From: Burkholderia sp. BCC0322
Lineage (GTDB): Bacteria; Pseudomonadota; Gammaproteobacteria; Burkholderiales; Burkholderiaceae
NCBI RefSeq assembly: GCF_902833045.1
Contig: NZ_CADFDU010000001.1
Location: 372,001-436,000, forward strand
Length of the DNA stretch: 64,000 nt
Direction of reading: 5' to 3'
Within the stretch, counting starts at the first letter, position 1, and each line of letters begins with the position of its first letter. Shown one piece after another: positions 1-64,000 of the stretch. Under the pieces are notes generated by a model. That model was not told the origin of the DNA and did no database searches. It saw only the letters and a program-made list of their open reading frames with translations. The translations under genes and the position numbers were made by a program.

Positions 1-287
1 CCCGCCTGTCGCGGCTCACGACCGAATGGTTCGCGCTCGGCGGCCACCGGCCGGAGCCGCGGATCGAACTCAACTACAACGATGCGATCAAGAGCCTGGT
101 CGCCGCGGGTTACGGCGCGACGCTGCTTCCGCACGAGGCGGGCGCCCCGCTACCCGACGCACGCATCGTCATGCGGGCGTTGCGCCCGGCGTTGTGGCGG
201 GAACTGGGTATTGCGCATCGGGCGGGGCCGGTCGAACGGGCGACGCAGCACGTGCTCGATGCGTTGTGGGCGCTGAAGGTGCGATAG
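1..287 (+). CDS. LysR-family transcriptional regulator, C-terminal end (partial)
   Basis: An open frame enters from the left edge (first full codon at 3) and stops at TAG 285-287. The 94 visible residues look like the last part of a LysR effector-binding domain: a strand-helix stretch around the motif YNDAIKSLVAAGYGATLLP, followed by the usual ending in which the regulator distinguishes permissive residues and finishes with a short helix (HVLDALWALKVR). The DNA-binding N-terminus lies outside the window, so target and effector cannot be judged. The family call rests only on the C-terminal pattern. Confidence 0.75.
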   Translation, partial: RLSRLTTEWFALGGHRPEPRIELNYNDAIKSLVAAGYGATLLPHEAGAPLPDARIVMRALRPALWRELGIAHRAGPVERATQHVLDALWALKVR

Positions 288-357
288 CGCGTGGAATGCG
301 GGACAGCCGGCGCGGCGGTTCGTACCGCACGCCGATACGCATCCACCGCGCGCCGTC

Positions 358-822
358 TCAGAGCCGGTTGTCCTTCGCGAGCGTCAGCACGCGTGCCCAG
401 CGCTGCGCATCACGCTTGTCCATCATCGGCAGCTTCCATTCGCCGCGCACGGCATCGCGCACGCGCACGACGAGATGCCAGCGGCCGCCGATCGGTGCGG
501 CCTGACAGCCGTCGAGTTGCGACAGCGTATAGCGGCCGTCCGCGCCGTCGTGCGACAGCCACAGCAGCCCCTGCGTCGCGGACACACGGAGCTCGCCCCA
601 CGCGCGATGCACGACGTGGGTCCAGCCTTCTTCCTTCGTATTCGGTGCGATGTCGCGGCGGCGCTTGATCCACCACGCGACCAGCGCGATCAGGATCGCG
701 GCGGCGAGCACGGCGGCCGCGATTGCGACCGGCTGGCCGAACTGCGCGGCGATGACGTGAAACAGGTGAACCGCGCCCCATCCGGCAGCGATGAGCGCGA
801 ACAGTGCAATGAAAATCGGCAT
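358..822 (-). CDS. Two-TM hypothetical membrane protein
   Basis: A 154-residue protein starting at MPIFIALF. Residues about 1-20 and 30-48 are hydrophobic, alanine/isoleucine-rich membrane segments; then comes a WWIKRRR stop-transfer patch, so the rest (about 100 residues, rich in Trp and Arg) should face the cytoplasm. An upstream in-frame ATG at 876 would add an 18-residue arginine-rich leader; the start at 822 is preferred because it puts the membrane helix at the N-terminus. I do not recognise the family. It stands alone between the LysR end and the patatin gene. Confidence 0.6.
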   Translation of the reverse strand: MPIFIALFALIAAGWGAVHLFHVIAAQFGQPVAIAAAVLAAAILIALVAWWIKRRRDIAPNTKEEGWTHVVHRAWGELRVSATQGLLWLSHDGADGRYTLSQLDGCQAAPIGGRWHLVVRVRDAVRGEWKLPMMDKRDAQRWARVLTLAKDNRL

Positions 823-882
823 GGCTGATCGGAGAGGAGGACGGACCGGCGCATGCATCGCGCCGATCCGTCGCACACGGCA

Positions 883-2100
883 TTACCGTTTGCGGTGAAT
901 GTCGTGCGTCACGAAGCCCGAGTCGTTGTTGGGCAGCGCGAGGCCGTCCTTGACCGCGAGCGTCTTGCGGATGTCGTCGAGACCCGCGGACCAGTGGTCA
1001 CGCATCGTCGACAGACCGAACTGATAGTCCTTGTAGTGATGCTCGTACGCCTTCTGCTGGTAGATCAGGTGCTGGATGTTGTACTTCTTGCTGCACGACA
1101 TCGCATCGGCCTCGATGCACCACGGATCCGCCTTGCGCTGCTCTTCCGGCACCTGGTCGAGCACGTGGCGCAGCACGTTGCGGTAGCGTTGCTCCCGCTG
1201 CAGCGTGTCGGTGACGAAACGCGTGCGGCTCGAATACTGCACGTCCTTCGTGCGTTCGGCGACGTCGGCCATCGTGCGCGGCAGCGGCCCGCGTGCACTC
1301 CACAGATCGACCTGGAACGCGAGCGTGTCGCGACGCGGCCGGGCGCGGAGCACTTCCATCAGCGGCGTGTTCGACACGACACCGCCGTCCCAGTAGTACT
1401 CGCCGTCGATCTCGACCGGCGGGAACGCGGGCGGCAGCGCGCCGGACGCCATGAAATGCTCGGGCGCGAGACGGATGCGCGAGTTGTCGAAGTACACGAA
1501 GTTGCCGGTACCGACGTTGACCGCGCCGACCGACACGCGCGTTTCGCCCGAATTGATCCGGTCGAAATCGCACAGCTTCAGCAGCGTCGCGCGCAGTTGC
1601 GACGTGTCGTACCAGCTGATCTTCTCCGGATGATCCGACACGCCCGGCAGCGGCGGCGGGAAGCGCGGCACGAAGAAGCCCTGCTGGCCCTGCATCATCG
1701 CGCTCGCGGCCTGCGACGCGGTGAAGAACGTGCGGATCTGGTCGATGCTGTTGAACAGCGCGAACTCGAATGCGGCCGGAATCGTCGGGAAGAACGCCGG
1801 CTTGCAGATCGTCTCCCAGAACTCGCGCAGCCGCTCGACACGATGCTCGGGCGCGTTGCCCGCGATCAGCGCGGTGTTGAGCGCGCCGATCGAGATGCCC
1901 GCGATCCAGTCGAGCGGAATGCCCGCCTCGTGCAGCCCTTCGAACACGCCGGCCTGGTACGCGCCGAGCGCGCCGCCGCCTTGCAGCACGAGCGCGATCG
2001 TCTCGTACGGCAGCGTGCGCGCGGCGGCCGGTGCGCCGGCCTCGTGATGCAGGTCCGCCGCATCGACGGCCTGCTTTTCGGTGCGGGCGTGCGGCTTCAT
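883..2100 (-). CDS. Patatin-like phospholipase (with C-terminal DUF3734-like region)
   Basis: A 405-residue patatin-fold lipid acyl hydrolase. The oxyanion loop [12 protein letters not shown] is near residue 45, the nucleophile elbow GISIG follows about 30 residues later (Ser of G-x-S-x-G), and the catalytic Asp is in the motif [12 protein letters not shown]. The remaining C-terminal part, about 150 residues, looks like the extra domain of bacterial patatins that sit next to 3-hydroxybutyrate dehydrogenase. Its ATG (2098-2100) overlaps the TGA of bdhA by ATGA, so translation is coupled. Context suggests a lipid or polyhydroxybutyrate-related role, but the substrate is not shown by the sequence. 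The open frame extends upstream to 2331, but that part is antisense-like noise inside bdhA. Confidence 0.88.
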
Positions 2101-2882
2101 TGCATGAACCAGCCGTGGCTGACGATGAACGACTGGCCCGTGAGCGCGGCGCTCGGGAAGGCCGACAGGAACAGCACCGTCTGCGCGACGTCCTGAACGG
2201 TCGTGAACACGCCGTCGACCGTATTGCCGAGCATCACCTTCTTCACCACCTCCTCCTCGCTGATCCCGAGCTCCTTCGCCTGCTCCGGAATCTGCTTGTC
2301 GACCAGCGGCGTGCGCACGAAGCCCGGACACACGACGTGCGAGCGCACGTTGTGCTTCGCGCCTTCCTTCGCCAGCACGCGCGCCAGACCCAGCAGGCCG
2401 TGCTTGGCCGTCACGTACGCCGACTTCAGCGGCGACGCTTCGTGCGAGTGCACCGAACCCATGTAGATCACGACACCGCCGCGATCGTCCTTGTACATGT
2501 GCTTGAGCGCGGCCTTGGTCGTCAGGAACGCGCCGTCCACGTGGATCGCCTGCATCTTCTTCCAGTCGGAGAACGAGTAGTTCTCGATCGGGTTGACGAT
2601 CTGGATGCCCGCGTTCGACACGAGGATGTCGACCGAGCCGAACGTTTCGGCCACCTTGTCGATACCGCTGTTCACGGCGTCCTCGTTCGTCACGTCCATC
2701 GCGACGCCGATCGCCTTGCCACCCGCCTTGACGATCTCGTCGGCAACGGCGTTCGCGCCGTCCTGGTTCAGGTCGGCGATCGCGACGGCCGCGCCCGCCT
2801 TCGCGAGCTCGAGTGCGATTTCCTTGCCGATGCCGCTCGCGGCGCCCGTGACGACTGCGGTCTTGCCATTCAGGTTGCTCAT
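2097..2882 (-). CDS. bdhA: 3-hydroxybutyrate dehydrogenase
   Basis: A 261-residue classical short-chain dehydrogenase that interconverts (R)-3-hydroxybutyrate and acetoacetate with NAD. The cofactor loop TGAASGIG is at residues 12-19, the NAG motif (VSNAG) near residue 90, the catalytic Ser in MGSVHSH and the Tyr/Lys pair in YVTAKHG. The ending SHGWFMQ is typical of bacterial D-beta-hydroxybutyrate dehydrogenases. It sits between adc (52 bp upstream) and the overlapping patatin gene, which supports a ketone-body/PHB breakdown operon: hydroxybutyrate to acetoacetate to acetone and CO2. Confidence 0.93.
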
Positions 2883-2934
2883 GTTCGAATTCCCGTGGTG
2901 AAAGGATTGACAGGGAGAAAGGACTGCGGACGTG

Positions 2935-3675
2935 TTACTGAGCCAGGTAATCGTAGACGACTTCGCCGAGGCCCAGTGTCAAATCTGCGACCAGGTGGCG
3001 GGCTTCGACGATTTCGAGCACGGGCAGGTCGGCCACGGGCGCGAGCGCGTGCGGCGCCAGCTCGAGCGATGCGGGGCCCGTCCATGCGCCCTTCATCTTG
3101 ATGTCCTGCATGTAGTAGCGTACGAGTTCGCAGACGCGCGCGGTGCCGTCGACGTGCGGGATGATCTTCAGCAGGAAATTGGGGCCGGCGAGACGCTTGG
3201 TCTGCTCGTCGATGTCGAGTTCCTTGTGCTTGTAGCCCATCGTGCCGGTGGCGACGCGCACCTTGCCGTAGTCGAGCGTGCCGAGGAGGTGGTCGGTGTT
3301 CACGTGCAGCGTGGGCGACGCGAGCTTCTTCGGGAAGCCCCACAGTTCGCGGCCGCCGGCGATCGGCGGGTGATCGTCGAGATACATCGCGAGCGTATAG
3401 CCGCCCGGCTGGCCGTTGTATTCGACGGGAATCACCTGGCCGCTTTCGGTGTAGTCGCCGAAGCCGGTCGAATCGGCCATGCGGATGAATTCGTAGTGGA
3501 CGAGCGGCTCGGTGACCTGCAGCGGCTCGGGGACGATTTCGCGGAGGCGATCCGGATCGGTGCGATACGTGATGATCAGAAACTCACGATCGACGAAACG
3601 GTAAGGGCCCATCGGGAAGGCAGGGCTGGTCAACGGCATCGCAAACGCTTTCGATCGGACATCGCTGGGTTTCAT
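2935..3675 (-). CDS. adc: Acetoacetate decarboxylase
   Basis: A 246-residue cytoplasmic enzyme that decarboxylates acetoacetate to acetone through a Schiff base. The catalytic lysine pair lies in [12 protein letters not shown]; the N-terminal [17 protein letters not shown] and the PEPL block are also typical of the family. Length matches the family norm (about 245). A good Shine-Dalgarno (AAGGAGT) precedes the ATG at 3675. It is the first gene of the adc-bdhA-patatin operon, whose promoter must lie in the intergenic region 3676-4124. Confidence 0.93.
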
Positions 3676-3993
3676 GCGGACTCCTTGTTGTTGATCGCTT
3701 CGTGGGTGAGTGCTCGTAAGCTCGTAATGCTATGCCTGTGCGTTGCCGTTGTGCGATGCCGCATTTGGAATTAATTGTTGCCGATTTCGAAGCATTCGCA
3801 GCGTAAATATTGAGATGAATGACGCAAACGGCCTGGACGGCACCCGGCGTCCCGATGTTTCCACGCGTCGATGACGCCGCGATGTGAAAAAGGTGAGCCT
3901 TTACGGGAGACGGTCGCGCGGGAATGTGACAATTATGTGAACTTGTGTTGCGGTGCAGGCTCTAAGTGCGTTCGCCGCGGCGGGCTTCGTCGC

Positions 3994-4034
3994 GTGCGGC
4001 CACCCCCGTGCGGCCACCCCCGTGCGGCCACCCC
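3994..4034. repeat. Three tandem copies of a 14-bp unit
   Basis: The unit GTGCGGCCACCCCC is present three times head to tail (3994-4007, 4008-4021, 4022-4034, the last copy one base short). It lies about 90 bp upstream of the PAP2 start. Seen directly in the sequence; copy number may vary between strains. Confidence 0.9.
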
Positions 4035-4035
4035 A

Positions 4036-4050
4036 TTAAGCATCGCTTAA
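4036..4050. promoter_or_regulatory. Inverted repeat TTAAGC-N3-GCTTAA
   Basis: A perfect 6-bp inverted repeat with a 3-bp spacer, 75 bp upstream of the PAP2 ATG and immediately after the 14-bp tandem repeat. It may be an operator; no regulator is encoded beside it. Confidence 0.4.
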
Positions 4051-4124
4051 GCGCGTGCGTCTTAGCATCGTTCGTATCAGGCCGGGCAACCGGCCGATTT
4101 TTTACGCCCCACGCAACCGGATTC

Positions 4125-4706
4125 ATGCAGACCTTCAATCTCACCCTCTTTTCCGCCATCAACGCCGGGGTTGCGCCGCAGCCGGGCGTTGCCCGCCTCG
4201 CCATCTTCGCCGCCGACTGGCTCGTGTACGCGTTGCCCGCGATGCTGCTGCTGACCTGGCTCTTCGGCGCACGTCCGACGCGGCGCCAGGCGATCGAAGC
4301 CTGCGTCGGCGTGTGCGTGGCGCTCGCGCTCGCGCAGATCATCGGACATTTCTGGTTCTCGCCGCGCCCGTTCATGGCCGGCGTCGGCACGCAACTGATT
4401 CCGCACGCGCCGGACAGCTCGTTTCCGAGCGATCACATGACGTTCGCGTGGAGCATGGCGGTCGGGCTGATGCTCGCCGGCACGACCCGGCTCACCGGGT
4501 TCGTGATGGCCGCGATGGCCGTGGCGATTGCATGGGGACGTATCTATGCGGGCGTGCACTGGCCGTTCGACATGGCGGGCGGCGTGCTGGTCGGCACGGC
4601 CGGCGCGCTGGCCGCGCACCTGTATGGGCACCGCGTGACCGCGCTGCTCGAACGGCTCGGCGATTCGGTACATGCAGTCGTGATGGGCCGCCGGCACGCG
4701 CCGTAA
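4125..4706 (+). CDS. PAP2-superfamily membrane phosphatase (undecaprenyl-pyrophosphatase-like)
   Basis: A 193-residue integral membrane protein with five or so hydrophobic segments. The acid-phosphatase signature is complete: K/R-rich FSPRPF (phosphate binding), PSSFPSDHMTF (PSGH-like motif with catalytic His) and the third motif around RIYAGVHWPFDMAGG with the nucleophilic His. Size and motif spacing resemble BcrC/YbjG-type enzymes that recycle undecaprenyl pyrophosphate for wall synthesis, though lipid-A or other prenyl phosphatases are possible. The start at 4125 is preferred over the in-frame ATG at 3966 because the upstream part reads through the tandem repeat and is not protein-like. 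Confidence 0.85.
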   Translation: MQTFNLTLFSAINAGVAPQPGVARLAIFAADWLVYALPAMLLLTWLFGARPTRRQAIEACVGVCVALALAQIIGHFWFSPRPFMAGVGTQLIPHAPDSSFPSDHMTFAWSMAVGLMLAGTTRLTGFVMAAMAVAIAWGRIYAGVHWPFDMAGGVLVGTAGALAAHLYGHRVTALLERLGDSVHAVVMGRRHAP

Positions 4707-4732
4707 GCGGCAGGAGATCGGGTAGGACGCCG

Positions 4733-4957
4733 TCACCCGGGTGTCTTGGCAGATTCGGCCGATGCGGACGGGCCGCCGCCCGCATCGTGCAGTTCAGGCG
4801 TATCGGCCGGGTGTTGCGCGGCGTCGCGATCGAGTGCGCTTTCCTTCAGGATCGCGCACATCGCGACGAACAGCGCGAGTACCACCGCGGCAAGGCCGCA
4901 ATAGCCGGCGATCTTCAGGTTGCGAAGGAACGGCGACGCGTGGCTTTCTTTTGTCAT
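4733..4957 (-). CDS. Small single-pass membrane protein
   Basis: A 74-residue protein (MTKESHASPFLRNLK...) with one clear membrane helix at about residues 17-38 and a polar, Asp/Ala-rich tail. An AGGAG ribosome site lies 9-10 bases before the ATG at 4955-4957, which decides the start. No family is recognised. It is convergent with the PAP2 gene and has an AT-rich promoter-like stretch (near 5021-5032) upstream. Confidence 0.6.
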   Translation of the reverse strand: MTKESHASPFLRNLKIAGYCGLAAVVLALFVAMCAILKESALDRDAAQHPADTPELHDAGGGPSASAESAKTPG

Positions 4958-5099
4958 GACCGGGCGCTCCTGGGCGGGCTGCGGCGGCTGTCGCCCGACA
5001 GCGGCGTCGCTCACACAGATATATACCAGTCGCGATAGCGGTGCCAAGCCCGCTAGTGCGCCGGCGCCACGATTGTGTCATCGGCCGGTCAACTTCAAT

Positions 5100-5124
5100 C
5101 GGGTACCCCTTTCCCGGGTACCCG
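5100..5124 (-). terminator. Hairpin downstream of the siderophore-interacting gene
   Basis: The stem CGGGTACCC / GGGTACCCG (9 bp) encloses a 7-base loop, just beyond the stop of the minus-strand gene at 5131. GGGTACCC is itself palindromic, so the two copies (5101-5108, 5116-5123) could also be paired protein sites. No U-run follows. Confidence 0.5.
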
Positions 5125-5130
5125 CGTCCA

Positions 5131-5952
5131 TCAGTCTTCCAGCGTTTCGTGCACGGCCGCCGCGCCGCGCTTCCAGTAGGCCGCCGCGCGGATGCGCGAC
5201 TTGTCGACGCCGCGCTCGCCGGTCAGGTGCTGGCGTACCGCGCGCATCGACAGCGCTTCGCCCGCCGCCCACACGTAGCCGTCGCCGGACGGCGGCAGAG
5301 GCAGGTCGCGCACGGCATTCAGCAGCACGTCGCCGCCTGCCGCGTCGGCTTCGGCGCGGAAGCGCCAGATTTCATGCACGTCGGCGCGCGTGTCGAACCC
5401 GATCTGCGCGGTGCGATCCGCGACTTCCAGCACGACGGCCACGCGCGCACCGGCCGGCAACTCCTCGAGACGCCGCGCGACCGCCGGCAGCGCCGTATCG
5501 TCGCCGATCAGCAGGTGCCAGTCGAAACCAGTCGGGACGACGAACGAACCGCGCGGACCGCCGATGCCGAGCCATTGGCCGGCGCGTGCCTGTGCGGCCC
5601 ACTGTGACGCGGGGCCCGGGTGGTTCAGCACGAATTCCAGATCGAGTTCGCAGGCGGCGCGGTCGAAGCGGCGCGGCGTGAAGTCGCGCGCGACCGGCTT
5701 CGGTTCGCCTTCCGGAAACTCGGGACCGTTCGCGCCGAGCGTCGGCAGCACGGGCCGTTCAGCGCCGGGCGGCGGGAAAAATACCTTCACGTGATCGTCG
5801 AACGACGCGGATTCGAAATCCGCGAGATCGGGGCCGCCGAGCGTGACGCGCAGCAGGTGCGGCGTCACGGCGTGCACGCGCAGGACCTGAAGCAGGCGGA
5901 ACTTGAGGGGGTGGCGCACGCGGGTCACGGTGCGCTCGGATGTGTTCTGCAT
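5131..5952 (-). CDS. Siderophore-interacting protein / NADPH-dependent ferric-chelate reductase (YqjH-like)
   Basis: A 273-residue flavoprotein of the SIP family that reduces ferric chelates in the cytoplasm to release iron. The N-terminal half is an FAD-binding barrel with the motif FTPRRFD (R-x-Y/F-T-type FAD contact); the C-terminal half is the NAD(P)H domain containing LLIGDDTALPAVARRLEELP and the closing W-A-A-GEA...R-x-H-L-T-ER pattern typical of YqjH/ViuB. Start MQNTSERT at 5952 has an AGGAAAA Shine-Dalgarno. It is 38 bp downstream of, and on the same strand as, the PadR regulator gene, as expected if the regulator controls it. Confidence 0.88.
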   Translation of the reverse strand: MQNTSERTVTRVRHPLKFRLLQVLRVHAVTPHLLRVTLGGPDLADFESASFDDHVKVFFPPPGAERPVLPTLGANGPEFPEGEPKPVARDFTPRRFDRAACELDLEFVLNHPGPASQWAAQARAGQWLGIGGPRGSFVVPTGFDWHLLIGDDTALPAVARRLEELPAGARVAVVLEVADRTAQIGFDTRADVHEIWRFRAEADAAGGDVLLNAVRDLPLPPSGDGYVWAAGEALSMRAVRQHLTGERGVDKSRIRAAAYWKRGAAAVHETLED

Positions 5953-5990
5953 CAATCCGTTTTCCTGATGGTTTGACGGGGCGGCGCGGC

Positions 5991-6701
5991 TTACGCGCCG
6001 GCGCCGCCTTCGATTTCGGCCGTTGCGCGGCGCATGATGGCCGCGATGCGGCGCTGTTCGTCGGCGTCGGCGGCGCTCTTGTGCAGCAGCGCGCGCTTGA
6101 GCGCGAGGCGTGCCTCGACGAACTCCGGCAGCCAGCCTGCTTGCGCTTCTTCCTGCGTTTCGTTGCCCGCCGATTCCCCGGCGAACGCGCGGCGCATGAA
6201 TTCCATCTTGCGCGCGAGGTGCGTGAGGCGGGCGAACAGCGTGTCGACGCGTTCGCGCTGCGCGTCGAGATGGGTGCGGCCGGCGTCGGTCAGCGCATAG
6301 CGCTTGCGGTTGCCTTCCGCCTGCGACGCGACGAAGCCGACTTCTTCGAGATACGTGAGCGCCGGATACACCATGCCGGGGCTCGGGCTGTAGAAACCGT
6401 TCGAACGCGTGTCGAGCGCCTTGATCAGCTCGTAGCCGTGGCTCGGTTGCTCGGCGACCAGCGCAAGCAACAGCAGCTGGAGATCGTCGGAGCTGAACTG
6501 GCGGCCGCGCGGCATGCCGTCGTCGCCGAAATCGCCAAAGCCGCCGCGCCCGCCACGGCCACCGAACGGGCCGCCACCGAATGGATCGTGGCCGCGACGG
6601 TGGCGGCCGATCGCATGCCAAAGACCGGCGAACCAGTCCGGGCGAGCATGCGCACCATGACCGTCGCATCGGGCATGGCCGCGGGAGAGGGTGTGTCGCA
6701 T
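5991..6701 (-). CDS. PadR-family regulator, YqjI-like (metal-responsive)
   Basis: A 236-residue regulator. The first 65 residues are unusual: His- and Gly-rich (His at about 3, 9, 15, 18, 29, 33, 38; GGGPFGGRGGRGGFGDFG), then a PadR winged helix follows with HGYELIKALD, SPSPGMVYPALTYLEEVGFV and GNRKRYALTDAGR, and an alpha-helical C-terminal dimerisation part. E. coli YqjI has the same plan: a His-rich metal-binding leader plus PadR domain, repressing the ferric reductase YqjH in response to nickel/iron. Here regulator and reductase are co-directional rather than divergent. An AGATAT palindrome lies just upstream (6727-6740). The metal response is inferred by analogy. Confidence 0.85.
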   Translation of the reverse strand: MRHTLSRGHARCDGHGAHARPDWFAGLWHAIGRHRRGHDPFGGGPFGGRGGRGGFGDFGDDGMPRGRQFSSDDLQLLLLALVAEQPSHGYELIKALDTRSNGFYSPSPGMVYPALTYLEEVGFVASQAEGNRKRYALTDAGRTHLDAQRERVDTLFARLTHLARKMEFMRRAFAGESAGNETQEEAQAGWLPEFVEARLALKRALLHKSAADADEQRRIAAIMRRATAEIEGGAGA

Positions 6702-7130
6702 GATCGAGTCCTACATGTCGTAAAACATATCTAAAGATATATTTCGAAAGATAGGTCGTCAAGGGGATTTATTGGGGTTGGATGGTGGGGTGGGGTGTGT
6801 AGGTTGGCAAATGCAGGGTCTCAATGGCCGATATCGGCGACCGGTGCGGCCTGTCCCCTTCATGATTGCGGGCTCCCTCGACGTGTCGGCCTGCATCCCG
6901 GATGTCGTCATCTTCACGCCCACGCCTGTCACCGGACCGACCGGCGTTGGGATGGATGCAAATCATCCAGTAAGCGGCATTTTTCGACGCTTTACGTCGA
7001 AATTGCCGGTCCTTGAGATTTTTTTAGTCGCACCGAGACGATATGATTTCTTCAGCCCCAACATCGTCGGCCAATCCATGAAGCGCGCCAGCATCGCGGC
7101 GACGCGGCCCCGCAAGCACGAGAGAGTTGT
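6702..7130. other. Intergenic region upstream of the PadR gene
   Basis: About 430 bp. The 6702-6760 part is AT-rich and holds the presumed PadR promoter/operator. A G/T-rich run follows at 6770-6805 (purine-rich GGTTGGATGGTGGGGTGGGG type). From 6990 to 7060 another AT-rich patch may be the promoter of the gene at 7131. No gene is supported in this stretch. Confidence 0.5.
6727..6740. promoter_or_regulatory. Candidate PadR/YqjI operator ATATCT-N2-AGATAT
   Basis: A perfect 6-bp inverted repeat with a 2-bp spacer, 26 bp upstream of the PadR start codon, followed by a related half (ATTTCGAAAGAT, 6740-6751) and preceded by ATGT-N6-ACAT (6716-6729), which resembles the ATGT...ACAT sites bound by PadR proteins. 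It overlaps the likely -10 region, so autorepression is plausible. Confidence 0.55.
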
Positions 7131-7811
7131 ATGCCGGACACGCCAATCGTCATCGTTGAACACGCCCGCAGGCGAACCGCTCAAGTCCGGGCCGGCGATG
7201 TCCCCGCCGCCTTGCAGGATGGTCCCAAGTGGGTGTGCAGGATCGTCCCGGATCACGCACCGAGGTCCCGCGAAGGGCACCGATCCGCTGCACGCGCGGC
7301 TGAAATGCTCGGCCGACTGAAGCCTGCGAGCGTCGTGTTGACGGACCCTGTCCCGAGCGCCGGCGGCTGGCTGGCGCGCTCGTCGACCGATGAGGCCGGC
7401 CGGTGCCGCGCCTATGCGCATCTCGGTGCGAACCGGATCCTCGAGATGGTCGGAATGCCGGGTGTCGGCCCGTGGCTCGACGAGCACGACACCTGGTGGC
7501 CCGGCGCGTACGAGTTGCCGCTGCTCGAACAGTTGGCCGCGAACGAATCGCCTCTGCGCGACCTGCTTGATGCGACTGCACCCGCTCATTTGCTGATGAG
7601 CCTGACCGAAGTCGACGGCACCGCACTCGTGACCGAATCGGACGATGGCATCGAGCGTCCGTTCCGTATTCCCGCGGGTGTGGATACGGTCCATTTCGCA
7701 CCCGTATGCATCTGCGGGCCCGTAGCGCAGTGGCGCGAAACGCTCGTCACCGCGTTCGACCGCGTCCGGCATCTGGTCGGGCTCAGATCGGCCCGACCTT
7801 TCTATCTTTGA
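7131..7811 (+). CDS. Hypothetical protein (226 aa) upstream of the Lrp regulator
   Basis: An open frame with protein-like composition, especially from residue 85 on (AYAHLGANRILEMVGMPGVG, DEHDTWWPGAYELPLLEQL, VDTVHFAPVCICGPVAQWR). The first 30 residues are less convincing and the true start may be later. No known family is recognised. It lies 31 bp ahead of an Lrp-family gene on the same strand, so it may be co-transcribed with the amino-acid catabolic locus. The long minus-strand frame over it (6963-8051) is antisense to both this gene and the regulator and is not supported. Confidence 0.5.
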   Translation: MPDTPIVIVEHARRRTAQVRAGDVPAALQDGPKWVCRIVPDHAPRSREGHRSAARAAEMLGRLKPASVVLTDPVPSAGGWLARSSTDEAGRCRAYAHLGANRILEMVGMPGVGPWLDEHDTWWPGAYELPLLEQLAANESPLRDLLDATAPAHLLMSLTEVDGTALVTESDDGIERPFRIPAGVDTVHFAPVCICGPVAQWRETLVTAFDRVRHLVGLRSARPFYL

Positions 7812-7842
7812 CGCAAGCACCCGCTTTCCGGCAGGCCACGCC

Positions 7843-8340
7843 ATGACCGATGCACTCGACTCCTTCGACCGCAAGATCCTGAATATCGTCCAGCGCGATT
7901 GCACCGCGACTGCGGACGCCATTGCCGAGCGGATCGGCCTCTCCACGTCGGCCGTGCAGAAGCGGCTGAAGCGCATGCGCACCGAGAAGATCATTTCGGC
8001 GGAAATCGCCGTTGTCGATCGCGCGGCGGTCGGCAGGCCGATGACATTCATCGCGGCGATCGAGATCGAACGCGAAAACTACGAGACGGTCGCCAGGTTC
8101 CGCGAGTGGTCGAAGGCGCATGACGAAATCCAGCAGATCTACTACGTGACCGGCTCCGTCGACCTGATCGCGATCATCACTGCACACGACGTCGAGGCGT
8201 ACGACCGGTTGTCCGCGCGGATCATGCAGAGCAACCCGATGATCCGCCGGATCAACACGAACGTCGTGCTGAGCGCGGTCAAGGTCGGGCTGTTCGTGCC
8301 GGTCGACAAGGACGGCGACGACGAACCGACGGCCGCCTGA
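7843..8340 (+). CDS. Lrp/AsnC-family transcriptional regulator
   Basis: A 165-residue regulator. The N-terminal HTH is LDSFDRKILNIVQRD...AIAERIGLSTSAVQKRLKRM (residues about 4-50); the C-terminal RAM domain has the expected glycine motif (YYVTGSVDLIAII) that binds amino acids. It stands immediately upstream of the homoserine dehydrogenase gene, with an AT-rich gap (8420-8455, TAATTTGAAAATCGATT) that is a likely Lrp-type binding region. Together with a second Lrp-family gene at the end of the cluster it suggests that the locus responds to an amino-acid inducer. Confidence 0.9.
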   Translation: MTDALDSFDRKILNIVQRDCTATADAIAERIGLSTSAVQKRLKRMRTEKIISAEIAVVDRAAVGRPMTFIAAIEIERENYETVARFREWSKAHDEIQQIYYVTGSVDLIAIITAHDVEAYDRLSARIMQSNPMIRRINTNVVLSAVKVGLFVPVDKDGDDEPTAA

Positions 8341-8491
8341 CGGAGTTGTTTCGCTCGGGAACTGGCGATTCGCCCGTCCCGCATGACAAACCGCAACGGG
8401 TGACTGCCTGAATCGGGCGAAACGACTAATTTGAAAATCGATTCGCATCACTAACCTGTGTCATGTGGTCAATGAACAGGAGATGATCAAG

Positions 8492-9571
8492 ATGGAACTC
8501 AAACTGGCACTGGTCGGTTTCGGCGGAGTCAATCAGGGACTGGTCGAACTGCTCAAAAAGAAGCGCGCGATGCTGGGTGCGGCGGGACTCGACGTATCGG
8601 TGACGATGGTCGCCGACCTGCGGCTCGGGATCGCGACGAATCCTCGCGGCATCGCGCTGGACGTGCTCGACGAAACCGCTCGGCGGGGCGTCGATGCCGA
8701 AGCGCTGCGCCGCGATCCCGGCACGCTGGTGTCGCCGGACGTCGGTCTCGCTGCGGTGCTGAAGGCCATCGCATCGGACCATGTGGATGTCGTCGTCGAG
8801 GCGACCTTCACCGATCCGAACACCGGTGAGCCTGCGCTGTCGCATTGCCGTACCGCGCTCGAATGCGGCAAGCACGTGATTACGACCAACAAGGGGCCGA
8901 TCGCGCTCGCGCAGCCGGCACTGGCGCGGATCGCCGCGCAATCGGGTGCTTGCGTGATGTACGAGGGCACGGTGATGAGCGGCACGCCGGTGCTGCGGCA
9001 GCTCGCGACGTCGCTGCGCGGCTGCGACATCAACGGCTTCGCCGGCATCCTGAACGGCACGTCGAATTACGTGCTCGGCGAGGTCGAGGCCGGCGCGAGC
9101 TTCGATGCGGCGATCCGGGATGCGCAGCAGCGGGGCTATGCGGAGGCGAACCCGGCGGCCGACGTCAACGGTTCGGACGTACAGCTGAAAGTCGTCATTC
9201 TGGCGAACGCGCTGTGGAATGCCGGCCTCGAGCGTGGCGACGTGACGTGCCGCGGCATCGTCGAGCTGACCGAGCACGACGTGCGCGCGGCGGCGGCGGA
9301 GCGCATGTCCTGGCGCCTGATTGGTTCTGCCGTCCGGCATCCGGACGGCACCGTGACCGCGAGCGTCGAACCGCGCAAGCTGCCGGCCGGCCATCCGCTG
9401 CTTGCCGCGAACGGCGTGACGAACGCGATCACGTTCGACACCGACGTGCTCGGCGGGGTGACGATCAGCGGGCCCGGTGCGGGGCGCGAGGAAACGGCGT
9501 TCGCGATCCTCTCCGACCTGATCGAACTCGCGGACAGGATCGGCGCAACTGCGCACGAGGTGGCCGCATGA
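8492..9571 (+). CDS. Homoserine dehydrogenase (single-domain, no ACT)
   Basis: A 359-residue NAD(P)-dependent enzyme interconverting homoserine and L-aspartate-4-semialdehyde. The Rossmann motif GFGGVNQG is at residues 9-16; the substrate domain has [11 protein letters not shown] and the catalytic region [14 protein letters not shown], whose Asp and Lys match the acid/base residues of the family. It stops without the C-terminal ACT domain that gives threonine feedback control in biosynthetic enzymes, which suits a catabolic role. Of three possible ATGs (8465, 8483, 8492), 8492 has the best spacing (9 bases) from AGGAG at 8478-8482. Its stop overlaps the next ATG (ATGA). Confidence 0.88.
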
Positions 9572-10998
9572 GCGCGCGCGATGCGGTGATGACCGACTGC
9601 ACGGGAGCCGGCATAGCCGATGTCCGGTCGCCGTATGACGGCTCGATCGTCGGCCAGGTTCGGGTGTCGCGTGCCGACGCGGCGCCGGCCCTCGTCGAGC
9701 GCGCGCTCGACGGCGCGCGTGCGGCCGCAACCATGCCGCGCAGCCTGCGGGCCGACATCCTGTTTCGTGCCGCTGCGAGCGTGGAGGCACAAGCGGAGAC
9801 ATTTGCACGCAGGATCGCGCTCGAAGCGGGCAAGCCGCTGCGGCAGGCACGCAAGGAGGTCGCGCGCTGCGTGAACACGCTGCGCCTGTCGGGCGAGGAA
9901 GCGAAACGACTCAACGGCGAGACGATCCCGTTCGACGGCTATCCGGGCTCCGAGGATCGCAGCGGCTACTACACGCTCGAACCGCTGGGCGTGATTCTCG
10001 CGATCACGCCGTTCAACGACCCGCTGAACCTCGTTGCACACAAGCTCGGACCGGCGATCGGGACCGGCAACGCGGTAATCCTGAAGCCCTCGTTGCTCGC
10101 GCCGCTGTCCGCACAGGCGCTCGTCGAGGTGCTGTGGGAAGCCGGTGCGCCGCGCGACGCGCTGCAGATCGTGCATGGCGGCGCGGATATCGCGTCCGCT
10201 CTGGTGCGCGACCGGCGGATCCGAATGGTGACCTTTACGGGCGGCCCGCAGACCGGCGAGGCCATCACCCGCGATGCGGGACTCAAGAAGGTCGCGATGG
10301 ACCTGGGCGGAAATGCACCTGTGATCGTCATGGCCGACTGCGACCTGAAGGATGCCGCCGAATCCTGCGTGTCGGGCGCGTTCTGGGCGGCGGGGCAAAA
10401 CTGCATCGGCACACAGCGGATCTTCGTTGCCGAGGCCGCGTATGAGCCGTTCGTCCGGTATTTCGTCGAACTGACCGGCAGGATGGTCGTCGGCGATCCG
10501 CTGGACGACGCGACCGACATGGGGCCGATGATCGGGGAGGAACAGGCGATCCGCATCGAACGTTGGGTCGACGAAGCCGTGTCGCGCGGTGCGACGGTGC
10601 TGACCGGCCATCGGCGGCGCGGCGCGCTGTATGAACCGACCGTGCTCGCGGATGTGCCGCACGACGCGCGTGTCTGGGCCGACGAGGTATTCGCGCCAGT
10701 CGTGACGATCGAGAAATTCGCCGACCTGCACCACGCGTTCGACGCGGCCAATGCGTCGGAGAGCTGCCTGCATGCCGGCGTGTTCACCAGCCGCCTGGAG
10801 GTGGCGCTCGACGCGGCCGAGCGCCTGCAGGCGGGCGGCGTGATGATCAACGATTCGTCCGATTACCGCTTCGACGGCATGCCGTTCGGTGGTTTCAAGC
10901 ATGGGTCGCTGGGCCGCGAAGGCGTTCGGTTCGCGATGACGGAAATGACGCAGCCGAAGGTGGTCTGCTTCAGGCGCAACCGGCGGCTGTCGAGCTGA
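9568..10998 (+). CDS. Aldehyde dehydrogenase with Asp replacing the general-base Glu
   Basis: A 476-residue NAD(P)-dependent aldehyde dehydrogenase. The catalytic Cys is residue 279 in [11 protein letters not shown] and the TGG motif is in [13 protein letters not shown]. At the position of the usual general base (canonically Glu 34 residues before the Cys) the sequence is AMDLGGNAP with Asp245, an uncommon substitution. The start overlaps the homoserine dehydrogenase stop by 4 bp, so the pair is translationally coupled; the obvious inference is that this enzyme takes aspartate-semialdehyde made by its partner and oxidises it to aspartate. That function is inferred from context, not shown by the protein. 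Confidence 0.88.
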
Positions 10999-11078
10999 TG
11001 CGCAAGCGCCGGCGCCTGGCGGGCCGGCGCGGCGCGAACCGGAGCGGTTTGAGCAACGTATCGAAGAAGGAGTCGAGG

Positions 11079-11876
11079 ATGCCAGCAGCAATTCCTGCAT
11101 GCAAGCCGGCGGCGGACGCGCTGGTGGTCGAGGATATTCACAAGTCGTTCGGCGGTGTCGAGGTGCTGAAGGGCATCTCGCTGACCGCGAGGAATCATGA
11201 GGTCGTGTCGATCCTCGGCAGTAGCGGGTCGGGCAAGAGTACGTTCCTCAGGTGCATCAACTTGCTGGAAATGCCCGATCGGGGCCGGATTTGCGTGAAC
11301 GGCGAAACGCTTGCGTTGAAGCAGGCAGGCCGCGACGGCGCGCGCGTCGCGGCCGATGCGCAGCAGGTGATGCGCGTGCGCCGCAAGCTCGCGATGGTGT
11401 TCCAGCAGTTCAATCTCTGGGCGCACATGACCGTGCTGCAGAACGTGATGTTCGTGCCGGTGCGCGTGCTTGGCGTGCCGAAGCGCGACGCCCGCGACAA
11501 GGCGATCGCGATGCTTGAGCGGGTCGGGCTCGCCGGCAAGTGCGAACACTATCCGAACCAGCTGTCGGGCGGCCAGCAGCAGCGCGTCGCGATTGCACGT
11601 GCGCTCGCGACCGATCCCGACGTGATGCTGTTCGACGAGCCGACGTCCGCGCTCGATCCCGAGCTCGTCGGCGAAGTGTTGAAAGTGATGCGCTCGCTGG
11701 CCGACGAGGGACGCACGATGCTCGTCGTCACGCATGAGATGGGGTTTGCACGCGAAGTCGCGAACCGCGTCGTGTTCGTCCACCAGGGACGAATCGAGGA
11801 AGACGGCAGTCCCGATGAGGTGTTCGCGAGCCAGAAATCGCCGCGTTTCCAGAAGTTTCTGTCCAGCATCATCTGA
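11079..11876 (+). CDS. Polar amino-acid ABC transporter, ATP-binding subunit
   Basis: A 265-residue ATPase of the HisP/GlnQ/ArtP class. Walker A is GSSGSGKST, the signature [15 protein letters not shown], Walker [15 protein letters not shown] and the switch His is in VVTHEMGF. The start at 11079 has an AAGGAG site 7 bases away; the upstream 27 codons of open frame (from 10998) are not conserved-looking. It is 80 bp downstream of the aldehyde dehydrogenase and heads a complete importer with the binding protein and two permeases that follow. Confidence 0.93.
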
Positions 11877-11907
11877 TGCGGATTCAATGTCAACCGGAGG
11901 GGAAACC

Positions 11908-12687
11908 ATGAAGAAGCTGCTTCAGTTGCTGTGCGTGGGCGCGGCATTGCTCGGATCTCTCGCGCATGCCGAGCAGGTCGTGCGGATCGGCACACTCGCC
12001 GATTACGCGCCGTTCGAATACAAGGATGCGTCCGGCAAGCTGCAGGGCATGGAGATCGACATCGGCAAGAAGATGTGCGACACGATGAAGGTCAAGTGCC
12101 AGTGGGTGACGATGGATTTCGACGCGCTGATTCCGGCACTCAAGGCGAAGCAGATCGATGCGGTGCTCGCGCAAATGTCGAAGACGCCGGAGCGCGAGCA
12201 GTCGGTGGACTTCACGCGCATTTTCACGACGGCACCCGTGCAGCTCGTCGCGAAGCAGGGTTCGGGCATCACGGACAGCCCTGCCACGCTGCGCGGCAAG
12301 ACGATCGGCGTTCAGACGGCATCGACGCACGAATCCTATCTGCGCCGCCGCCTGCCGGCGAGCAAGTCGGGGATCAACGTGAAGGTCTATCAGACGCTCG
12401 ACGAGGCATGGCTCGATCTCGAGGCCGGACGCGTCGATGCGGTGCTCGCCGACAACACGGTCGCGTACGACTGGCTGACGAAGGCCGGCAGGAAGGAAGG
12501 TTTCGACTTCGTCGGCAAGCCGATCGCCGATGCGGAAATCTTCGGCGACGGTACGGCGATCGCGGTACGCAAGGGTGACGCGCCGTTGAAGGCGCTGTTC
12601 GACAAGGGCATCGCGCAGGTGCAGGCGGATGGCACGTTCGCCGCAGCCAACAAACGCTATTTCCCGTTCATCATCGCGCCGCAATAA
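11908..12687 (+). CDS. Periplasmic amino-acid-binding protein of the ABC importer
   Basis: A 259-residue solute-binding protein. Residues 1-21 are a Sec signal peptide (MKKLLQLL...LAHA, cleavage after AHA). The mature part has the family-3 pattern: VVRIGTLADYAPFEYKDASG, the MEIDIG block and the TMDFDALIPALKAKQIDAVLAQM block, followed by RGKTIGVQTAST. These are the features of Lys/Arg/ornithine/His-type binding proteins, so a polar or cationic amino acid is the likely cargo. The start has a GGAGGGG site. A GC hairpin separates it from the permease genes. Confidence 0.92.
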   Translation: MKKLLQLLCVGAALLGSLAHAEQVVRIGTLADYAPFEYKDASGKLQGMEIDIGKKMCDTMKVKCQWVTMDFDALIPALKAKQIDAVLAQMSKTPEREQSVDFTRIFTTAPVQLVAKQGSGITDSPATLRGKTIGVQTASTHESYLRRRLPASKSGINVKVYQTLDEAWLDLEAGRVDAVLADNTVAYDWLTKAGRKEGFDFVGKPIADAEIFGDGTAIAVRKGDAPLKALFDKGIAQVQADGTFAAANKRYFPFIIAPQ

Positions 12688-12702
12688 CCGCGCATCGGGA
12701 CT

Positions 12703-12729
12703 GCGCGGCCGCCGGACGGCGGCCTGCGC
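12703..12729 (+). terminator. Intercistronic GC hairpin after the binding-protein gene
   Basis: A stem GGCCGCC / GGCGGCC with a 4-base loop, extended by GCGC / GCGC, lies between the binding-protein stop (12687) and the permease start (12759). Such hairpins often stabilise the upstream message or partly terminate, giving more binding protein than permease. No U-run follows, so it is not a strong terminator. Confidence 0.5.
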
Positions 12730-12758
12730 GATCCGGGCTCACAAGGAGCGATATCACG

Positions 12759-13436
12759 ATGGACATCTTGGTGAACTACGGCGCGCAGATCGCGGCTGGC
12801 GCGCTGGTCACGCTGGAGCTCGCGGTCAGCGCGCTATGCGTCGGCATGCTGCTCGGCATCGCCTGCGCATCGGCAAAACTGTCGAGCCTGGGCTGGCTCA
12901 GGCATGCGACCTATGCGCTGACCAATTTCCTGCGCGGCATTCCCGAGTTCCTGATCCTGCTGATCTGCTACTTCGGGCTGTCGCGTCTGCTCAACGCGCA
13001 ATTCGATGGCGCCGTGGTGATCAGCCCGTTCTCCGCCGGCGTGATCGCGCTCGCCGTGGTGTTCGGCGCCTATTCGTCGGAGATGTTCCGCGGCGCATTC
13101 ATCGCGGTGCCGCCCGGGCAGATCGAGGCCGCGCGCGCGTACGGGATGACACGCCTGCAGACGCTGTGGTACGTGCGCCTGCCGCAGGCGTGGCGCATCT
13201 GCCTGCCGAGCCTGAACAACATGTGGCAGAACTTGCTGAAGGACACGTCTCTGGTATCCATCGTCGGGCTCGAGGACATGTTGCGCAAGGCGAACATCGC
13301 CGCGCAGTTCACCAAGCAGCCATTCGTTTTCTACGTGACGGTCGGAATCGTCTATTTCGGCTTTCTCGCTGCATCCAACCCGGTGTTCGCTTGGCTCGAG
13401 CGCATCGCGGGCCGCGGTTACGCAAAACCCATCTGA
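12759..13436 (+). CDS. Amino-acid ABC transporter permease (HisQ-like)
   Basis: A 225-residue inner-membrane subunit with five predicted helices. The N-terminal ALVTLELAVSALCVGMLLG and the EAA-type loop (QIEAARAYGMTRLQTLWYVRLPQAWR) identify the HisM/HisQ class. FLRGIPEFLILLICYFG replaces the common FRGTPLL segment found in its partner. It is 13 bp upstream of the second permease. Confidence 0.92.
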   Translation: MDILVNYGAQIAAGALVTLELAVSALCVGMLLGIACASAKLSSLGWLRHATYALTNFLRGIPEFLILLICYFGLSRLLNAQFDGAVVISPFSAGVIALAVVFGAYSSEMFRGAFIAVPPGQIEAARAYGMTRLQTLWYVRLPQAWRICLPSLNNMWQNLLKDTSLVSIVGLEDMLRKANIAAQFTKQPFVFYVTVGIVYFGFLAASNPVFAWLERIAGRGYAKPI

Positions 13437-13449
13437 GGAAAGCCAGGCG

Positions 13450-14145
13450 ATGAACGACTTTCTCTCCCTCATCGTGCAGTCCGGCCCCGACGTCGCGCGC
13501 GGTATATGGATCACGCTCGCGCTGCTGGTGCTGTCATGCACGCTTGCGTTCGTGCTCGCGGTGCCGCTGGCTGTCGCGCGCACGTCGGCGTGCCGGTGGC
13601 TGTCGACACCGAGCCGCCTGTTCATGTCGGTGTTTCGCGGCACGCCGCTGCTGGTGCAGATTTTCGTGCTGTATTACGGGCTTGCGCAGTTCCCGATCGT
13701 GCGTGCGTCGCCTCTGTGGCTGCTGGTCGGCGGATCGTTCTCGTGTGCATTGTGCGCGCTGACGCTCAATCTCGCGGCTTACATGGCGGAAGACATCCGG
13801 GGCGGGATCGCCGGCGTCCCCGCCGGCGAGAAGGAGGCCGCGCTCGCGTTCGGGATGAGCCGCTCCATGCTCACCTGGTTCGTGATCGTGCCGCGCGCAA
13901 TTGGCATCGTCGCGCCGACGCTCGGCAACGAGATCGTGCTGCAGCTGAAGTCGACCGCGCTGGCCAGCACGATCACCGTGCTCGACCTGACCGGTGTCGC
14001 GCGGCGCATCTCCATCGAAACCTATACGACCGACGCGCTGATGCTGGCCGGCATCGTGTACGTCGGTATCACGGCTGTGCTTTCGACCGTGCTCAAACGC
14101 GTCGAGGGCCTGCTGAATCGCCATCTGGGCAGCGCGCGTGCCTGA
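13450..14145 (+). CDS. Amino-acid ABC transporter permease (HisM-like)
   Basis: A 231-residue inner-membrane subunit, partner of the preceding permease. It has the signature FRGTPLLVQIFVLYYGL and the EAA loop (GEKEAALAFGMSRSMLTWFVIVPRAIG), plus five hydrophobic segments. Together with the ATPase and the binding protein it completes a polar amino-acid importer. The cystathionine-synthase-like gene starts 44 bp later, so importer and enzymes form one transcription unit. Confidence 0.92.
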   Translation: MNDFLSLIVQSGPDVARGIWITLALLVLSCTLAFVLAVPLAVARTSACRWLSTPSRLFMSVFRGTPLLVQIFVLYYGLAQFPIVRASPLWLLVGGSFSCALCALTLNLAAYMAEDIRGGIAGVPAGEKEAALAFGMSRSMLTWFVIVPRAIGIVAPTLGNEIVLQLKSTALASTITVLDLTGVARRISIETYTTDALMLAGIVYVGITAVLSTVLKRVEGLLNRHLGSARA

Positions 14146-14189
14146 CGGGCGCCGCATGAACGCGACACAACGAACGATCCGAGGACGAC

Positions 14190-15359
14190 ATGGGATACAA
14201 GCTTGAAACGCTGGCTCTCGCCGCGGACCGCGACGTGACCGACGAGAAGTCGGTTGCGCCGGCGATCCACTATTCGGCGGTGTTCAAGGCAGCCGGCAGC
14301 GAGGAATTCGCGGAGATGTCGAGCGTGCCGCAGCATCCGCGCAACTACACCCGCTACGGCAATCCGGTTCACGAGCGCGTGAAGGCGATCATGGCGGAGC
14401 TCGAGGGCACCGAGACCGCGCTCGTCACGGCATCCGGAATGGGCGCGATCGCGACCGCGATCCTCAGTGTCGTGAAGGCCGGCGATCACGTCGTCGGCCA
14501 GACGCGTCATTACATGAGCACCACGAAGATGCTCGACGACCTGCTGCGCCGGTTCGGCGTCGAGGTGACGTTCGTCGACCAGACCGACGTGGCCGCGTTC
14601 GATCGCGCGATCCGGCCGAACACGCGGCTGATCGTGCTCGAGTCGCCGGTCAATCCGCTGCTGCTCGTGACCGACATTGCTGCGGTGACTGAAATCGCGA
14701 GAGCCCGCGGCATCCTGACGCTCGCGGACAATACGTTCGCGTCGCCGGTCAACCAGCAGCCGCACCGGCTCGGTGTCGACATCGTCGTGCACAGCGCGAC
14801 CAAGTATCTCGGCGGCCATCACGACCTGACCGGCGGCGTGATCTGCACGAGCCGCATGCTCGCCGAGCAGATCTGGCATACGCACATCACGCTCGGCTCG
14901 GTGCTGTCGCCGATGGACGCGTGGTTGCTGCTGCGCGGGCTGCGCACGCTGCCGATGCGCGTCGAGCGGATCAACGCGAACGCCCAGGCGCTCGCCGAAT
15001 TCCTCGAGGCGCATGCGAAGATCGAGCGCGTGTTCTATCCGGGCCTGCGCAGCCATCCGCAGCATGGGCTCGCATGCCGGCAGATGCGCGGCTTCGGCGG
15101 CGTGGTCGCGTTCGGCGTGCGGGGAAGTTACGTCGAAGCGCAGCGCTTTGTCGAGGCGCTGCGCTTGCCGCTGAATGCGGGCAATCTCGGCGGCGTCGAT
15201 TCGCTCGCGATCCATACGGCATCCATGTGGGCCGGCACGATGTCGGCGGAGCAAATGCGCGCGGCCGACATCCCGCTCAATTTCATCCGCTATTCGGTCG
15301 GCATCGAGCACATCGACGACCTGAAAAGCGATATCGCGCAAGCATTGGAGCAGATCTGA
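14190..15359 (+). CDS. PLP-dependent Cys/Met-metabolism enzyme (gamma-lyase / gamma-synthase type)
   Basis: A 389-residue fold-type I PLP enzyme. The Schiff-base lysine is in VVHSATKYLGGHHDLTGG; ASGMGAIATAIL binds the cofactor phosphate, the PLP-contact Asp is in LTLADNTFASP and the RYSVGIEHIDDL ending is the family signature. Members act as cystathionine gamma-synthase, O-acyl-homoserine sulfhydrylase, methionine gamma-lyase, S-methylmethionine hydrolase or canavanine gamma-lyase; sequence motifs alone do not separate these. Because homoserine dehydrogenase, an aldehyde dehydrogenase and an importer surround it, release of homoserine by cleavage of an imported gamma-substituted amino acid is the most economical guess. 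Confidence 0.88.
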   Translation: MGYKLETLALAADRDVTDEKSVAPAIHYSAVFKAAGSEEFAEMSSVPQHPRNYTRYGNPVHERVKAIMAELEGTETALVTASGMGAIATAILSVVKAGDHVVGQTRHYMSTTKMLDDLLRRFGVEVTFVDQTDVAAFDRAIRPNTRLIVLESPVNPLLLVTDIAAVTEIARARGILTLADNTFASPVNQQPHRLGVDIVVHSATKYLGGHHDLTGGVICTSRMLAEQIWHTHITLGSVLSPMDAWLLLRGLRTLPMRVERINANAQALAEFLEAHAKIERVFYPGLRSHPQHGLACRQMRGFGGVVAFGVRGSYVEAQRFVEALRLPLNAGNLGGVDSLAIHTASMWAGTMSAEQMRAADIPLNFIRYSVGIEHIDDLKSDIAQALEQI

Positions 15360-15463
15360 AACGGGCCGGCGCGCACGCTCGATCGACGTCTCGCGTGCGT
15401 CGCGCGAACCCTTGAATCGATTCGGGCACGAGATGCGCGGATTGCAACCACGGAGCACGGACT

Positions 15464-16393
15464 ATGCATGACATCACAGTACTCGACGGCGGCATGGGGC
15501 GCGAACTGGCGCGGATCGGGGCGCCGTTCAGACAGCCGGAATGGTCGGCGCTCGCGCTGATGGAAGCGCCGCATTACGTCAGTCTCGCGCACGACGCGTT
15601 CGTCGCGGCGGGCGCCGACGTGATCACCGCGAACAGCTATGCGGTCGTGCCGTTCCATATCGGCGAGGAGCGGTTCCGTCGCGACGGTGTCGCGCTCGCG
15701 GCCCTAGCCGGGCAGCTCGCGCGGCAAGCGGCGGACCGCGCGGGGCGGCCCGTGCGCGTCGCGGGATCGCTTCCGCCGACGGGCGGTTCCTACCGCCCCG
15801 ACCTGTTCGACGCGGCGCGCGCGGATGCGATCCTGGCGACGCTCGTCGAAGGGCTCGATCCCTACGTCGACCTGTGGCTGGCCGAGACGCAGAGCCTGAC
15901 CGACGAAATCGGCGCGGTCCGGCGTGCGCTGGGCGGGAATCCGAAGCCGCTGTGGGTCTCGTTCACGCTGCGCGACGACGTCGACGCACGTGCCGCACCG
16001 GTGCTGCGGTCGGGGCAGTCGCTCGACGAAGCGATCGAAGCGGCCGTGTCCGCGCACGCGAGCGCGCTGCTGTTCAACTGCAGCCAGCCGGAAGCGATGG
16101 GGGCGGCGATCGACGCGGTGCATCGCACGCTCGTGCGCTCGGGCACGACGCTCGCGATCGGCGCCTATGCGAACGCGTTTGCGCCGCAGCGTGCCGATGC
16201 GCGTGCGAACGAGGAACTCGACAGCTTGCGCGGCGACATCGATCCGCCCGGTTACGCAAAATGGGCGCGGCAATGGCTCGCGCTGGGCGCTCAGATCGTC
16301 GGCGGCTGTTGCGGAATCGGCCCCGACCACATCGCGGCGGTGCGCGACGCGGTGGACGCCCGCGGCGCCGCGCATCCAGGGTCCGGCCAATGA
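15464..16393 (+). CDS. Homocysteine S-methyltransferase (MmuM-like)
   Basis: A 309-residue zinc enzyme that moves a methyl group from S-methylmethionine (or SAM) to homocysteine, forming methionine. The TIM-barrel start ITVLDGGMGRELARIG and the three zinc cysteines (LFNCSQPEAM near residue 204; GGCCGIGP near residue 285) are intact. Length fits MmuM (about 310) and excludes the large cobalamin enzyme. Its stop overlaps the start of the second Lrp gene (ATGA). Its presence favours S-methylmethionine as a substrate or by-product of this locus. Confidence 0.9.
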   Translation: MHDITVLDGGMGRELARIGAPFRQPEWSALALMEAPHYVSLAHDAFVAAGADVITANSYAVVPFHIGEERFRRDGVALAALAGQLARQAADRAGRPVRVAGSLPPTGGSYRPDLFDAARADAILATLVEGLDPYVDLWLAETQSLTDEIGAVRRALGGNPKPLWVSFTLRDDVDARAAPVLRSGQSLDEAIEAAVSAHASALLFNCSQPEAMGAAIDAVHRTLVRSGTTLAIGAYANAFAPQRADARANEELDSLRGDIDPPGYAKWARQWLALGAQIVGGCCGIGPDHIAAVRDAVDARGAAHPGSGQ

Positions 16394-16827
16394 AGATCGA
16401 CGGCCTCGACCGGAAGATCATCGACGCATTGTGTGTCGATGCGCGGATACCGCTTGCAGTGCTGGCCGACAGGATCGGTCTGTCCAGGCAGGCGGTCCGC
16501 AACCGGATCGACCGGCTCGAAGCGCTGAACGTCATCGCCGGGTACACGGTTCGGCTCGCATTGCCCGACGATGTCGTGCCGGTGCGCGCCGTGATGCTGG
16601 TTTACCGCAAGGACCGGATGCGCGGTGCGGACGTGCTTGCCGCACTCGAACGGATCGCCGAGGTTCGCGATTGCGCGGTCCTCAGCGGCGAGGTCGATTT
16701 GCTCGTGCAGATAGAGGCCGCCACACACGAGCGCATCAGCGATATCTGGGCGACGATCAGTGCGATGGACGGTGTGCAAAACATGACGACCAGCTTCGTG
16801 CTCGATTCGGTTGTCCGCAAGCGTTGA
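16390..16827 (+). CDS. Lrp/AsnC-family transcriptional regulator (second of the locus)
   Basis: A 145-residue Lrp-family protein: HTH at residues about 3-50 (IDGLDRKIIDALCVD...LADRIGLSRQAVRNRIDRLEAL) and a RAM-type ligand domain ending VQNMTTSFVLDSVVRKR. It is coupled to the methyltransferase gene by a 4-bp overlap and closes the transcription unit. It is not a close copy of the Lrp protein at 7843, so the two could sense different ligands or form a hetero-oligomer. Confidence 0.9.
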   Translation: MKIDGLDRKIIDALCVDARIPLAVLADRIGLSRQAVRNRIDRLEALNVIAGYTVRLALPDDVVPVRAVMLVYRKDRMRGADVLAALERIAEVRDCAVLSGEVDLLVQIEAATHERISDIWATISAMDGVQNMTTSFVLDSVVRKR

Positions 16828-18074
16828 CCAAACTGGCGCGATGGGGAAAGAACTGGTGGGGCTGGATGGTGCGGTGCCTTCCACAGGTTGCCGATCAGCC
16901 GGAAATCGCCGCTTCCGATCGAGACGCATTCTGATTCAAGGTCACTTCCGCCGCCAAATCCTGTCATTCGCCTGCATTTTGGCTGGGACATTCGAATCTC
17001 GGCTCAACCCGGGTATCGGCCGCTCGCCTTGTCGTGCCGGCAAACTAAAAGAAAGAGGCACTTCGGCGACACGCGAAGATGGGCCGGCAAGGTGAAGCGG
17101 GTTTCTGAATAGGTGGGGCGGAAACCGTACTGCGGAAGGACGCCGAGACCAGTCAGCCCTTCCCCTGTTTTTTGTCGCTGAACATTGCTTTACCGCAACC
17201 CGTCTGCCACCGGTCCCTGAAAGATGTGTCCGGATGATCTCGCCCTATTAGTAGTGACAAGGTAACCGTACCGAGTAGGCGGTTCTCTTAACAAGGGGAC
17301 GTTCGCATTCACGAGAAATTTGCAGGTCGCGATACGGAATCGTGAGATTTCCGACAGAGGAAATTCTCAAGAACGTGCCTGACTTGTTGATTTGTATAGG
17401 GGGCGGTTCGCTGAGGCCCTGCAGCGTGCGGCGGAGATGGCCGTCGATGCCTCCCACCGAGTTCGTTGGCGAGCCGGTCGCGACGACCGGACGGTCGGCG
17501 CCTTGCCGACGTCTGCAGCCTTTGCCAGCCATTGGCCGCGACACCCCTGAACTTCGCAGTAATTCATGTAATGCAATCTGCTAAAACACCGGTGACCATT
17601 ATTTAAATCGATTGAACTATTTAATTTATTTTCTTTTGATCAAACAAAATTTCCGTGCCGGCAAAGGTATTTAAATTCACCCCGTCATCCAATGTGGTGT
17701 TTCTGCTTGATGCAGGCCTGTCAAGGCTCGCAAGGCAGTGAAGATTTTCGACCCTTTATACATCGAATTGAAGCGTTGCCGAAAATGTAAAGCATTGCAA
17801 TATCAAGGCGGGATTTGAGTATTTCGGTTGCGGCGCATGATTTTGTTTGGCAGGATTTTCATCAGGTTGCTCGAATTTAAAACAACAAAACAGCCGGCCA
17901 TTCAATCAGCCGAAATAACGCGCGCCGGATGAGCAACGATTCGAAAAGAAGCTGACGAAAAACTGGTAACGAGGCGGCGAACGGTCGACATCGTTCGCGA
18001 TCATTGAATCAATCGCTTTCCCGGGCGTCGATGCGTCACTCGAGCGATCCGGGCGAATCCGATACGGGGCAGCC
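16828..18074. other. Long intergenic region (1.25 kb) without a recognisable gene
   Basis: No convincing coding region on either strand; the frames at 17248-17544 (minus) and 17342-17584 (plus) are short and match nothing I know. Base composition falls sharply at 17580-17900 (long A/T runs), likely promoter sequence for the FHA-kinase operon. 17281-17403 contains two motifs resembling the insertion-element ends of the 55-62 kb island, so a decayed element is possible. Confidence 0.5.
17364..17403 (+). repeat. Insertion-element-end-like motif (diverged copy)
   Basis: The segment starts TTCTCAAGAACGTGCCTG and ends GATTTGTATAGGGG. It aligns along its length, with one gap and moderate identity, with 57289-57328 and more weakly with 61943-61979 in the distant mobile island. 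A second weaker half (GTTCTCTTAACAAGGGGACG) lies at 17282-17301. No transposase gene is adjacent, so this would be a solo, decayed end. Confidence 0.4.
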
Positions 18075-19076
18075 ATGGCGATACTCAAGAACGATTCTTC
18101 CGGGGAAGCGTGCCTGCTCCGCGCGTATCACGTGTTCGGCCGCGATTCCGCGCGCTGCGATACGGTCATCCGCGACGCGTCGGTGTCCCGTGTCCACGCC
18201 CATATTCGCTGGGTCGGCGGGCTATGGGAGCTCCACGATCACAGCAGCAACGGTACGTCGGTATCGGGCGTGACGCTGCGCGACGGCGAGCACGCGGTGC
18301 TGCAGCGAGGCGACGTGATCCGGTTCGGCAGGGCGGGTGTCGCTCCCTGGCGCGTCGATGCGCTCGACGATCCGGCCGATACGCTGTGGCCGGTGCGGGG
18401 CGCCGCGCATCCGATCGTGCTCACGCCGCGCCAGATCCTGGCGGCCCACGCCGCGCAGCCGGTCACGATCGTCCGGACGCCGGCCGGCGAATGGCTGTGC
18501 GACGACACGTTGCCGCCGCGCGCGCTCCATGACGGCGACGAAGTGTCGACGGGCGACTTCACGTGGCGCGTGGGGCTCGTGCGCCACGGCTCGACGATGA
18601 CGCTGCGCGCGCCGGCCGATCCGGCCGCGCCGGCCCGATTGCTCGAATTCTTCGTCAGCCGGGACGAAGAGCACGCGCGTGCGCTGCTGCATGTTCGCGG
18701 CGGCGTGGTCGACCTCGGCGAGCGGGCGCATCACTACAGCCTCGTCACGCTCGCCCGCGCACGTTCGGCCGACATGCAGGCCGGCTACGACGCCGCCACG
18801 CAAGGCTGGATCGAACTCGATCGGCTGGCGCGCATGCTCGGTATCGATACGTCCCATCTCAACGTGCAGATTCATCGCGCCCGGAGCCAGTTCGCGGCGC
18901 TACCGGGGCTGGATGCGAGTCAGCTTGTCGAGCGGCGGCGCGGCAGCGTCCGCTTCGGCGATTTCCCGTTCCGCGTCATGCGCGGCGAGCGCCTTGAATG
19001 CCAGTCGGTGCCGGGCGTCGAGCCGCGCATCGGCATGCATCGTCCGGCGCCGGTTCCGGTCGTCCACTGCTCGTGA
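18075..19076 (+). CDS. FHA-domain protein with C-terminal winged-helix-like region
   Basis: A 333-residue protein. Residues about 15-85 form a forkhead-associated phosphothreonine-binding domain with the conserved VFGRD, SRVHAHI and HSSNGTSV elements. A second part (about 100-190) is beta-rich and may be a degenerate second FHA-like unit; residues about 215-310 (HHYSLVTLARAR...GWIELDRLARMLGIDTSHLNVQIHRARSQF...RRGSVRFGDFPFRV) resemble a winged-helix DNA-binding domain. Its TGA overlaps the GTG of the kinase gene (GTGA), implying coupled translation. The natural reading is a phospho-signal receiver or substrate of that kinase, possibly a regulator. Confidence 0.8.
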   Translation: MAILKNDSSGEACLLRAYHVFGRDSARCDTVIRDASVSRVHAHIRWVGGLWELHDHSSNGTSVSGVTLRDGEHAVLQRGDVIRFGRAGVAPWRVDALDDPADTLWPVRGAAHPIVLTPRQILAAHAAQPVTIVRTPAGEWLCDDTLPPRALHDGDEVSTGDFTWRVGLVRHGSTMTLRAPADPAAPARLLEFFVSRDEEHARALLHVRGGVVDLGERAHHYSLVTLARARSADMQAGYDAATQGWIELDRLARMLGIDTSHLNVQIHRARSQFAALPGLDASQLVERRRGSVRFGDFPFRVMRGERLECQSVPGVEPRIGMHRPAPVPVVHCS

Positions 19077-21943
19077 ACGCGGAACGACAGTCCGGGTTGC
19101 CGACGGCGACACGCGCACCCGTCGTCCCGCACGCGCGTGAATCGCCGCAGTCCGCCGCGCCGTTCGCGACGTTGGCCGGCCAGCGGCATTACCAGCTCGG
19201 TGCGTTGCTCGGCGAAGGTGGCAGCGGCATGGTGTTCCGCGCGACCTGCGACGAGACGGGGCAAGACGTCGCGATCAAGCTGATGCGGGACGATGTCGCG
19301 CGGACCGCAGCCGAGCGCGCGCGCCAGCGCATGCGCTTTCAGCGCGAGACAGGCCTGTGCGAGGCGCTGCGGCACCCGAACATCGTGGCGCTGCTGGACA
19401 AGGGGGAAGCACCCGACGGGCGGCTGTTCGCCGTGTTCGAACGCGTGCAGGGCCGAACCCTGCGCGACCGGCTGGCGATGGAGGGACCGTTGTCGGCCGT
19501 CGACACGGGACGGCTGATGACGGAGGTGCTCGATGCGCTCGCGGCGGCGCATCGCCGCGGCATCGTGCATCGGGATCTGAAACCGCAAAACATCGTGATC
19601 GCGATGGCCGACGACGGGCCGCACGCGAAGCTTCTCGATTTCGGGATCGGTGCGCTGTTGCCCGGTGCGACAGATCTCGCGCCCCAGGCTGCGACGCTTG
19701 CGGCCGAGGTGCTCGGCTCGCCGTCATATTGCGCGCCCGAGCAATTGCGCAACGAACCGCCGACGCCCGGAAGCGACCTGTATGCGTGGGGCCTGGTCGT
19801 GATCGAATGCCTGACGGGCGAAGTCGTGATGCAGGGCGCAAGCGTCGCCGACATTCTTTATCAGCAGCTCAGCCCGGTGGATATCGCGCTTCCGCCGTCG
19901 ATCGCATCGCATCCGCTCGGCTCGGTGCTGCGGCTCGCGTTGAGCAAGAATCCGGCGCAGCGTGCCGCCTCGGCCAACGAACTCGTGGCGCCGTTTCGCG
20001 CGCTCAATTTCGCCGCGCTGGTGGGCCCGTTCGATGCCGGCCGTACCAGCCGGCGCACGCGGCCGCGCCCGTTCACGCCGCGCAGCGAGGCGGCCGCGAC
20101 GGCTGGCGAATACCGGCAGGTCACCACGCTGTGCTGTTGCGTGACGATCGCCGGAGACGGCCGGCAACGCCATGCGGGAACCGATCATGGCGCCCTGCTC
20201 GACCGCTACGAGGCGCAATGGCTGACGAAGTGCGTGGATATCGCCGTCGGCTATGGCGCGCTGGTCGACGCGCGGCTCGGCGACACGCTGCTGTTCCATT
20301 TCGGCCTGCAAGGCGACATCGACCGGCCCGCGCGCCGTGCGGCGCGTGCGGCACTCGACATGGTGCGGGTGGCCGGCCGCGCGCGGTTGCCGGCGCCGGC
20401 CGACGCCCACGATGCCGTCGGCGGCGCAGGCTGGCACGTCGACGTGGCGGCTGCGATTCACGTCGGGCAGGTTCTCGCGCATGCGTCGCAGATCGCGGGC
20501 GGATCGACGCCGGCCGCCGCGTCGCGGTTGTTGCGGCTTGCCGCGCCCGGGCAGATCCTGATCAGCGACGATGCGCGGCTCGCGCTCGAACCGCATGCCG
20601 ACTTCCGGCCGACCGTGTTGCGGCTGGCGCGCGCGGGCCTCGCGCCGCAGCCGGTGCATGAACTGCTCGGCGAGTGTCGGGCCGATACGCCGTTCGATTC
20701 GCTCGACGACGGCGTGAGGGCGCCGATGATCGGCCGCACGCGTGAACTCGATGCGCTGCTGCGCGCGTGGCGGGCGACGCGCACACGCCATCGTCGTGCG
20801 ATGCGTGGCGTGCCGCGGCTCGTCGTCGGCGATGCAGGAATCGGCAAGTCGCGCCTCGTGCACGCGCTGTGCGAGGCCGTGCGCGCACAGGGCCACGCGT
20901 TTGCGCATTGCGGGTGCCTGCCCGAGCGGGAGAATCATGCGCTGTTTCCGATCCTGCGGTTCATCGGCGCGCATTGGCAACTCGACGCCGACAGCCCGCC
21001 CGGCACCACGCGCGCGGCGATCGACGCGATGCTCGCCCCGCTCGAATGCGATCGGGTGGCGGCCCGTGTCACGCTCGCGACCTGGCTGGGGCTGCCCTGC
21101 GATGCGAACGAGGCGCGATGGTCGAGCGCACGCGAACCGCACGCGCTGTTCGACGTCCTCGAGCAATTGATCGTGTCGCTCGGCAACGGCGCGCCGGTGT
21201 TGCTCGTCGTCGAGGATGTGCAGTGGATCGACCACTCGACCGAGGCGTTTCTTGCGTACCTGCAGCGCTCGCCGCGCGCGGCGGCGCTCTGCGTCGTGCT
21301 CACTTCGCGACCCGCCAGGCTCGCGCGCTGGCGCGGCGCGACCGAAGGCCTGATACTGCGCCGCCTGCCGCGCGACGATGCGCGGCGCCTGATGTCGGCG
21401 TGCCTGGGCGAGGGCGCGCTCAATCCGGCCTGGCTCGACCCGCTCGTCCATCGTACGGCGGGCATTCCGCTGTTCATCGAGGCCGTCGCGCGCGAGCTGG
21501 CGACGAGCGGTGCGGACAGCCCGCACGCGGGGCTGCGAACGACCGACCCGTGCCCGCTGCCGCTCAGTCTCGGCGGAATACTCGGGCGCACGTTCGACCG
21601 GATCGACGACGCGCGCGACACCGCGCAGCTCGCCGCGACGATCGGGCTCGAGGTCGATGCGCACCTGCTGGCCGCGGCATCGCCGCATGATCGCGCGACG
21701 CTCGACGCGCACCTGCAACTGCTGCTTGAAGAGCGGATCATGTTTGCGCGGCATCGGCGCGATCGCGTGTTCTATTCGTTCCGTCACGCGTTGATTCGCG
21801 ACGCGGCATACGCGTCGATGCCGCCGGCCGTGCGGCGCGCGAACCATGCGCGAGCCAGCCGCGCGCTGGCCGCGCAAGCCGATCGTGGCGACGCCACACC
21901 CGCATTCGGCGTCGACGGACACTTCGTGCGCGCGTGCATGTGA
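19073..21943 (+). CDS. Ser/Thr kinase - degenerate class III cyclase - AAA ATPase fusion (TOMM-type kinase/cyclase family)
   Basis: A 956-residue multidomain protein. Kinase (about 40-300): GEGGSGMVF, VAIK (Lys69), HRDLKPQN, LLDFG and CAPEQL are intact. Cyclase-like domain (about 345-520): starts EYRQVTTL as in adenylate cyclases, but CCCVTI stands where FCDLVGST is expected, so the first metal Asp is missing, and the late catalytic Asn is replaced (GSTPAAASRL); GDTLLFHFG is kept. ATPase (about 565-900): Walker A GDAGIGKS, Walker B LLVVEDVQWID. The architecture matches Burkholderia kinase/cyclase fusions linked to thiazole/oxazole-modified peptides, but those are longer; the C-terminal repeat region seems absent and no modification enzymes are nearby. 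Start: GTG overlapping the FHA stop. Confidence 0.82.
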   Translation: MNAERQSGLPTATRAPVVPHARESPQSAAPFATLAGQRHYQLGALLGEGGSGMVFRATCDETGQDVAIKLMRDDVARTAAERARQRMRFQRETGLCEALRHPNIVALLDKGEAPDGRLFAVFERVQGRTLRDRLAMEGPLSAVDTGRLMTEVLDALAAAHRRGIVHRDLKPQNIVIAMADDGPHAKLLDFGIGALLPGATDLAPQAATLAAEVLGSPSYCAPEQLRNEPPTPGSDLYAWGLVVIECLTGEVVMQGASVADILYQQLSPVDIALPPSIASHPLGSVLRLALSKNPAQRAASANELVAPFRALNFAALVGPFDAGRTSRRTRPRPFTPRSEAAATAGEYRQVTTLCCCVTIAGDGRQRHAGTDHGALLDRYEAQWLTKCVDIAVGYGALVDARLGDTLLFHFGLQGDIDRPARRAARAALDMVRVAGRARLPAPADAHDAVGGAGWHVDVAAAIHVGQVLAHASQIAGGSTPAAASRLLRLAAPGQILISDDARLALEPHADFRPTVLRLARAGLAPQPVHELLGECRADTPFDSLDDGVRAPMIGRTRELDALLRAWRATRTRHRRAMRGVPRLVVGDAGIGKSRLVHALCEAVRAQGHAFAHCGCLPERENHALFPILRFIGAHWQLDADSPPGTTRAAIDAMLAPLECDRVAARVTLATWLGLPCDANEARWSSAREPHALFDVLEQLIVSLGNGAPVLLVVEDVQWIDHSTEAFLAYLQRSPRAAALCVVLTSRPARLARWRGATEGLILRRLPRDDARRLMSACLGEGALNPAWLDPLVHRTAGIPLFIEAVARELATSGADSPHAGLRTTDPCPLPLSLGGILGRTFDRIDDARDTAQLAATIGLEVDAHLLAAASPHDRATLDAHLQLLLEERIMFARHRRDRVFYSFRHALIRDAAYASMPPAVRRANHARASRALAAQADRGDATPAFGVDGHFVRACM

Positions 21944-22008
21944 ATCCGGCATTCGGTGCACGGATGTCCCAGCGTCGCCAGAACCCGCGTTCTACAGTGG
22001 GCCAGACA

Positions 22009-22042
22009 GGCCGATCCGGCTTTCAGCGCCGGATCGGCCTTT
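22009..22042 (+). terminator. Rho-independent terminator of the FHA-kinase operon
   Basis: A perfect 12-bp stem GGCCGATCCGGC / GCCGGATCGGCC with a 7-base loop, followed by TTTAA, 66 bp after the kinase stop. It separates that operon from the aldehyde dehydrogenase gene whose ribosome site (GGAGA) begins 6 bases later. Confidence 0.85.
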
Positions 22043-22059
22043 AATCCGGAGACAGCCAC

Positions 22060-23514
22060 ATGACAGCCGAGTACACCCTTCAACACCGTATCGCAGGCGA
22101 GGCGTGCGATGCCGCGCAGGGCGAATGGTTCGAGAAATTCGAACCCTGCACCGGACACCTGCTTGCGCGCGTGGCGGCCGGCACCGGCGCCGACGTCGAC
22201 CGGGCCGTGCGTGCGGCCAGCGCGCAATTCGACGGCGGGCACTGGAGCCGGTTGCCCGGCGCGGCACGGGCGAAGCTGCTGCATCGGCTGGCCGACCTGC
22301 TCGAGCAGGACGCGGAACGCTTCGTCGAACTGCTGGCGCGCGAACAGGGTCGCCCCGTCATGGAAGTGCGCATGATGGACCTGCCGATGTCGATCGACAC
22401 GCTGCGCTACTTCGCCGGGTGGGCGGACAAGCTCGAAGGCCGCCAGATTCCGACCGGCGGCTTCATGGGGCGTCCGACCGTCAACTACACGGTGCGCGAA
22501 GCGGTCGGCGTCGCCGGCCTGATCGTGCCGTGGAATGCGCCGCTGATGATCGCGTGCTGGAAGCTGGCGCCCGCGCTCGCGGCCGGCTGCACGGTCGTGC
22601 TTAAGCCGTCGGAGGACGCGCCGCTCGCGGTCGGCGCGCTGGCGGACCTGGCGGCGCAGGCGGGCTTTCCGCCGGGTGTCGTGAATCTCGTGCACGGCAT
22701 CGGCGCGTCGGTCGGGGCCGCGCTGGTCAATCACCCGGGCGTCGACAAGATCAGTTTCACCGGCAGCACCGAGGTCGGCCGCACGATCGCGCGCGAAGCC
22801 GGCGCACAGTTCAAGCGGCTGACGCTGGAACTCGGCGGCAAGGCGCCGCAAATCATCTTCGACGACGCGAATCTCGAGCAGGCGATCGCCGGCGTCGCGA
22901 TGGGGCTGTTCGTCAACCAGGGGCAAACGTGCGCGGCCGGCACGCGCGTGCTGGTGCAGCGTCGTCACTACGACGACGTCGTCGGCGCGCTCGCGCATGC
23001 GGCGCGGTCGGTCAGGGTCGGCATGCCGTTCGACCCGGCGACGCAGATGGGCGCACTGATCAGCGCCCGCCACGCCGATCGTGTGAAGACGCATATCGCC
23101 GCGGCGCTTCGCGACGGCGCGACGATGGTCGCGGGCGACGAGCCGGTGCCGTCGCAAGGCTTCTTCGTGCGGCCGACAGTGTTTGCGAACGTTGACCCGG
23201 CGATGCGCATCGCGCGCGACGAAGTGTTCGGGCCGGTCGGCACGATCATTCCGTTCGAGACGGAAGACGAGGCCGTCGCGCTGGCGAACGACACCGTCTA
23301 CGCGTTGTCCGCGTCGCTGTGGACCCGCGATCTCGCGACCGCGCATCGCACTGCCGCCCGTCTGCGGGTTGGCGCAGTGGCGGTGAACGCGTGGAGCCCG
23401 CTCGATGCGCGGCTGCCGTGGGGCGGCTTCAAGGAGAGCGGCGTCGGGCGCGACCTGTCGCAAAGCGGGCTCGATGCGTACCTGGAGGAGAAGGTCGTCA
23501 CGATCGCGATGTAG
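22060..23514 (+). CDS. NAD(P)-dependent aldehyde dehydrogenase
   Basis: A 484-residue aldehyde dehydrogenase of the betaine-aldehyde/phenylacetaldehyde type. The general-base Glu is in LELGGKAPQ, the catalytic Cys in NQGQTCAAGTR, the TGS cofactor motif in SFTGSTEVG and the PWN substrate motif in IVPWNAPLM, all canonical. It lies 85 bp upstream of a GMC oxidoreductase on the same strand. The pair could carry out alcohol to aldehyde to acid oxidation. The specific substrate is unknown. Confidence 0.92.
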   Translation: MTAEYTLQHRIAGEACDAAQGEWFEKFEPCTGHLLARVAAGTGADVDRAVRAASAQFDGGHWSRLPGAARAKLLHRLADLLEQDAERFVELLAREQGRPVMEVRMMDLPMSIDTLRYFAGWADKLEGRQIPTGGFMGRPTVNYTVREAVGVAGLIVPWNAPLMIACWKLAPALAAGCTVVLKPSEDAPLAVGALADLAAQAGFPPGVVNLVHGIGASVGAALVNHPGVDKISFTGSTEVGRTIAREAGAQFKRLTLELGGKAPQIIFDDANLEQAIAGVAMGLFVNQGQTCAAGTRVLVQRRHYDDVVGALAHAARSVRVGMPFDPATQMGALISARHADRVKTHIAAALRDGATMVAGDEPVPSQGFFVRPTVFANVDPAMRIARDEVFGPVGTIIPFETEDEAVALANDTVYALSASLWTRDLATAHRTAARLRVGAVAVNAWSPLDARLPWGGFKESGVGRDLSQSGLDAYLEEKVVTIAM

Positions 23515-23599
23515 CCGCGCACGTGCCGGCACGGAGACACCACGACAACAAGATCGCGGGCGTTGCGTTGCGCGCCCGCCCATTCCTATCGACAGACAC

Positions 23600-25213
23600 A
23601 TGACTACTCAAGACCTGACCTTCGATTACGTCGTCATCGGCGCGGGTTCCGCCGGATGCGTCGTGGCCGCGCGGCTGATCCAGCAGAATGCTGGTTCGGT
23701 GCTGTTGCTGGAGGCCGGCACACGCGACGACAATCCGTTTCACCGGATTCCGGGCGGCGTGATGCAGGTGTTCCAGAAGAAATCGTGGCCTTACATGACC
23801 GAACCGCAGCCGAACGCGAACGGCCGCAGCATGATCATCGCGCAGGGCAAGGTGCTGGGCGGCGGCAGTTCGGTCAACGGGATGATCTACATCCGCGGGC
23901 AGCGCGAGGACTACGACGACTGGGCGACGCAGTGGGGGTGCACGGACTGGCGCTACGACGACGTGCTGCCGTATTTCATGAAGGCGGAAGCGAACGAGAG
24001 CCTCGGGCCCGCATATCACGGCCAGACGGGCCCGCTGCCGGTCAGCGAGAACCGCTATCGCCATCCGCTGACGGCTGCGTTCATCCGGGCCGGGCAGGAG
24101 ATGGGGCTGCGCTACGTCAACGATTTCAACGGCGAAGTGCAGCAGGGTATCGGCTATTACCAGACGACGACGCGCAACGGCGAACGCGCAAGCACTGCGC
24201 AAACCTATCTGGCGTCGGTGCGCAACGACGCGAAGCTGAAGGTGGTGACCGGCGCGCTCGTGCACCGGATCCGGGCCGATGCGGGGCGTGCGGTCGCGGT
24301 CGAATTCAGCGAGGGCGGCAATGCGGCCGTGTCGGTGCGCGTGCGCAACGAGGTCGTCGTGAGCGCGGGAGCGATCGGGAGTCCGAAGGTACTGATGCTG
24401 TCCGGCATCGGGCCGGCGGAGCATCTTGCGGCGCTCGGGATCGACACCGTTGCCGCGTTGCCGGTCGGCAGGAACTTTCACGATCATCTGCACATGTCGG
24501 TGCAGGCGTCGATTCGCACGCCGGCGAGCCTCTACGGCGAGAATACGGGGCTCCGGGCGATGCGCCATTTCCTGCAATGGAAGTGCTTCCGGAGCGGGCT
24601 GCTGACCAGCAACATCCTCGAAGGCGGTGCATTCATCGACACGCTGGGCACCGGGCGGCCGGACGTTCAGTTCCATTTTCTGCCGCTGCTCGACAACTTC
24701 GACAATACGCCGGGAGAGAAGCCGCCGGCGAGCGAGCACGGCATGTCGGTCAAGGTCGGCCATCTGCAACCGAAATCGCGCGGGCAGGTGGGGTTGCGCA
24801 GCAAGGATCCGTCGGACCGTCCGAGGATCGATGCGAATTTCCTGAGCGACCCGGCCGACCTCGACGGCCAGATCCGGGCCGTTCAGGCCGGGCTCAGGAT
24901 CCTGTCGGCGAAGGCGCTGCAGGCGCACGTGAAGGAAATCGTCGCGCCGGCCCGGATCGATCCGGACGACCTGACGGCGATCGAGGCGTTCGTGCGGCAG
25001 GACATCAAGACCGTCTATCACCCGGCCGGCACCTGCCGGATGGGCGCGGACCCGCGGACGTCGGTGGTGGACCAGAAGACGTTGCGCGTGCACGGCTTCT
25101 CCAATCTGCGCGTGATCGATTGCTCGATCTGCCCGCAGGTGCCGAGCGGCAATACCAATGCGCCGGCGATCATGATCGGCGAACGCGGCGCCGATCTGCT
25201 GCTCGGTCGATGA
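23600..25213 (+). CDS. GMC-family FAD oxidoreductase (alcohol/choline dehydrogenase type)
   Basis: A 537-residue flavoprotein. The FAD loop VVIGAGSAGCVVAARL is at residues about 10-25; GMC signature 1 is around GKVLGGGSSVNGMIYIRG, signature 2 GAIGSPKVLMLSGIGP, and the C-terminal active-site part has HPAGTCRMG and NTNAPAIMIGERGADLLL. It oxidises a primary alcohol and passes electrons to a quinone or other acceptor. The preceding aldehyde dehydrogenase and the facing outer-membrane channel gene suggest a hydrophobic alcohol or polyether substrate; this is inference. Confidence 0.92.
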   Translation: MTTQDLTFDYVVIGAGSAGCVVAARLIQQNAGSVLLLEAGTRDDNPFHRIPGGVMQVFQKKSWPYMTEPQPNANGRSMIIAQGKVLGGGSSVNGMIYIRGQREDYDDWATQWGCTDWRYDDVLPYFMKAEANESLGPAYHGQTGPLPVSENRYRHPLTAAFIRAGQEMGLRYVNDFNGEVQQGIGYYQTTTRNGERASTAQTYLASVRNDAKLKVVTGALVHRIRADAGRAVAVEFSEGGNAAVSVRVRNEVVVSAGAIGSPKVLMLSGIGPAEHLAALGIDTVAALPVGRNFHDHLHMSVQASIRTPASLYGENTGLRAMRHFLQWKCFRSGLLTSNILEGGAFIDTLGTGRPDVQFHFLPLLDNFDNTPGEKPPASEHGMSVKVGHLQPKSRGQVGLRSKDPSDRPRIDANFLSDPADLDGQIRAVQAGLRILSAKALQAHVKEIVAPARIDPDDLTAIEAFVRQDIKTVYHPAGTCRMGADPRTSVVDQKTLRVHGFSNLRVIDCSICPQVPSGNTNAPAIMIGERGADLLLGR

Positions 25214-25217
25214 AACG

Positions 25218-25244
25218 GGCGGCGCAGGGATGACCTGCGCCGCC
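25218..25244. terminator. Bidirectional hairpin terminator between GMC and MetA/SphA-like genes
   Basis: A perfect 11-bp stem GGCGGCGCAGG / CCTGCGCCGCC with a 5-base loop begins 5 bp after the GMC oxidoreductase stop and lies 37 bp from the convergent gene's stop. A short TT follows on the plus strand. Confidence 0.75.
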
Positions 25245-25280
25245 TTCGCGTCGGGCGATGCCGACGCGATTGCGTTCGAA

Positions 25281-26168
25281 TCAGAGCGGAAACACGGCCT
25301 TGAGCCAGAATGCCGCGCCTTCCGGGCGGTTTCGTACGTCGGTTTCCATCTGGTATTTGGCGGTCACGAACCAGCCTTTCCCGCTGTCGTACTTGATCGA
25401 CGGGCCGATCGCGAACGCACGGCCACGATTGCCGGCGATGGTCTGCCCGGCCTGCGAGTCGTCCGTCATCTGCCGGTAGACATAGCCGCCCGCGCCGACC
25501 GTCAGCCCGTTGCCGAAACCCCAACCCGCCGAATAGTCGACGATGAATTCCTGGCCGGACTGATAGTCCGTCGCATGGTTGCGCTGATTGAAGGTCCACA
25601 TCAGCTTCGCATCGAATACCGGCCCGGTGCGGCCGCCGTACGAGATGCCCGCGATCGGCTGGATCGCCCAGTAGTTCCGGCCGATGTTGGCCAGGTCGCT
25701 CTTGTCGTACTGGCCGGTCGGTGCGAAGAAATCGACGGCGAGCAGCGTGTGGAGCGTCGGCGTGACGTGCCAGCCGAGCGCCGGCCCGAACGTCATGTCG
25801 CCGACGCCGGTCTTCCGTTGCGACTGCCCGCCCGCGTGCACGTCGAGCATGACGAGCGGAAGCAGCGCATGCATCGCCAGCGATGCGCCGGCAAACGTGT
25901 AAGGCGTCACCCACACGATCCGCGGCGTCACCGAATAGGCGGTGATGTCGAAGTCCGGTGGCGCGACGTTGCGGCCGTCGTTGTCGCGCAGTTCGCCGGC
26001 GTGGTAGCGCTCTGCATAGATCAGCGCATAGAGCCCCGGCGGCGGCAGTGCGCAGCACAGGTAGCCTTCCGCCCCGGTCGGGTAGACGGAGCCGCCGCCT
26101 TCGGTGGCGTGAGCGCCGTGCGCGATGACGAGCGCGGACAGCATCACGGAAAGGGATCGTCGTTTCAT
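25281..26168 (-). CDS. MetA/SphA-type outer-membrane protein (Phenol_MetA_deg family)
   Basis: A 295-residue exported protein: residues 1-22 are a signal peptide (MKRRSLSVML...GAHA), then a beta-rich sequence with alternating aromatic strands and a closing F (WLKAVFPL). TEGGGSVYPTGAEGYLCCALPPPG and GVGDMTFGPALGWH are typical of the family often encoded in aromatic or hydrophobic-substrate operons and thought to form outer-membrane channels. It faces the ALDH-GMC pair and is divergent from an AraC regulator, so it probably belongs to the same pathway. Confidence 0.82.
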   Translation of the reverse strand: MKRRSLSVMLSALVIAHGAHATEGGGSVYPTGAEGYLCCALPPPGLYALIYAERYHAGELRDNDGRNVAPPDFDITAYSVTPRIVWVTPYTFAGASLAMHALLPLVMLDVHAGGQSQRKTGVGDMTFGPALGWHVTPTLHTLLAVDFFAPTGQYDKSDLANIGRNYWAIQPIAGISYGGRTGPVFDAKLMWTFNQRNHATDYQSGQEFIVDYSAGWGFGNGLTVGAGGYVYRQMTDDSQAGQTIAGNRGRAFAIGPSIKYDSGKGWFVTAKYQMETDVRNRPEGAAFWLKAVFPL

Positions 26169-26588
26169 CGGTTGTCTCCTCCTGCGGCGCGTGAGCGGCC
26201 GCCGATTGTCTTTGGGCGGCGTGCGTGACCGCATGGGCCTCGCACGTGAAACCCGGCCGGACGCCGTTTTCCGCCCGTCAGCAGGGTGCCGCGCCCGTTT
26301 TTCGCTCGCATGTGTTTGCGTGCAGAGCCGTCAGGAGTGCGGTGCATCTAGGGGAAATCTTTACTGCGTCAGGTAGCGTTCCGGCCGCGCATGGGAGTTG
26401 TGCGAATATTCTTTTGCGTCGTCGCGCCGTACGCTCTGACTCGATCCCCTCTCATCGATGCCGGCCGGGCGCGTGTTGCCGCACACGGCGGAAGTCGGGC
26501 GAGTCGATCGTCGCGTCCGCTGCCTGTGTATGCAGGCGGCCAGGCAATGGACGTCCTTGAAGGCCGGATATTTCTGGAGGCGAACGTC
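26169..26588. other. Divergent intergenic region (MetA/SphA-like gene / AraC regulator)
   Basis: About 420 bp. No independent gene is supported. Open frame continues upstream of the AraC start to 26391 but is not family-like. 26335-26380 and 26400-26425 have AT-rich patches that could hold the promoters. No clear palindrome was found. Confidence 0.45.
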
Positions 26589-27569
26589 ATGATCGATTCG
26601 GGATCTCACCTGCCCCGGCAGGCGGGCGGCATCGCGTGCTGGTCGGAGCAGATCCGGCATCGGTTCTTTCCGCTGGAGTTGAACGCCGGCGCATCCGGCG
26701 AATTCGACGCGAACGTCGACGTGTTCGACCATGCGCGCTGCCGCGTGGCGCGCATTGCGGCGAGCGCGCACAGCGCCTCCATCGGGCGCGATGCGTGCAA
26801 GACGCTGAAGCACCGCTACGTCAAGGTGATCTGGCAACTGAGCGGCGTGGCGAGACTCGAGCAGGGGGCGTGTGAAGTGATCGTGCCGTCCGGGCATTTC
26901 ACGCTGTACGAGGCGAGCAGCCCGTACTGGATTCAAAGCGACGCACACGGTGAGTTCGTCACGATGCTGTGCGAGGTGGCCGATCATGACGCGCTGCTGG
27001 CGTTGGCCCGGCACGCGATCGGCCGCACGATGCCGACGACGGGCGGCGCGGCCGTGGCGCTCGCCAGCCTGCAGGCGATGATCGCCGAGGGCCGGCGCAT
27101 GAATCCGCGCAGCCGCTTCGGCGTGCTGGAGCTGGTGGCGACGCTGCTCGCCGAGGCCATCGATTTCACGGACGGCACGGCGCCCGCGTCGCGGCGCAAG
27201 ATCCGCGAGACGTTGTTGCGGGACGCGCAGCAGTACATCCATCGGCATCTGGACGACGGTGAACTGTCGCCCGATCGCATCGCCGCGGCATTGAAGGTAT
27301 GCCGCCGCACGCTCTACCAGGCGTTCGAATCGATCGGCGAGCGGCCGCAGGCGATGATCCAGCGCCTGCGGCTCGAGAAGTGCCACGAAGTGCTGTCGCA
27401 GACCGGTGCCGACGGGGCGAGCATCACGCGTCTCGCGCTGCAGTCGGGTTTTTCCGATCCGGCGTATTTCGCGCGCCTGTTTCGCCGGCGCTTCGGGGTT
27501 ACGCCGTCGCAGTGTCGGGATGCCGCGATGCAGGACGGGGGCGGGACGGAATCGTCGCGTTCGTCATGA
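26589..27569 (+). CDS. AraC-family regulator, FeaR-like (first of three)
   Basis: A 326-residue regulator. The N-terminal 180 residues form an AraC-binding-like sensor domain (KTLKHRYVKVIWQLSGVARLEQG...VPSGHFTLYEASSPYWI), and residues about 215-315 carry two HTH units (DRIAAALKVCRRTLYQAFE and ITRLALQSGFSDPAYFARLFRRRFGVTP). The ATG at 26589 has GGAGG 8 bases upstream, preferred over in-frame ATGs at 26391 and 26547. It probably activates the divergent outer-membrane gene and the ALDH-GMC pair in response to an alcohol- or aldehyde-type ligand. Confidence 0.88.
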   Translation: MIDSGSHLPRQAGGIACWSEQIRHRFFPLELNAGASGEFDANVDVFDHARCRVARIAASAHSASIGRDACKTLKHRYVKVIWQLSGVARLEQGACEVIVPSGHFTLYEASSPYWIQSDAHGEFVTMLCEVADHDALLALARHAIGRTMPTTGGAAVALASLQAMIAEGRRMNPRSRFGVLELVATLLAEAIDFTDGTAPASRRKIRETLLRDAQQYIHRHLDDGELSPDRIAAALKVCRRTLYQAFESIGERPQAMIQRLRLEKCHEVLSQTGADGASITRLALQSGFSDPAYFARLFRRRFGVTPSQCRDAAMQDGGGTESSRSS

Positions 27570-27718
27570 TTGCGCGAACGCGCGCCGCTCCGAAAAGCGG
27601 GCGGCACGCGTGCGACGTCGAAGGCGGCGGGCCGGGCCGAAGCTAAGTCCGCGCCTGCTCCCGCGCCGCCGGGCGATCCGGACGCGGGATCGCCGACACG
27701 ATTCACCCGCGGTAGAAC

Positions 27719-28810
27719 CTAGAACCGCGTGCTGAACCCGATCCGCGCGATCGACTGCAACGCGCCGCTCGACGCGCCGTTCGCGTCCATCACGCCGTTG
27801 ATCTGCGCGCTGCTGCCGTGGCTCGCGCGCTGATGCACACCTGCGACGTACACCATCGTGCGTTTCGACAGCCAGTACTGGACGGCGGCCAGGAACTGGT
27901 GCGCGTGCGCGTCGTCGAGCGTGTCGTTGCCTTTCATGTACGTGTAGCTCGCGCCGATCACCCATGCGGGCGACGGTCGCCATGCCGCGCCGGCCTCCGC
28001 CGACCACGCGCCCACACCGTTTTGCGCGTTGTGCACGGTCGTGAAGAGCGCCTTCGCGGTGACCGTGCCGAGCGTATAGTGCGCGCCCGCGCCCCAGTTG
28101 CGCACGCTGGTCGGCGGCAGCCCGTCCGACGCGCCGTACTTCTGGTTCGTATAGGCCGCGCCCGCGCCGAACGGCCCGTTGTCGTAGCTCGCGCCGACGC
28201 TGACCGTGTTGTTCGCACCGATCGACCCCGCGACGTTCCCGAAGCCGTACAGCGCGCCGAACGTCAGGCCCGACAGCGACGGGCTCGTGTACTTGACCGA
28301 ATTCGCGACGCGATTGCTGCCCGCGACGCGATCCCAGTCGAATGCGCCGGTCGGATTGTTCGGCAGCGCGAGCTTGTCGAACGGGCCGTTGCGAAAGCCG
28401 TACAGGCCGACGAGATCCTGCGCGATCTCGTTGCCGCTCGCGGCCAGCGCATCGACCATGAATTCGTACTGGTTGCCGAGCGTCAGCGTGCCGTACCGGT
28501 CGTGCTGCAGGCCGACATAGGCGGTGCGTGCGAACAGCCCGCCGCCGATGATCGAGCCGTTGCCGAGCGAATACTGGTTGACGAGCCGGAAGATCGCGTG
28601 CGTGCCTGCGCCGAGATCTTCCTTGCCTTCGAAACCGAGCAGGTTCGGGAAAAAGATGTTGTCGTCGAATTTCGCGGCGCCGTGGCCACCCTGATTGCTG
28701 ACATAGCTGATGCCGGCATCCATCAGCCCGAACATCGTCACGCTGCTCTGCGCGAACGACGCGGCGGGCATGGCGCATGCCGCGAGCGCCAGAAGGGTCT
28801 TTTTCGTCAT
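27719..28810 (-). CDS. Outer-membrane porin (Gram-negative general porin, OmpC/Omp32 type)
   Basis: A 363-residue porin with a 20-residue signal peptide (MTKKTLLALAACAMPAASFA) and a mature start QSSVTMFGLMDAGISYVSN, the classic Burkholderia trimeric-porin N-terminus. It has beta-strand alternation, the FEGKEDLGAG constriction-loop region and the C-terminal Phe (IARIGFSTRF) needed for BamA-assisted insertion. It is separated from the downstream dehydrogenase operon by a gap at 28811-28988 and may be independently expressed. Confidence 0.92.
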   Translation of the reverse strand: MTKKTLLALAACAMPAASFAQSSVTMFGLMDAGISYVSNQGGHGAAKFDDNIFFPNLLGFEGKEDLGAGTHAIFRLVNQYSLGNGSIIGGGLFARTAYVGLQHDRYGTLTLGNQYEFMVDALAASGNEIAQDLVGLYGFRNGPFDKLALPNNPTGAFDWDRVAGSNRVANSVKYTSPSLSGLTFGALYGFGNVAGSIGANNTVSVGASYDNGPFGAGAAYTNQKYGASDGLPPTSVRNWGAGAHYTLGTVTAKALFTTVHNAQNGVGAWSAEAGAAWRPSPAWVIGASYTYMKGNDTLDDAHAHQFLAAVQYWLSKRTMVYVAGVHQRASHGSSAQINGVMDANGASSGALQSIARIGFSTRF

Positions 28811-28988
28811 CTCCAATGTGCTCCTCACATGTTTCCGATCGGGTCGGATATTTTTGATTGGACTACTGATTGATATGAACAAACGTGAACCGAATGAGTC
28901 GACGATTCAGCCGCGGCCGAAGGAAGCCGCGGCGTGCAACGGGCATTGGTAGCTCTGGTCGACCGCCGATGCCCCCGCACGCGCTGCG

Positions 28989-29711
28989 CTAGACCGTCGA
29001 ATACCCGCCATCGACCGGCACGACCGCTCCGGTCACGAACGATGCACTGGGCGAGCACAGGAACAGGATCACGTCCGCGACTTCGTCAGCCGTGCCCCAG
29101 CGCCCGAGGGGCGTGCGCTCGAGGATGCGTCGCGATGCCTGCGTGTCGGCCATCAGGCCGCTGCTGAGCGGCGTGTCGATCCAGCCGGGCGCGACCGCGT
29201 TCACGCGAATGCCGCGATCGGCCCACGCCTGCGCGAGCGAGCGCGTGAGCTGCGCGATGCCGCCCTTGCTCGCGCTGTACGCGGGGCGGTCCTTGCTGCC
29301 GAAGTACGTGTACATCGACGCGACATTGACGATGCTGCCGCCGTGCGCCGAGAGTGCCGGCCGCGCGGCGTCGGATGCCCGCATGACCGACGTCAGGTTC
29401 ACGTTCAGCACGAGCTCGAACTGGTCCATCCGGTATTCGTCCCCGTGTCGGCTGATGCCGACGCCGTTGACGAGCACGTCGAGCCGCGGCAGGGCCGCGA
29501 TCGTGCGCGTCAGTGCATCGCTGTCGGTCACGTCGAGTTCCACGCACCGGATGCCCGCATGCGCGGGCGCATGCGGGCCGGCCGCGTCGAGCCCGAGCGC
29601 GACGACCGACGCGCCGGCTTGCGCGAACCGCATCGCCGTGCGCGCACCGATCCCCGACGTGCCGCCCGTCACGACGACGGACTGGCCTTCAAACGCCCAC
29701 TGACGACTCAT
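28989..29711 (-). CDS. Short-chain dehydrogenase/reductase
   Basis: A 240-residue classical SDR: cofactor loop TGGTSGIG (residues 16-23), the NG-type motif in [12 protein letters not shown], the catalytic Ser in [12 protein letters not shown] and YSASKGG with catalytic Tyr and Lys, and PG in [10 protein letters not shown]. Its start at 29711 lies 23 bp inside the end of the zinc alcohol dehydrogenase gene, so the two are translationally linked in the MFS-ADH-SDR operon. The substrate is a secondary alcohol or ketone; not identifiable further. Confidence 0.9.
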
Positions 29712-30810
29712 GCTCGACGCTCCCGATGGTGTGTGCGCGACGGGCCGGCCGTTGCGCGGGTGAAACGAGGATCTTGATCTGCGCGCGGTCGGCGAGCAGC
29801 GCGTCGAAGCCGTCGGCGACGGCATCTTCGAGCGACACCGTGCGCGTGACGATCGACGTGAGATCGAGCGCGCCCGACGCGACGATGCGAAGCAGGTCTT
29901 CGTACGCGTGCCGGTAGCCGACGCTCGCCGTGAAGGTCAGCTCGTCGTTGACTGCGCGGAATGCGTCGAAGCCGGCATGCGGCATCAGGCCGACCATCAC
30001 GACGCGGCCGCCCTTGCGCAGCGCCTGCATTGACGATTCGAACGTGACGGGCAGCCCGGCCGCTTCGAAACTGGCGTCGACGCCGAGCCCGCCCGTGGCC
30101 GCGCGGATCGCGTCCTGCAGCGCGGGCGCACCGAGTGCGCGTGCGTCGAACGTATGTGTCGCGCCGAAGCGCGTGGCCGCCGCGAGCCGTTCGGGCGACA
30201 CGTCGACGGCGACGATCGTCGTCGCGCCCTGCAGCTTCGCGAGCATGATCAGCAGCAGGCCGATCGGCCCGAGCCCGAACACCGCGCAGGTCTCGCCGAG
30301 CCGCAGTTCGGCGCGCCGCAGCGCATGCAGCGCAACGGCGGCCGGCTCCATCACCGCGGCCTGTTCGAGGCTCACGCCGTCGGGCAGCCGATGCAGCATG
30401 TAGGCCGGCACGACCGCGAAGTCGGCCATGCCGCCGTCGCCCATCAGCCCGGCGAAACCCATCGACACGCACAGGTTGTACGACCCCGAGCGGCAATACG
30501 CGCACTGGCTGCAGCGATACTCGGGCTCGACCGCGACGCGATCGCCCGCGCGCAGCGCCGTCACGCCGTCGCCGACTTCGACGACGGTGCCGCAGAACTC
30601 GTGGCCGAGCGTCAGCGGCGCGGTGCGGCGCGACAGCGCATGCGGCGTGTCGACCGGGATCGCGTGCGGGCCGTCCGCGTATTCGTGCAGGTCGCTGCCG
30701 CAGATCCCGCAATAGGCGACCGCGATGCGCACCTCGCCAGGTCCGACGCGCGGCGTGTCGATTTCCACGAGACGGACGTCGCGCGGGCCATGCCATTGAA
30801 GTGCCCGCAT
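29689..30810 (-). CDS. Zinc-dependent alcohol dehydrogenase (butanediol/sorbitol-dehydrogenase type)
   Basis: A 373-residue medium-chain dehydrogenase. Catalytic zinc ligands are in [11 protein letters not shown] and LGHEFCG; the structural-zinc cysteines are [15 protein letters not shown]; the NAD fold has FGLGPIGLL. The start at 30810 ([14 protein letters not shown]) is the family's usual N-terminus; upstream frame reaches into the MFS gene. The final 25 residues ([20 protein letters not shown]) extend beyond the normal end and overlap the SDR start, perhaps through drift of the stop codon. Confidence 0.9.
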
Positions 30811-30811
30811 G

Positions 30812-32116
30812 TCAGCGTCCTCCGAGGTTTTGCGTATCGAGACGGCTCGCGGCCGTGCCGTCGAGGACACGCTTGCGCAGCACGGCGGGCGCGGTCTCGA
30901 CGAGGCCGAACGACAGCACGCACGCGAGGATCGCGCCGGCGGCCGACGTCCACATCGCGAACTGCAGGCCGTACTTGTCGGCCGCGAAGCCGGCGACGGT
31001 CGGTGCGACGAAGCCGCCGATCAGCTCGCCCGCGCCCATGATCAGGCCGAGCGCGCTGGCGATCGCGCGCGGCGGCACCGTTTCGGCCGGGATCGTCGCC
31101 ATGAACAGCGTGAAGCAGCCGAGGCCCGTGTACGTGGCGAACACGAGCGCGCCGAGCGCCCAGAGCGAGACGGCATGGATCATCACGATCGGGCAGACGG
31201 CCGCGACCAGCGCGAACGCGATCATCGTCGGCTTGCGGCCGATCCTGTCGGAGATCGCCGGCACCGCGAAGCCCCAGAACACCCACGCTGCGCCGAGGCA
31301 GGTCATGACGACGCCCATGTCGGACGGCGACAGGTGGCGGCTTTCCACGAGGAACACCGGCGCGAACGAGATGATCACGATGAACCACGTGAGGAAGAAG
31401 CAGCTGATCAGCATGCAGAGCAGGATGTTGCGTTCCTTCAGCAACGCCCAGCGGCTGACTGCCGCGCCGCTCGCGGCCGGCGTGCCGGCGGTATCGGCCT
31501 GCGCGTGCCGCACGCCGCCGGGCGGCGCTTCGCGCACCCAGCGCCAGATACAGAACGCGATCAGGAAGCCCGGCACGCACGACACGTAGAACGCTTCGCG
31601 CCAGCCGTACGCGGTCGCGATGCCGATGACCACCGGCGGGCCGATCATCGCGCCGAGCAGGCCGGCGGCGGAGCCTTGCAGCAGGCCCATGTTCAGCCCG
31701 CGGCGGCTCGGCGTCGAGCTCTCGACCATCAGCGATTGCGACAGCGGCAGCACGGGGCCTTCGGCGATGCCCATCAGCGCGCGGAACGCGATCAGGCTCG
31801 CGAAACCGCCGACCAGCCCCGACAGCGCGGAACACACGGAAAAGCCGAACACGGCCGCGATCAGCAGCGGCTTGCGCGTGCCGCGCGCATCGGACCACGC
31901 GCCCGTCGCGGCACCGGACAATGCCCACGTGAGCGCGAGCGCGGACGACACCATGCCGAGCTGCGTGTTCGTCAGGTGCAGCTCGGCCGACATGAACGGG
32001 AACAGGAACGACAGCGCGAGGCGGTCGAAGAACACGAAGCCGAACGTCATGAACAGGATCAGCAGCAGCCTGTTCTCGTACGTCCAGGCGGATCTGGAGG
32101 AGGAAGCGGATGTCAT
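30812..32116 (-). CDS. MFS transporter, anion:cation symporter (ACS) type
   Basis: A 434-residue inner-membrane carrier with 12 predicted helices in two halves. The loop after helix 2 (SDARGTRKPLL) and the N-terminal RLALSFLFPFM resemble hexuronate/galactonate/aromatic-acid carriers. It lies one base upstream of the alcohol dehydrogenase start and 18 bp downstream of the cupin gene's stop, so cupin, carrier, ADH and SDR form one minus-strand operon. Its cargo is presumably the substrate or product of those enzymes. Confidence 0.9.
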   Translation of the reverse strand: MTSASSSRSAWTYENRLLLILFMTFGFVFFDRLALSFLFPFMSAELHLTNTQLGMVSSALALTWALSGAATGAWSDARGTRKPLLIAAVFGFSVCSALSGLVGGFASLIAFRALMGIAEGPVLPLSQSLMVESSTPSRRGLNMGLLQGSAAGLLGAMIGPPVVIGIATAYGWREAFYVSCVPGFLIAFCIWRWVREAPPGGVRHAQADTAGTPAASGAAVSRWALLKERNILLCMLISCFFLTWFIVIISFAPVFLVESRHLSPSDMGVVMTCLGAAWVFWGFAVPAISDRIGRKPTMIAFALVAAVCPIVMIHAVSLWALGALVFATYTGLGCFTLFMATIPAETVPPRAIASALGLIMGAGELIGGFVAPTVAGFAADKYGLQFAMWTSAAGAILACVLSFGLVETAPAVLRKRVLDGTAASRLDTQNLGGR

Positions 32117-32134
32117 GGTGAGCCTCGCCGCGCG

Positions 32135-32668
32135 TCAGCGGAACAGCTTCTCGATCGCTTGCGCGCCGAGGCCGACCTTCTCGTAGTGCGCCTTGCACAT
32201 CGCGATGTACGAATGCACGTCGAAGTAGCCGTCGGGGTTGCCTGCTTCGTCGAGCCAGATCAGCGGCCCCTTGACGATGAAGAACGCGCGCATCGGCTCC
32301 GGGTGATCGAACGCGACGAGCGTGTGGCCTTCGCCCGGCGTCTCGTATACGAAATCGCCGCGCGTCGCGGTCCATTCGTGCTCCAGATAACCCCACTTGC
32401 CTGACAGCGTGTAAGCGAACACCTCATGCGGGTGATAGTGCCGGTTCACGAGCCCGGCTTCCCTGGCCATCAGGATATCGCACCATTTGTTCTGCGACGG
32501 CGAGATCCACAGCGGCCGCGACGAAACCGTTTCGGTGAACGGAACGTAATAGCGCTCGTCGTCGGTGGCCGCGTCCGCGATGTACGCTTCGGGCAGCGCA
32601 TCGGGCTTGAACGGATTGGCAATCGGCGGAATGTTTTGCCAGAATTCGGCTACGGCTTTGTCGACCAC
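32135..32668 (-). CDS. Cupin dioxygenase, 2,4'-dihydroxyacetophenone dioxygenase family
   Basis: A 177-residue single-domain cupin. Metal ligands are likely in NRHYHPHEVFAYTLSGKWGYLEHEW (His, His, Glu), with a later His in GEGHTLVAF. Length and the N-terminal FKPDALPEAYIADAATDDERYYVPF match the DAD family (about 178 residues) that cleaves hydroxy-ketone carbon-carbon bonds using iron and O2; many relatives have unproven substrates. First gene of the cupin-MFS-ADH-SDR operon and divergent from an AraC regulator at 32847. Confidence 0.8.
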   Translation of the reverse strand: MVDKAVAEFWQNIPPIANPFKPDALPEAYIADAATDDERYYVPFTETVSSRPLWISPSQNKWCDILMAREAGLVNRHYHPHEVFAYTLSGKWGYLEHEWTATRGDFVYETPGEGHTLVAFDHPEPMRAFFIVKGPLIWLDEAGNPDGYFDVHSYIAMCKAHYEKVGLGAQAIEKLFR

Positions 32669-32846
32669 GGTGTGTCTCCTGATGTATGAGTTGTCGTGGG
32701 CTCGACTTTAGCCAGCCGGTGCGCGCCGCTCTTGACTGGGCTGGACGAATTGCTTGACCGCGCCGGACATGGCATCGCACCAGAATCCAGACGAACCATC
32801 CCCCAATTCGTGCTGCTCCGCACGACAGGCGCCGGCAGGAGGCGAC

Positions 32847-33827
32847 GTGACGAATTCGACCGTTTTTTCCCGCACGCGAGGCTCGACGGCCGACGTGCCG
32901 GCGCGCGACCGGATGGCGTACTGGGACGCGTTCAACGCGGCGACGCTGGTCGGGCTGCGTTGTTCGTCGCTGTCGCCGGCCGGGCTCGAGGTCGAGAAGA
33001 CCGATATCGCGCTGCCGGGCCTCGGCGTCGCGGACATCCGCGGCCAGGATCACGTGATCGAGCGCAGCCCCGCGCTGGTGCGCCAGTTGCCGAAGGAGTC
33101 GCTGTTTGCGTGCCAGATCCTGAGCGGGCGCGCGTATTTCATCCAGCGCGATCGCTGCCTGCTCGCGGACGCCGGCGATGTCGTCGTCTACGACACGCGT
33201 GTGCCCTATCTGTTCGGATTCCTGACGCCGATGCGGCAGCTGCTGATCGATATTCCGATGACGACCTTCGACGACCGGCTCGATGCGGAACTGGCCGCGC
33301 TGCCGCTGCGGATCGCGCCGAAACCCGGCGCGGGCGCGATGCTCGGCGCGACGTTGCGCGCGAGCGTCGAGCGCTTCATGAAGGATCCGGTCGAGCGTGA
33401 CGCCGCACGGTTCGCCGAGCACACGCGCACGCTGATCGCGGAACTCATCGATGCGGAGGTGAACGGCGCGGGCGCGTCGCGTGCGTCGCTGTCGTATCTG
33501 CTGACCGCGAAGCAGTACGTCGCGACGCATCTCGGCGACCCGGAACTCGGGCCGCAAGCCGTTGCCGACGCGGTCGGGCTGTCGCTGCGGCATCTGAGCC
33601 GGATCTTTGCGGCCGAAGGCGAGTCGATCACGCAGCACATCTGGTCGGAGCGGTTGTCGCATGCGCATCGCGAGCTGACCGATGCGCGGCTGCGCAAGAC
33701 GAGCGTCGGCGAAATCGCGTTCCGCTGGGGCTTCTCGAGCCAGGCGCACTTCAGTCGTGCGATTCGCGAGCGCTACGGTGCGTCGCCGATGGCGCTGCGC
33801 GAGGCGGCGCGTGTGACCGGAAGCTGA
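32847..33827 (+). CDS. AraC-family regulator, FeaR-like (second of three)
   Basis: A 326-residue regulator with sensor domain (RMAYWDAFNAATLVGLRCSS...QILSGRAYFIQRDRCLLADAGDVVVYDT) and C-terminal double HTH (VADAVGLSLRHLSRIFAAEG; VGEIAFRWGFSSQAHFSRAIRERYG). I chose GTG 32847 because AGGAGG sits at 32837-32842 and the resulting protein has the same length as the AraC protein at 26589; ATG 32769 and TTG 32754 are in-frame alternatives. Divergent from the cupin operon, which it probably controls. Confidence 0.87.
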   Translation: MTNSTVFSRTRGSTADVPARDRMAYWDAFNAATLVGLRCSSLSPAGLEVEKTDIALPGLGVADIRGQDHVIERSPALVRQLPKESLFACQILSGRAYFIQRDRCLLADAGDVVVYDTRVPYLFGFLTPMRQLLIDIPMTTFDDRLDAELAALPLRIAPKPGAGAMLGATLRASVERFMKDPVERDAARFAEHTRTLIAELIDAEVNGAGASRASLSYLLTAKQYVATHLGDPELGPQAVADAVGLSLRHLSRIFAAEGESITQHIWSERLSHAHRELTDARLRKTSVGEIAFRWGFSSQAHFSRAIRERYGASPMALREAARVTGS

Positions 33828-33919
33828 TTCCGGTAGTGGAGGTGGCGGCGCGTGTCTCCCGCGCCGTGCTTCGGTTCAGTGCAGTGAACGGCGGCGCACG
33901 CGTGCCGCGCCGCGTTTCG

Positions 33920-35485
33920 TCACTCCGCCAGCATGAACGCCGCGCAGCGCTCCGCGATCATGATCGTCGGCGCGTTCGTGTTGCCGGACACGATGCGCGG
34001 CATCACGGACGCATCGCAGATCCGCAAACCGTCGACGCCCTGCACCGCGAGGCGCGGCGTGACGACCGCATGCTCGTCGTTGCCCATGCGACAGGTGCCG
34101 GCCGGGTGATAGACGGTTTTCGCGCGGCGCCGCACGTAGTCGGCGAGTGCCGTGTCGGTCAGCGCCTCGGCTTCGCGCACGATGCGGGCGAGCGACGGCG
34201 CGCGGATGATCTGCCGCGCGAGCGCGACGCCGCGCACGAGGCCGTCGACATCGGCCGGATCGGACAGCGCGCCGCTGTCGAACAGGATCGGCGCGGCCGG
34301 ATCGTTGCCGCGCAATCGAACGGAGCCGCGCGAGCGTGGCCGGAGCAGGCACGGGTTGATCGACAGGCCGTGGCCGGGCAGCGGCTCGCGGTCGACGTCG
34401 CCGACGAGCGTCGGCAGCACGTGAAACTGGATGTCCGGGCGGCCGCTGCCGGTGGTATCGACGAACGCGCCGGATTCGACGACGTTCGACGTCAGCAGGC
34501 CCGTGCGGCACAGCATCCACTGCAGCCCGTGCCGCAATGCCTTCAGCCCGCGATCCTCGCCCAGCAGGCTGACCGGCGCGTGGCTGCGGCCGTAGATCGA
34601 GACTTCGAGGTGATCCTGGTAGTTCGTGCCGACGTCGCGGCTGTCGTGCAGTACGTCGAGGCCGTGCGCGTGCAGGTGCGCGCCGGGCCCGATGCCCGAC
34701 AGCATCAGCAGCTTCGGCGTGCTCAGCGCGCCGGCCGCGAGCACGATGTCGGCGTGCGCGGTGGCCGAACCCGTCGCGCCGTTTTCCGTCCGCCAGTCGA
34801 CGCCGGTCGCCCGCCGGCCGTCGAACCGGATGCGCATGACGCGGCACCCGGTCAGCACGCGCAGGTTCGGGTGGCCGATCGCGTCGGCGAGATAGGTGGC
34901 CGCGGTACTGCCGCGCTGCCCGTCGAAGATCGTCGTGTGGTAGAAGCCGACGCCCTGTTGCGCGGCGCCGTTGAAATCGTCGTTGTACGCGATGCCGGTT
35001 TCCTGCGCGGCCTTCACGAACGCAAGGCTCAGCGGGTGGCGGAAGCGCGTGTCGCCGACCCTCAGCGGCCCGTCGGTGCCGTGAAACGGCTCGGAGAGCC
35101 GCAGGTGCGATTCGGCGCGCTTGAACACGGGCAGCACGTCGTCCCAGCCCCAGCCCGTGCAGCCGAGCGCGGCCCAGTCGTCGTAGTCGTCGCGCGTGCC
35201 GCGCACGTACAGCATCGCGTTGACCGAACTGCCGCCGCCGAGCGTGCGGCCCTGCGGCACGTAGGTCCTGCGTCCCGCCGCACCGGCTTGCGGCTCGCTC
35301 TCGAACGTGACCGTGCGCCGCGTGCCGAGCACGCGGATGAACGTCGCCGGAATCCGGATGAACAGGCTGTCGTCTTTCGGGCCGTCCTCGAGCAGCAGCA
35401 CGCGCCTGCCGGCCTTCGCCAGCCGGTGCGCAACCGTGCAGCCGGCCGAACCGCCGCCGACGACGATATGGTCGTACGTCTCCAT
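33920..35485 (-). CDS. GMC-family FAD oxidoreductase (second copy, choline-dehydrogenase-like)
   Basis: A 521-residue flavoprotein: FAD motif VVGGGSAGCTVAHRL, GMC signature 1 near GRTLGGGSSVNAMLYVRG, signature 2 GALSTPKLLMLSGIGP, active-site HPAGTCRMG and terminal NTNAPTIMIAERCAAFML. It is clearly homologous to the GMC protein at 23600 but not a recent duplicate. It lies 90 bp from the convergent AraC gene and 156 bp downstream of a third AraC gene on the same strand. The alcohol substrate is unknown. Confidence 0.92.
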   Translation of the reverse strand: METYDHIVVGGGSAGCTVAHRLAKAGRRVLLLEDGPKDDSLFIRIPATFIRVLGTRRTVTFESEPQAGAAGRRTYVPQGRTLGGGSSVNAMLYVRGTRDDYDDWAALGCTGWGWDDVLPVFKRAESHLRLSEPFHGTDGPLRVGDTRFRHPLSLAFVKAAQETGIAYNDDFNGAAQQGVGFYHTTIFDGQRGSTAATYLADAIGHPNLRVLTGCRVMRIRFDGRRATGVDWRTENGATGSATAHADIVLAAGALSTPKLLMLSGIGPGAHLHAHGLDVLHDSRDVGTNYQDHLEVSIYGRSHAPVSLLGEDRGLKALRHGLQWMLCRTGLLTSNVVESGAFVDTTGSGRPDIQFHVLPTLVGDVDREPLPGHGLSINPCLLRPRSRGSVRLRGNDPAAPILFDSGALSDPADVDGLVRGVALARQIIRAPSLARIVREAEALTDTALADYVRRRAKTVYHPAGTCRMGNDEHAVVTPRLAVQGVDGLRICDASVMPRIVSGNTNAPTIMIAERCAAFMLAE

Positions 35486-35641
35486 CCCGCTTCTTCTCCT
35501 TGCTGTCGGGCGGCGAAACGAGTGCCGCCGCGCAGGAAGCCAGCTTAGCGGCCGCTATGCGGCCCCATTTGACCGGGACGGACGCCGTGCTTGCCTCGCA
35601 GGGACACGGCGGCGGGTGGCAAGTGGCGGGCGGTGGACGAA

Positions 35642-36616
35642 CTAGCGCGCGTCGGCCGGCGCCGGCGCGCGGGTATCGCTCGGCGTCTCGCCGAAGCGCG
35701 CGCGATAGCTGCGGCTGAAGTGCGCGCTGTTGTTGAAGCCCCAGCGAAACGCGATCTCGCTGACCGTCAGGTGCTTCAGCGACCGGTCGCGCAGGTCGGC
35801 GCGACAGCGTTCGAGCCGCCGCGCCAGGATGTAACGCGTGAGCGGCATCCCTTCGATTTCGAAGATGCGCGCGAGCTGGCGCGGCGACAGGTTGATCGCG
35901 CGGCTCACCGAGTGGCTGTCGAGATCGTCGTCGGCGAGATGGCTGTCGATGAACGCCTTTGCGCGCGACAGCGTATGGACGGTCGACTTGGTCGGCGACG
36001 CGTCGCCGTCGCGCAGCCGCAGCATCGACTGCACGAGATCGAGGATCGCGGCGGCGCGATGTTCGCGCGCATCGGGCGTGGGCGCCTGCGGCGCGGCGAG
36101 CAGCGAATAGACCTGCCGCACGGCCCACGACGCGATGCCGTCGTCACGGTCGATCTTGACGAGGCTGCGGTAGCGCCACGGGCCGACGCGCGCCTCGAAC
36201 ACGTCGCGCGGCACGTCGAGCACGGTCATCGCCATGTCGGCGGGAAAGCCGTGGCCGTACGGCATCGACGTGTCGTAGAGGACGAGGTCGCCGGGCCCGT
36301 GTTGCATGCAGTCGACGTCCTGGAACGTATAGCCTTGCCCTGCGTGCATCAGGCAGATGAACACGGCGTCGCGCGGGTCCGCATGGATGTTGTGCGGGGT
36401 GCGCACGACCGCGTGCCGGTTCGCGACGATGTCGCAGGCGCCGAACAGCCCGAGATCGCGCTTGCGCAGCGACGCGTCGATGCCTTCGGACGATTTGCCG
36501 CTGCATTCGATCCGCACGAGCGTGCGAGCGACATGGTCGACCCAGAAGTCGACGCGTTCGTGGCCGCGTACGGCGCGCGTCGAGATCGTGGCGATCTCCG
36601 TGCTGGTGTCCGGCAT
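35642..36616 (-). CDS. AraC-family regulator, FeaR-like (third of three)
   Basis: A 324-residue regulator with sensor domain (GHERVDFWVDHVARTLVRIECSG...GPGDLVLYDTSMPYGHGFP) and a C-terminal double HTH (VSRAINLSPRQLARIFEIEG; VSEIAFRWGFNNSAHFSRSYRARFGETP). It is on the same strand and upstream of the second GMC oxidoreductase, which it likely activates. Length and domain plan match the regulators at 26589 and 32847. Confidence 0.9.
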   Translation of the reverse strand: MPDTSTEIATISTRAVRGHERVDFWVDHVARTLVRIECSGKSSEGIDASLRKRDLGLFGACDIVANRHAVVRTPHNIHADPRDAVFICLMHAGQGYTFQDVDCMQHGPGDLVLYDTSMPYGHGFPADMAMTVLDVPRDVFEARVGPWRYRSLVKIDRDDGIASWAVRQVYSLLAAPQAPTPDAREHRAAAILDLVQSMLRLRDGDASPTKSTVHTLSRAKAFIDSHLADDDLDSHSVSRAINLSPRQLARIFEIEGMPLTRYILARRLERCRADLRDRSLKHLTVSEIAFRWGFNNSAHFSRSYRARFGETPSDTRAPAPADAR

Positions 36617-36819
36617 GACGTTCTCCCAATGACCGCTCGTGCGGCGCAGTCTCGGGCAGGGCGAATGGCGCGGTCAATCCGTGAAAGACCCGGGGCGGAC
36701 GTGTGACGCGCCTGCAGCGGGGCGTTGCGGGCGGAGGCGCGATCGATGTCCGGCCGAGTCAAAGGAAGCGGCCGTGCGAGTCAAGACACGTGTGCGATTT
36801 CGGGTTAGGTCGTGCCGGC

Positions 36820-37608
36820 TTACTTCGATGCAGTCGATTGCAGACCGAGCGACACGACCTGCTCGTAACCCATCTTGCCGCCGCGGAATTCGACGCTGAC
36901 GTACCCGGCCCGCCGCGCATCGGCGACGTTCGCATAGATCGACGTCATCACCATGCCCGCGTCGCAGTCGAGCGGGATCGTGCGGTCGATGCTGCCCGTC
37001 GCGATGTTTATGGCCCGCAGCGACCGCATCGCAATGCCGCACTTGGCCGACAGTGCATAGACACCGACCAGCATGTGCGTCTTCGTGCGATACCACATCG
37101 GAATCTCGACGGTGCCGTCGAACTGGAGGTGATCCTGATCGTTGTCGTTCAGTCTCCCGACTTCGTGCAGCGTGATCGGGAATGCCTTGCGACCGTCGTC
37201 CCAGGTGCCGGTTGCCGTTTGACCGGCGACGTTCAGCGCGATCGGGCAGGGCTTCGGCCGCGATGGCGATGCGGCGGGCACGACTGGCGATTCGGCACTC
37301 GATGCGGGCGGCGATGCTTCGCACAGTGTCGTGCAGCCGTCGGGCTCGCGGCGGCCCCGCAACGGGATCGGCTTGCGATGCGCGTCGTAGTAGTAGCTGC
37401 CGTCGACGCGCCAGCGGCCCGCGTCGTTGCGGTCGATGGCGTCGTAGGTCTGCAGCGATACGTGGACGGGCGCATCGCCGATCGTGCCGGTGTAGTTGAC
37501 GACTTCGTACCAGCCTGCGCAAGACGTGGCCGGCGCGCACGCGCACAGCACGGCGAGCGTGGCGGCGAACGGGGAGACGTAGCGGGCGTGACGGGGGTGT
37601 CGGGGCAT
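36820..37608 (-). CDS. Secreted hypothetical protein
   Basis: A 262-residue protein with a likely signal peptide (MPRHPRHARYVSPFAATLAVLCACAPATSCAG). The mature region has GWYEVVNYTGTIGDAPVHVSLQTYD, a Pro/Ser-rich linker around residue 100-115 and a domain with paired cysteines (CTTLCE, CPIAL, KCGIAM, DCDAGM). No family is recognised; the repeated G-x-W...I-P-L patterns suggest a beta-rich periplasmic or surface protein. Upstream frame to 37971 is unsupported. It stands alone between AraC and aldo-keto reductase genes. Confidence 0.65.
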   Translation of the reverse strand: MPRHPRHARYVSPFAATLAVLCACAPATSCAGWYEVVNYTGTIGDAPVHVSLQTYDAIDRNDAGRWRVDGSYYYDAHRKPIPLRGRREPDGCTTLCEASPPASSAESPVVPAASPSRPKPCPIALNVAGQTATGTWDDGRKAFPITLHEVGRLNDNDQDHLQFDGTVEIPMWYRTKTHMLVGVYALSAKCGIAMRSLRAINIATGSIDRTIPLDCDAGMVMTSIYANVADARRAGYVSVEFRGGKMGYEQVVSLGLQSTASK

Positions 37609-37829
37609 GGGCGGTCTTTGTGCGTGGCGTTGGGTCGGGCATCGTGGGTATCGACCCGGCCGCGTCGCGTTGCGCGGCCGCTCGCCGGGATGCACGCCAT
37701 TGTATTCATCCGCCAGTCCCGGATCGCCTGCATCCGCGAATACGGCGACACGGGCATGCTCGTGACACAGGCCGGTCGCGGAACCGCGCAGGCTGCGCGA
37801 TCCGGTCGACCGGCCCGCTGCCGACGACT

Positions 37830-38777
37830 TCAGGCCGCACTGGCCTCGTCGATCCGGCGAATGTCGTCCTGATCGAGCTGAACGCGGATCGCTTCGCCGA
37901 GCGATGCCAGCTGCGCCAGCGACGTCGCGCTCGCGATCGGCGCGGTGATCGTCGGCCGCGCGATCTGCCATGCGAGCGCGATCGCGGCCGGCTGCGTGCC
38001 GTGCTTCGCCGCCACCGCATCGAGCGCCGCGAGGATGCGCAGCCCGCGTTCATTGAGATACCCGGCGACGCGATCGCCGCGCACGCTCTTCTTCAAGTCG
38101 GCCTCGCTGCGGTACTTGCCCGACAGGAAGCCGCTTGCGAGCGCGTAGTAATTGACGACACCGAGCTTCAGGTCGCGCACGACAGGTTCGAGATCGCGTT
38201 CGTAGTCGGTGCGATCGAACAGGTTGTATTCAGGCTGGATGACCTGGTACGCGGGCAGGCCGTCGCGCTTGCTGATGTCGGCCGCTTCGCGCAGGCGCGC
38301 GCCGCTGTAGTTCGATGCGCCGATGATTCGCACCTTGCCCGCGTCGATCAGCGTTTGATAGGCGCCGAGCGTCTCTTCGAGCGGGGCCGTATCGGCGAGA
38401 TCGCTGTGCGAGAAATACAGGTCGATGTAGTCGGTCTGCAGACGGCGCAGCGAATCGTCGGCGGCTTTCAGGATGTTGTCCCGGGTCAGCCCCGCGCGCG
38501 CGGCCAGCAGGCCGACCTTGGTCGAGATCACGACCTGCTCGCGCTTGCCGGAACGCTTGAGCCACTTGCCGATGATCGTTTCCGATTCGCCGCCGCTGTT
38601 GCCGGGGGCCCAGGCCGAATAGACGTCGGCCGTGTCGATGAAGTTGATGCCGGTGTCGGCGAGCGCGTCGAGCAACGCAAACGACGTGTGCTCGTCGACG
38701 GTCCAGCCGAAGACGTTGCCGCCGAACGCGAGCGGCGAAACCTGGATGTTCGACGTGCCGAGGGTGCGTAGTGCCAT
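37830..38777 (-). CDS. Aldo/keto reductase
   Basis: A 315-residue NADPH-dependent reductase of the YajO/Tas-like group. The catalytic tetrad is visible: Asp and Tyr in FIDTADVYSAWAPGN, Lys in VVISTKVG and His in LYFSHSDLAD. The N-terminus MALRTLGTSNIQVSPLAFGGN is the family start at 38777; the long upstream frame is not. No neighbours suggest a pathway; role in detoxifying aldehydes or sugars is possible. Confidence 0.9.
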   Translation of the reverse strand: MALRTLGTSNIQVSPLAFGGNVFGWTVDEHTSFALLDALADTGINFIDTADVYSAWAPGNSGGESETIIGKWLKRSGKREQVVISTKVGLLAARAGLTRDNILKAADDSLRRLQTDYIDLYFSHSDLADTAPLEETLGAYQTLIDAGKVRIIGASNYSGARLREAADISKRDGLPAYQVIQPEYNLFDRTDYERDLEPVVRDLKLGVVNYYALASGFLSGKYRSEADLKKSVRGDRVAGYLNERGLRILAALDAVAAKHGTQPAAIALAWQIARPTITAPIASATSLAQLASLGEAIRVQLDQDDIRRIDEASAA

Positions 38778-39153
38778 GTTCTGCTCCGATTTCTGCTGGG
38801 TGACGGAATTGAACTGCGGGATGGGCCGGGACGATCGCGGCGAGACGACGGGTACGGGTGCGGTCACGCCGATGCCGCGGGACGCCGGACATTCTCGCCG
38901 ATCGCTCCGATTCGTGCAGTCGGCGCGCGGCCGCGATGGCGGACGGCTTGACGCAGATGACGGACGCCTCGTCCGTTGCGTGAGCGCTTCGCGTGGCTGC
39001 ATTCGATCGGGAACCGATTTTTGTTGCGGCTGGCGTGACGGGGCACGGAACGGCGCGTGGGCGGAAGTGGGCGGGAAGGTGGCTGCTCCGGCGTTGCGCC
39101 GGAGCGGGCGGGACGACGGGCGGCAGGCAACCGCCCGTGCGTGGGTGAGCCGG
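38778..39153. other. Intergenic region between aldo/keto reductase and argO
   Basis: About 375 bp. It holds the aldo/keto reductase promoter on the minus strand and two hairpins near the argO end: 39085-39105 (GCTCCGGCG / CGCCGGAGC, 3-base loop) and 39117-39137. No gene is supported. Confidence 0.5.
39117..39137 (-). terminator. Hairpin terminator of argO
   Basis: Stem CGGGCGG / CCGCCCG with a 7-base loop, 17 bp beyond the argO stop (39154). A second perfect hairpin (39085-39105) lies next to it. Neither has a good U-run. Confidence 0.5.
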
Positions 39154-39774
39154 TCAGCGCAACTGCACGGCGGCGAGAAACAGCACCATGCTGCCGATCG
39201 CGCCATCGAGCACACGCCACGCCACCGCCTTGCGGAACCACGGCGCCAGCAGTCGCGCCCCGTAGCCGAGCCCGAGGAACCACACGACGCTGACCGACAT
39301 CGCGCCGATCGCGAACGCGAGCCGCGCGCCTTCCGGCTCGCGTGCGCCGGCCGTGCCGATCAGCAGGAACGTGTCGAGATACACATGCGGGTTGAGCCAC
39401 GTGAACGCGAGCGTCATCAGCACGATCGCGAGGCCGCTCTGCGGCGGCGGCGCGATTGCGTCGCCGCGCACGTCGAGCGTTTCGTGGCCCGGCTTGAACG
39501 CGCGGCGCAGCGCGTTGATGCCGAACCACGCGAGATACGCGAGGCCGACGTACAGCACCGCGTGGACGAAGGTCGGATAGCGTTCGACGAGCGCCGATGC
39601 GCCGCCGACGCCCGCGCCGATCAGGATCATGTCGGACAGCGCGCACAGCAGCACGATCTTGCCGACGTGCGAGCGCATGATGCCTTGCCGCAGCACGAAG
39701 GCGTTCTGCGCGCCGATGGTGACGATGAGCGATCCGCAGAGTGCGGCGCCGTGGGAAAAAGCAAGCCAGTTCAT
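39154..39774 (-). CDS. argO: Arginine exporter (LysE/ArgO family)
   Basis: A 206-residue inner-membrane exporter with six hydrophobic segments. The N-terminal GAALCGSLIVTIGAQNAFVLRQG is the LysE/ArgO signature, and TLAFTWLNPHVYLDTFLLIG is the second conserved block. It exports basic amino acids (arginine, lysine). It is divergent from the argP-like regulator gene, the usual arrangement. Confidence 0.9.
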   Translation of the reverse strand: MNWLAFSHGAALCGSLIVTIGAQNAFVLRQGIMRSHVGKIVLLCALSDMILIGAGVGGASALVERYPTFVHAVLYVGLAYLAWFGINALRRAFKPGHETLDVRGDAIAPPPQSGLAIVLMTLAFTWLNPHVYLDTFLLIGTAGAREPEGARLAFAIGAMSVSVVWFLGLGYGARLLAPWFRKAVAWRVLDGAIGSMVLFLAAVQLR

Positions 39775-39868
39775 GGTGGGTGACAGCAGTGGAAGCAGTA
39801 GACGGATGAGTCGGGTAGCGCTAGTCTGCGGTCAGCATGAAAATAAGAGAAGCTAAATCACCTAATGC

Positions 39869-39883
39869 AGATTAAGGAAATCT
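39869..39883. promoter_or_regulatory. Inverted repeat AGATT-N5-AATCT before argP
   Basis: A perfect 5-bp inverted repeat ending one base before the argP ATG and covering its ribosome site (AAGGA). It lies in the 110-bp divergent argO-argP promoter region and could be an autoregulatory or ArgP contact site. Short, so chance is possible. Confidence 0.4.
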
Positions 39884-39884
39884 A

Positions 39885-40778
39885 ATGCTCGACTACGCGT
39901 TGCTCGATGCCCTCGCGGCCGTGATCCGGCACGGTTCGTTCGAGCGGGCGGCCAAGGAGCTGAACGTCACGCCGTCGGCCGTGTCGCAGCGCGTGAAACT
40001 GCTGGAGGAGCGGGTCGGCAGCGTGCTCGTCAAGCGCGGGCAGCCGTGCGTCGCGACGACGTCGGGTGCGCTGCTGTGCCGGCATACCGAACGCGTGCAG
40101 CTGCTCGAGGCCGAGCTGGGTGGCAGGATGCCGGCGCTTCCGGGCCAGATCGGGAGCGCGTGGCCGACGTTGCGCGTGGCCGTCAACGACGACAGCGTTG
40201 CGACGTGGCTCATCGACGCGGTCGGGCCGTTCTGCACGGAGCGCGAGACGTTGCTCGACCTCGTGATCGACGACCAGGATTACACGGCCTCGCGCATTCG
40301 CGACGGCAGCGTGCAGGGCGCCGTGACCGCGCAGGCCGAGCCGATCCAGGGGTGCCGCTCGGAGCGGCTCGGGCGCATCCGCTATCGCGCGGTGTGCTCG
40401 CCGGCGTTTTACGAACGCTACTTCGGCGCGGGCATCACGCGCGATGCGCTGCGCCGTGCGCCGTGCGTGATGTTCAATCCGAAGGACGGGCTGCAGGCGC
40501 GTTTCATCCGGCGCGTGACGCGCGCGGATCTCGATCCGCCGCAGCACTGGATACCGCACGTCGCAGGCTACCTGCGTGCGTGCGAAACGGGATTGGGATG
40601 GGGGATGTGCCCGGACCGGATGGTCGACCGCCAGCTGGCGGCGGGAGAGTTGGTCGACATGTCGCGCGGGCGAACGATCGACATCGATCTTTACTGGCAG
40701 AGCTGGCGTTTGTCGATCGGCTGGCTCGACGATTTCAGCGCGGCGCTGAAGGCGCGCGCCGCGCTGTTTCTCGATTGA
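39885..40778 (+). CDS. argP: LysR-family regulator ArgP (IciA)
   Basis: A 297-residue LysR protein. The N-terminal HTH MLDYALLDALAAVIRHGSFERAAKELNVTPSAVSQRVKLLEERVG is closely ArgP-like (written here as the region of residues 1-45; key block AKELNVTPSAVSQRVKLLEE), and the ending WRLSIGWLDDFSAALKARAAL too. ArgP activates argO when arginine is high, with lysine as antagonist. Divergent from argO at a 110-bp spacing. Confidence 0.9.
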   Translation: MLDYALLDALAAVIRHGSFERAAKELNVTPSAVSQRVKLLEERVGSVLVKRGQPCVATTSGALLCRHTERVQLLEAELGGRMPALPGQIGSAWPTLRVAVNDDSVATWLIDAVGPFCTERETLLDLVIDDQDYTASRIRDGSVQGAVTAQAEPIQGCRSERLGRIRYRAVCSPAFYERYFGAGITRDALRRAPCVMFNPKDGLQARFIRRVTRADLDPPQHWIPHVAGYLRACETGLGWGMCPDRMVDRQLAAGELVDMSRGRTIDIDLYWQSWRLSIGWLDDFSAALKARAALFLD

Positions 40779-40797
40779 TCGATCGCTTGACGCAGGC

Positions 40798-40818
40798 GGC
40801 GCGCGCGAGGTGCGCGCC
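40798..40818. terminator. Convergent hairpin between argP and the FNR-type gene
   Basis: Stem GGCGCGC / GCGCGCC with a 7-base loop lies between the two convergent stop codons (40778 and 40832), so it can serve both strands. Confidence 0.6.
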
Positions 40819-40831
40819 GTGCGGCATCACA

Positions 40832-41578
40832 TCAGACGTGATGCAAACCGTCGAAATCGACGATCTGGACGTGGCGGCCCTGCATTTCGATCAGGCCGCG
40901 CTTCTGGAATTTCGACAGCGTGCGGCTGACCGTTTCGAGCGTCATGCCGAGGTAGCTGCCGATGTCTTCGCGCGTCATCCGCAGGTTGAATTCCGACGGC
41001 GAGTAACCGCGCTTCAGGTAGCGTGACGATACGTCGAGCAGGAACGCGGCGACGCGTTCTTCGGCGTTCAGCGAACCGAGCAGCATCGTTTGCGACGTTT
41101 CGCGCACGATCTGTTCGCTCATCAGCTTGTGCATGCGCAACTGCATCGAACCGGCTTCGGAGCACAGCGCCTTGAGCGCGCTGTACGGAATCACGCAGAC
41201 GGAGCTGTCTTCCAGCGCGACCGCCGTGCGCGGATGCGTGTCGTCGCAGATGCCGTCGAGGCCGAGCGCTTCGCCGGCGAGATGCAGCCCGGTGACCTGC
41301 TCGCGGCCGTCGTGGCGCGTCGCGACGGTTTTCAGCGAACCCGAGCGTACCGCGTACAGGTTGTCGAATGCGTCGCCTTCGCGGAACAGCGCTTCGCCGC
41401 GCTTGACGGGGCGTGCCGCGCAGATGACCGACTCGAGACGACTGAGCGCTTCGGGCGCCAGGCCCTGCGGCATGCACAGGTGCCGCATTGCGCACGACGA
41501 GCAGTGCGCGGCCTGGCGGGGAGCCCAGCCGCCGGCATGAGGCGTGGCGGCGGGACGTGTGGCGACGGGCGTCAGCAT
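40832..41578 (-). CDS. CRP/FNR-family regulator with FNR-type iron-sulfur cysteines
   Basis: A 248-residue regulator. The N-terminal HCSSCAMRHLC gives CxxC-x5-C and a further Cys is in SSVCVIPYSALKALC, the four-cysteine pattern that holds the oxygen-labile [4Fe-4S] cluster of FNR. The cyclic-nucleotide-fold core and the C-terminal HTH (MTREDIGSYLGMTLETVSRTLSKFQKRGLI), with E-x3-SR as in FNR/ANR for TTGAT half-sites, are complete. It likely switches genes on low oxygen; the neighbouring universal stress gene is a plausible target. Confidence 0.9.
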   Translation of the reverse strand: MLTPVATRPAATPHAGGWAPRQAAHCSSCAMRHLCMPQGLAPEALSRLESVICAARPVKRGEALFREGDAFDNLYAVRSGSLKTVATRHDGREQVTGLHLAGEALGLDGICDDTHPRTAVALEDSSVCVIPYSALKALCSEAGSMQLRMHKLMSEQIVRETSQTMLLGSLNAEERVAAFLLDVSSRYLKRGYSPSEFNLRMTREDIGSYLGMTLETVSRTLSKFQKRGLIEMQGRHVQIVDFDGLHHV

Positions 41579-41681
41579 GATCGTTTACTCCGGCGTTGAA
41601 TCGACGGAATCATTGTCCCACCGCAACTTGCCGCTGTCGGGTGACAAAACGTCGCGACTGCCCGCGCATGCCGGATGCTGC

Positions 41682-42149
41682 TCACGCGGCCGGTGTGTCG
41701 ACGTTGGCGGCCGCCGGAATCAGCAGCACGGGCAGGCTCGCGTGGCGCACGCATTGCTCGGCGATGCTGCCGAGCACGAGACGGCGGAACCCGCGGCGGC
41801 CGTGCGTGCCGAGCACGAGCAGATCGGCATCGAACGCTTTTGCGCCGTCGAGGATCAGCGACGACACGTCGTTGAGTGACGTCGCTTCGCTCAGCTTCGT
41901 CTCGCCCTTCACGCCCGCCGCCTGCATCAGCGCAGTGAAATCCTTCGCGAGTGCGTTGCCCTGCTCGACGAGCTGGTCGCGCAGCACGGACGGATCGTAG
42001 CCGGGTACGTTGTAGTAGATCGCGGCGTTCTCGACGACGTAGAACGGTTGCAGCTCGGCGCCGTGCGATTTCGCGAGCGCCAACGCGGCATCGAACGCGT
42101 GGCGGGACGTGTCGCTGCCGTCGACGGCAACCAGAATACGCTTGTACAT
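41682..42149 (-). CDS. Universal stress protein (UspA family)
   Basis: A 155-residue UspA-fold protein. The start MYKRILVAVDGSDTSRHAFDAALALA and the ATP-binding G-x2-G-x9-G-S/T-like loop (GTHGRRGFRRLVLGSIAEQCVRHA) are both present, so it is of the nucleotide-binding type. A GGAG site precedes the ATG at 42149. It is 103 bp upstream of the FNR-type gene on the same strand; such pairs belong to low-oxygen stress regulons in related bacteria. Confidence 0.9.
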   Translation of the reverse strand: MYKRILVAVDGSDTSRHAFDAALALAKSHGAELQPFYVVENAAIYYNVPGYDPSVLRDQLVEQGNALAKDFTALMQAAGVKGETKLSEATSLNDVSSLILDGAKAFDADLLVLGTHGRRGFRRLVLGSIAEQCVRHASLPVLLIPAAANVDTPAA

Positions 42150-42748
42150 AGTGTCTCCGAGTGGCGGGTTGAAACGAAGTCGGCCGGATGGCCGATCGGG
42201 CTGGGCAATGCTGCGAGGCAGAGTAAACCAATAGCCGGGACTTTGCAGTGCGGCGCCGATCGCGCCGCGCGACGGCGTTGCTTCGGCTTCTGCGGCGTAC
42301 TGACATGCACTTGGCGCAGGCTGCGCCGCGTGTCGCGCGCCGTGGGCGTGGGGGTGCTGTCTACATCGTCGGCGGAATTGCATGCGCGCGCATCGATGTC
42401 GCGTGTGGCACACGCACACGCAAGCGCATACGCAAGCACATACGCATCGCCGCGCACGCCGATCGCATCGACACGACGCGACACGACGGTCACGCGGAGG
42501 CATCGCCCGCATCGCCATTCAATCGCAATCGTGGCGATTCGACATGACCTCGATCAATGCACGTGCGTCGAGGCGATTCACGGCATGCATGACACCGCCA
42601 GTGTCGCCGCGCGGAATCGTTCGCTTTTGCATCGCGCAGTGACTCGCACACGGTCGGCGTGCAGCGATGGCGTACGTCGATCCCCCAGCCATCGGCTGTC
42701 GGCCGATACCGGTTCGCAAACGAACGATCGATTCAAACGCCGCGCCGG
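42150..42748. other. Intergenic region upstream of the universal stress gene
   Basis: About 600 bp with no supported gene. The minus-strand frame continuing from the stress gene to 42518 has biased, cysteine- and arginine-rich content and no ribosome site. The region contains a CA-rich imperfect repeat (42409-42449) and the promoter of the stress gene. No clear TTGAT-N4-ATCAA FNR box was found by eye. Confidence 0.5.
42409..42449. repeat. CA-rich imperfect tandem repeat
   Basis: Two copies of the 12-bp unit CGCAAGCRCATA (42419-42430, 42431-42442) lie within a longer run of ACACGCACACGC-like sequence. Short and intergenic; may be slippage-prone. Confidence 0.7.
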
Positions 42749-43159
42749 CTATCTCGGCACGGCCGTCAGCTCGAAGACGCGCTCCGGCCGCCGCTGGTGG
42801 CCGGGCCAGTACGCGCTGCCGTACATCCGGTGGACGGGGCCGAACAGCGCGTCGCTCATAGGCGGCGGCGCGTCGAAGCCTTTCTCGATCACCATGTAGC
42901 CGGCACGCAGCGCGAACGCCGGATGATTGCCGCCGGGGCGGCTGTCGAAACCGGCGAAGCCGTCGCCAGCTTCCGGCATCGCGTTGACGAGCGACGCGTT
43001 GCTGCGCGTGATCTGGTCGGGCGAAATCGGCCCGCCGCCGGCGAGGCGCGCCGCCTCGCGGTTCTTGCCGTCGGTGTCGACCGTGCTGTCGTGCGTGTCG
43101 TCGTTGTCGAGCTCGATGCTGCGGGGATGCGAACGTTCGGTTTGACCGGATGATTCCAT
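42749..43159 (-). CDS. Hypothetical protein (136 aa)
   Basis: A soluble, acidic N-terminal half (MESSGQTERSHPRSIELDNDDTHD...) followed by a conserved-looking C-terminal half (NASLVNAMPEAGDGFAGFDSRPGGNHPAF, GPVHRMYGSAYWPGHQRRPERVFEL). GAGGAG is placed 8 bases before the ATG, a strong ribosome site. No family or function is recognised. Confidence 0.65.
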   Translation of the reverse strand: MESSGQTERSHPRSIELDNDDTHDSTVDTDGKNREAARLAGGGPISPDQITRSNASLVNAMPEAGDGFAGFDSRPGGNHPAFALRAGYMVIEKGFDAPPPMSDALFGPVHRMYGSAYWPGHQRRPERVFELTAVPR

Positions 43160-43286
43160 CGCGGCTCTCCTCGCGGCGAAGCGTTCCGGATCGAAGCAAA
43201 TCCCGTTCCGGGCATGACGGGAAAAGGCGCGCGGGCGATCGCCGCGGTCGCGCGACGCGCACTGATTTGTCGTGATTTATTTCAGC

Positions 43287-43304
43287 TAGAAGACGCGTTT
43301 TCTA
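43287..43304. promoter_or_regulatory. Near-palindrome TAGAAGACGCGTTTTCTA
   Basis: An 18-bp near-perfect palindrome (16 of 18 positions symmetric) with a central ACGCGT, located between the divergent hypothetical genes at 43159 and 43437 in an AT-rich patch. It is a candidate operator for one or both. Confidence 0.45.
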
Positions 43305-43436
43305 CAGAGTATGATTCTTTTCCTGCGAAGCGGCGACAGGGGATTGGGCCGCGCCGCCTCTGCCCGCGCCGGGGCGCCGCAGCACCCTTAAGACGGGTAG
43401 TGAACAACAAGGCAAGGGACTAGAGGTGGCGGATTC

Positions 43437-43670
43437 ATGCAAGCGACTACTGCCTTCACGCACCGCGGTTATCTGTTGAATTGCGCGCCCGCGCGCGCCA
43501 GCGACGGTTCGTTCAAACCCTACGTCGTGATCTCCCGATCGAGCGACGGGGAACTCGTTGCGAACCGCTTTTTTCCGATCGAGCTCCAGTTCAACGACGA
43601 AGGCGACGCAATCGCGCACGCGCGCGATTGGGCCGTGCGTTGGATCGACGCGAGCAGCGTCACGATCTGA
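43437..43670 (+). CDS. Small conserved-looking hypothetical protein (77 aa)
   Basis: A compact soluble protein: MQATTAFTHRGYLLNCAPA, VVISRSSDGELVANRFFP and DEGDAIAHARDWAVRWIDAS give alternating strands and a helix, suggesting a small alpha/beta fold. It has an AGAGG-type ribosome site. No name can be given. It is followed by a hairpin and the serine acetyltransferase gene. Confidence 0.65.
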   Translation: MQATTAFTHRGYLLNCAPARASDGSFKPYVVISRSSDGELVANRFFPIELQFNDEGDAIAHARDWAVRWIDASSVTI

Positions 43671-43688
43671 CGCCGCCGCGATTCGGCG

Positions 43689-43710
43689 CAATCGGCCGTC
43701 CGGCCGATTG
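43689..43710 (+). terminator. Hairpin after the 77-aa gene
   Basis: A perfect 9-bp stem CAATCGGCC / GGCCGATTG with a 4-base loop, 18 bp beyond the stop at 43670. Confidence 0.65.
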
Positions 43711-43807
43711 CCGGCGTGCCGCCCCCGGACAAAAAACGCGGTAATCTTGCGGAACCCGTCACTATATTTGCGGCCGTGCGACCGAGTGCGGCCGCCCGCA
43801 TTGGCAT

Positions 43808-44728
43808 ATGTCGACATCACCCGCCCGTCAGTGGGGCCTTGAAGAAATCGTCGCCGGCTTGCGCGAGTCGCGCGAGGAACTCCATCGCACGCGCCATCCG
43901 CGCGGCATCCGCGAACTGCCGTCGCGCGATGCGATCTGCAAGATTGTGACCGGCCTGCGCGCGTCGATGTTTCCGACGCACTACGGCGCACCGGATCTGA
44001 CCGACGAAAGCGTCGACTTCTACGTCGGTCACACGCTCGAAAGCACGCTGCGCATTCTGTCCGAACAGATCCGCCGTGCGCTGCCGTTCCTGCCCGAGCA
44101 TGCCGATACGCCGTTCGCCGAGCTCGACGAACGCGCGTTCGAGATCGCGCGCGAATTCGGCCGGCAGTTGCCGGCGGTCCGCGCGCTGCTCGTCAGCGAT
44201 ATCCAGGCCGCGTATGCCGGCGATCCGGCCGCGCAGCACATCACCGAGATCCTGCTGTGCTACCCCGGCGTGCTGGCGATGATGCATCACCGGCTCGCGC
44301 ACGCGCTGCACCAGCTTGGTGTGCCGCTGCTGGCGCGGTTCATCAATGAAATCGCCCACTCGGCCACCGGCATCGACATCCACCCGGGCGCGCAGATCGG
44401 CCCGAGTTTCTTCATCGACCACGGCACGGGCGTCGTGATCGGCGAGACGGCGATCATCGGCGAGCGCGTGCGCGTGTACCAGGCCGTCACGCTGGGTGCG
44501 AAGAGCTTCCCGGCCGATGGCGAAGGGGCATTGGTCAAGGGCAATGCGCGGCACCCGATCGTCGAGGACGACGTGGTGATCTACGCGGGCGCGACGATTC
44601 TCGGCCGCGTGACCATCGGGCGCGGCTCGGTGATCGGCGGCAACGTGTGGCTCACGCACAGCGTGCCGCCCGGCACGAGTGTCGCGCAGGGCAAGGTTCG
44701 CGAAGGCGGGAGCGGCGAGAAGCCGTAA
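43808..44728 (+). CDS. Serine O-acetyltransferase (EpsC/CysE type)
   Basis: A 306-residue enzyme that acetylates serine with acetyl-CoA, the first step of cysteine synthesis. The N-terminal 165 residues are helical; the C-terminal part is a left-handed beta helix of hexapeptide repeats with the catalytic His/Asp region GIDIHPGAQIGPSFFIDHGT, then VVIGETAIIGERVRVYQAVTLGAK and the cap region GGNVWLTHSVPPGTSV. It lacks the long CysE C-terminal tail that binds cysteine synthase. It may supplement a chromosomal cysE. Confidence 0.9.
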   Translation: MSTSPARQWGLEEIVAGLRESREELHRTRHPRGIRELPSRDAICKIVTGLRASMFPTHYGAPDLTDESVDFYVGHTLESTLRILSEQIRRALPFLPEHADTPFAELDERAFEIAREFGRQLPAVRALLVSDIQAAYAGDPAAQHITEILLCYPGVLAMMHHRLAHALHQLGVPLLARFINEIAHSATGIDIHPGAQIGPSFFIDHGTGVVIGETAIIGERVRVYQAVTLGAKSFPADGEGALVKGNARHPIVEDDVVIYAGATILGRVTIGRGSVIGGNVWLTHSVPPGTSVAQGKVREGGSGEKP

Positions 44729-44732
44729 CGCG

Positions 44733-44758
44733 GCGCGCGGCGGCCGGCCGCCGCGCGC
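44733..44758. terminator. Perfect 26-bp GC palindrome between convergent genes
   Basis: A perfect palindrome of 13 bp per arm (GCGCGCGGCGGCC on each strand) lies between the convergent stops at 44728 and 44764. It has no loop bases other than its own centre, so it can form a strong hairpin on both transcripts. Confidence 0.7.
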
Positions 44759-44763
44759 GTCGG

Positions 44764-45567
44764 TCAGTGCTTGCCGTCGGGCGCGCGGTGCTTGTACAGC
44801 ACATCCTGGTCGACGCGGATCAGGTTCTGCCCCGCATCGACGACGAAGTCCACCCCGTTGTACGCGTTGCCCGTCAGCATCAGGATCGCGCTCGCGACGT
44901 CGTCGGGGCCGGCGATGCGTGCGAGCGGCGTCGATGCGCGGCTCGCGTGTTCGAAGTCGGCCTGCGTCTGGTCGTCGCTCGGCAGCATCAGCCCGGGGAA
45001 TACCGCGTTCACGCGCAGCACCGGCGCGGACGACAGCGCGAGCATCTGCGTGAGGTTGCCGAGCGCGGCCTTCGCGACCGTATAGCTGAAATGGTCGCGG
45101 TGAAAGTTTTCCTTGATCTTCTGGTCGACCACATTCACGACGACACCCTGCGTGCCGGCCGCGCGGGCCCGTTCGTAGAACGCGCGCGTGAGCAGGATCG
45201 GCGCGCGGCAGTTGACCGCCCACGCCTGGTCGAACGCGGCGAGGTCGAAGCTCGGGAAATGGTCCTGCCAGAACACCGATGCGTTGTTGACGAGCACGTC
45301 GAGGCGCCCGAAGCGCGCATACACCTGGTCGATCAGCGCGGAGATCTGGGCGGCGTCCGACAGGTCGGCCTGCAGCGCTACCGAATCGTGCCCGCCCTCG
45401 GCGATCGCACGGGCCGCTGCCTGGGCGGCATCGGCCGAACGGTCGTAATGCACCGCGGTGCGATAGCCGTGCGCGGCGAAATACTCGGCGAACGCGCGCC
45501 CGGCCCGGCGCGCGGCGCCGGTCACGAGCACGACGGGCGCGTGCGCCGTTTGCTTCGTCTGCTCCAT
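44764..45567 (-). CDS. folM: SDR, dihydromonapterin/dihydrofolate reductase-like (FolM)
   Basis: A 267-residue short-chain dehydrogenase. It has the loop TGAARRAGRAFAEYF (the RRxG form seen in pteridine reductases, where Arg contacts NADPH), VNNAS in LVNNASVFWQDHF, and the active-site SYTVAKAALGNL. Its ATG overlaps the folE stop by one base (TAATG). Fused transcription with GTP cyclohydrolase I supports a pteridine role: FolM reduces dihydromonapterin to the tetrahydro cofactor (used by phenylalanine hydroxylase) or weakly dihydrofolate. Confidence 0.8.
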   Translation of the reverse strand: MEQTKQTAHAPVVLVTGAARRAGRAFAEYFAAHGYRTAVHYDRSADAAQAAARAIAEGGHDSVALQADLSDAAQISALIDQVYARFGRLDVLVNNASVFWQDHFPSFDLAAFDQAWAVNCRAPILLTRAFYERARAAGTQGVVVNVVDQKIKENFHRDHFSYTVAKAALGNLTQMLALSSAPVLRVNAVFPGLMLPSDDQTQADFEHASRASTPLARIAGPDDVASAILMLTGNAYNGVDFVVDAGQNLIRVDQDVLYKHRAPDGKH

Positions 45568-46199
45568 TACGTATTCGTCAGGTTGACTGAAGAAGGATTG
45601 GCGACGATCGACAGGAATTCGCGCCGTGTCGACGGATCGGTGCGGAACGTGCCGAGCATGCGCGACGTGACCATCTCGACGCCCGGCTTGTGCACGCCGC
45701 GCGTCGAAATGCACTGGTGCGCGGCTTCGAGGATCACGCCGACGCCCTTCGGCTGCAGCACGTCGAACAGCGTGTCGGCGATCTGCACGGTCATCTTTTC
45801 CTGGATCTGCAGGCGCTTCGCGAACGCGTCGACGAGGCGTGCAAGCTTCGAGATGCCGACCACGCGATGATTCGGCAGATACGCGACGTGCGCGCGGCCG
45901 ATGATCGGCACCATGTGGTGCTCGCAGTAGCTCTCGAAGCGGATGTCCTTCAGCACGATCATTTCGTCGTAGCCGTCGACTTCGCTGAACGTGCGCGCGA
46001 GGATGTCGCGCGGCTCCAGCGCATAGCCGGCGAAGAACTGCTCATAGGCGCGCACGACACGGGCGGGCGTGTCGATCAGGCCTTCGCGCGCGGGATCGTC
46101 ACCGGCCCAGCGCAACAGCACGCGAACCGCGGCTTCTGCTTCTTCACGGCTCGGGCGGGATGCGGCCGTTTCGGCCGGTGCGGACTTCTTTTTACCCAT
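45567..46199 (-). CDS. folE: GTP cyclohydrolase I
   Basis: A 210-residue enzyme that opens and rearranges GTP to dihydroneopterin triphosphate, the first step to folate and pterins. Zinc and catalytic residues are present: CEHHM (Cys, His), [17 protein letters not shown] and [13 protein letters not shown] (second Cys). Length fits the bacterial homodecamer subunit. The N-terminal [18 protein letters not shown] is a disordered extension. It is first in a two-gene operon with folM. Confidence 0.93.
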
Positions 46200-46288
46200 C
46201 TATCTGCTCCATCGAATGCCGCCGCCGGGGCGGCGCGGAATCCGGGCATTGTTTCATGCTTTCGCGGGGCGTGCGCGAGGCCTGGCGC

Positions 46289-47215
46289 TCACTTCGGCCA
46301 TTCGTCCTGCTCGTCGTTGAACAGCGACGCGACCACGCCGCGCAGCCACGCGGTACGCGGATCGTTGTGGTACTTGCGATGCCAGTGCTGCTTCAGGTCG
46401 AAGCGCGGCAGGGCGAGCGGCGGCTCGACGGGCACGATGAACGCATGCTCGGCCGCATACGCGTAGCCGATCGCATGCGGGACCGTCGCGATCAGGTCGG
46501 TGCGGCTCAGGATGAACGGCAGGCTCATGAAGTGCGGCGTCTCGAGCACCGCGCGGCGCTGCATGCGCTGCTTCGCGAGATATTTCTCGAGCACCTCCTG
46601 GCTGCGGCCTTCGGCGCGTACGACCGCATGTCCGCACGTGAGGAACTGCTCGACCGTGAACGGCGGCGCCTGCTCGAACGGATGGCCGCGCCGCATCAGG
46701 CAGACGAACCGGTGCGTGAACAACCGCTGCTGGAAGAAGTTGTTGCCGTCGAGATCCGGGAAGTAGCCCACCGCGAGATCGATCGACCCGGCCTCGAGGC
46801 CGCGCCCGACTTCGTCGTGCGCGAGCGAGACCGAGCGCAGGTTCGCGTGCGGCGCGCGCGTCGCGAACGCCTGCAGCAGCTTCGGCAGGAACACGATCTC
46901 GCCGACGTCCGACAGCGCGATCGAGAACGTATGCGTGCTCGCGGCCGGATCGAAGTCGTGCGGCGCGACGAGGCCGCGCTCGATCTGCGCAAGCGCGTCG
47001 CGGGCGGCCGGCAGCAGCGCGAGCGCGCGCGGCGTCGGCTCCATCCCGCGCGACGTGCGCACGAACAGCGGATCGCCGAAGTACGCGCGCAGGCGGCCGA
47101 GCGCCGTGCTCACGCGCGGCTGGCTGACGCCGAGCAGGTCGCCGGCGCGGCTCACGTTGCGCGTGTCGTCGAGCGCGACGAGGTAGGGAATGAGGTTCAG
47201 ATCGAGCGCTTCCAT
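46289..47215 (-). CDS. LysR-family regulator, divergent from pobA
   Basis: A 308-residue LysR protein of the NodD/LinR-like branch: MEALDLNLIPYLVALDDTRN, then the HTH VSRAGDLLGVSQPRVSTALGRLR and an effector domain (THTFSIALSDVGEIVFLPKLL). It is divergent from pobA with 165 bp between starts, so it probably activates 4-hydroxybenzoate hydroxylase in response to 4-hydroxybenzoate. Pseudomonas and Acinetobacter use an AraC- or IclR-type PobR instead; the LysR arrangement is common in Burkholderia. Confidence 0.87.
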   Translation of the reverse strand: MEALDLNLIPYLVALDDTRNVSRAGDLLGVSQPRVSTALGRLRAYFGDPLFVRTSRGMEPTPRALALLPAARDALAQIERGLVAPHDFDPAASTHTFSIALSDVGEIVFLPKLLQAFATRAPHANLRSVSLAHDEVGRGLEAGSIDLAVGYFPDLDGNNFFQQRLFTHRFVCLMRRGHPFEQAPPFTVEQFLTCGHAVVRAEGRSQEVLEKYLAKQRMQRRAVLETPHFMSLPFILSRTDLIATVPHAIGYAYAAEHAFIVPVEPPLALPRFDLKQHWHRKYHNDPRTAWLRGVVASLFNDEQDEWPK

Positions 47216-47332
47216 CGCCAGGCCAGTATCTTCAAAACGTATACAACATATCTCCTGAATCGCGTTGCCGCATAGTCGGGAAAGCGCTCAAATGTGTTCC
47301 ATTACTCGAACCAATGTTCCGCAAAGCATGGG

Positions 47333-47365
47333 ACCGGAGTAAGCGCTGAAGCGCTAACTCCGGTC
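47333..47365 (+). promoter_or_regulatory. Long inverted repeat immediately upstream of pobA
   Basis: Left arm ACCGGAGTTAAGCGCT and right arm AGCGCTAACTCCGGT are reverse complements apart from one extra A, separated by only GA. It ends 16 bp before the pobA ATG and 4 bp before its AGGAG. It could be an operator for the LysR protein or another regulator, or a leader hairpin in the mRNA. Confidence 0.65.
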
Positions 47366-47380
47366 GACAGGAGACAAACA

Positions 47381-48613
47381 ATGCGCACTCAAGTTGCAAT
47401 CATCGGCGCCGGTCCGTCCGGCCTTCTGCTTTCCCATCTGCTGCGCCTGCAAGGCGTCGATTCCATCCTCGTCGAAGCACGTTCGCGCGAATACTGCGAG
47501 AACCGCATCCGCGCCGGCGTGCTGGAGCAGGGTACGGTCGACACGCTGAACGAAGCCGGCCTCGGCGACCGGATGCGCCGCGAAGGGCTCGAGCACCACG
47601 GCATCGAGCTGCTGTTCTCCGGGCAGCGCCACCGCATCGGCCTGTCCGCGTTGACCGGCGGGCGGGCGATCACCGTGTACAGCCAGCATGAAGTGGTGCG
47701 CGACCTGATCGCGGCCGGCGTCGAGCATGGCCACGCGATGCACTTCGAAGTGAGCGACGTTGCGTTGCACGACGTCGAAGGCGAACACCCGTTCGTCACG
47801 TTCAAGCATGCCGACGGCCGCGAAGACCGCATCGACTGCGACTACATCGCCGGCTGCGACGGCTTCCACGGCATCGCGCGCCAGACGATTCCGGTCGAGC
47901 GGCTGAACACGTTCGAGCGCGTCTACCCGTTCGCGTGGCTCGGCATCCTCGCCGATGCGGCGCCGTCGCTCGACGAACTCGTCTATGCGCATCACGACAA
48001 CGGTTTCGCGCTGTTCTCGATGCGCTCGCCGACGGTCACGCGCTTGTACCTGCAGTGCAAGCCTGATGAAGACCTCACCGAATGGTCCGACGCGCGGATC
48101 TGGGACGAGTTGCACACGCGCTTCTCGAACGACACGGGCTGGACGCCGACCGAGGGCCGGATCACGCAGAAAAGCGTGACGCCGATGCGCAGCTTCGTGT
48201 CCGAGACGATGCAGCACGGACGCCTGTTCCTCGCCGGCGACGCCGCGCACATCGTGCCGCCGACCGGCGCGAAGGGGATGAACCTGGCAGTGGCCGACGT
48301 CCGCGCGCTGTCCCGCGCGCTCGGTGCGCGCTACCGGACGGGCGATGCGACGCCGCTCGACCGGTATTCGGCGACCTGCCTCGAACGCGTGTGGCGCGCC
48401 GAGCACTTCTCGTACTTCATGACGAACATGTTGCATGCGTCGCCGGAGGATTCGCCGTTCGTCAATCGCCTGAAGTTTGCCGAGCTGAAATACGTGACGC
48501 GCTCGCGGGCCGCCGCGCAGTCGCTTGCCGAAAACTACGTCGGGCTGCCGTTCGACGATGTGACGGCCCCCGAGGCAACCCGCCTTGACAACGCGCTGTG
48601 CGCGACTCTATGA
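47381..48613 (+). CDS. pobA: 4-hydroxybenzoate 3-monooxygenase
   Basis: A 410-residue FAD enzyme that hydroxylates 4-hydroxybenzoate to protocatechuate with NADPH and O2. Motifs: FAD loop IIGAGPSGLLLSHLL (residues about 7-21), ENRIRAGVLEQGTVDTL, the DG motif in GCDGFHGIARQ and the second FAD motif LAGDAAHIVPPTGAKGMN. It has an AGGAG site 6 bases upstream of ATG 47381. It feeds protocatechuate to the pca genes that follow. Length is slightly above Pseudomonas PobA (394). Confidence 0.95.
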   Translation: MRTQVAIIGAGPSGLLLSHLLRLQGVDSILVEARSREYCENRIRAGVLEQGTVDTLNEAGLGDRMRREGLEHHGIELLFSGQRHRIGLSALTGGRAITVYSQHEVVRDLIAAGVEHGHAMHFEVSDVALHDVEGEHPFVTFKHADGREDRIDCDYIAGCDGFHGIARQTIPVERLNTFERVYPFAWLGILADAAPSLDELVYAHHDNGFALFSMRSPTVTRLYLQCKPDEDLTEWSDARIWDELHTRFSNDTGWTPTEGRITQKSVTPMRSFVSETMQHGRLFLAGDAAHIVPPTGAKGMNLAVADVRALSRALGARYRTGDATPLDRYSATCLERVWRAEHFSYFMTNMLHASPEDSPFVNRLKFAELKYVTRSRAAAQSLAENYVGLPFDDVTAPEATRLDNALCATL

Positions 48614-48622
48614 TCGGCCATC

Positions 48623-48656
48623 GTTCGCTAAACGAATCTAGGTTCGAATAGCGAAC
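48623..48656 (+). promoter_or_regulatory. Double TTCG-N5-CGAA operator upstream of pcaI
   Basis: Two palindromes TTCGCTAAACGAA (48624-48636) and TTCGAATAGCGAA (48643-48655) stand 19 bp apart and are also arms of one larger perfect outer inverted repeat GTTCGCTA / TAGCGAAC. Palindromic TTCG-type sites of this form are bound by IclR-family regulators of protocatechuate genes (PcaR/PcaU type). It lies about 100 bp before pcaI. No IclR gene is in the window. Confidence 0.7.
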
Positions 48657-48754
48657 AAAACCGGGATCGAGATCGGCCCCGGCGCGGCACGCGGCACGCG
48701 CGTGTCCCCTCGACAGGCCGCGCACCGAGCCGCGGGTTCGTATCAGGAAGAGAC

Positions 48755-49468
48755 ATGGTCAACAAGATTTTCGAATCGCTTCAGTCGGCGGTGGCCGACA
48801 TCCACGACGGCGCGACAATCATGATCGGCGGCTTCGGCACGGCAGGCATGCCGTCCGAGCTGATCGACGCGCTGATCGAACAGGGCGCGCGCGACCTGAC
48901 GATCGTCAACAACAACGCGGGCAACGGCGAGACGGGCCTGGCGGCGCTGCTGAAGGCGAAGCAGGTGCGCAAGATCATCTGTTCGTTCCCGCGCCAGAGC
49001 GACTCGCAGGTGTTCGACGGGCTGTACCGCGCCGGCGAGATCGAGCTGGAGCTCGTGCCGCAGGGCAACCTCGCGGAGCGCATCCGCGCGGCGGGCGCCG
49101 GCATCGGCGGCTTCTTCACGCCGACCGGCTACGGCACCAAGCTCGCGGAAGGCAAGGAAACGCGCGTGATCGACGGCAAGCCGTATGTGTTCGAGACGCC
49201 GATCCACGCCGATTTCGCGCTCGTGAAGGCGTACAAGGGCGATCGCTGGGGCAATCTCGTGTATCGCAAGACCGCGCGCAATTTCGGGCCGATCATGGCC
49301 AGCGCCGCGAAGGTCGCGATCGTGCAAGTGTCGGAAGTCGTGCCGCTCGGCGCGCTGAACCCGGAACACATCGTGACGCCGGGCATTTTCGTCCAGCGCG
49401 TCGTCGAGGTGCCGCAGGCCGCGCACGCGGCCGAGCTGGCCGCCGAACACGCATCGCAAGCCGCCTGA
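48755..49468 (+). CDS. pcaI: 3-oxoadipate CoA-transferase, alpha subunit
   Basis: A 237-residue class I CoA-transferase subunit. The N-terminal MVNKIFESLQSAVADIHDGATIMIGGFGTAGMP carries the coenzyme-A G-G-F-G-x-A-G loop, and GFFTPTGYGTKLAEGKE is a second family block. With PcaJ it moves CoA from succinyl-CoA to 3-oxoadipate, the last but one step of the beta-ketoadipate pathway. First gene after the candidate operator; 11 bp before pcaJ. Confidence 0.93.
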   Translation: MVNKIFESLQSAVADIHDGATIMIGGFGTAGMPSELIDALIEQGARDLTIVNNNAGNGETGLAALLKAKQVRKIICSFPRQSDSQVFDGLYRAGEIELELVPQGNLAERIRAAGAGIGGFFTPTGYGTKLAEGKETRVIDGKPYVFETPIHADFALVKAYKGDRWGNLVYRKTARNFGPIMASAAKVAIVQVSEVVPLGALNPEHIVTPGIFVQRVVEVPQAAHAAELAAEHASQAA

Positions 49469-49479
49469 GGAGACCCGAA

Positions 49480-50136
49480 ATGAAACGACTGACCCGCGAT
49501 GAAATGGCCAAGCGCGTTGCCCAGGACATCCCCGAAGGCGCGTACGTGAACCTCGGCATCGGCGTGCCGACGCTGGTGGCGAACCACCTCGACCGATCCA
49601 AGGAAATCTTCCTGCACAGCGAGAACGGCCTGCTCGGCATGGGCCCCGCACCCGCGCCCGGCGAAGAGGATGACGAACTGATCAACGCCGGCAAGCAGCA
49701 CGTGACGCTGCTCACCGGCGGCGCGTATTTCCACCATGCGGATTCGTTCGCGATGATGCGCGGCGGTCACCTCGACTACTGCGTGCTCGGCGCGTTCCAG
49801 GTATCCGCGACCGGCGACCTCGCGAACTGGCATACGGGTGCGCCCGATGCGATTCCGGCGGTTGGCGGCGCGATGGACCTCGCGATCGGCGCGAAGCAGG
49901 TGTTCGTGATGATGGAGCACCTGACGAAGCAGGGCGAGAGCAAGATCGTCGCGCAGTGCTCGTATCCGGTCACCGGCGTGCAATGCGTAAGCCGCATTTA
50001 TACGGATCTCGCCGTGCTCGACGTGACGGCCGACGGTCTTGCCGTGAGCGAGATCTTCACCGACCTGTCGTTCGACGAACTGCAGACGCTGACCGGCGTG
50101 CCGCTGATCGACGCGACGCAAAAGGCCGCTGCCTGA
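49480..50136 (+). CDS. pcaJ: 3-oxoadipate CoA-transferase, beta subunit
   Basis: A 218-residue partner of PcaI. The catalytic glutamate that forms the CoA thioester is in LHSENGLLGMGP, and GAYVNLGIGVPTLVANHL and RGGHLDYCVLGAFQV are family blocks. The start follows an AGGAG site. The pair makes an alpha2-beta2 or larger complex in the cytoplasm. Confidence 0.93.
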   Translation: MKRLTRDEMAKRVAQDIPEGAYVNLGIGVPTLVANHLDRSKEIFLHSENGLLGMGPAPAPGEEDDELINAGKQHVTLLTGGAYFHHADSFAMMRGGHLDYCVLGAFQVSATGDLANWHTGAPDAIPAVGGAMDLAIGAKQVFVMMEHLTKQGESKIVAQCSYPVTGVQCVSRIYTDLAVLDVTADGLAVSEIFTDLSFDELQTLTGVPLIDATQKAAA

Positions 50137-50224
50137 ACCGCAGGCGTGCCGGCGCGTGCGCCTGCGCGCATGCCGGCACGCTTGGGTGGACAATAGGCGC
50201 ACGCCGTTTCCCCAATCTGATGCC

Positions 50225-51598
50225 ATGCTCGAAGACAGCGCCAGCCTGACCTCCCTCATCTGCGGCACCGAGCCGCTCAACCGGATCTGGTCGCCTCGCG
50301 CAACGATCCAGCGGATGCTCGACGTCGAGGCCGCGCTCGCGCGTGCGCTCGCCGCGCAGCAGGTGATTCCCGCCGCCGCGGTCGCGCCGATCGAACGCGC
50401 GTGCGATGCCGGCCGGCTCGACGCCGACGCGCTCGCGCACGGCGCGGCGCTTGGCGGCAATCTCGCGATTCCGCTCGTCAAGCAGCTCACCGCGCAGGTG
50501 AAGGCCGACGACCCCGAGGCCGCGAAGTTCGTGCACTGGGGCGCGACGAGCCAGGACATCATCGATACCGCCACCGTGCTGCAGTTGCGCGACACGCTCG
50601 ACGTGCTCGAGCCGATGCTCGACGAAGCGTGCGCATCGCTCGCGACGCTCGCGCGCACGCATCGCGCGACGCCGATGATCGGCCGCACCTGGCTGCAGCA
50701 GGCGCTGCCGATCACGCTCGGCCTGAAATTCGCGCAATGGCTCGATGCGCTGCTGCGCCATCGCACGCGCTTTGCCGAATTGCGCGAGCGTGCGCTCGTT
50801 CTGCAGTTCGGCGGTGCGGCCGGCACGCTCGCGAGCCTGCGCGAGCACGCGCGCGGCGTCACGGCCGCGCTGGCGGCGGACCTGAAGCTCGCGGCGCCGG
50901 CCGTGCCGTGGCATACGCAGCGCGATCGCATTGCGGAAGCCGCATCCTGCTTCGGGATGCTGACCGGTACGCTCGGCAAGATCGCGCGCGACGTGTCGCT
51001 GCAGATGCAGACTGAAGTCGGCGAGCTTGGCGAGCCGGCCGCCGCCGGCAAGGGCGGCTCGTCGACGATGCCGCACAAGCGCAACCCGGTCGGCTGCGCG
51101 GCCGTGCTGACGGCTGCCGTGCGCGCACCGAACCTCGTCGCGACGGTGTTCGCGGGCATGGTCCAGGAACATGAGCGCGCACTCGGCGGCTGGCAGGCCG
51201 AATGGGATGCATTGCCCGACCTCGCGCGCCTGACCGGCGGCGCGCTCGCGCAGATCGCGCAGATCGTCGCGGGCCTCGACGTGAACACCGAACGCCTGGC
51301 CGCGAACCTCGACCTGACGCGCGGGCTGATTCTCGGCGAAGCGGTGATGCTCGCGCTCGGCGACAAGATCGGCCGACTCGACGCGCATCACGTCGTCGAA
51401 CATGCGTCGAAGGAAGCCGTTCGCACCGGCGCGACGCTGTTCGATGTGCTTGCCGCCGACGCGACCGTATCGGCGCACCTCTCGCGCGACGCGCTCGCGC
51501 GGCTGCTCGATCCCGCTCATTACGTCGGCGAGGCGCAGGCCTACGTCGACGCCGTGCTCGCGCTGCACGCGGGCGCGCAATCACCAGGAGAACATTGA
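50225..51598 (+). CDS. pcaB: 3-carboxy-cis,cis-muconate cycloisomerase
   Basis: A 457-residue member of the fumarase/aspartase superfamily; it lactonises 3-carboxy-cis,cis-muconate. The superfamily signature GGSSTMPHKRNP is intact, as is the HWGATSQDIIDTA block with its catalytic-region residues. Start MLEDSASLTSLI at 50225; upstream codons from 50156 are unsupported. Its TGA overlaps the pcaD ATG (TGATG). Confidence 0.93.
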   Translation: MLEDSASLTSLICGTEPLNRIWSPRATIQRMLDVEAALARALAAQQVIPAAAVAPIERACDAGRLDADALAHGAALGGNLAIPLVKQLTAQVKADDPEAAKFVHWGATSQDIIDTATVLQLRDTLDVLEPMLDEACASLATLARTHRATPMIGRTWLQQALPITLGLKFAQWLDALLRHRTRFAELRERALVLQFGGAAGTLASLREHARGVTAALAADLKLAAPAVPWHTQRDRIAEAASCFGMLTGTLGKIARDVSLQMQTEVGELGEPAAAGKGGSSTMPHKRNPVGCAAVLTAAVRAPNLVATVFAGMVQEHERALGGWQAEWDALPDLARLTGGALAQIAQIVAGLDVNTERLAANLDLTRGLILGEAVMLALGDKIGRLDAHHVVEHASKEAVRTGATLFDVLAADATVSAHLSRDALARLLDPAHYVGEAQAYVDAVLALHAGAQSPGEH

Positions 51599-52383
51599 TG
51601 CCATTCGCCACTGTCAACGGCGTGAAACTGCATTACCGGATCGACCGTACCGCGCGCGACGACGCGCCGTGGCTCGTCTTCTCGAACTCGCTCGGCGCCG
51701 ACCTGCAGATGTGGGCACCCCAGATCCGCCCGCTCACGCAGCACTTCAACATCCTGCGCTACGACACGCGCGGCCACGGCCATTCCGATGCGCCGGCCGG
51801 TTCGTACACGATCGACCAGCTCGCCGGCGACGTGATCGGCCTGCTCGACCACGTCGGCATCGCCCGCGCGCATTTCTGCGGGATCTCGATGGGCGGGCTG
51901 ACGGGTGCTGCGCTGGCTGCACGTTTCCCGTCGCGCATCGTTCGCGCGGTGCTGTCGAACACCGCCGCGAAGATCGGATCGCCGGAAGTGTGGGCGCCGC
52001 GTGCGCAGAAGGCGCGTGCCGAAGGGATGGCGGCGCTCGCCGACGCGGTGCTGCCGCGCTGGTTCACGGACGCATTCGTCGAACGCGAGCCGCGTTTGTT
52101 CGATGCGATCCGCGACACCTTCGTGCATACCGACAAGGACGGCTATGCGGCGAACTGCGACGCGCTGAACGCGGCCGACCTGCGCGAAGAAGTGAAAGGC
52201 ATCGCGTTGCCGGTGCTCGTCGTGACCGGCGCGAAGGACATGTCGACGCCGCCCGACCAGGGCCGCGCGCTTGCAGCCGCGATTCCGGGCGCGCGGCACG
52301 TCGAATTCGACGCCGCGCATATTTCGAACATCGAGTGCACCGACGGCTTCAACCGCGCGCTGCTCGATTTCCTGACCGCGTGA
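51598..52383 (+). CDS. pcaD: 3-oxoadipate enol-lactonase
   Basis: A 261-residue alpha/beta hydrolase that opens 3-oxoadipate enol-lactone. Nucleophile Ser in CGISMGGLTG, Asp in VTGAKDMSTPP, His in FDAAHISNIE; oxyanion region FSNSLGADLQMW. It is a stand-alone PcaD, not fused to PcaC as in some actinobacteria. It overlaps pcaB by 1 base and is followed 10 bp later by pcaC. Confidence 0.93.
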   Translation: MPFATVNGVKLHYRIDRTARDDAPWLVFSNSLGADLQMWAPQIRPLTQHFNILRYDTRGHGHSDAPAGSYTIDQLAGDVIGLLDHVGIARAHFCGISMGGLTGAALAARFPSRIVRAVLSNTAAKIGSPEVWAPRAQKARAEGMAALADAVLPRWFTDAFVEREPRLFDAIRDTFVHTDKDGYAANCDALNAADLREEVKGIALPVLVVTGAKDMSTPPDQGRALAAAIPGARHVEFDAAHISNIECTDGFNRALLDFLTA

Positions 52384-52393
52384 GGCACCGGCG

Positions 52394-52780
52394 ATGGACG
52401 ACCAGGAACGTTACGAAGCAGGGATGAAGGTGCGCCGCGCGGTGCTCGGCGACGCGCACGTCGACCGCTCGATCGAGAACCGCACCGAGGTGACCGACGA
52501 ATTCCAGAACCTGATCACGCGCTATGCATGGGGCGAGATCTGGACGCGCGACGGGCTGCCGCGCCATACGCGCAGCCTGCTGACCATCGCGATGATGGTG
52601 GCGCTGAACCGCGGCGAGGAACTCGCGCTGCACCTGCGCGCCGCGCGCAACAACGGCGTGACGCGCGACGAGATCAAGGAAGTGCTGCTGCAGACCGCGA
52701 TCTACTGCGGCGTACCGGCCGCGAACTCCGCGTTCCATCTCGCGGACAAGATCTTCAAGGAACAGGATGCGGCCGGTTAA
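52394..52780 (+). CDS. pcaC: 4-carboxymuconolactone decarboxylase
   Basis: A 128-residue small helical enzyme of the AhpD-like CMD fold; it converts 4-carboxymuconolactone to 3-oxoadipate enol-lactone. MDDQERYEAGMKVRRAVLGDAHVDRS and HLRAARNNGVTRDEIKEVLLQTAIYCGVPA are characteristic. Length is normal (about 130). Followed by a terminator-like hairpin before pcaK. Confidence 0.93.
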   Translation: MDDQERYEAGMKVRRAVLGDAHVDRSIENRTEVTDEFQNLITRYAWGEIWTRDGLPRHTRSLLTIAMMVALNRGEELALHLRAARNNGVTRDEIKEVLLQTAIYCGVPAANSAFHLADKIFKEQDAAG

Positions 52781-52883
52781 GTGCCGGCTGTAGTTCGATG
52801 TCGAGGCGAGGCCGCTGATGGTCGGCGGGCCTCGATGATGAATGATCGCGCCGGCAACGCATCGGCGCGTGAACAGAAGAATG

Positions 52884-52903
52884 GCGCGGCTGGGAGGCCG
52901 CGC
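52884..52903 (+). terminator. Terminator-like hairpin between pcaC and pcaK
   Basis: Stem GCGCGGC / GCCGCGC with a 6-base loop followed by TTCTT; AAGAA upstream can extend the pairing. It lies 104 bp after the pcaC stop, so pcaK may have its own promoter or be read at a lower level. Confidence 0.6.
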
Positions 52904-52969
52904 TTCTTGCATCTATATCGGTGTTGCATGGGACTGGCGTAACAACGCCGGCCGACAAGGAGACTAGCG

Positions 52970-54328
52970 ATGAATCGCACACCCGTGGTCGATGTCCAGA
53001 CCTTCATCAACGAGCAGCCGTTCGGCGGTTTTCAATGGCTCGTATTCCTCATGTGTTTCGTGATCGTGCTGCTCGACGGCTTCGATACGGCTGCGATCGG
53101 CTTTATCGCGCCGTCGCTGCTCGGCGAATGGAACCTCACCAAGCCGGATCTTGCACCGGTGCTGAGCGCCGCGCTGTTCGGCCTCGCGTGCGGCGCGCTC
53201 GTGTCGGGCCCGCTGTCCGACAAACTCGGGCGTCGCTCGCTGCTGCTCGGTTCGGTATTCCTGTTCGGCGTCGCATGCCTGATGTCCGCATTCTCGACGA
53301 CGATCGGGCACCTGACGATCCTTCGTTTCATCACCGGCGTCGGGCTGGGCGCGGCGATGCCGAACGCGGTCACGATGATGGGCGAGTTCTGCCCGGACAA
53401 GCGCCGAGCAACCGTGATCAACCTGATGTTCTGCGGCTTTCCGCTCGGCGCCGCGTTCGGCGGTTTCCTGGCTGCCTGGATGATTCCGCATTTCGGCTGG
53501 CGCAGCGTGCTGATCCTCGGCGGCGTGACGCCGTTGCTGCTCGGTGTGCTGTTGCTGCTGAAGATGCCGGAATCGGTGCGCTTCATGGTCGCCAACAATC
53601 ACGCTGTCGACAAGATCCGCGCGACGCTCGCGCGCATTTCGCGCGATGCGCTGAACGCCGGCTCGTTCGCGATGACCGAAGCCGCGCCGCAGACGGGCAG
53701 CAAGGGCCTCGGCGTCGTGCTGTCGCGCTCGTACATCGTCGGCTCGGTGATGCTGTGGCTCGCGTACTTCATGGGGCTCGTGATCTTCTACGCGTCGATC
53801 AACTGGATGCCGATCCTGCTGAAGGATGCCGGCCTGACGCCGAAGAGCGCGACGCTGATCTCCGCGTTGTTCCCGCTTGGCGGCGTGGGTGCGGTGCTGT
53901 GCGGCGTGCTGATGGACCGCTTCAACGCGAACCGCGTGATCGCCGTGTGCTACGCGCTGACGGCGGTGAGCGTCTATGCGATCGGGCAGGCGGCCGGTAA
54001 CGTCGGGCTGCTCGTGCTGGTCGTCTTCGTGGCCGGTGTGCTGATGAATACCGCGCAATCGTCGATGCCGGCGCTCGCCGCTGCGTTCTATCCGACCGAA
54101 GGGCGCGGCACGGGTGTCGCGTGGATGCTCGGCGTCGGCCGCTTCGGCGGGATTGCAGGATCGTTCCTCGTCGCCGAACTGACGCGCCGGCATGTCTCGT
54201 TCACGGGCGTGTTCGCGACGATCGCCGTCGCGGGCTTGCTCGCGTGTGTCGCGCTGCTGATCAAGCAGATGGCACGGCCGCATGGCGTGACGCAGCCGGC
54301 AGGCAAGATCGAGTCGCTCGGGCATTGA
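52970..54328 (+). CDS. pcaK: MFS aromatic acid:H+ symporter (4-hydroxybenzoate/protocatechuate)
   Basis: A 452-residue carrier with 12 predicted helices. The first-helix DGFDTAAIGFIAPSL (Asp needed for aromatic-acid transport) and loop 2-3 GPLSDKLGRRSL match PcaK, and the loop after helix 8 repeats the motif (DRFNANRV). It imports 4-hydroxybenzoate and protocatechuate and may help chemotaxis. Last gene of the pob/pca group; AAGGAG precedes its start. Confidence 0.92.
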   Translation: MNRTPVVDVQTFINEQPFGGFQWLVFLMCFVIVLLDGFDTAAIGFIAPSLLGEWNLTKPDLAPVLSAALFGLACGALVSGPLSDKLGRRSLLLGSVFLFGVACLMSAFSTTIGHLTILRFITGVGLGAAMPNAVTMMGEFCPDKRRATVINLMFCGFPLGAAFGGFLAAWMIPHFGWRSVLILGGVTPLLLGVLLLLKMPESVRFMVANNHAVDKIRATLARISRDALNAGSFAMTEAAPQTGSKGLGVVLSRSYIVGSVMLWLAYFMGLVIFYASINWMPILLKDAGLTPKSATLISALFPLGGVGAVLCGVLMDRFNANRVIAVCYALTAVSVYAIGQAAGNVGLLVLVVFVAGVLMNTAQSSMPALAAAFYPTEGRGTGVAWMLGVGRFGGIAGSFLVAELTRRHVSFTGVFATIAVAGLLACVALLIKQMARPHGVTQPAGKIESLGH

Positions 54329-54335
54329 GCGAAGC

Positions 54336-54362
54336 GCGGGCCGGTGCGATGCGCCGGCCCGC
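54336..54362. terminator. Terminator hairpin of pcaK
   Basis: A perfect 9-bp stem GCGGGCCGG / CCGGCCCGC with a 9-base loop, 8 bp after the pcaK stop, between it and the convergent small gene that stops at 54381. Confidence 0.7.
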
Positions 54363-54380
54363 CGATACGGCGGCCGCCGG

Positions 54381-54629
54381 CTATTCTTCCGCGTCGTGTT
54401 CCTTCACGAAGTTGCGCAGATACGCGCGCAGCGCGGCCTCCCGGCCGCGATGATCGGCGAGGTTCGCGGCGCCCATGTCTTCCTCTTCGCCGAACATCGT
54501 CGGCGGGGCGCAGTAGATGCCGATCTCGATGTTTTCGCGCAGCACGCGAATCTCGTGCGTGAGCGGATGATATTCGGCGATCCAGTGCATCCCCTCGATG
54601 TGTTCGCCCGCCCTCAGCAGTGGCTTCAT
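54381..54629 (-). CDS. Small hypothetical protein (82 aa)
   Basis: MKPLLRAGEHIEGMHWIAEYHP...VLRENIEIGIYCAPPTMFGEEEDMGAANL...AALRAYLRNFVKEHDAEE: acidic, helical at the end, no membrane or export signal. A GGGAGAG site precedes the ATG at 54629. No family recognised. Much longer frames on this strand run through it (54381-55085) but in the LysE gene they are a wrong frame. Confidence 0.65.
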   Translation of the reverse strand: MKPLLRAGEHIEGMHWIAEYHPLTHEIRVLRENIEIGIYCAPPTMFGEEEDMGAANLADHRGREAALRAYLRNFVKEHDAEE

Positions 54630-54739
54630 CGGCACTCTCCCGGCAGCGGCGGCGCAACCAGCGAAACGGTTGCGCGCGCCCGTCACAAAAGGGTACGCCT
54701 GCATCGGGCGAATCTCAACGGGCGCACGGCGAGCACCCA

Positions 54740-55354
54740 CTACGCCAGCAGGTGTGCGACCAGCGGATACAGCGACAGGATCAGCAGCACGGCCATCGTC
54801 ACGTTGAAGATGCGCAGCGCGCGGGGGTTCGACAGGAAGCGTCGCAGGCCGAGCCCGAAAGCAGCCCATAGGCTGATGCACGGGAAGCCGATCAGGATGA
54901 ACACGACGGCCATCCATGCGGCGTTCATTCCGTAGTCGGCGGACAGGCGGATCGTCGTCGCGGCGGTCAGCACCATCATCCATGCCTTCGGATTGATCCA
55001 CTGGAACGCGGCGGCTTCGATGAACGTCATCGGACGCGGCTTGCCGCCGTGCGCCTTCACTTCGCCCGACGTGCCGATGCGCCACGCGAGGTACAGCAGG
55101 TACGCGACGCTCGCGGCTTCGAGGATCGTGTACAGAAGCGGCATGCGCTTGAACGCTTCGCCGAGGCCGAAGCCGACGCAGAGCATCAGGATCGCGACGC
55201 CGGTGCTGATGCCGAACAGGTGCGGCATGGTGCGGCGGAAACCGAAGTTGACGCCGGATGCGAGCAGCATCGTGTTGTTCGGGCCGGGCGTGATCGACGT
55301 GACGAGCGCGAACAGCATGCCGGCGGGCAACGCGCTCAGGGTGAGGAATTCCAT
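54740..55354 (-). CDS. LysE/RhtB-family amino-acid exporter
   Basis: A 204-residue inner-membrane exporter with six hydrophobic segments. The signature FALVTSITPGPNNTMLLASGVNFGFRRTMPHL (key part TPGPNN) and FQWINPKAWMMVL are typical of the RhtB branch that exports homoserine, threonine or related compounds. Its upstream region (55411-55451) has CTGTAC/GTACAG sites of the type used by MocR regulators, which are usually encoded divergently, but the regulator gene is not there. Confidence 0.9.
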   Translation of the reverse strand: MEFLTLSALPAGMLFALVTSITPGPNNTMLLASGVNFGFRRTMPHLFGISTGVAILMLCVGFGLGEAFKRMPLLYTILEAASVAYLLYLAWRIGTSGEVKAHGGKPRPMTFIEAAAFQWINPKAWMMVLTAATTIRLSADYGMNAAWMAVVFILIGFPCISLWAAFGLGLRRFLSNPRALRIFNVTMAVLLILSLYPLVAHLLA

Positions 55355-55410
55355 CGCGGATTCTCCGTTCGGTTCTGGACTGGGATGGAGGTCAGTTTAG
55401 CGATGGATTT

Positions 55411-55451
55411 CTGTACAGTACCGGTACAGTTGGATTGACGATTGCCGGTAC
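55411..55451. promoter_or_regulatory. CTGTAC / GTACAG operator upstream of the LysE-type gene
   Basis: CTGTAC (55411-55416) and GTACAG (55424-55429) form an inverted repeat around ACCGGTAC; GTACAGT also repeats directly (55413-55419, 55424-55430) and CCGGTAC recurs at 55421-55427 and 55445-55451. MocR-subfamily GntR regulators commonly use such directly and inversely repeated boxes. The site ends exactly where the accessory island begins. Confidence 0.55.
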
Positions 55452-55483
55452 GGGGAGAGGTGGGTGGGCTTGTGTTGCGAGTG

Positions 55484-55540
55484 TTTGTTGTTGTCTCTCA
55501 GAAAAGATGTCCGCAGTCTCAATAAGTTGTCTTTGAATAA
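55484..55540 (+). repeat. 57-bp direct repeat, copy 1 (insertion-element end type)
   Basis: Begins TTTGTTGTTG, contains TCTCAGAAAAGATGTC and ends GTTGTCTTTGAATAA. It matches 57358-57414 at 53 of 57 positions in the same orientation. The inner AGAAAAGATGTC motif is the one repeated in the arrays at 57.2 and 61.9 kb. Confidence 0.85.
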
Positions 55541-55727
55541 TTGGCTACCTTCCATGCGTTGGGAATGTAACCCGTATGGATAGGCAGAAAATGATCGGAG
55601 AATATTTGGCAGTGACGGCCTACGACGCAATGTTTAGTCGATGGTGTCAGATCGATGTCGTCGCATTGGCGATGCCCAATCGCCGTTTCACGTCTGGGGC
55701 GTGTCTCCACAAGCCAATGGGGGGGCG

Positions 55728-55922
55728 ATGCTTAGTGCAGGGCGCAAGCCATCTGCCGAAGCCACTCGGCTCGTTCGGCTAACCCTCCCCGTGCAGGTCG
55801 ATGTGGCACTTGAGCGCATCGCCAAGATCGGCTTCTACGGCCGCTCCGAGTCGGAGGTTGTCTTTAGCGAGAACTTCATCGAATCGCCGGGGATGGCTTT
55901 GTCGATCGTCTTGATGGCCTGA
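55728..55922 (+). CDS. Short ribbon-helix-helix-like ORF, probably degenerate
   Basis: A 64-residue frame: MLSAGRKPSAEATRLVRLTLPVQVDVALERIAKIGFYGRSESEVV then an unrelated-looking tail. RLTLPVQVDVALERIAKIGFYGRSESEV has the strand-helix-helix plan of small plasmid/island DNA-binding proteins that autoregulate; the tail after SEVVF does not continue the usual second helix, so a frameshift or truncation is likely. The open frame begins at 55641. Function unknown. Confidence 0.4.
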   Translation: MLSAGRKPSAEATRLVRLTLPVQVDVALERIAKIGFYGRSESEVVFSENFIESPGMALSIVLMA

Positions 55923-56406
55923 CGAAGTAAACCTAGAGGCTCTGTGCAGCTTTTCTGCGGTACAAACTCCGAATTGTCATACCAATCGTGGCGATGTGAA
56001 CCATGGCTATTTATGTCGCTTTGCAACCCGGCCCATACTTGTCCTGAGAGTGTAACTTTCGCGCAACAGATGCTTATCGGCCGGCCGGCACCGTTCATCC
56101 GTCACCGCAAATCTGCGTGTCGTTTGAACACCTATAGATCAATTTTCGTCGATTTCCTTGCGTACGCCGTTCAGAAGTTTGACGAATGAATCGACCCTAC
56201 TCGAGAAATATACGAGCCGACACTTGTACAAAAAGGGAAATTATTTTCTTCTCCTTTTCAGCGTTTCCATAACGCATGCCTCTATTTTTTGATCCGAACG
56301 ATGGTTCTTCCGCCTTTGTTGTGGCGTAGAAGAAGAAAAAATTTACTTGTCCGACGGCTGGGTCACCACATACATTGAGAGATAGGACATGTGTAGGTGC
56401 AAGGCG
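55923..56406. other. AT-rich intergenic region in the island
   Basis: About 480 bp, notably AT-rich from 56190 to 56350 (TTATTTTCTTCTCC-type runs) compared with the flanking chromosome. No gene is supported. It probably holds the promoter of the XRE gene. CATACTTGTCCTGAGAGTG at 56034-56052 is vaguely like the element ends but too weak to call. Confidence 0.5.
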
Positions 56407-57060
56407 ATGACTCCATTCTCAAATGCATTGGTGTACTACCGAAAGCGAGCTGGTCTCAGTCAAACGAATGTGGCCAAGCAACTTGGGGTCGCGATTCAAT
56501 ATGTCTGGAAGCTCGAGCGCGCGGTTAAGCCGCCGCCATCGACCGAACAAATTGAGCGGATAGCTGCGGTACTCGGCATGCGCAACGCCGATGTCGCTTC
56601 ATTGCTCGAGGCCGCTCTGGACTCGCAAAGGAAATTGCGGTTAGCCGCAATTTTGCGGACCCGCAACGTGTGTCTCCGGCTATCCAGCCGCACCGGCCTC
56701 GAGCGATGTGACGTAACGCAGCAGGTCTTCAGTGCGTCCCTCCGATATCAGCTCTTCGGCAGTCTTGTAGCCAAAGGTCGGCAGTGGTTCATTGCGATAC
56801 CAAAACAGCGTGCTCCGTATATCTCCGGAGATATCGGTTGCAGCTCGGATGACCCGCAGCGCGTCTCGAAGATACTTTTGCACGCTTTCGGCGCCGGGAA
56901 GACGACTGATGGTATTGCGATGGACATGGGCCAGCCGTGCGAGTGTCTGCATATCGATATGCAGGGCGGCCGCGAAGCGTCGCGCCGAGACGATCGGCGC
57001 AGCGCTCTCCGAGTCCTTCAAAGACGCCAGGAAGTGATCGAAATCGAGGGGTGGCGTTGA
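56407..57060 (+). CDS. XRE-family HTH ORF with non-homologous C-terminal read-through
   Basis: The first about 75 residues are a clear XRE helix-turn-helix: MTPFSNALVYYRKRAGLSQTNVAKQLGVAIQYVWKLERAV...PSTEQIERIAAVLGM. After about residue 90 the frame becomes Arg/Cys-rich and runs entirely antisense to the ParS/MbcA-like gene (56680-57084) up to a stop at 57060. Either the true gene was truncated and reads through, or the antisense half is accidental. ATG 56389 is an alternative start. Likely a repressor of an island or toxin-antitoxin-type locus. Confidence 0.55.
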   Translation: MTPFSNALVYYRKRAGLSQTNVAKQLGVAIQYVWKLERAVKPPPSTEQIERIAAVLGMRNADVASLLEAALDSQRKLRLAAILRTRNVCLRLSSRTGLERCDVTQQVFSASLRYQLFGSLVAKGRQWFIAIPKQRAPYISGDIGCSSDDPQRVSKILLHAFGAGKTTDGIAMDMGQPCECLHIDMQGGREASRRDDRRSALRVLQRRQEVIEIEGWR

Positions 57061-57084
57061 ATCTCGGGCCAGACCGGGGCTCAT
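56680..57084 (-). CDS. ParS/MbcA/Xre-type antitoxin with DUF2384 toxin-binding domain (orphan)
   Basis: A 134-residue protein. Residues about 30-70 are an Xre-like HTH (AARRFAAALHIDMQTLARLAHVHRNTISRLPGAESVQ), and residues 80-130 are the DUF2384 toxin-binding domain, with FWYRNEPLPTFGYKTAEELISEGRTEDLLRYV. Partners normally lie directly downstream and encode RES-domain NAD-consuming toxins, but downstream on this strand (56390-56680) no RES gene exists. Frame extends upstream to 57282 through the repeat array; start MSPGLARD at 57084 is the more sensible. Confidence 0.8.
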   Translation of the reverse strand: MSPGLARDSTPPLDFDHFLASLKDSESAAPIVSARRFAAALHIDMQTLARLAHVHRNTISRLPGAESVQKYLRDALRVIRAATDISGDIRSTLFWYRNEPLPTFGYKTAEELISEGRTEDLLRYVTSLEAGAAG

Positions 57085-57224
57085 GGAAGCTTTCTTGGCG
57101 CACACTATATGCACATTTATAGCACAAGAAGTGCCGACATCGCTGGCCGCTGAAACGCTCATCCATTGTGCTGCCGGTCGCCGAGTTCCGCCGAGGCGCC
57201 TAGGTAGGGGCGTGACATTCCGAA

Positions 57225-57385
57225 GGACAACTTTTCTGAGAATTTTCGTGGCCAAGGACATCTTTTCTGAGACAAGAAGCATGCGGTGTTCTCAAAAAAG
57301 ATGTCCAAGTCCTTGATCTGTATAGGGGCCCAAAGACACCTTTTCTGCGAGCCCACATTTGTTGTTGGTTCTCAGAAAAGATGTC
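57225..57385. repeat. Array of five 17-18-bp end motifs (array A)
   Basis: Copies of RGACANCTTTTCTGAGA: plus strand at 57225-57242, 57256-57272 and 57334-57350; minus strand at 57289-57306 and 57369-57385. Between the third and fourth is TTGATCTGTATAGGGG. The arrangement and spacer sequences match array B (61878-62003) over their whole length in the same orientation. Multiple short subterminal repeats are usual at ends of some IS families (IS21 among others), where transposase binds; the family is not proven. Confidence 0.75.
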
Positions 57386-57414
57386 TGCAGTCTCAATATG
57401 TTGTCTTTGAATAA
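57358..57414 (+). repeat. 57-bp direct repeat, copy 2
   Basis: Same as 55484-55540 with four mismatches. It overlaps the last motif of array A. The two copies bracket 1.8 kb that includes the RHH-like, XRE and ParS-type genes. Confidence 0.85.
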
Positions 57415-57477
57415 AAAGCGACGTTTCACTGGATATGTGCTCTATCTGCGGCGCCATGAGTCGAATATAGAGTCGAT

Positions 57478-57624
57478 TTTTGCGGTAAGAAGACCTTCGA
57501 GCGATCTTGTGGCGATTGGTGGCGTGCTTGCCAAGTCCGCGAAGCCGGTACGCTGCGCGACGTGGCGGACGAGGTGATCGACGTCCCGCTGCCGCCGCTC
57601 AACGGCGATCGTCTTGGTCTCTAA
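57478..57624 (+). pseudogene. Possible C-terminal gene remnant
   Basis: A plus-strand frame (FERSCGDWWRACQVREAG... then TLRDVADEVIDVPLPPLNGDRLGL, TAA at 57622-57624) has protein-like composition but no start codon; its upstream end meets the 57-bp repeat. It could be the tail of a gene cut by the mobile element. Not recognised. Confidence 0.3.
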
Positions 57625-57710
57625 CAGCGCGGCACCTGGAAACCGGCGCCCGTCGTGCAGATTGAGTCGTGCTAGGTTTATGCGCCGGAACGAGTAAAAG
57701 CCACGGGACC

Positions 57711-58040
57711 ATGGGCCAACAACAAGACCTTTACGACCGCTGGAAACGGGCGAAAGCGCAACTGAATGATCTGTTCAAGAAGCCAGAAAACACGCTCATC
57801 GTTCACTACCTTTGCGAGCTTCTTTACGACCAGACCAAGGCGGACTCGCCGCGCGTCACGTCGATCGCGGTGAGAAACTTGCAATCCGCGCAGACTTATT
57901 CGCTCTCGATCCATTTTGCCGCCGAGCGCGCTCACGCCCTCGACCAGATTGAAAATCGGCACGACGAGTTCGAGCAGGCGATGCTGAATGACTTTTTTGC
58001 TTTCGCACGCGACCATCAGTTTCACACCTGGCTGCACTGA
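57711..58040 (+). CDS. Hypothetical island protein (109 aa), possibly truncated
   Basis: MGQQQDLYDRWKRAKAQLNDLFKKPENTLIVHYLCELLYDQTKADSPRVTSIAVRNLQSA... is a soluble helical protein ending FARDHQFHTWLH. The abrupt ending just before an IS6-family remnant (about 20 bp on) suggests the original gene continued and was cut. No family recognised. Confidence 0.55.
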   Translation: MGQQQDLYDRWKRAKAQLNDLFKKPENTLIVHYLCELLYDQTKADSPRVTSIAVRNLQSAQTYSLSIHFAAERAHALDQIENRHDEFEQAMLNDFFAFARDHQFHTWLH

Positions 58041-58063
58041 AACCCGTGCTGTAAGCAAGGCGC

Positions 58064-58255
58064 TCAGTCGGTAAGGGGCACCACGCCAAACTTGTTGCAC
58101 CAGCAACGAATCGTTTCGCATGTGCCCACGACACCAGGATCGAGCAGCAACTCCATGATGTCCAGCAGGCTCAGGTTGAACCGGAAATACCAGTGAATCG
58201 CACAGCTAATGACGACAGCCTGGAAGCGGTGGTCACGATAAAGCGATTTTGTCAT
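58064..58255 (-). pseudogene. IS6-family transposase, N-terminal fragment
   Basis: MTKSLYRDHRFQAVVISCAIHWYFRFNLSLLDIMELLLDPGVVGTCETIRCWCNKFG is the N-terminal region of IS6/IS26-like transposases, whose motif is WYFRFNLSLLDI-x-ELL and T-x-ETIRRWC-KFG. It stops after 63 residues, before the DDE domain, and neither inverted end was found, so it is a remnant. Confidence 0.75.
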
Positions 58256-58448
58256 CTTTATTGTTTCGTTTTACCGTCATATCGCCTCAAACTTGAAAAT
58301 TCTAAAATAAGTGCATAGTGCGTTATATCGCAGATGAAATTTATTTTCATGAAAACGAGGTTGCAGTATCAGTGCGCGATTTCTAGAATCAGCTTTAATA
58401 CAAAGACGTGAAGACTCCGCCTTTTGCGGCATTTCCCGGGGGCGCACA
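58256..58448. other. AT-rich promoter region of the multicopper oxidase gene
   Basis: Low-GC sequence (runs such as GAAATTTATTTTCATGAAAA at 58334-58354) unlike the chromosome but consistent with the upstream region of an acquired gene. No CopR/CueR-type palindrome was found by eye. Confidence 0.4.
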
Positions 58449-60626
58449 ATGAAAGCGGCTTGCATCGCTGGATGGGCAATGTTGATGCTTGTGGCCAACG
58501 AACCCGCGCTGGCGCAATTGGCCGCGCAGCCTTTTCTTCCTCCGCCAAAGCTGGCAGAGAAGGGGCCGCTGGAAGCGCTGGCGACAATCGAGAAGCAACC
58601 CTCTGCGACGACATGCAATCCTTCGGGCGATATCACGCGTGACGGGCAGACCGTCACGCTCAACCTGGAGGTCGAGAAGCGAGAGAACCAGATCTACAAC
58701 CCCGGCAATCCCAACGGAGCGGAGGATCGCGTCAGGCTGAGGTCGTATGGCGGCTGCCTTTCCGGCCCGCTGCTTGAACTGAAACCCGGAAACACGCTGC
58801 GGGTGAATCTTGACAACCGGCTGGACAAGCATGACCCGAGCTGTCCTGGCGGGCGCGATCCGGCGGGCGGGAGGCCAGGCTGCTTCAACACGATCAACAT
58901 GCATTTCCACGGACTGCATGTGTCGCCTGCCGGAAACAGCGACAATGTCCTGCTCAACGTCGGCCCGCAAACAAAATTCGAGTACGAGATCAACATCCCG
59001 TCCGATCATCCATCGGGCACCTTCTGGTACCACGCGCACCGCCACGGCTCAACTGCGCTACAAGTCGCGAGCGGAGCGGCAGGGCCGCTGATCGTGCGCG
59101 GCAATCGGCGCTACGTCGGTGCAGCGCCGGGAGACATCGATACCATCCTGCACGACGCCTCGGGACGGCCGATCCCCGAGCAAATCTTCCTCTTCCAGCA
59201 AATTCCGTACGCTTGCTTCGACGACGAAGGCAAGATCATCCAGGCGAAGGGCCAATGGTCATGTCCGGCTGGAAAGGTCGGTGTCGTTGAAGACTTCAAC
59301 GAGCAACTCTCTTCGTCAACCGTATGGGACGACAGCGGCCGGTTCACAAGCATCAACGGCGTTGTCCAACCGACGCTACGTAACGTAGCCGCTGGGGAGA
59401 TTCAGCGCTGGCGCTTCATCCATGCAGGCATCCACGACACGATCAACTTGCAGATCGTGCCAATGGCCACCAATACGCCTGAGTCCCGGGCGGCACTCGC
59501 GGGCGTACTGACGGGTTCGCGCAAGGAGCAGCTGGCCGCGGTCGCGGCACTCTGCCCGGTGCTTGTGCCGGACAAGAGCAAGCCTGTCGACCTGGTGCCA
59601 CAATTTGAAATCGCATCAGATGGCCTGACCCGTACGGCCATACGCGCGATCGGCGTCGATAAGAAAAGCGTGAGCGGCGGCATCGGCAGCAATTTCCTGC
59701 AGCCGGGCTATCGCAGCGACGTGTTGATCGCGTTCCCGCGGCCAGGTACCTATTGCATCCTGAACCAGGCTGCAACGCCTGCGGAGCGGGCCAACGCTGG
59801 CCCCCATGGCGGGCCGGGCGGCCAAGGGCCAAACGAGACGCAGCTGCTCGCAACGGTGATCGTGTCGGACGGCAAGCCTGTGGCTGGCGATCTCAAAACC
59901 TATGTCCAGCAGGCTCTCTATGACGGGAACAAGGCCGACAAAACGCTTCCACCCGCGGCCCTGAATGGGCTGCTGGCAGGTGACCTGACACCCTGGCGTG
60001 CCATGGACGACCTCAGGAATGTGGCTGTCAACCCCGCTGTGCAGAAGGTCGATTTCTTCATCGGCAATCCGCCCTTCCCGCCGGCGCCGCCTGCCACGCC
60101 GCCAGCCAAGCCGGGTGCGCCTTGGACTGGCCCGTTCGGTTTCTACATCAACTACAAGGCCTACGATCCAGACCGCGTCGACTTCACGCGCCAAGTGGGG
60201 ACCACGGACGACTGGGTGCTCACCTCGCAGGGCGAACCGCATATCTTCCATATCCATGTCAACCCGTTCGAGGTGATGGATGTCCGCTACGCGCCGCCAG
60301 GTGCGCAGCCCAAGAGCATCTTCGGCCCGAACGGAGAGTGCCTGGTTCCGCCCGACGACATCGGCCTGCAAAACCAGTATTGCGGGATGTGGCACGTCTT
60401 CAAGGACACCGTCTTCGTGCAGAACAACTACCAGGTGCTTGTGCGCACGCGTTACGACCGCTACATCGGCGAGTTCGTTATCCACTGCCATATCCTCGAT
60501 CACGAAGACGGCGGGATGATGACCAACATCCGCATTGTTCCGGATGCGACGGCCCCCGGCGGCGGCATCGGCATGGTTGGCATGAATCACGCGAACCACA
60601 ACCATCCGACCGGCGACTTCCCCTAA
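58449..60626 (+). CDS. Secreted multicopper oxidase
   Basis: A 725-residue oxidase with a Sec signal peptide (MKAACIAGWAMLMLVANEPALA). All four copper motifs are intact: HFHGLH (about 152-157), WYHAHRHG (about 193-200), HIFHIHVNPF (about 598-607) and HCHILDHEDGGMM (about 679-691), the last with the type-1 Cys-His-Met set. It is longer than CueO/CotA (about 500) because of extra loops in the middle, including a Pro-rich stretch (PPFPPAPPATPPAKPG). It oxidises phenols, metals or bilirubin-like compounds; the substrate is not evident. Base composition is slightly lower in GC than the flanking chromosome; flanked by IS remnants. Confidence 0.9.
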   Translation: MKAACIAGWAMLMLVANEPALAQLAAQPFLPPPKLAEKGPLEALATIEKQPSATTCNPSGDITRDGQTVTLNLEVEKRENQIYNPGNPNGAEDRVRLRSYGGCLSGPLLELKPGNTLRVNLDNRLDKHDPSCPGGRDPAGGRPGCFNTINMHFHGLHVSPAGNSDNVLLNVGPQTKFEYEINIPSDHPSGTFWYHAHRHGSTALQVASGAAGPLIVRGNRRYVGAAPGDIDTILHDASGRPIPEQIFLFQQIPYACFDDEGKIIQAKGQWSCPAGKVGVVEDFNEQLSSSTVWDDSGRFTSINGVVQPTLRNVAAGEIQRWRFIHAGIHDTINLQIVPMATNTPESRAALAGVLTGSRKEQLAAVAALCPVLVPDKSKPVDLVPQFEIASDGLTRTAIRAIGVDKKSVSGGIGSNFLQPGYRSDVLIAFPRPGTYCILNQAATPAERANAGPHGGPGGQGPNETQLLATVIVSDGKPVAGDLKTYVQQALYDGNKADKTLPPAALNGLLAGDLTPWRAMDDLRNVAVNPAVQKVDFFIGNPPFPPAPPATPPAKPGAPWTGPFGFYINYKAYDPDRVDFTRQVGTTDDWVLTSQGEPHIFHIHVNPFEVMDVRYAPPGAQPKSIFGPNGECLVPPDDIGLQNQYCGMWHVFKDTVFVQNNYQVLVRTRYDRYIGEFVIHCHILDHEDGGMMTNIRIVPDATAPGGGIGMVGMNHANHNHPTGDFP

Positions 60627-60700
60627 GCCAGCGTCAGGGCTTCCACACCGTAGCTTGGCGATACCATCGCTCATGCCTGCGGTGCTGATTGGCCTACGCC

Positions 60701-60796
60701 ATGAGTTTTCTTTCGTCGAAATTCGGGAACCGCTTCCCGTATGAGTTGATGGGCAACCCCACCATCGAGGTAAATATCCCGCTGGGGACGGACTGA
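60701..60796 (+). CDS. Possible small ORF (31 aa)
   Basis: MSFLSSKFGNRFPYELMGNPTIEVNIPLGTD lies between the multicopper oxidase and the PfpI gene. Start and stop are present but the ribosome site is poor. It may be a gene remnant or chance; peptide content is polar and protein-like. Confidence 0.25.
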   Translation: MSFLSSKFGNRFPYELMGNPTIEVNIPLGTD

Positions 60797-60863
60797 CGGA
60801 TCAGGTGCCTCTTCGCAACAGGCGCCGCTGTGAGCCCTTCCCGGAGTGACCTGGAGATACGCC

Positions 60864-61529
60864 ATGACGCAAGAACGTCCGCCGTTCCACATCACGATCC
60901 CGATCTATCCCGGTGTTGACCTGCTGGACGTGGCCGCGCCGGTCGAGCTGTTCAGTTGGATGGCCGAAACCTGGACCACGCGGGCGACGACGATCACCCT
61001 GGCTGCGGAGCACCTGTCTCCGCTCAAAACTCGCGATGGCCTGATCCTCACGCCGCAGCGTCGATTTGCCGACTACGCCGAGCCTGTATCCCAAACACAC
61101 TTGTTATGGGTGCCGGGTGGGAATCCGAGTGCCCTGCAGCAGTTGATGCAGGGTGGCCCGTATCTGGACTTCCTGAAGGCGCAGAGCGCTGGCGCGGACT
61201 ACGTCTCGTCCGTATGCGAGGGTGCCATGCTGCTCGCCGCCGCAGGTCTGCTCGATAACTATCGGGCGACCACGCATTGGGCGTTTATCCCTTGCTTCAG
61301 CCAATTCCCCGCGATCAAGGTAGCCGAAGGCTTCCCTCGCTATGTCATCGACGGCAACCGGATCACCGGCGGCGGCATTTCGTCAGGACTGGATGAGGCG
61401 CTGGCCATCATAGCGCGTGTCGCAGGATCGGATGTCGCCAAGCAGGTCCAGATGACCACGCAATATTTCCCGCAACCGCCTTTCGAGCAAACCATCGTTC
61501 CGGCCACGCACTGCCCGCTCGATCCGTGA
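60864..61529 (+). CDS. DJ-1/PfpI-family protein (isonitrile hydratase-like)
   Basis: A 221-residue class I glutamine amidotransferase-like fold. ITIPIYPGVDLLDVAAPVELFSWM is the N-terminal DJ-1 pattern with acidic residue, and the nucleophile elbow is SSVCEGAMLLAAAG (Cys, about residue 118). VIDGNRITGGGISSGLDEAL is the conserved C-terminal block. Relatives include isonitrile hydratase (InhA) and the sensor halves of AraC/GATase regulators; here no HTH follows. Start at 60864 has GGAG, better than GTG 60846. Substrate unknown. Confidence 0.85.
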   Translation: MTQERPPFHITIPIYPGVDLLDVAAPVELFSWMAETWTTRATTITLAAEHLSPLKTRDGLILTPQRRFADYAEPVSQTHLLWVPGGNPSALQQLMQGGPYLDFLKAQSAGADYVSSVCEGAMLLAAAGLLDNYRATTHWAFIPCFSQFPAIKVAEGFPRYVIDGNRITGGGISSGLDEALAIIARVAGSDVAKQVQMTTQYFPQPPFEQTIVPATHCPLDP

Positions 61530-61877
61530 TGCCGATGGCGAAGTGCCTCGTTGACCTTCGTGGCACGGACTTCACTTTTGCCGCGTCGCTGGTACGACGG
61601 CTGTCCATCGACTACGATGCCGATCGCGAATAATCCGTGGCGGTGTTCCCTGGCAGCGACACTGCCTCGAGATCGCAACGTAGCGAACAAGCAGAGCGAT
61701 CTCCGGTGCGTACCAAGACGTTCTCGTGTGGGCATGGCCGGCCGAGGCCAACTCGGAGTTCCTCCAGTGCTTGGCATCGAATGGCGTGGCCGGATCTGAC
61801 GTGCCGCAATTCGCCGCGACGACCCAGGCGACAGTCGCATTTCCTGAACGTCTTCCGTTGGCGGGGGATTTTTTCAA
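61530..61877. other. Region between the PfpI gene and array B
   Basis: About 350 bp. No gene is recognised on either strand; minus-strand frames (61340-61840) are Arg-rich and not protein-like except for a short piece (FAIGIVVDGQPSYQRRGKS). Probably decayed mobile DNA. Confidence 0.4.
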
Positions 61878-62003
61878 AGACAACTTTTCTGGGAATTCCC
61901 GCGCCCAAGGACGTCATTGCTGAGACGGGCGACATCGAGTTATCTCGGAAAAGATGTCCGAGATATTGATTTCGATAGGGTGCCAAAGACATCTTTTCTG
62001 AGA
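61878..62003. repeat. Array of four end motifs (array B), paralogous to array A
   Basis: Copies at 61878-61895 (+), 61909-61925 (+, diverged), 61943-61960 (-) and 61987-62003 (+) have the same order, orientation and spacing as in array A, including a GATTTCGATAGGG counterpart. Both arrays then continue with GAGCCCACATTYGTTGT. Array B joins directly to a broken ISL3 transposase at about 62020. Confidence 0.75.
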
Positions 62004-62019
62004 GCCCACATTCGTTGTG

Positions 62020-62819
62020 ATGTCGGAGTTGATTGGCCTGATCCACGCGCACCCGGTCGATCACCTCGCGACCGCATTTTGGCCACGACGTGGTACAGAT
62101 CGAAGACGATTTCCGCTTGCGGGCAGTGTTCGTTGATCTCCGGCTCACAGGCCGTGGTCATGTCGATCGCGACCGCTTCGATGCGTTCGGCACCGCCTTC
62201 AGGCAACTGTTCGAAGAAGGTTCGAGCCGTTTCGCGCGAGCGTCCGGGGCCGATCCAGAGCACCTGGTGGCTGATCGGATCGACGACCACTGTCGCATAG
62301 CGATGGCCCTTGTGAAGGGCAAATTCGTCCATCGCCAGATAGCGCACTTGCGTCCAGTGGAGTTGCACAATACTGGTTTGCAGACTCGCTTTGTCGATGG
62401 ATATGACCGTGTGCCAGTTCAAGTCGTAGCACGCTGCCACGGCTTGCACACTGGTCGACTTCAGCAGCACTTCGTAAGCCTTGGCAAACTGGGCCGTGAC
62501 TCGCGGGTAGCGCTCCTGTCAGTCCAGTTTCTCGAGCCGAGGGCCGCCGCAGTGTTCACACCAGACCCGCCGGCGCGGAACGCGCAGTACCACTCGATAC
62601 TCGAACAGCGGCAAATCCCGCCCCCGTCGGATCGTCGTCTCATGAATGTACTGGCAGCGCTTGCCGCACTGTTCGCAGTACATCCGCCTTGCTGACCGGC
62701 TTGAGATCCAGCGATAGCGTTCGGCTGCTCTCTGACGGCCACTCCACCCGTTCAACACGGTAGCCCGTCCAGCAGCTCAGCGCCTGCAGTGCTTTGCGAT
62801 CCAGCAATTTGGCATCCAA
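62020..62819 (-). pseudogene. ISL3-family transposase, disrupted
   Basis: Homology starts near 62819 (DAKLLDRKALQAL), shifts frame near 62690, then has a zinc-finger region (YCEQCGKRCQYIHET...WCEHCGG), an in-frame TGA at 62519-62521 where Trp is expected (LD-stop-QERYPRV), and the catalytic-domain part STSVQAVAACYDLNWHTV...YLAMDEFALHKGHRYATVVVDP, another frameshift near 62075 and VDQANQLRHH. It then runs into array B at about 62020, so the C-terminal third is missing. Three lesions plus truncation: inactive. Confidence 0.85.
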
Positions 62820-62969
62820 CGCCCGTTTCTAGCAGCATCAGATTACCAATTGCCTCGAAAACGTCCACGGCTTTCCACGATGAACCCAAAAAATACCCGT
62901 CTGGTTTTCGGTTGTAAGGTCATCGGTCTGAAACCCATACTTGAACCATATCCAAGTGAGGAACAGTCC

Positions 62970-63743
62970 ATGAAATTTGCCCAACTCCATCAACAAAACG
63001 AACCGCTGCTGCTTGCCAATGTCTGGGATGCCACCAGTGCTCGTGCGGCAGAAGCCGCCGGCTACGCGGCGCTCGGAACCTCCAGTGCAGCTATTGCCGA
63101 TTTGTTGGGCTATGCCGACGGAGAAGGGGTCAGTTTTCCGGAATTGAAGGCACTGGTCGCTCGTTTGCGATCCGTATCCGATCTGCCGCTGACCGTTGAT
63201 GTCGAGGCTGGCTATGGCGCGACTCCCGAGGCCGTGGTAGCCAATCTCCGCGAACTGGCCGCTCTGGGCGTGGCCGGTGTCAATCTGGAGGACAGCATGG
63301 TGCGTGAGGGGCAGCGTACCCTTGTGGACGCAGATACCTTCTCGCGGCGTCTGCACGATATCGATACGGGCTTGCTAGCATCCGGAGTCAAGCTGTTTCT
63401 CAACGTGCGCACCGATACCTTCCTGATGGGCGTCGCCCATGCACGTGAAGAAACCCTTGCCCGCGGTCGGCGCTATGCGGAAAACGGGGCAAATGGTCTC
63501 TTTGTGCCCTGCGTAACCGATGAAGCGGATATCGCCGCGATCGTCGACGGTATTTCACTTCCGTTGAACGTGATGTGCATGCCGAATTTGCCGTCGTTCG
63601 AGCGATTGGCTGCACTGGGCGTCAAGCGCGTCAGCATGGGCAATTTCTTGCACCAACATGCGCTCCAAGTATTACAGAAACTTTTCATCGACGTGCGAGC
63701 AAGCCAGTCTTTCAAGCCGGTATTCGATCATGCAAGTCACTGA
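62970..63743 (+). CDS. Isocitrate lyase/PEP mutase superfamily protein
   Basis: A 257-residue TIM-barrel protein: NEPLLLANVWDATSARAAEAAGYAALGTSSAAIA, LPLTVDVEAGYG (metal-binding Asp/Glu) and GVNLEDSM. The lyase cysteine motif KKCGH is absent, as in the PEP-mutase/carboxy-PEP-hydrolase-like branch; the region that would hold it reads FLNVRTDTFLMG. Start at 62970 has GAGG; upstream codons to 62850 are unsupported. It overlaps the next gene by 14 bp, so they are coupled. Pairing with an Ada-like gene recurs in related bacteria; the function is unknown. Confidence 0.87.
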   Translation: MKFAQLHQQNEPLLLANVWDATSARAAEAAGYAALGTSSAAIADLLGYADGEGVSFPELKALVARLRSVSDLPLTVDVEAGYGATPEAVVANLRELAALGVAGVNLEDSMVREGQRTLVDADTFSRRLHDIDTGLLASGVKLFLNVRTDTFLMGVAHAREETLARGRRYAENGANGLFVPCVTDEADIAAIVDGISLPLNVMCMPNLPSFERLAALGVKRVSMGNFLHQHALQVLQKLFIDVRASQSFKPVFDHASH

Positions 63744-64000
63744 CACTCGGCAGATCGATACTTATTACCGTGCGCTGGTTGAGCGCGCGGCGGACCATGT
63801 CGGCATCTTCTACGTTGGGGTGAAGACCACTGGTGTGTTTTGTATTGCGACATGCCGGGCGCGCAAGCCAAAACGCGAGAACGTCGTGTTCTATACAGAG
63901 CTCAAGGAAACACTCGACGCCGGTTATCGACCCTGCAAGGTATGCAAGCCGACCGAGAACGCTAACACTGCGCCACCCGAGGTGGCGGAGGCCATCGACT
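63730..64000 (+). CDS. ada: Ada-type methylphosphotriester repair/regulatory protein, N-terminal part (partial)
   Basis: The window ends after 90 codons. TYYRALVERAADHVGIFYVGVKTTGVFCIATCRARKPK and YRPCKVCKP hold the four zinc cysteines of the Ada N-terminal domain, the first of which (in VFCIATCRA) accepts the methyl group from DNA methylphosphotriesters and turns Ada into an activator. HTH and alkyltransferase domains are beyond the window. Start ATG 63730 overlaps the preceding stop. Confidence 0.85.
   Translation, partial: MQVTDTRQIDTYYRALVERAADHVGIFYVGVKTTGVFCIATCRARKPKRENVVFYTELKETLDAGYRPCKVCKPTENANTAPPEVAEAID

Follow-up and report, generated by a model that had tools for sequence, protein, structure and literature searches.

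The closest described systems are the canavanine-gamma-lyase loci known from Rhizobiales and Pseudomonadaceae (Hauth et al. 2022, via PMC10018355), the region for homoserine catabolism on Rhizobium pRL8 (Vanderlinde et al. 2014, cited in PMC10228743) and the mmuPM genes for S-methylmethionine use in E. coli (Thanbichler et al. 1999, cited in PMC12366255). Loci L036, L037, L039, L045 and L123 were assigned to the canavanine type by gene content. They combine a PAAT importer, a Cys/Met-family PLP enzyme and a homoserine dehydrogenase-aldehyde dehydrogenase pair, all of which are also found in the Burkholderia sp. BCC0322 locus analyzed here. In addition, L036, L037, L039 and L123 have an Lrp regulator, and the four rhizobial loci have dapA. 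The Burkholderia locus lies in a window of 64 kb, the whole stretch of DNA that was analyzed, and probably encodes a catabolic pathway that releases homoserine from an imported amino acid. Gene content, conservation, clade structure and co-occurrence were observed directly, while every reaction, the direction of flux and the substrate are what we infer.

Organization and conservation of the locus

The ten genes listed in the initial annotation were all recovered on the plus strand (7843-16827), with intergenic gaps of -4 to +124 bp. The Lrp/AsnC-family regulator Lrp1 (7843-8340, 165 aa) is followed by an ACT-less homoserine dehydrogenase (HSD, 8465-9571, with a listed GTG start and a possible downstream in-frame ATG) and by an aldehyde dehydrogenase (ALDH, 9568-10998, 476 aa) that has the GQNC motif and overlaps HSD by 4 bp. 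The importer consists of a HisP-like ATPase (11079-11876), a periplasmic substrate-binding protein (11908-12687), a HisQ-like permease (12759-13436) and a HisM-like permease (13450-14145). The PLP enzyme (14190-15359), an optional homocysteine S-methyltransferase-like protein (HMT, 15464-16393) and a second Lrp/AsnC-family regulator, Lrp2 (16390-16827, 145 aa), complete the series, with HMT and Lrp2 overlapping by 4 bp. At E values up to 0.001, Pfam identified an AsnC-type HTH and an Lrp/AsnC ligand-binding domain in both regulators and Homoserine_dh plus an NAD-binding domain, with no ACT domain, in HSD. The other genes matched Aldedh, ABC_tran, SBP_bac_3, BPD_transp_1 (twice), Cys_Met_Meta_PP and S-methyl_trans. 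A sigma-70 and terminator scan of the locus gave signals no more frequent than expected by chance.

The unit is larger than these ten genes. The initial annotation placed them correctly but overlooked the upstream reading frame and the block boundaries. A block of ~9.9 kb, at about 6.9-16.85 kb, also includes upORF (7131-7811, plus strand), which ends 31 bp upstream of Lrp1 and encodes an uncharacterised protein of 226 aa that is a near-constant neighbor of the locus. The outermost match, against L013, spans 6869-16850, and the block edges against the other five compared loci fall at 6925-7014 and 16827-16861. The block is conserved far beyond chance, as indicated by DNA identities of 83-94% across the six loci, between species, and by unmatched flanks: the fetched stretches, which for L013 include only ~240 bp on the right, contain no flank match longer than 150 bp. 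When presence was scored gene by gene in 17 distinct other loci, HSD, ALDH, the four ABC genes, the PLP enzyme and Lrp2 were present in all 17, and Lrp1 and upORF in 16 each. The block looks like a movable gene set of Burkholderia and relatives, and may be a catabolic island that spreads horizontally. The upORF protein has no Pfam or NCBIfam match; it is distantly homologous to the C-terminal domain found in SLFN_AlbA_2 proteins, and its fold is possibly AdoMetDC-like.

A proposed homoserine-to-aspartate route

HSD passes the NF004912 model (441 bits, cut-off 373), and ALDH reached no NCBIfam cut-off among its best 25 models. The two proteins are 48-50% and 58-60% identical, respectively, to those of the rhizobial plasmid loci L036, L037, L039, L045, L038 and L044. 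The first four of these are taken for canavanine loci (HSD 49-50%, ALDH 58-60%) and L038 is the pRL8 homoserine region. In PMC10228743, a rhizobial HSD placed near the homoserine-catabolism cluster is assigned to a novel, strongly unidirectional family that favors oxidation. Two Homoserine_dh genes were found in each of the 10 locus genomes searched, and one in each of the five non-locus Burkholderia searched. Furthermore, dapA is inserted in five of the 17 sister loci, and the one copy tested, that of L018, passes TIGR00674 (337 vs. 206). DapA consumes aspartate semialdehyde, so the insertions fit an aspartate-semialdehyde intermediate.

The homoserine route is well supported by the likeness of HSD and ALDH to the rhizobial proteins, the second HSD copy in carriers and the dapA insertions. 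The initial annotation had proposed import, gamma-cleavage to homoserine, and conversion to aspartate semialdehyde and then to aspartate, a sequence that the rhizobial matches and the five dapA loci support. In this pathway, the polar amino-acid ABC importer would take up an alpha-amino acid with a leaving group on C-gamma, and the PLP enzyme would remove that group to give L-homoserine. HSD would act catabolically, oxidizing homoserine to aspartate semialdehyde, which ALDH would convert to aspartate; DapA, in the sister loci that encode it, would be an additional consumer of the semialdehyde. The substrate or a product may be sensed by one or both Lrp proteins.

The possibility was considered that homoserine itself is imported, as in pRL8, with the PLP enzyme and HMT as a side branch that turns a homoserine-derived precursor into methionine. 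HSD (50%), ALDH (58%), an Lrp protein (43%) and an amino-acid ABC transporter are common to the locus and the pRL8 region, which is described as feeding on free homoserine. Moreover, neither the PLP enzyme nor HMT of the window has a match in the fetched 17 kb of that region. Lrp2 is 43-46% identical to the Lrp proteins of rhizobial homoserine and canavanine loci. The PLP enzyme is present in 17 of 17 loci and HMT in only 13, which argues that the former belongs to the core rather than to a side branch. In addition, none of the block genes was recognised as coding for a homoserine acyltransferase, and the homoserine kinase annotated in L036, L039 and the pRL8 region L038 is absent from them. 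Import of free homoserine is unlikely, and its release from an imported amino acid is preferred.

The PLP enzyme and the canavanine question

In a tree of 58 rows, the PLP enzyme and 15 other locus-linked enzymes form a 100/100 clade of their own, and MetZ, MegL and a cystathionine-lyase-like row lie outside it. The clade tracks the locus: HSD, ALDH and the importer accompany all 16 rows, and no HSD was found within roughly 19 kb fetched round each of the sister enzymes L081-L087. With such a match of clade and locus, the substrate question can be tested directly on one binding protein and one enzyme. The PF01053 family, the PLP-lysine and the Tyr/Arg motifs are common to the enzyme and to methionine gamma-lyase, O-succinylhomoserine sulfhydrylase and cystathionine gamma-synthase/lyase; the locus enzyme differs in its separate clade and in reaching no NCBIfam cut-off among its best 25 models. 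It scored 374.4 bits with NF006003 (O-succinylhomoserine sulfhydrylase, cut-off 522), and L005 and L095, which pass that model, branch elsewhere. Grouping with cystathionine gamma-synthase or acyl-homoserine sulfhydrylase, named in the initial annotation as a refuting outcome, is not seen at the level of sequence. The enzyme is a candidate for a gamma-cleaving enzyme releasing homoserine. In an active-site comparison, no residue was recognised that would be specific to the removal of a sulfonium group.

A methionine gamma-lyase pathway would yield methanethiol, ammonia and 2-oxobutyrate from methionine, with the dehydrogenases acting elsewhere. The methionine gamma-lyase model TIGR01328 is among the best-scoring ones, but its 354.6 bits fall short of the curated cut-off (549.7), YMST stands in place of the YGCT motif seen in the reference enzyme L107, and the HSD/ALDH pair would be left functionless. 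This reading is very improbable.

The enzyme is 36-40% identical to canavanine-gamma-lyase, and six canavanine-lyase rows form a separate 100/100 clade, excluding its assignment as a member of that group. Canavanine could still be imported and cut by an independently recruited gamma-lyase to homoserine and hydroxyguanidine, with HSD and ALDH acting downstream. The importer-PLP-HSD-ALDH logic is shared with the canavanine loci of rhizobia, down to the order ATPase, binding protein, two permeases and PLP enzyme, and the canavanine-lyase island of Paraburkholderia hospita carries an upORF homologue (43%) next to canavanine-gamma-lyase. The f28 carrier G040, moreover, has a gene on the contig of its locus, ~42 kb away, whose product shares 57% identity with rhizobial CtdA. 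However, a gene for CtdA, a standalone B3/4 editing protein, was found in only one of 15 locus genomes, compared with all five canavanine-lyase plasmids searched. In 14 of the 15 distinct related carriers the only frame matching CtdA is of PheT size, G040 having one additional frame. A tblastn search with rhizobial CtdA, which detects the P. hospita protein at 48%, found none in the 64-kb window, and no SMR transporter matched there; L013 has an SMR gene upstream of the block. Rfam gave no match at 6700-17800 (E up to 1), indicating that there is no guanidine riboswitch in this interval. HMT, furthermore, would have no evident role. The initial annotation had disfavored canavanine, and the clade position and the distribution of CtdA bear this out; canavanine is an unlikely substrate.

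The imported substrate

The nearest solved relatives of the binding protein are lysine/arginine/ornithine-binding proteins, and its score with TIGR01096 (246.9) is a near miss of the cut-off (256.35). Position 11 is Leu, where those proteins have an acidic residue that we take to be functionally important; the canavanine-locus protein also lacks it. The pocket is mostly conserved within the locus family, unlike that of the canavanine-locus protein, from which it differs at positions 52, 69, 70, 117 and 122.

HMT matches PF02574 at 200 bits. Cysteines C206, C282 and C283, presumably zinc ligands, are intact and align with those of homocysteine S-methyltransferase 5dml. The score with the MmuM-type model NF007020 (PRK09485) is 108.9 bits, below the cut-off of 215. 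Since SAM, betaine or DMSP is the donor for other members of the family, membership alone does not settle which methyl donor is used. By eye, relatives at L101 and L102 adjoin MetN-, MetQ-, cystathionine beta-synthase- and cystathionine gamma-lyase-like genes, the last of which reached no cut-off when scanned, and the relative at L130 adjoins an amino-acid permease. HMT occurs in 10 of 12 locus genomes and in two of 109 others (Fisher p about 3e-11, uncorrected for kinship and linkage). It is present in 13 of 17 loci and absent from L023, which has what looks like a remnant, and from L077, L078 and L079. The locus carrier G010 has none genome-wide, only a distant 30% match. These absences indicate that the core pathway is independent of HMT.

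S-methylmethionine, a common plant compound, is our tentative best guess for the substrate because HMT travels with the locus. The initial annotation had made the same choice, which the enrichment of HMT in carriers favors and its absence from four loci and G010 weakens. The low MmuM-model score, Leu at position 11 of the binding protein, the lack of a recognised sulfonium-specific residue and the upORF homologue next to the P. hospita canavanine-gamma-lyase also weigh against it. On this reading, the PLP enzyme would release dimethyl sulfide; in loci with HMT, that protein would take the methyl group for homocysteine from a share of the S-methylmethionine. Conceivably, then, the island serves S-methylmethionine use in Burkholderiales through an ABC importer, a gamma-cleaving PLP enzyme releasing dimethyl sulfide and homoserine, the homoserine-to-aspartate route and upORF as a possibly AdoMetDC-like accessory. 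With equal reserve, the PLP enzyme may be an S-methylmethionine gamma-cleaving enzyme previously without a gene.

Another gamma-substituted homoserine derivative, such as O-acetylhomoserine, the seleno-analogue of S-methylmethionine or a plant or microbial homoserine conjugate, is a weaker candidate. The downstream module indicates homoserine release only, the PLP enzyme is about equally like O-succinylhomoserine sulfhydrylases (374 bits) and methionine gamma-lyases (355 bits), both below cut-off, and the HMT-less f28 loci retain identical pocket residues. The co-occurrence of HMT would nevertheless be unexplained unless the substrate has a methylated sulfur or selenium.

The locus suggests that growth on gamma-substituted amino acids via homoserine has been solved a second time, independently, and none of the tested NCBIfam models assigns a function to its PLP clade. 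Should S-methylmethionine be the substrate, these would be genes by which bacteria act as a source of dimethyl sulfide in soil and the rhizosphere, and the locus could serve as a metagenomic marker. Compared with the canavanine-gamma-lyase loci, the block differs in its PLP clade and its binding protein (33-40% identity), is without CtdA or an SMR exporter, and has HMT and Lrp1 as extra genes. With E. coli mmuPM it has in common an HMT of the same Pfam family and the putative zinc-ligand cysteines. The E. coli system takes up S-methylmethionine by a permease and makes methionine, whereas the Burkholderia locus has an ABC importer and a proposed cleavage to homoserine by the PLP enzyme.

Gene content, conservation and extent of the locus

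Ten co-directional genes extend from 7843 to 16827 and encode an Lrp/AsnC-family regulator (Lrp1), homoserine dehydrogenase (HSD), aldehyde dehydrogenase (ALDH), the ATPase, binding protein and two permeases of an ABC importer, a Cys/Met-family PLP enzyme, a homocysteine S-methyltransferase-like protein (HMT) and a second regulator (Lrp2), the complete set listed in the initial annotation. A 4-bp overlap joins HSD to ALDH and another joins HMT to Lrp2; the remaining intergenic gaps are 13-124 bp. HSD exceeded the NF004912 homoserine dehydrogenase cut-off (441 vs. 373 bits) and, as had been proposed, no ACT domain was detected in it by domain search. The binding protein scored narrowly under the TIGR01096 cut-off (246.9 vs. 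256.35); its nearest solved structures by sequence are lysine/arginine/ornithine-binding proteins. The PLP enzyme scored below the NCBIfam cut-off of every one of the best 25 models listed for it. HMT is a PF02574 member that scored under the PRK09485 cut-off, and three of its cysteines align with those of 5dml.

The block also includes an uncharacterised gene (upORF, 7131-7811, + strand, 226 aa) located 31 bp upstream of Lrp1. It had neither a Pfam nor an NCBIfam match and is distantly similar to the C-terminal domain of SLFN_AlbA_2 proteins. When 121 relatives of genome G012 were searched, the locus PLP enzyme was found at E 1e-130 or better in 12, and upORF was present in the same 12 genomes; one further genome, G415, gave a weak match inside an SLFN_AlbA_2 protein. 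A terminator-like stem with a T-rich tail lies within the 3' end of upORF (7775-7798), and may be meaningless, as such sites are rarer than chance in this region.

The locus was compared with 17 distinct others (L013-L023, L120, L121, L077-L079 and L080; L122 repeats L018), of which L080 and L077-L079 are from the same order but different families. HSD, ALDH, the four ABC genes, the PLP enzyme and Lrp2 were each present in 17/17, upORF and Lrp1 in 16 (missing from L080), HMT in 13 and dapA in five (L017, L018, L019, L021 and L120). The closest loci by PLP identity (97-98%) were those of Paraburkholderia lacunae, Burkholderia stagnalis and B. ambifaria, which marks the window as Burkholderia-like. 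Among the 399 genomes of the order that were searched, 21 gave a PLP relative with an E value of 1e-95 or lower. The surroundings of 19 of these (without G130 and G296) contained the full locus in four, and HSD was not found in the fetched stretch around the other 15 (4.4 kb only for G113).

BLASTN of positions 1-24000 against six loci (L013, L014, L016, L018, L022 and L121) gave one common block, with its left boundary at 6869-7014 and its right boundary at 16827-16861. The sole additional match above 150 bp (76%, against L022) was within an ABC gene; the flank comparison covers the fetched stretches, with about 240 bp on the right of L013. One block common to six loci without flank matches makes it appear that the block moves as a unit. 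In L018 it is interrupted between the PLP enzyme and HMT, the site of an additional dapA. A short way downstream of the block in the window are a gene for an FHA-domain protein (Pfam, 18075-19076) and then a long reading frame (18998-21943).

The probable homoserine route

Four rhizobial loci (L036, L037, L039 and L045), which also contain importer, PLP and SMR genes, encode counterparts of HSD and ALDH with identities of 49-50% and 58-60%, respectively. A B3/4 protein lies within the fetched stretch of the first three; the stretch fetched for L045 is truncated. From their gene content, the four are presumed to be the canavanine loci reported by Hauth et al. 2022. In PMC10018355, canavanine-gamma-lyase yields homoserine and hydroxyguanidine, and a B3/4 editing protein is also described. 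The Rhizobium pRL8 homoserine region (L038) encodes HSD and ALDH with 50% and 58% identity to the window proteins. A rhizobial HSD near a homoserine cluster, with ortholog pRL80071, is placed by PMC10228743 in a new enzyme family whose activity is strongly unidirectional, toward oxidation; the L038 gene is assumed to be pRL80071.

Two Homoserine_dh genes were found in 10/10 locus genomes and one in 5/5 non-locus Burkholderia. Genome G118 likewise carries a pair; its second copy lies at a contig end, adjoining ALDH and an Lrp. This Lrp-HSD-ALDH stretch (L133, contig 17 of G118, a second genome of family f14) probably represents a truncated copy of the locus. The dapA gene of L018, the only one tested, exceeded the TIGR00674 cut-off. 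Aspartate semialdehyde is a substrate of DapA. Taken as a whole, the locus probably encodes a homoserine-releasing catabolic route.

On Agrobacterium fabrum plasmid pAt2788b (L044), HSD, ALDH, dapA and aspartate ammonia-lyase genes adjoin an ABC importer and a gene of the octopine/nopaline-dehydrogenase family, with tra genes nearby; the substrate there is possibly an opine-like homoserine conjugate.

HMT and S-methylmethionine

S-methylmethionine had been favoured as substrate in the initial annotation, and co-occurrence of HMT with the locus argues for it: at E 1e-60 or better, HMT was present in 10/12 locus genomes vs. 2/109 others (G447 and G022). This association, counted without kinship correction, is partly trivial because HMT lies within the block. 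Against this reading, HMT is not constant. It is absent in place from four of the 17 loci (L023, with an apparent remnant, L077, L078 and L079), and genome G010 had no HMT relative beyond a distant 30% match; therefore, the core pathway can do without HMT.

HMT relatives occur in other settings. One (56%) is followed by a same-strand amino-acid permease (Pfam) in an mmuPM-like pair (L130:5817-8238), and another (L129) adjoins genes resembling, by eye, an oligopeptide transporter. In L101 and L102, from genomes of family f28, the relative adjoins genes resembling MetN, MetQ, cystathionine beta-synthase and cystathionine gamma-lyase; this neighbourhood also has an oxygenase-like gene and a divergent amino-acid transporter. 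The methyl donors named for HMT homologues in PMC12366255 are S-methylmethionine, betaine or DMSP. According to PMC12542666, S-methylmethionine is made by BurB in Burkholderia thailandensis. The compound is therefore not foreign to Burkholderia. S-methylmethionine is retained as a tentative candidate, somewhat short of an even chance.

The PLP enzyme and the canavanine loci

The possibility was considered that the PLP enzyme is a canavanine-gamma-lyase. In a tree of 58 rows, the 16 locus enzymes formed a single clade and the six canavanine-lyase rows a separate one, each with support of 100/100, and this assignment was rejected. MetZ rows, MegL and a cystathionine-lyase-like row branched elsewhere; the sister group of the locus clade comprises Burkholderiales enzymes not linked to the module (L081-L087). 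Furthermore, a standalone B3/4 protein was present in 5/5 canavanine-lyase plasmid records (W01-W03, W04 and W05; L045 left out) and in 1/15 distinct locus genomes (16 handles, G413 and G439 being identical by coordinates). In the exception, G040, a protein sharing 57% identity with rhizobial CtdA, the standalone B3/4 protein of canavanine loci, is encoded about 42 kb from the locus. Both the tree and the rarity of this protein lend support to the earlier view that canavanine is disfavoured. Additionally, pocket positions 52, 69, 70, 117 and 122 of the binding protein are uniform among the compared rows of the locus family and differ in the canavanine-locus protein; at positions 120 and 121 the f14 row deviates from the other locus rows.

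A upORF homologue (43% identity) adjoins the canavanine-gamma-lyase of Paraburkholderia hospita (L105:10408-11139). A plasmid of this beta-proteobacterium (L123, a record without annotation) carries a canavanine-lyase island at about 9-24 kb of L123, comprising a CtdA-like gene, ABC importer, Lrp, HSD, ALDH, canavanine-gamma-lyase, upORF and SMR. More distant PLP relatives (48-50%) occur on plasmids of Cupriavidus oxalaticus (L040), with an aminotransferase and D-amino acid dehydrogenase amid transposases, and Streptomyces (L041), with an Lrp regulator and an amidohydrolase.

The locus is a real, conserved, probably homoserine-releasing catabolic island, apparently mobile, which extends the canavanine-lyase type of locus with a new version.
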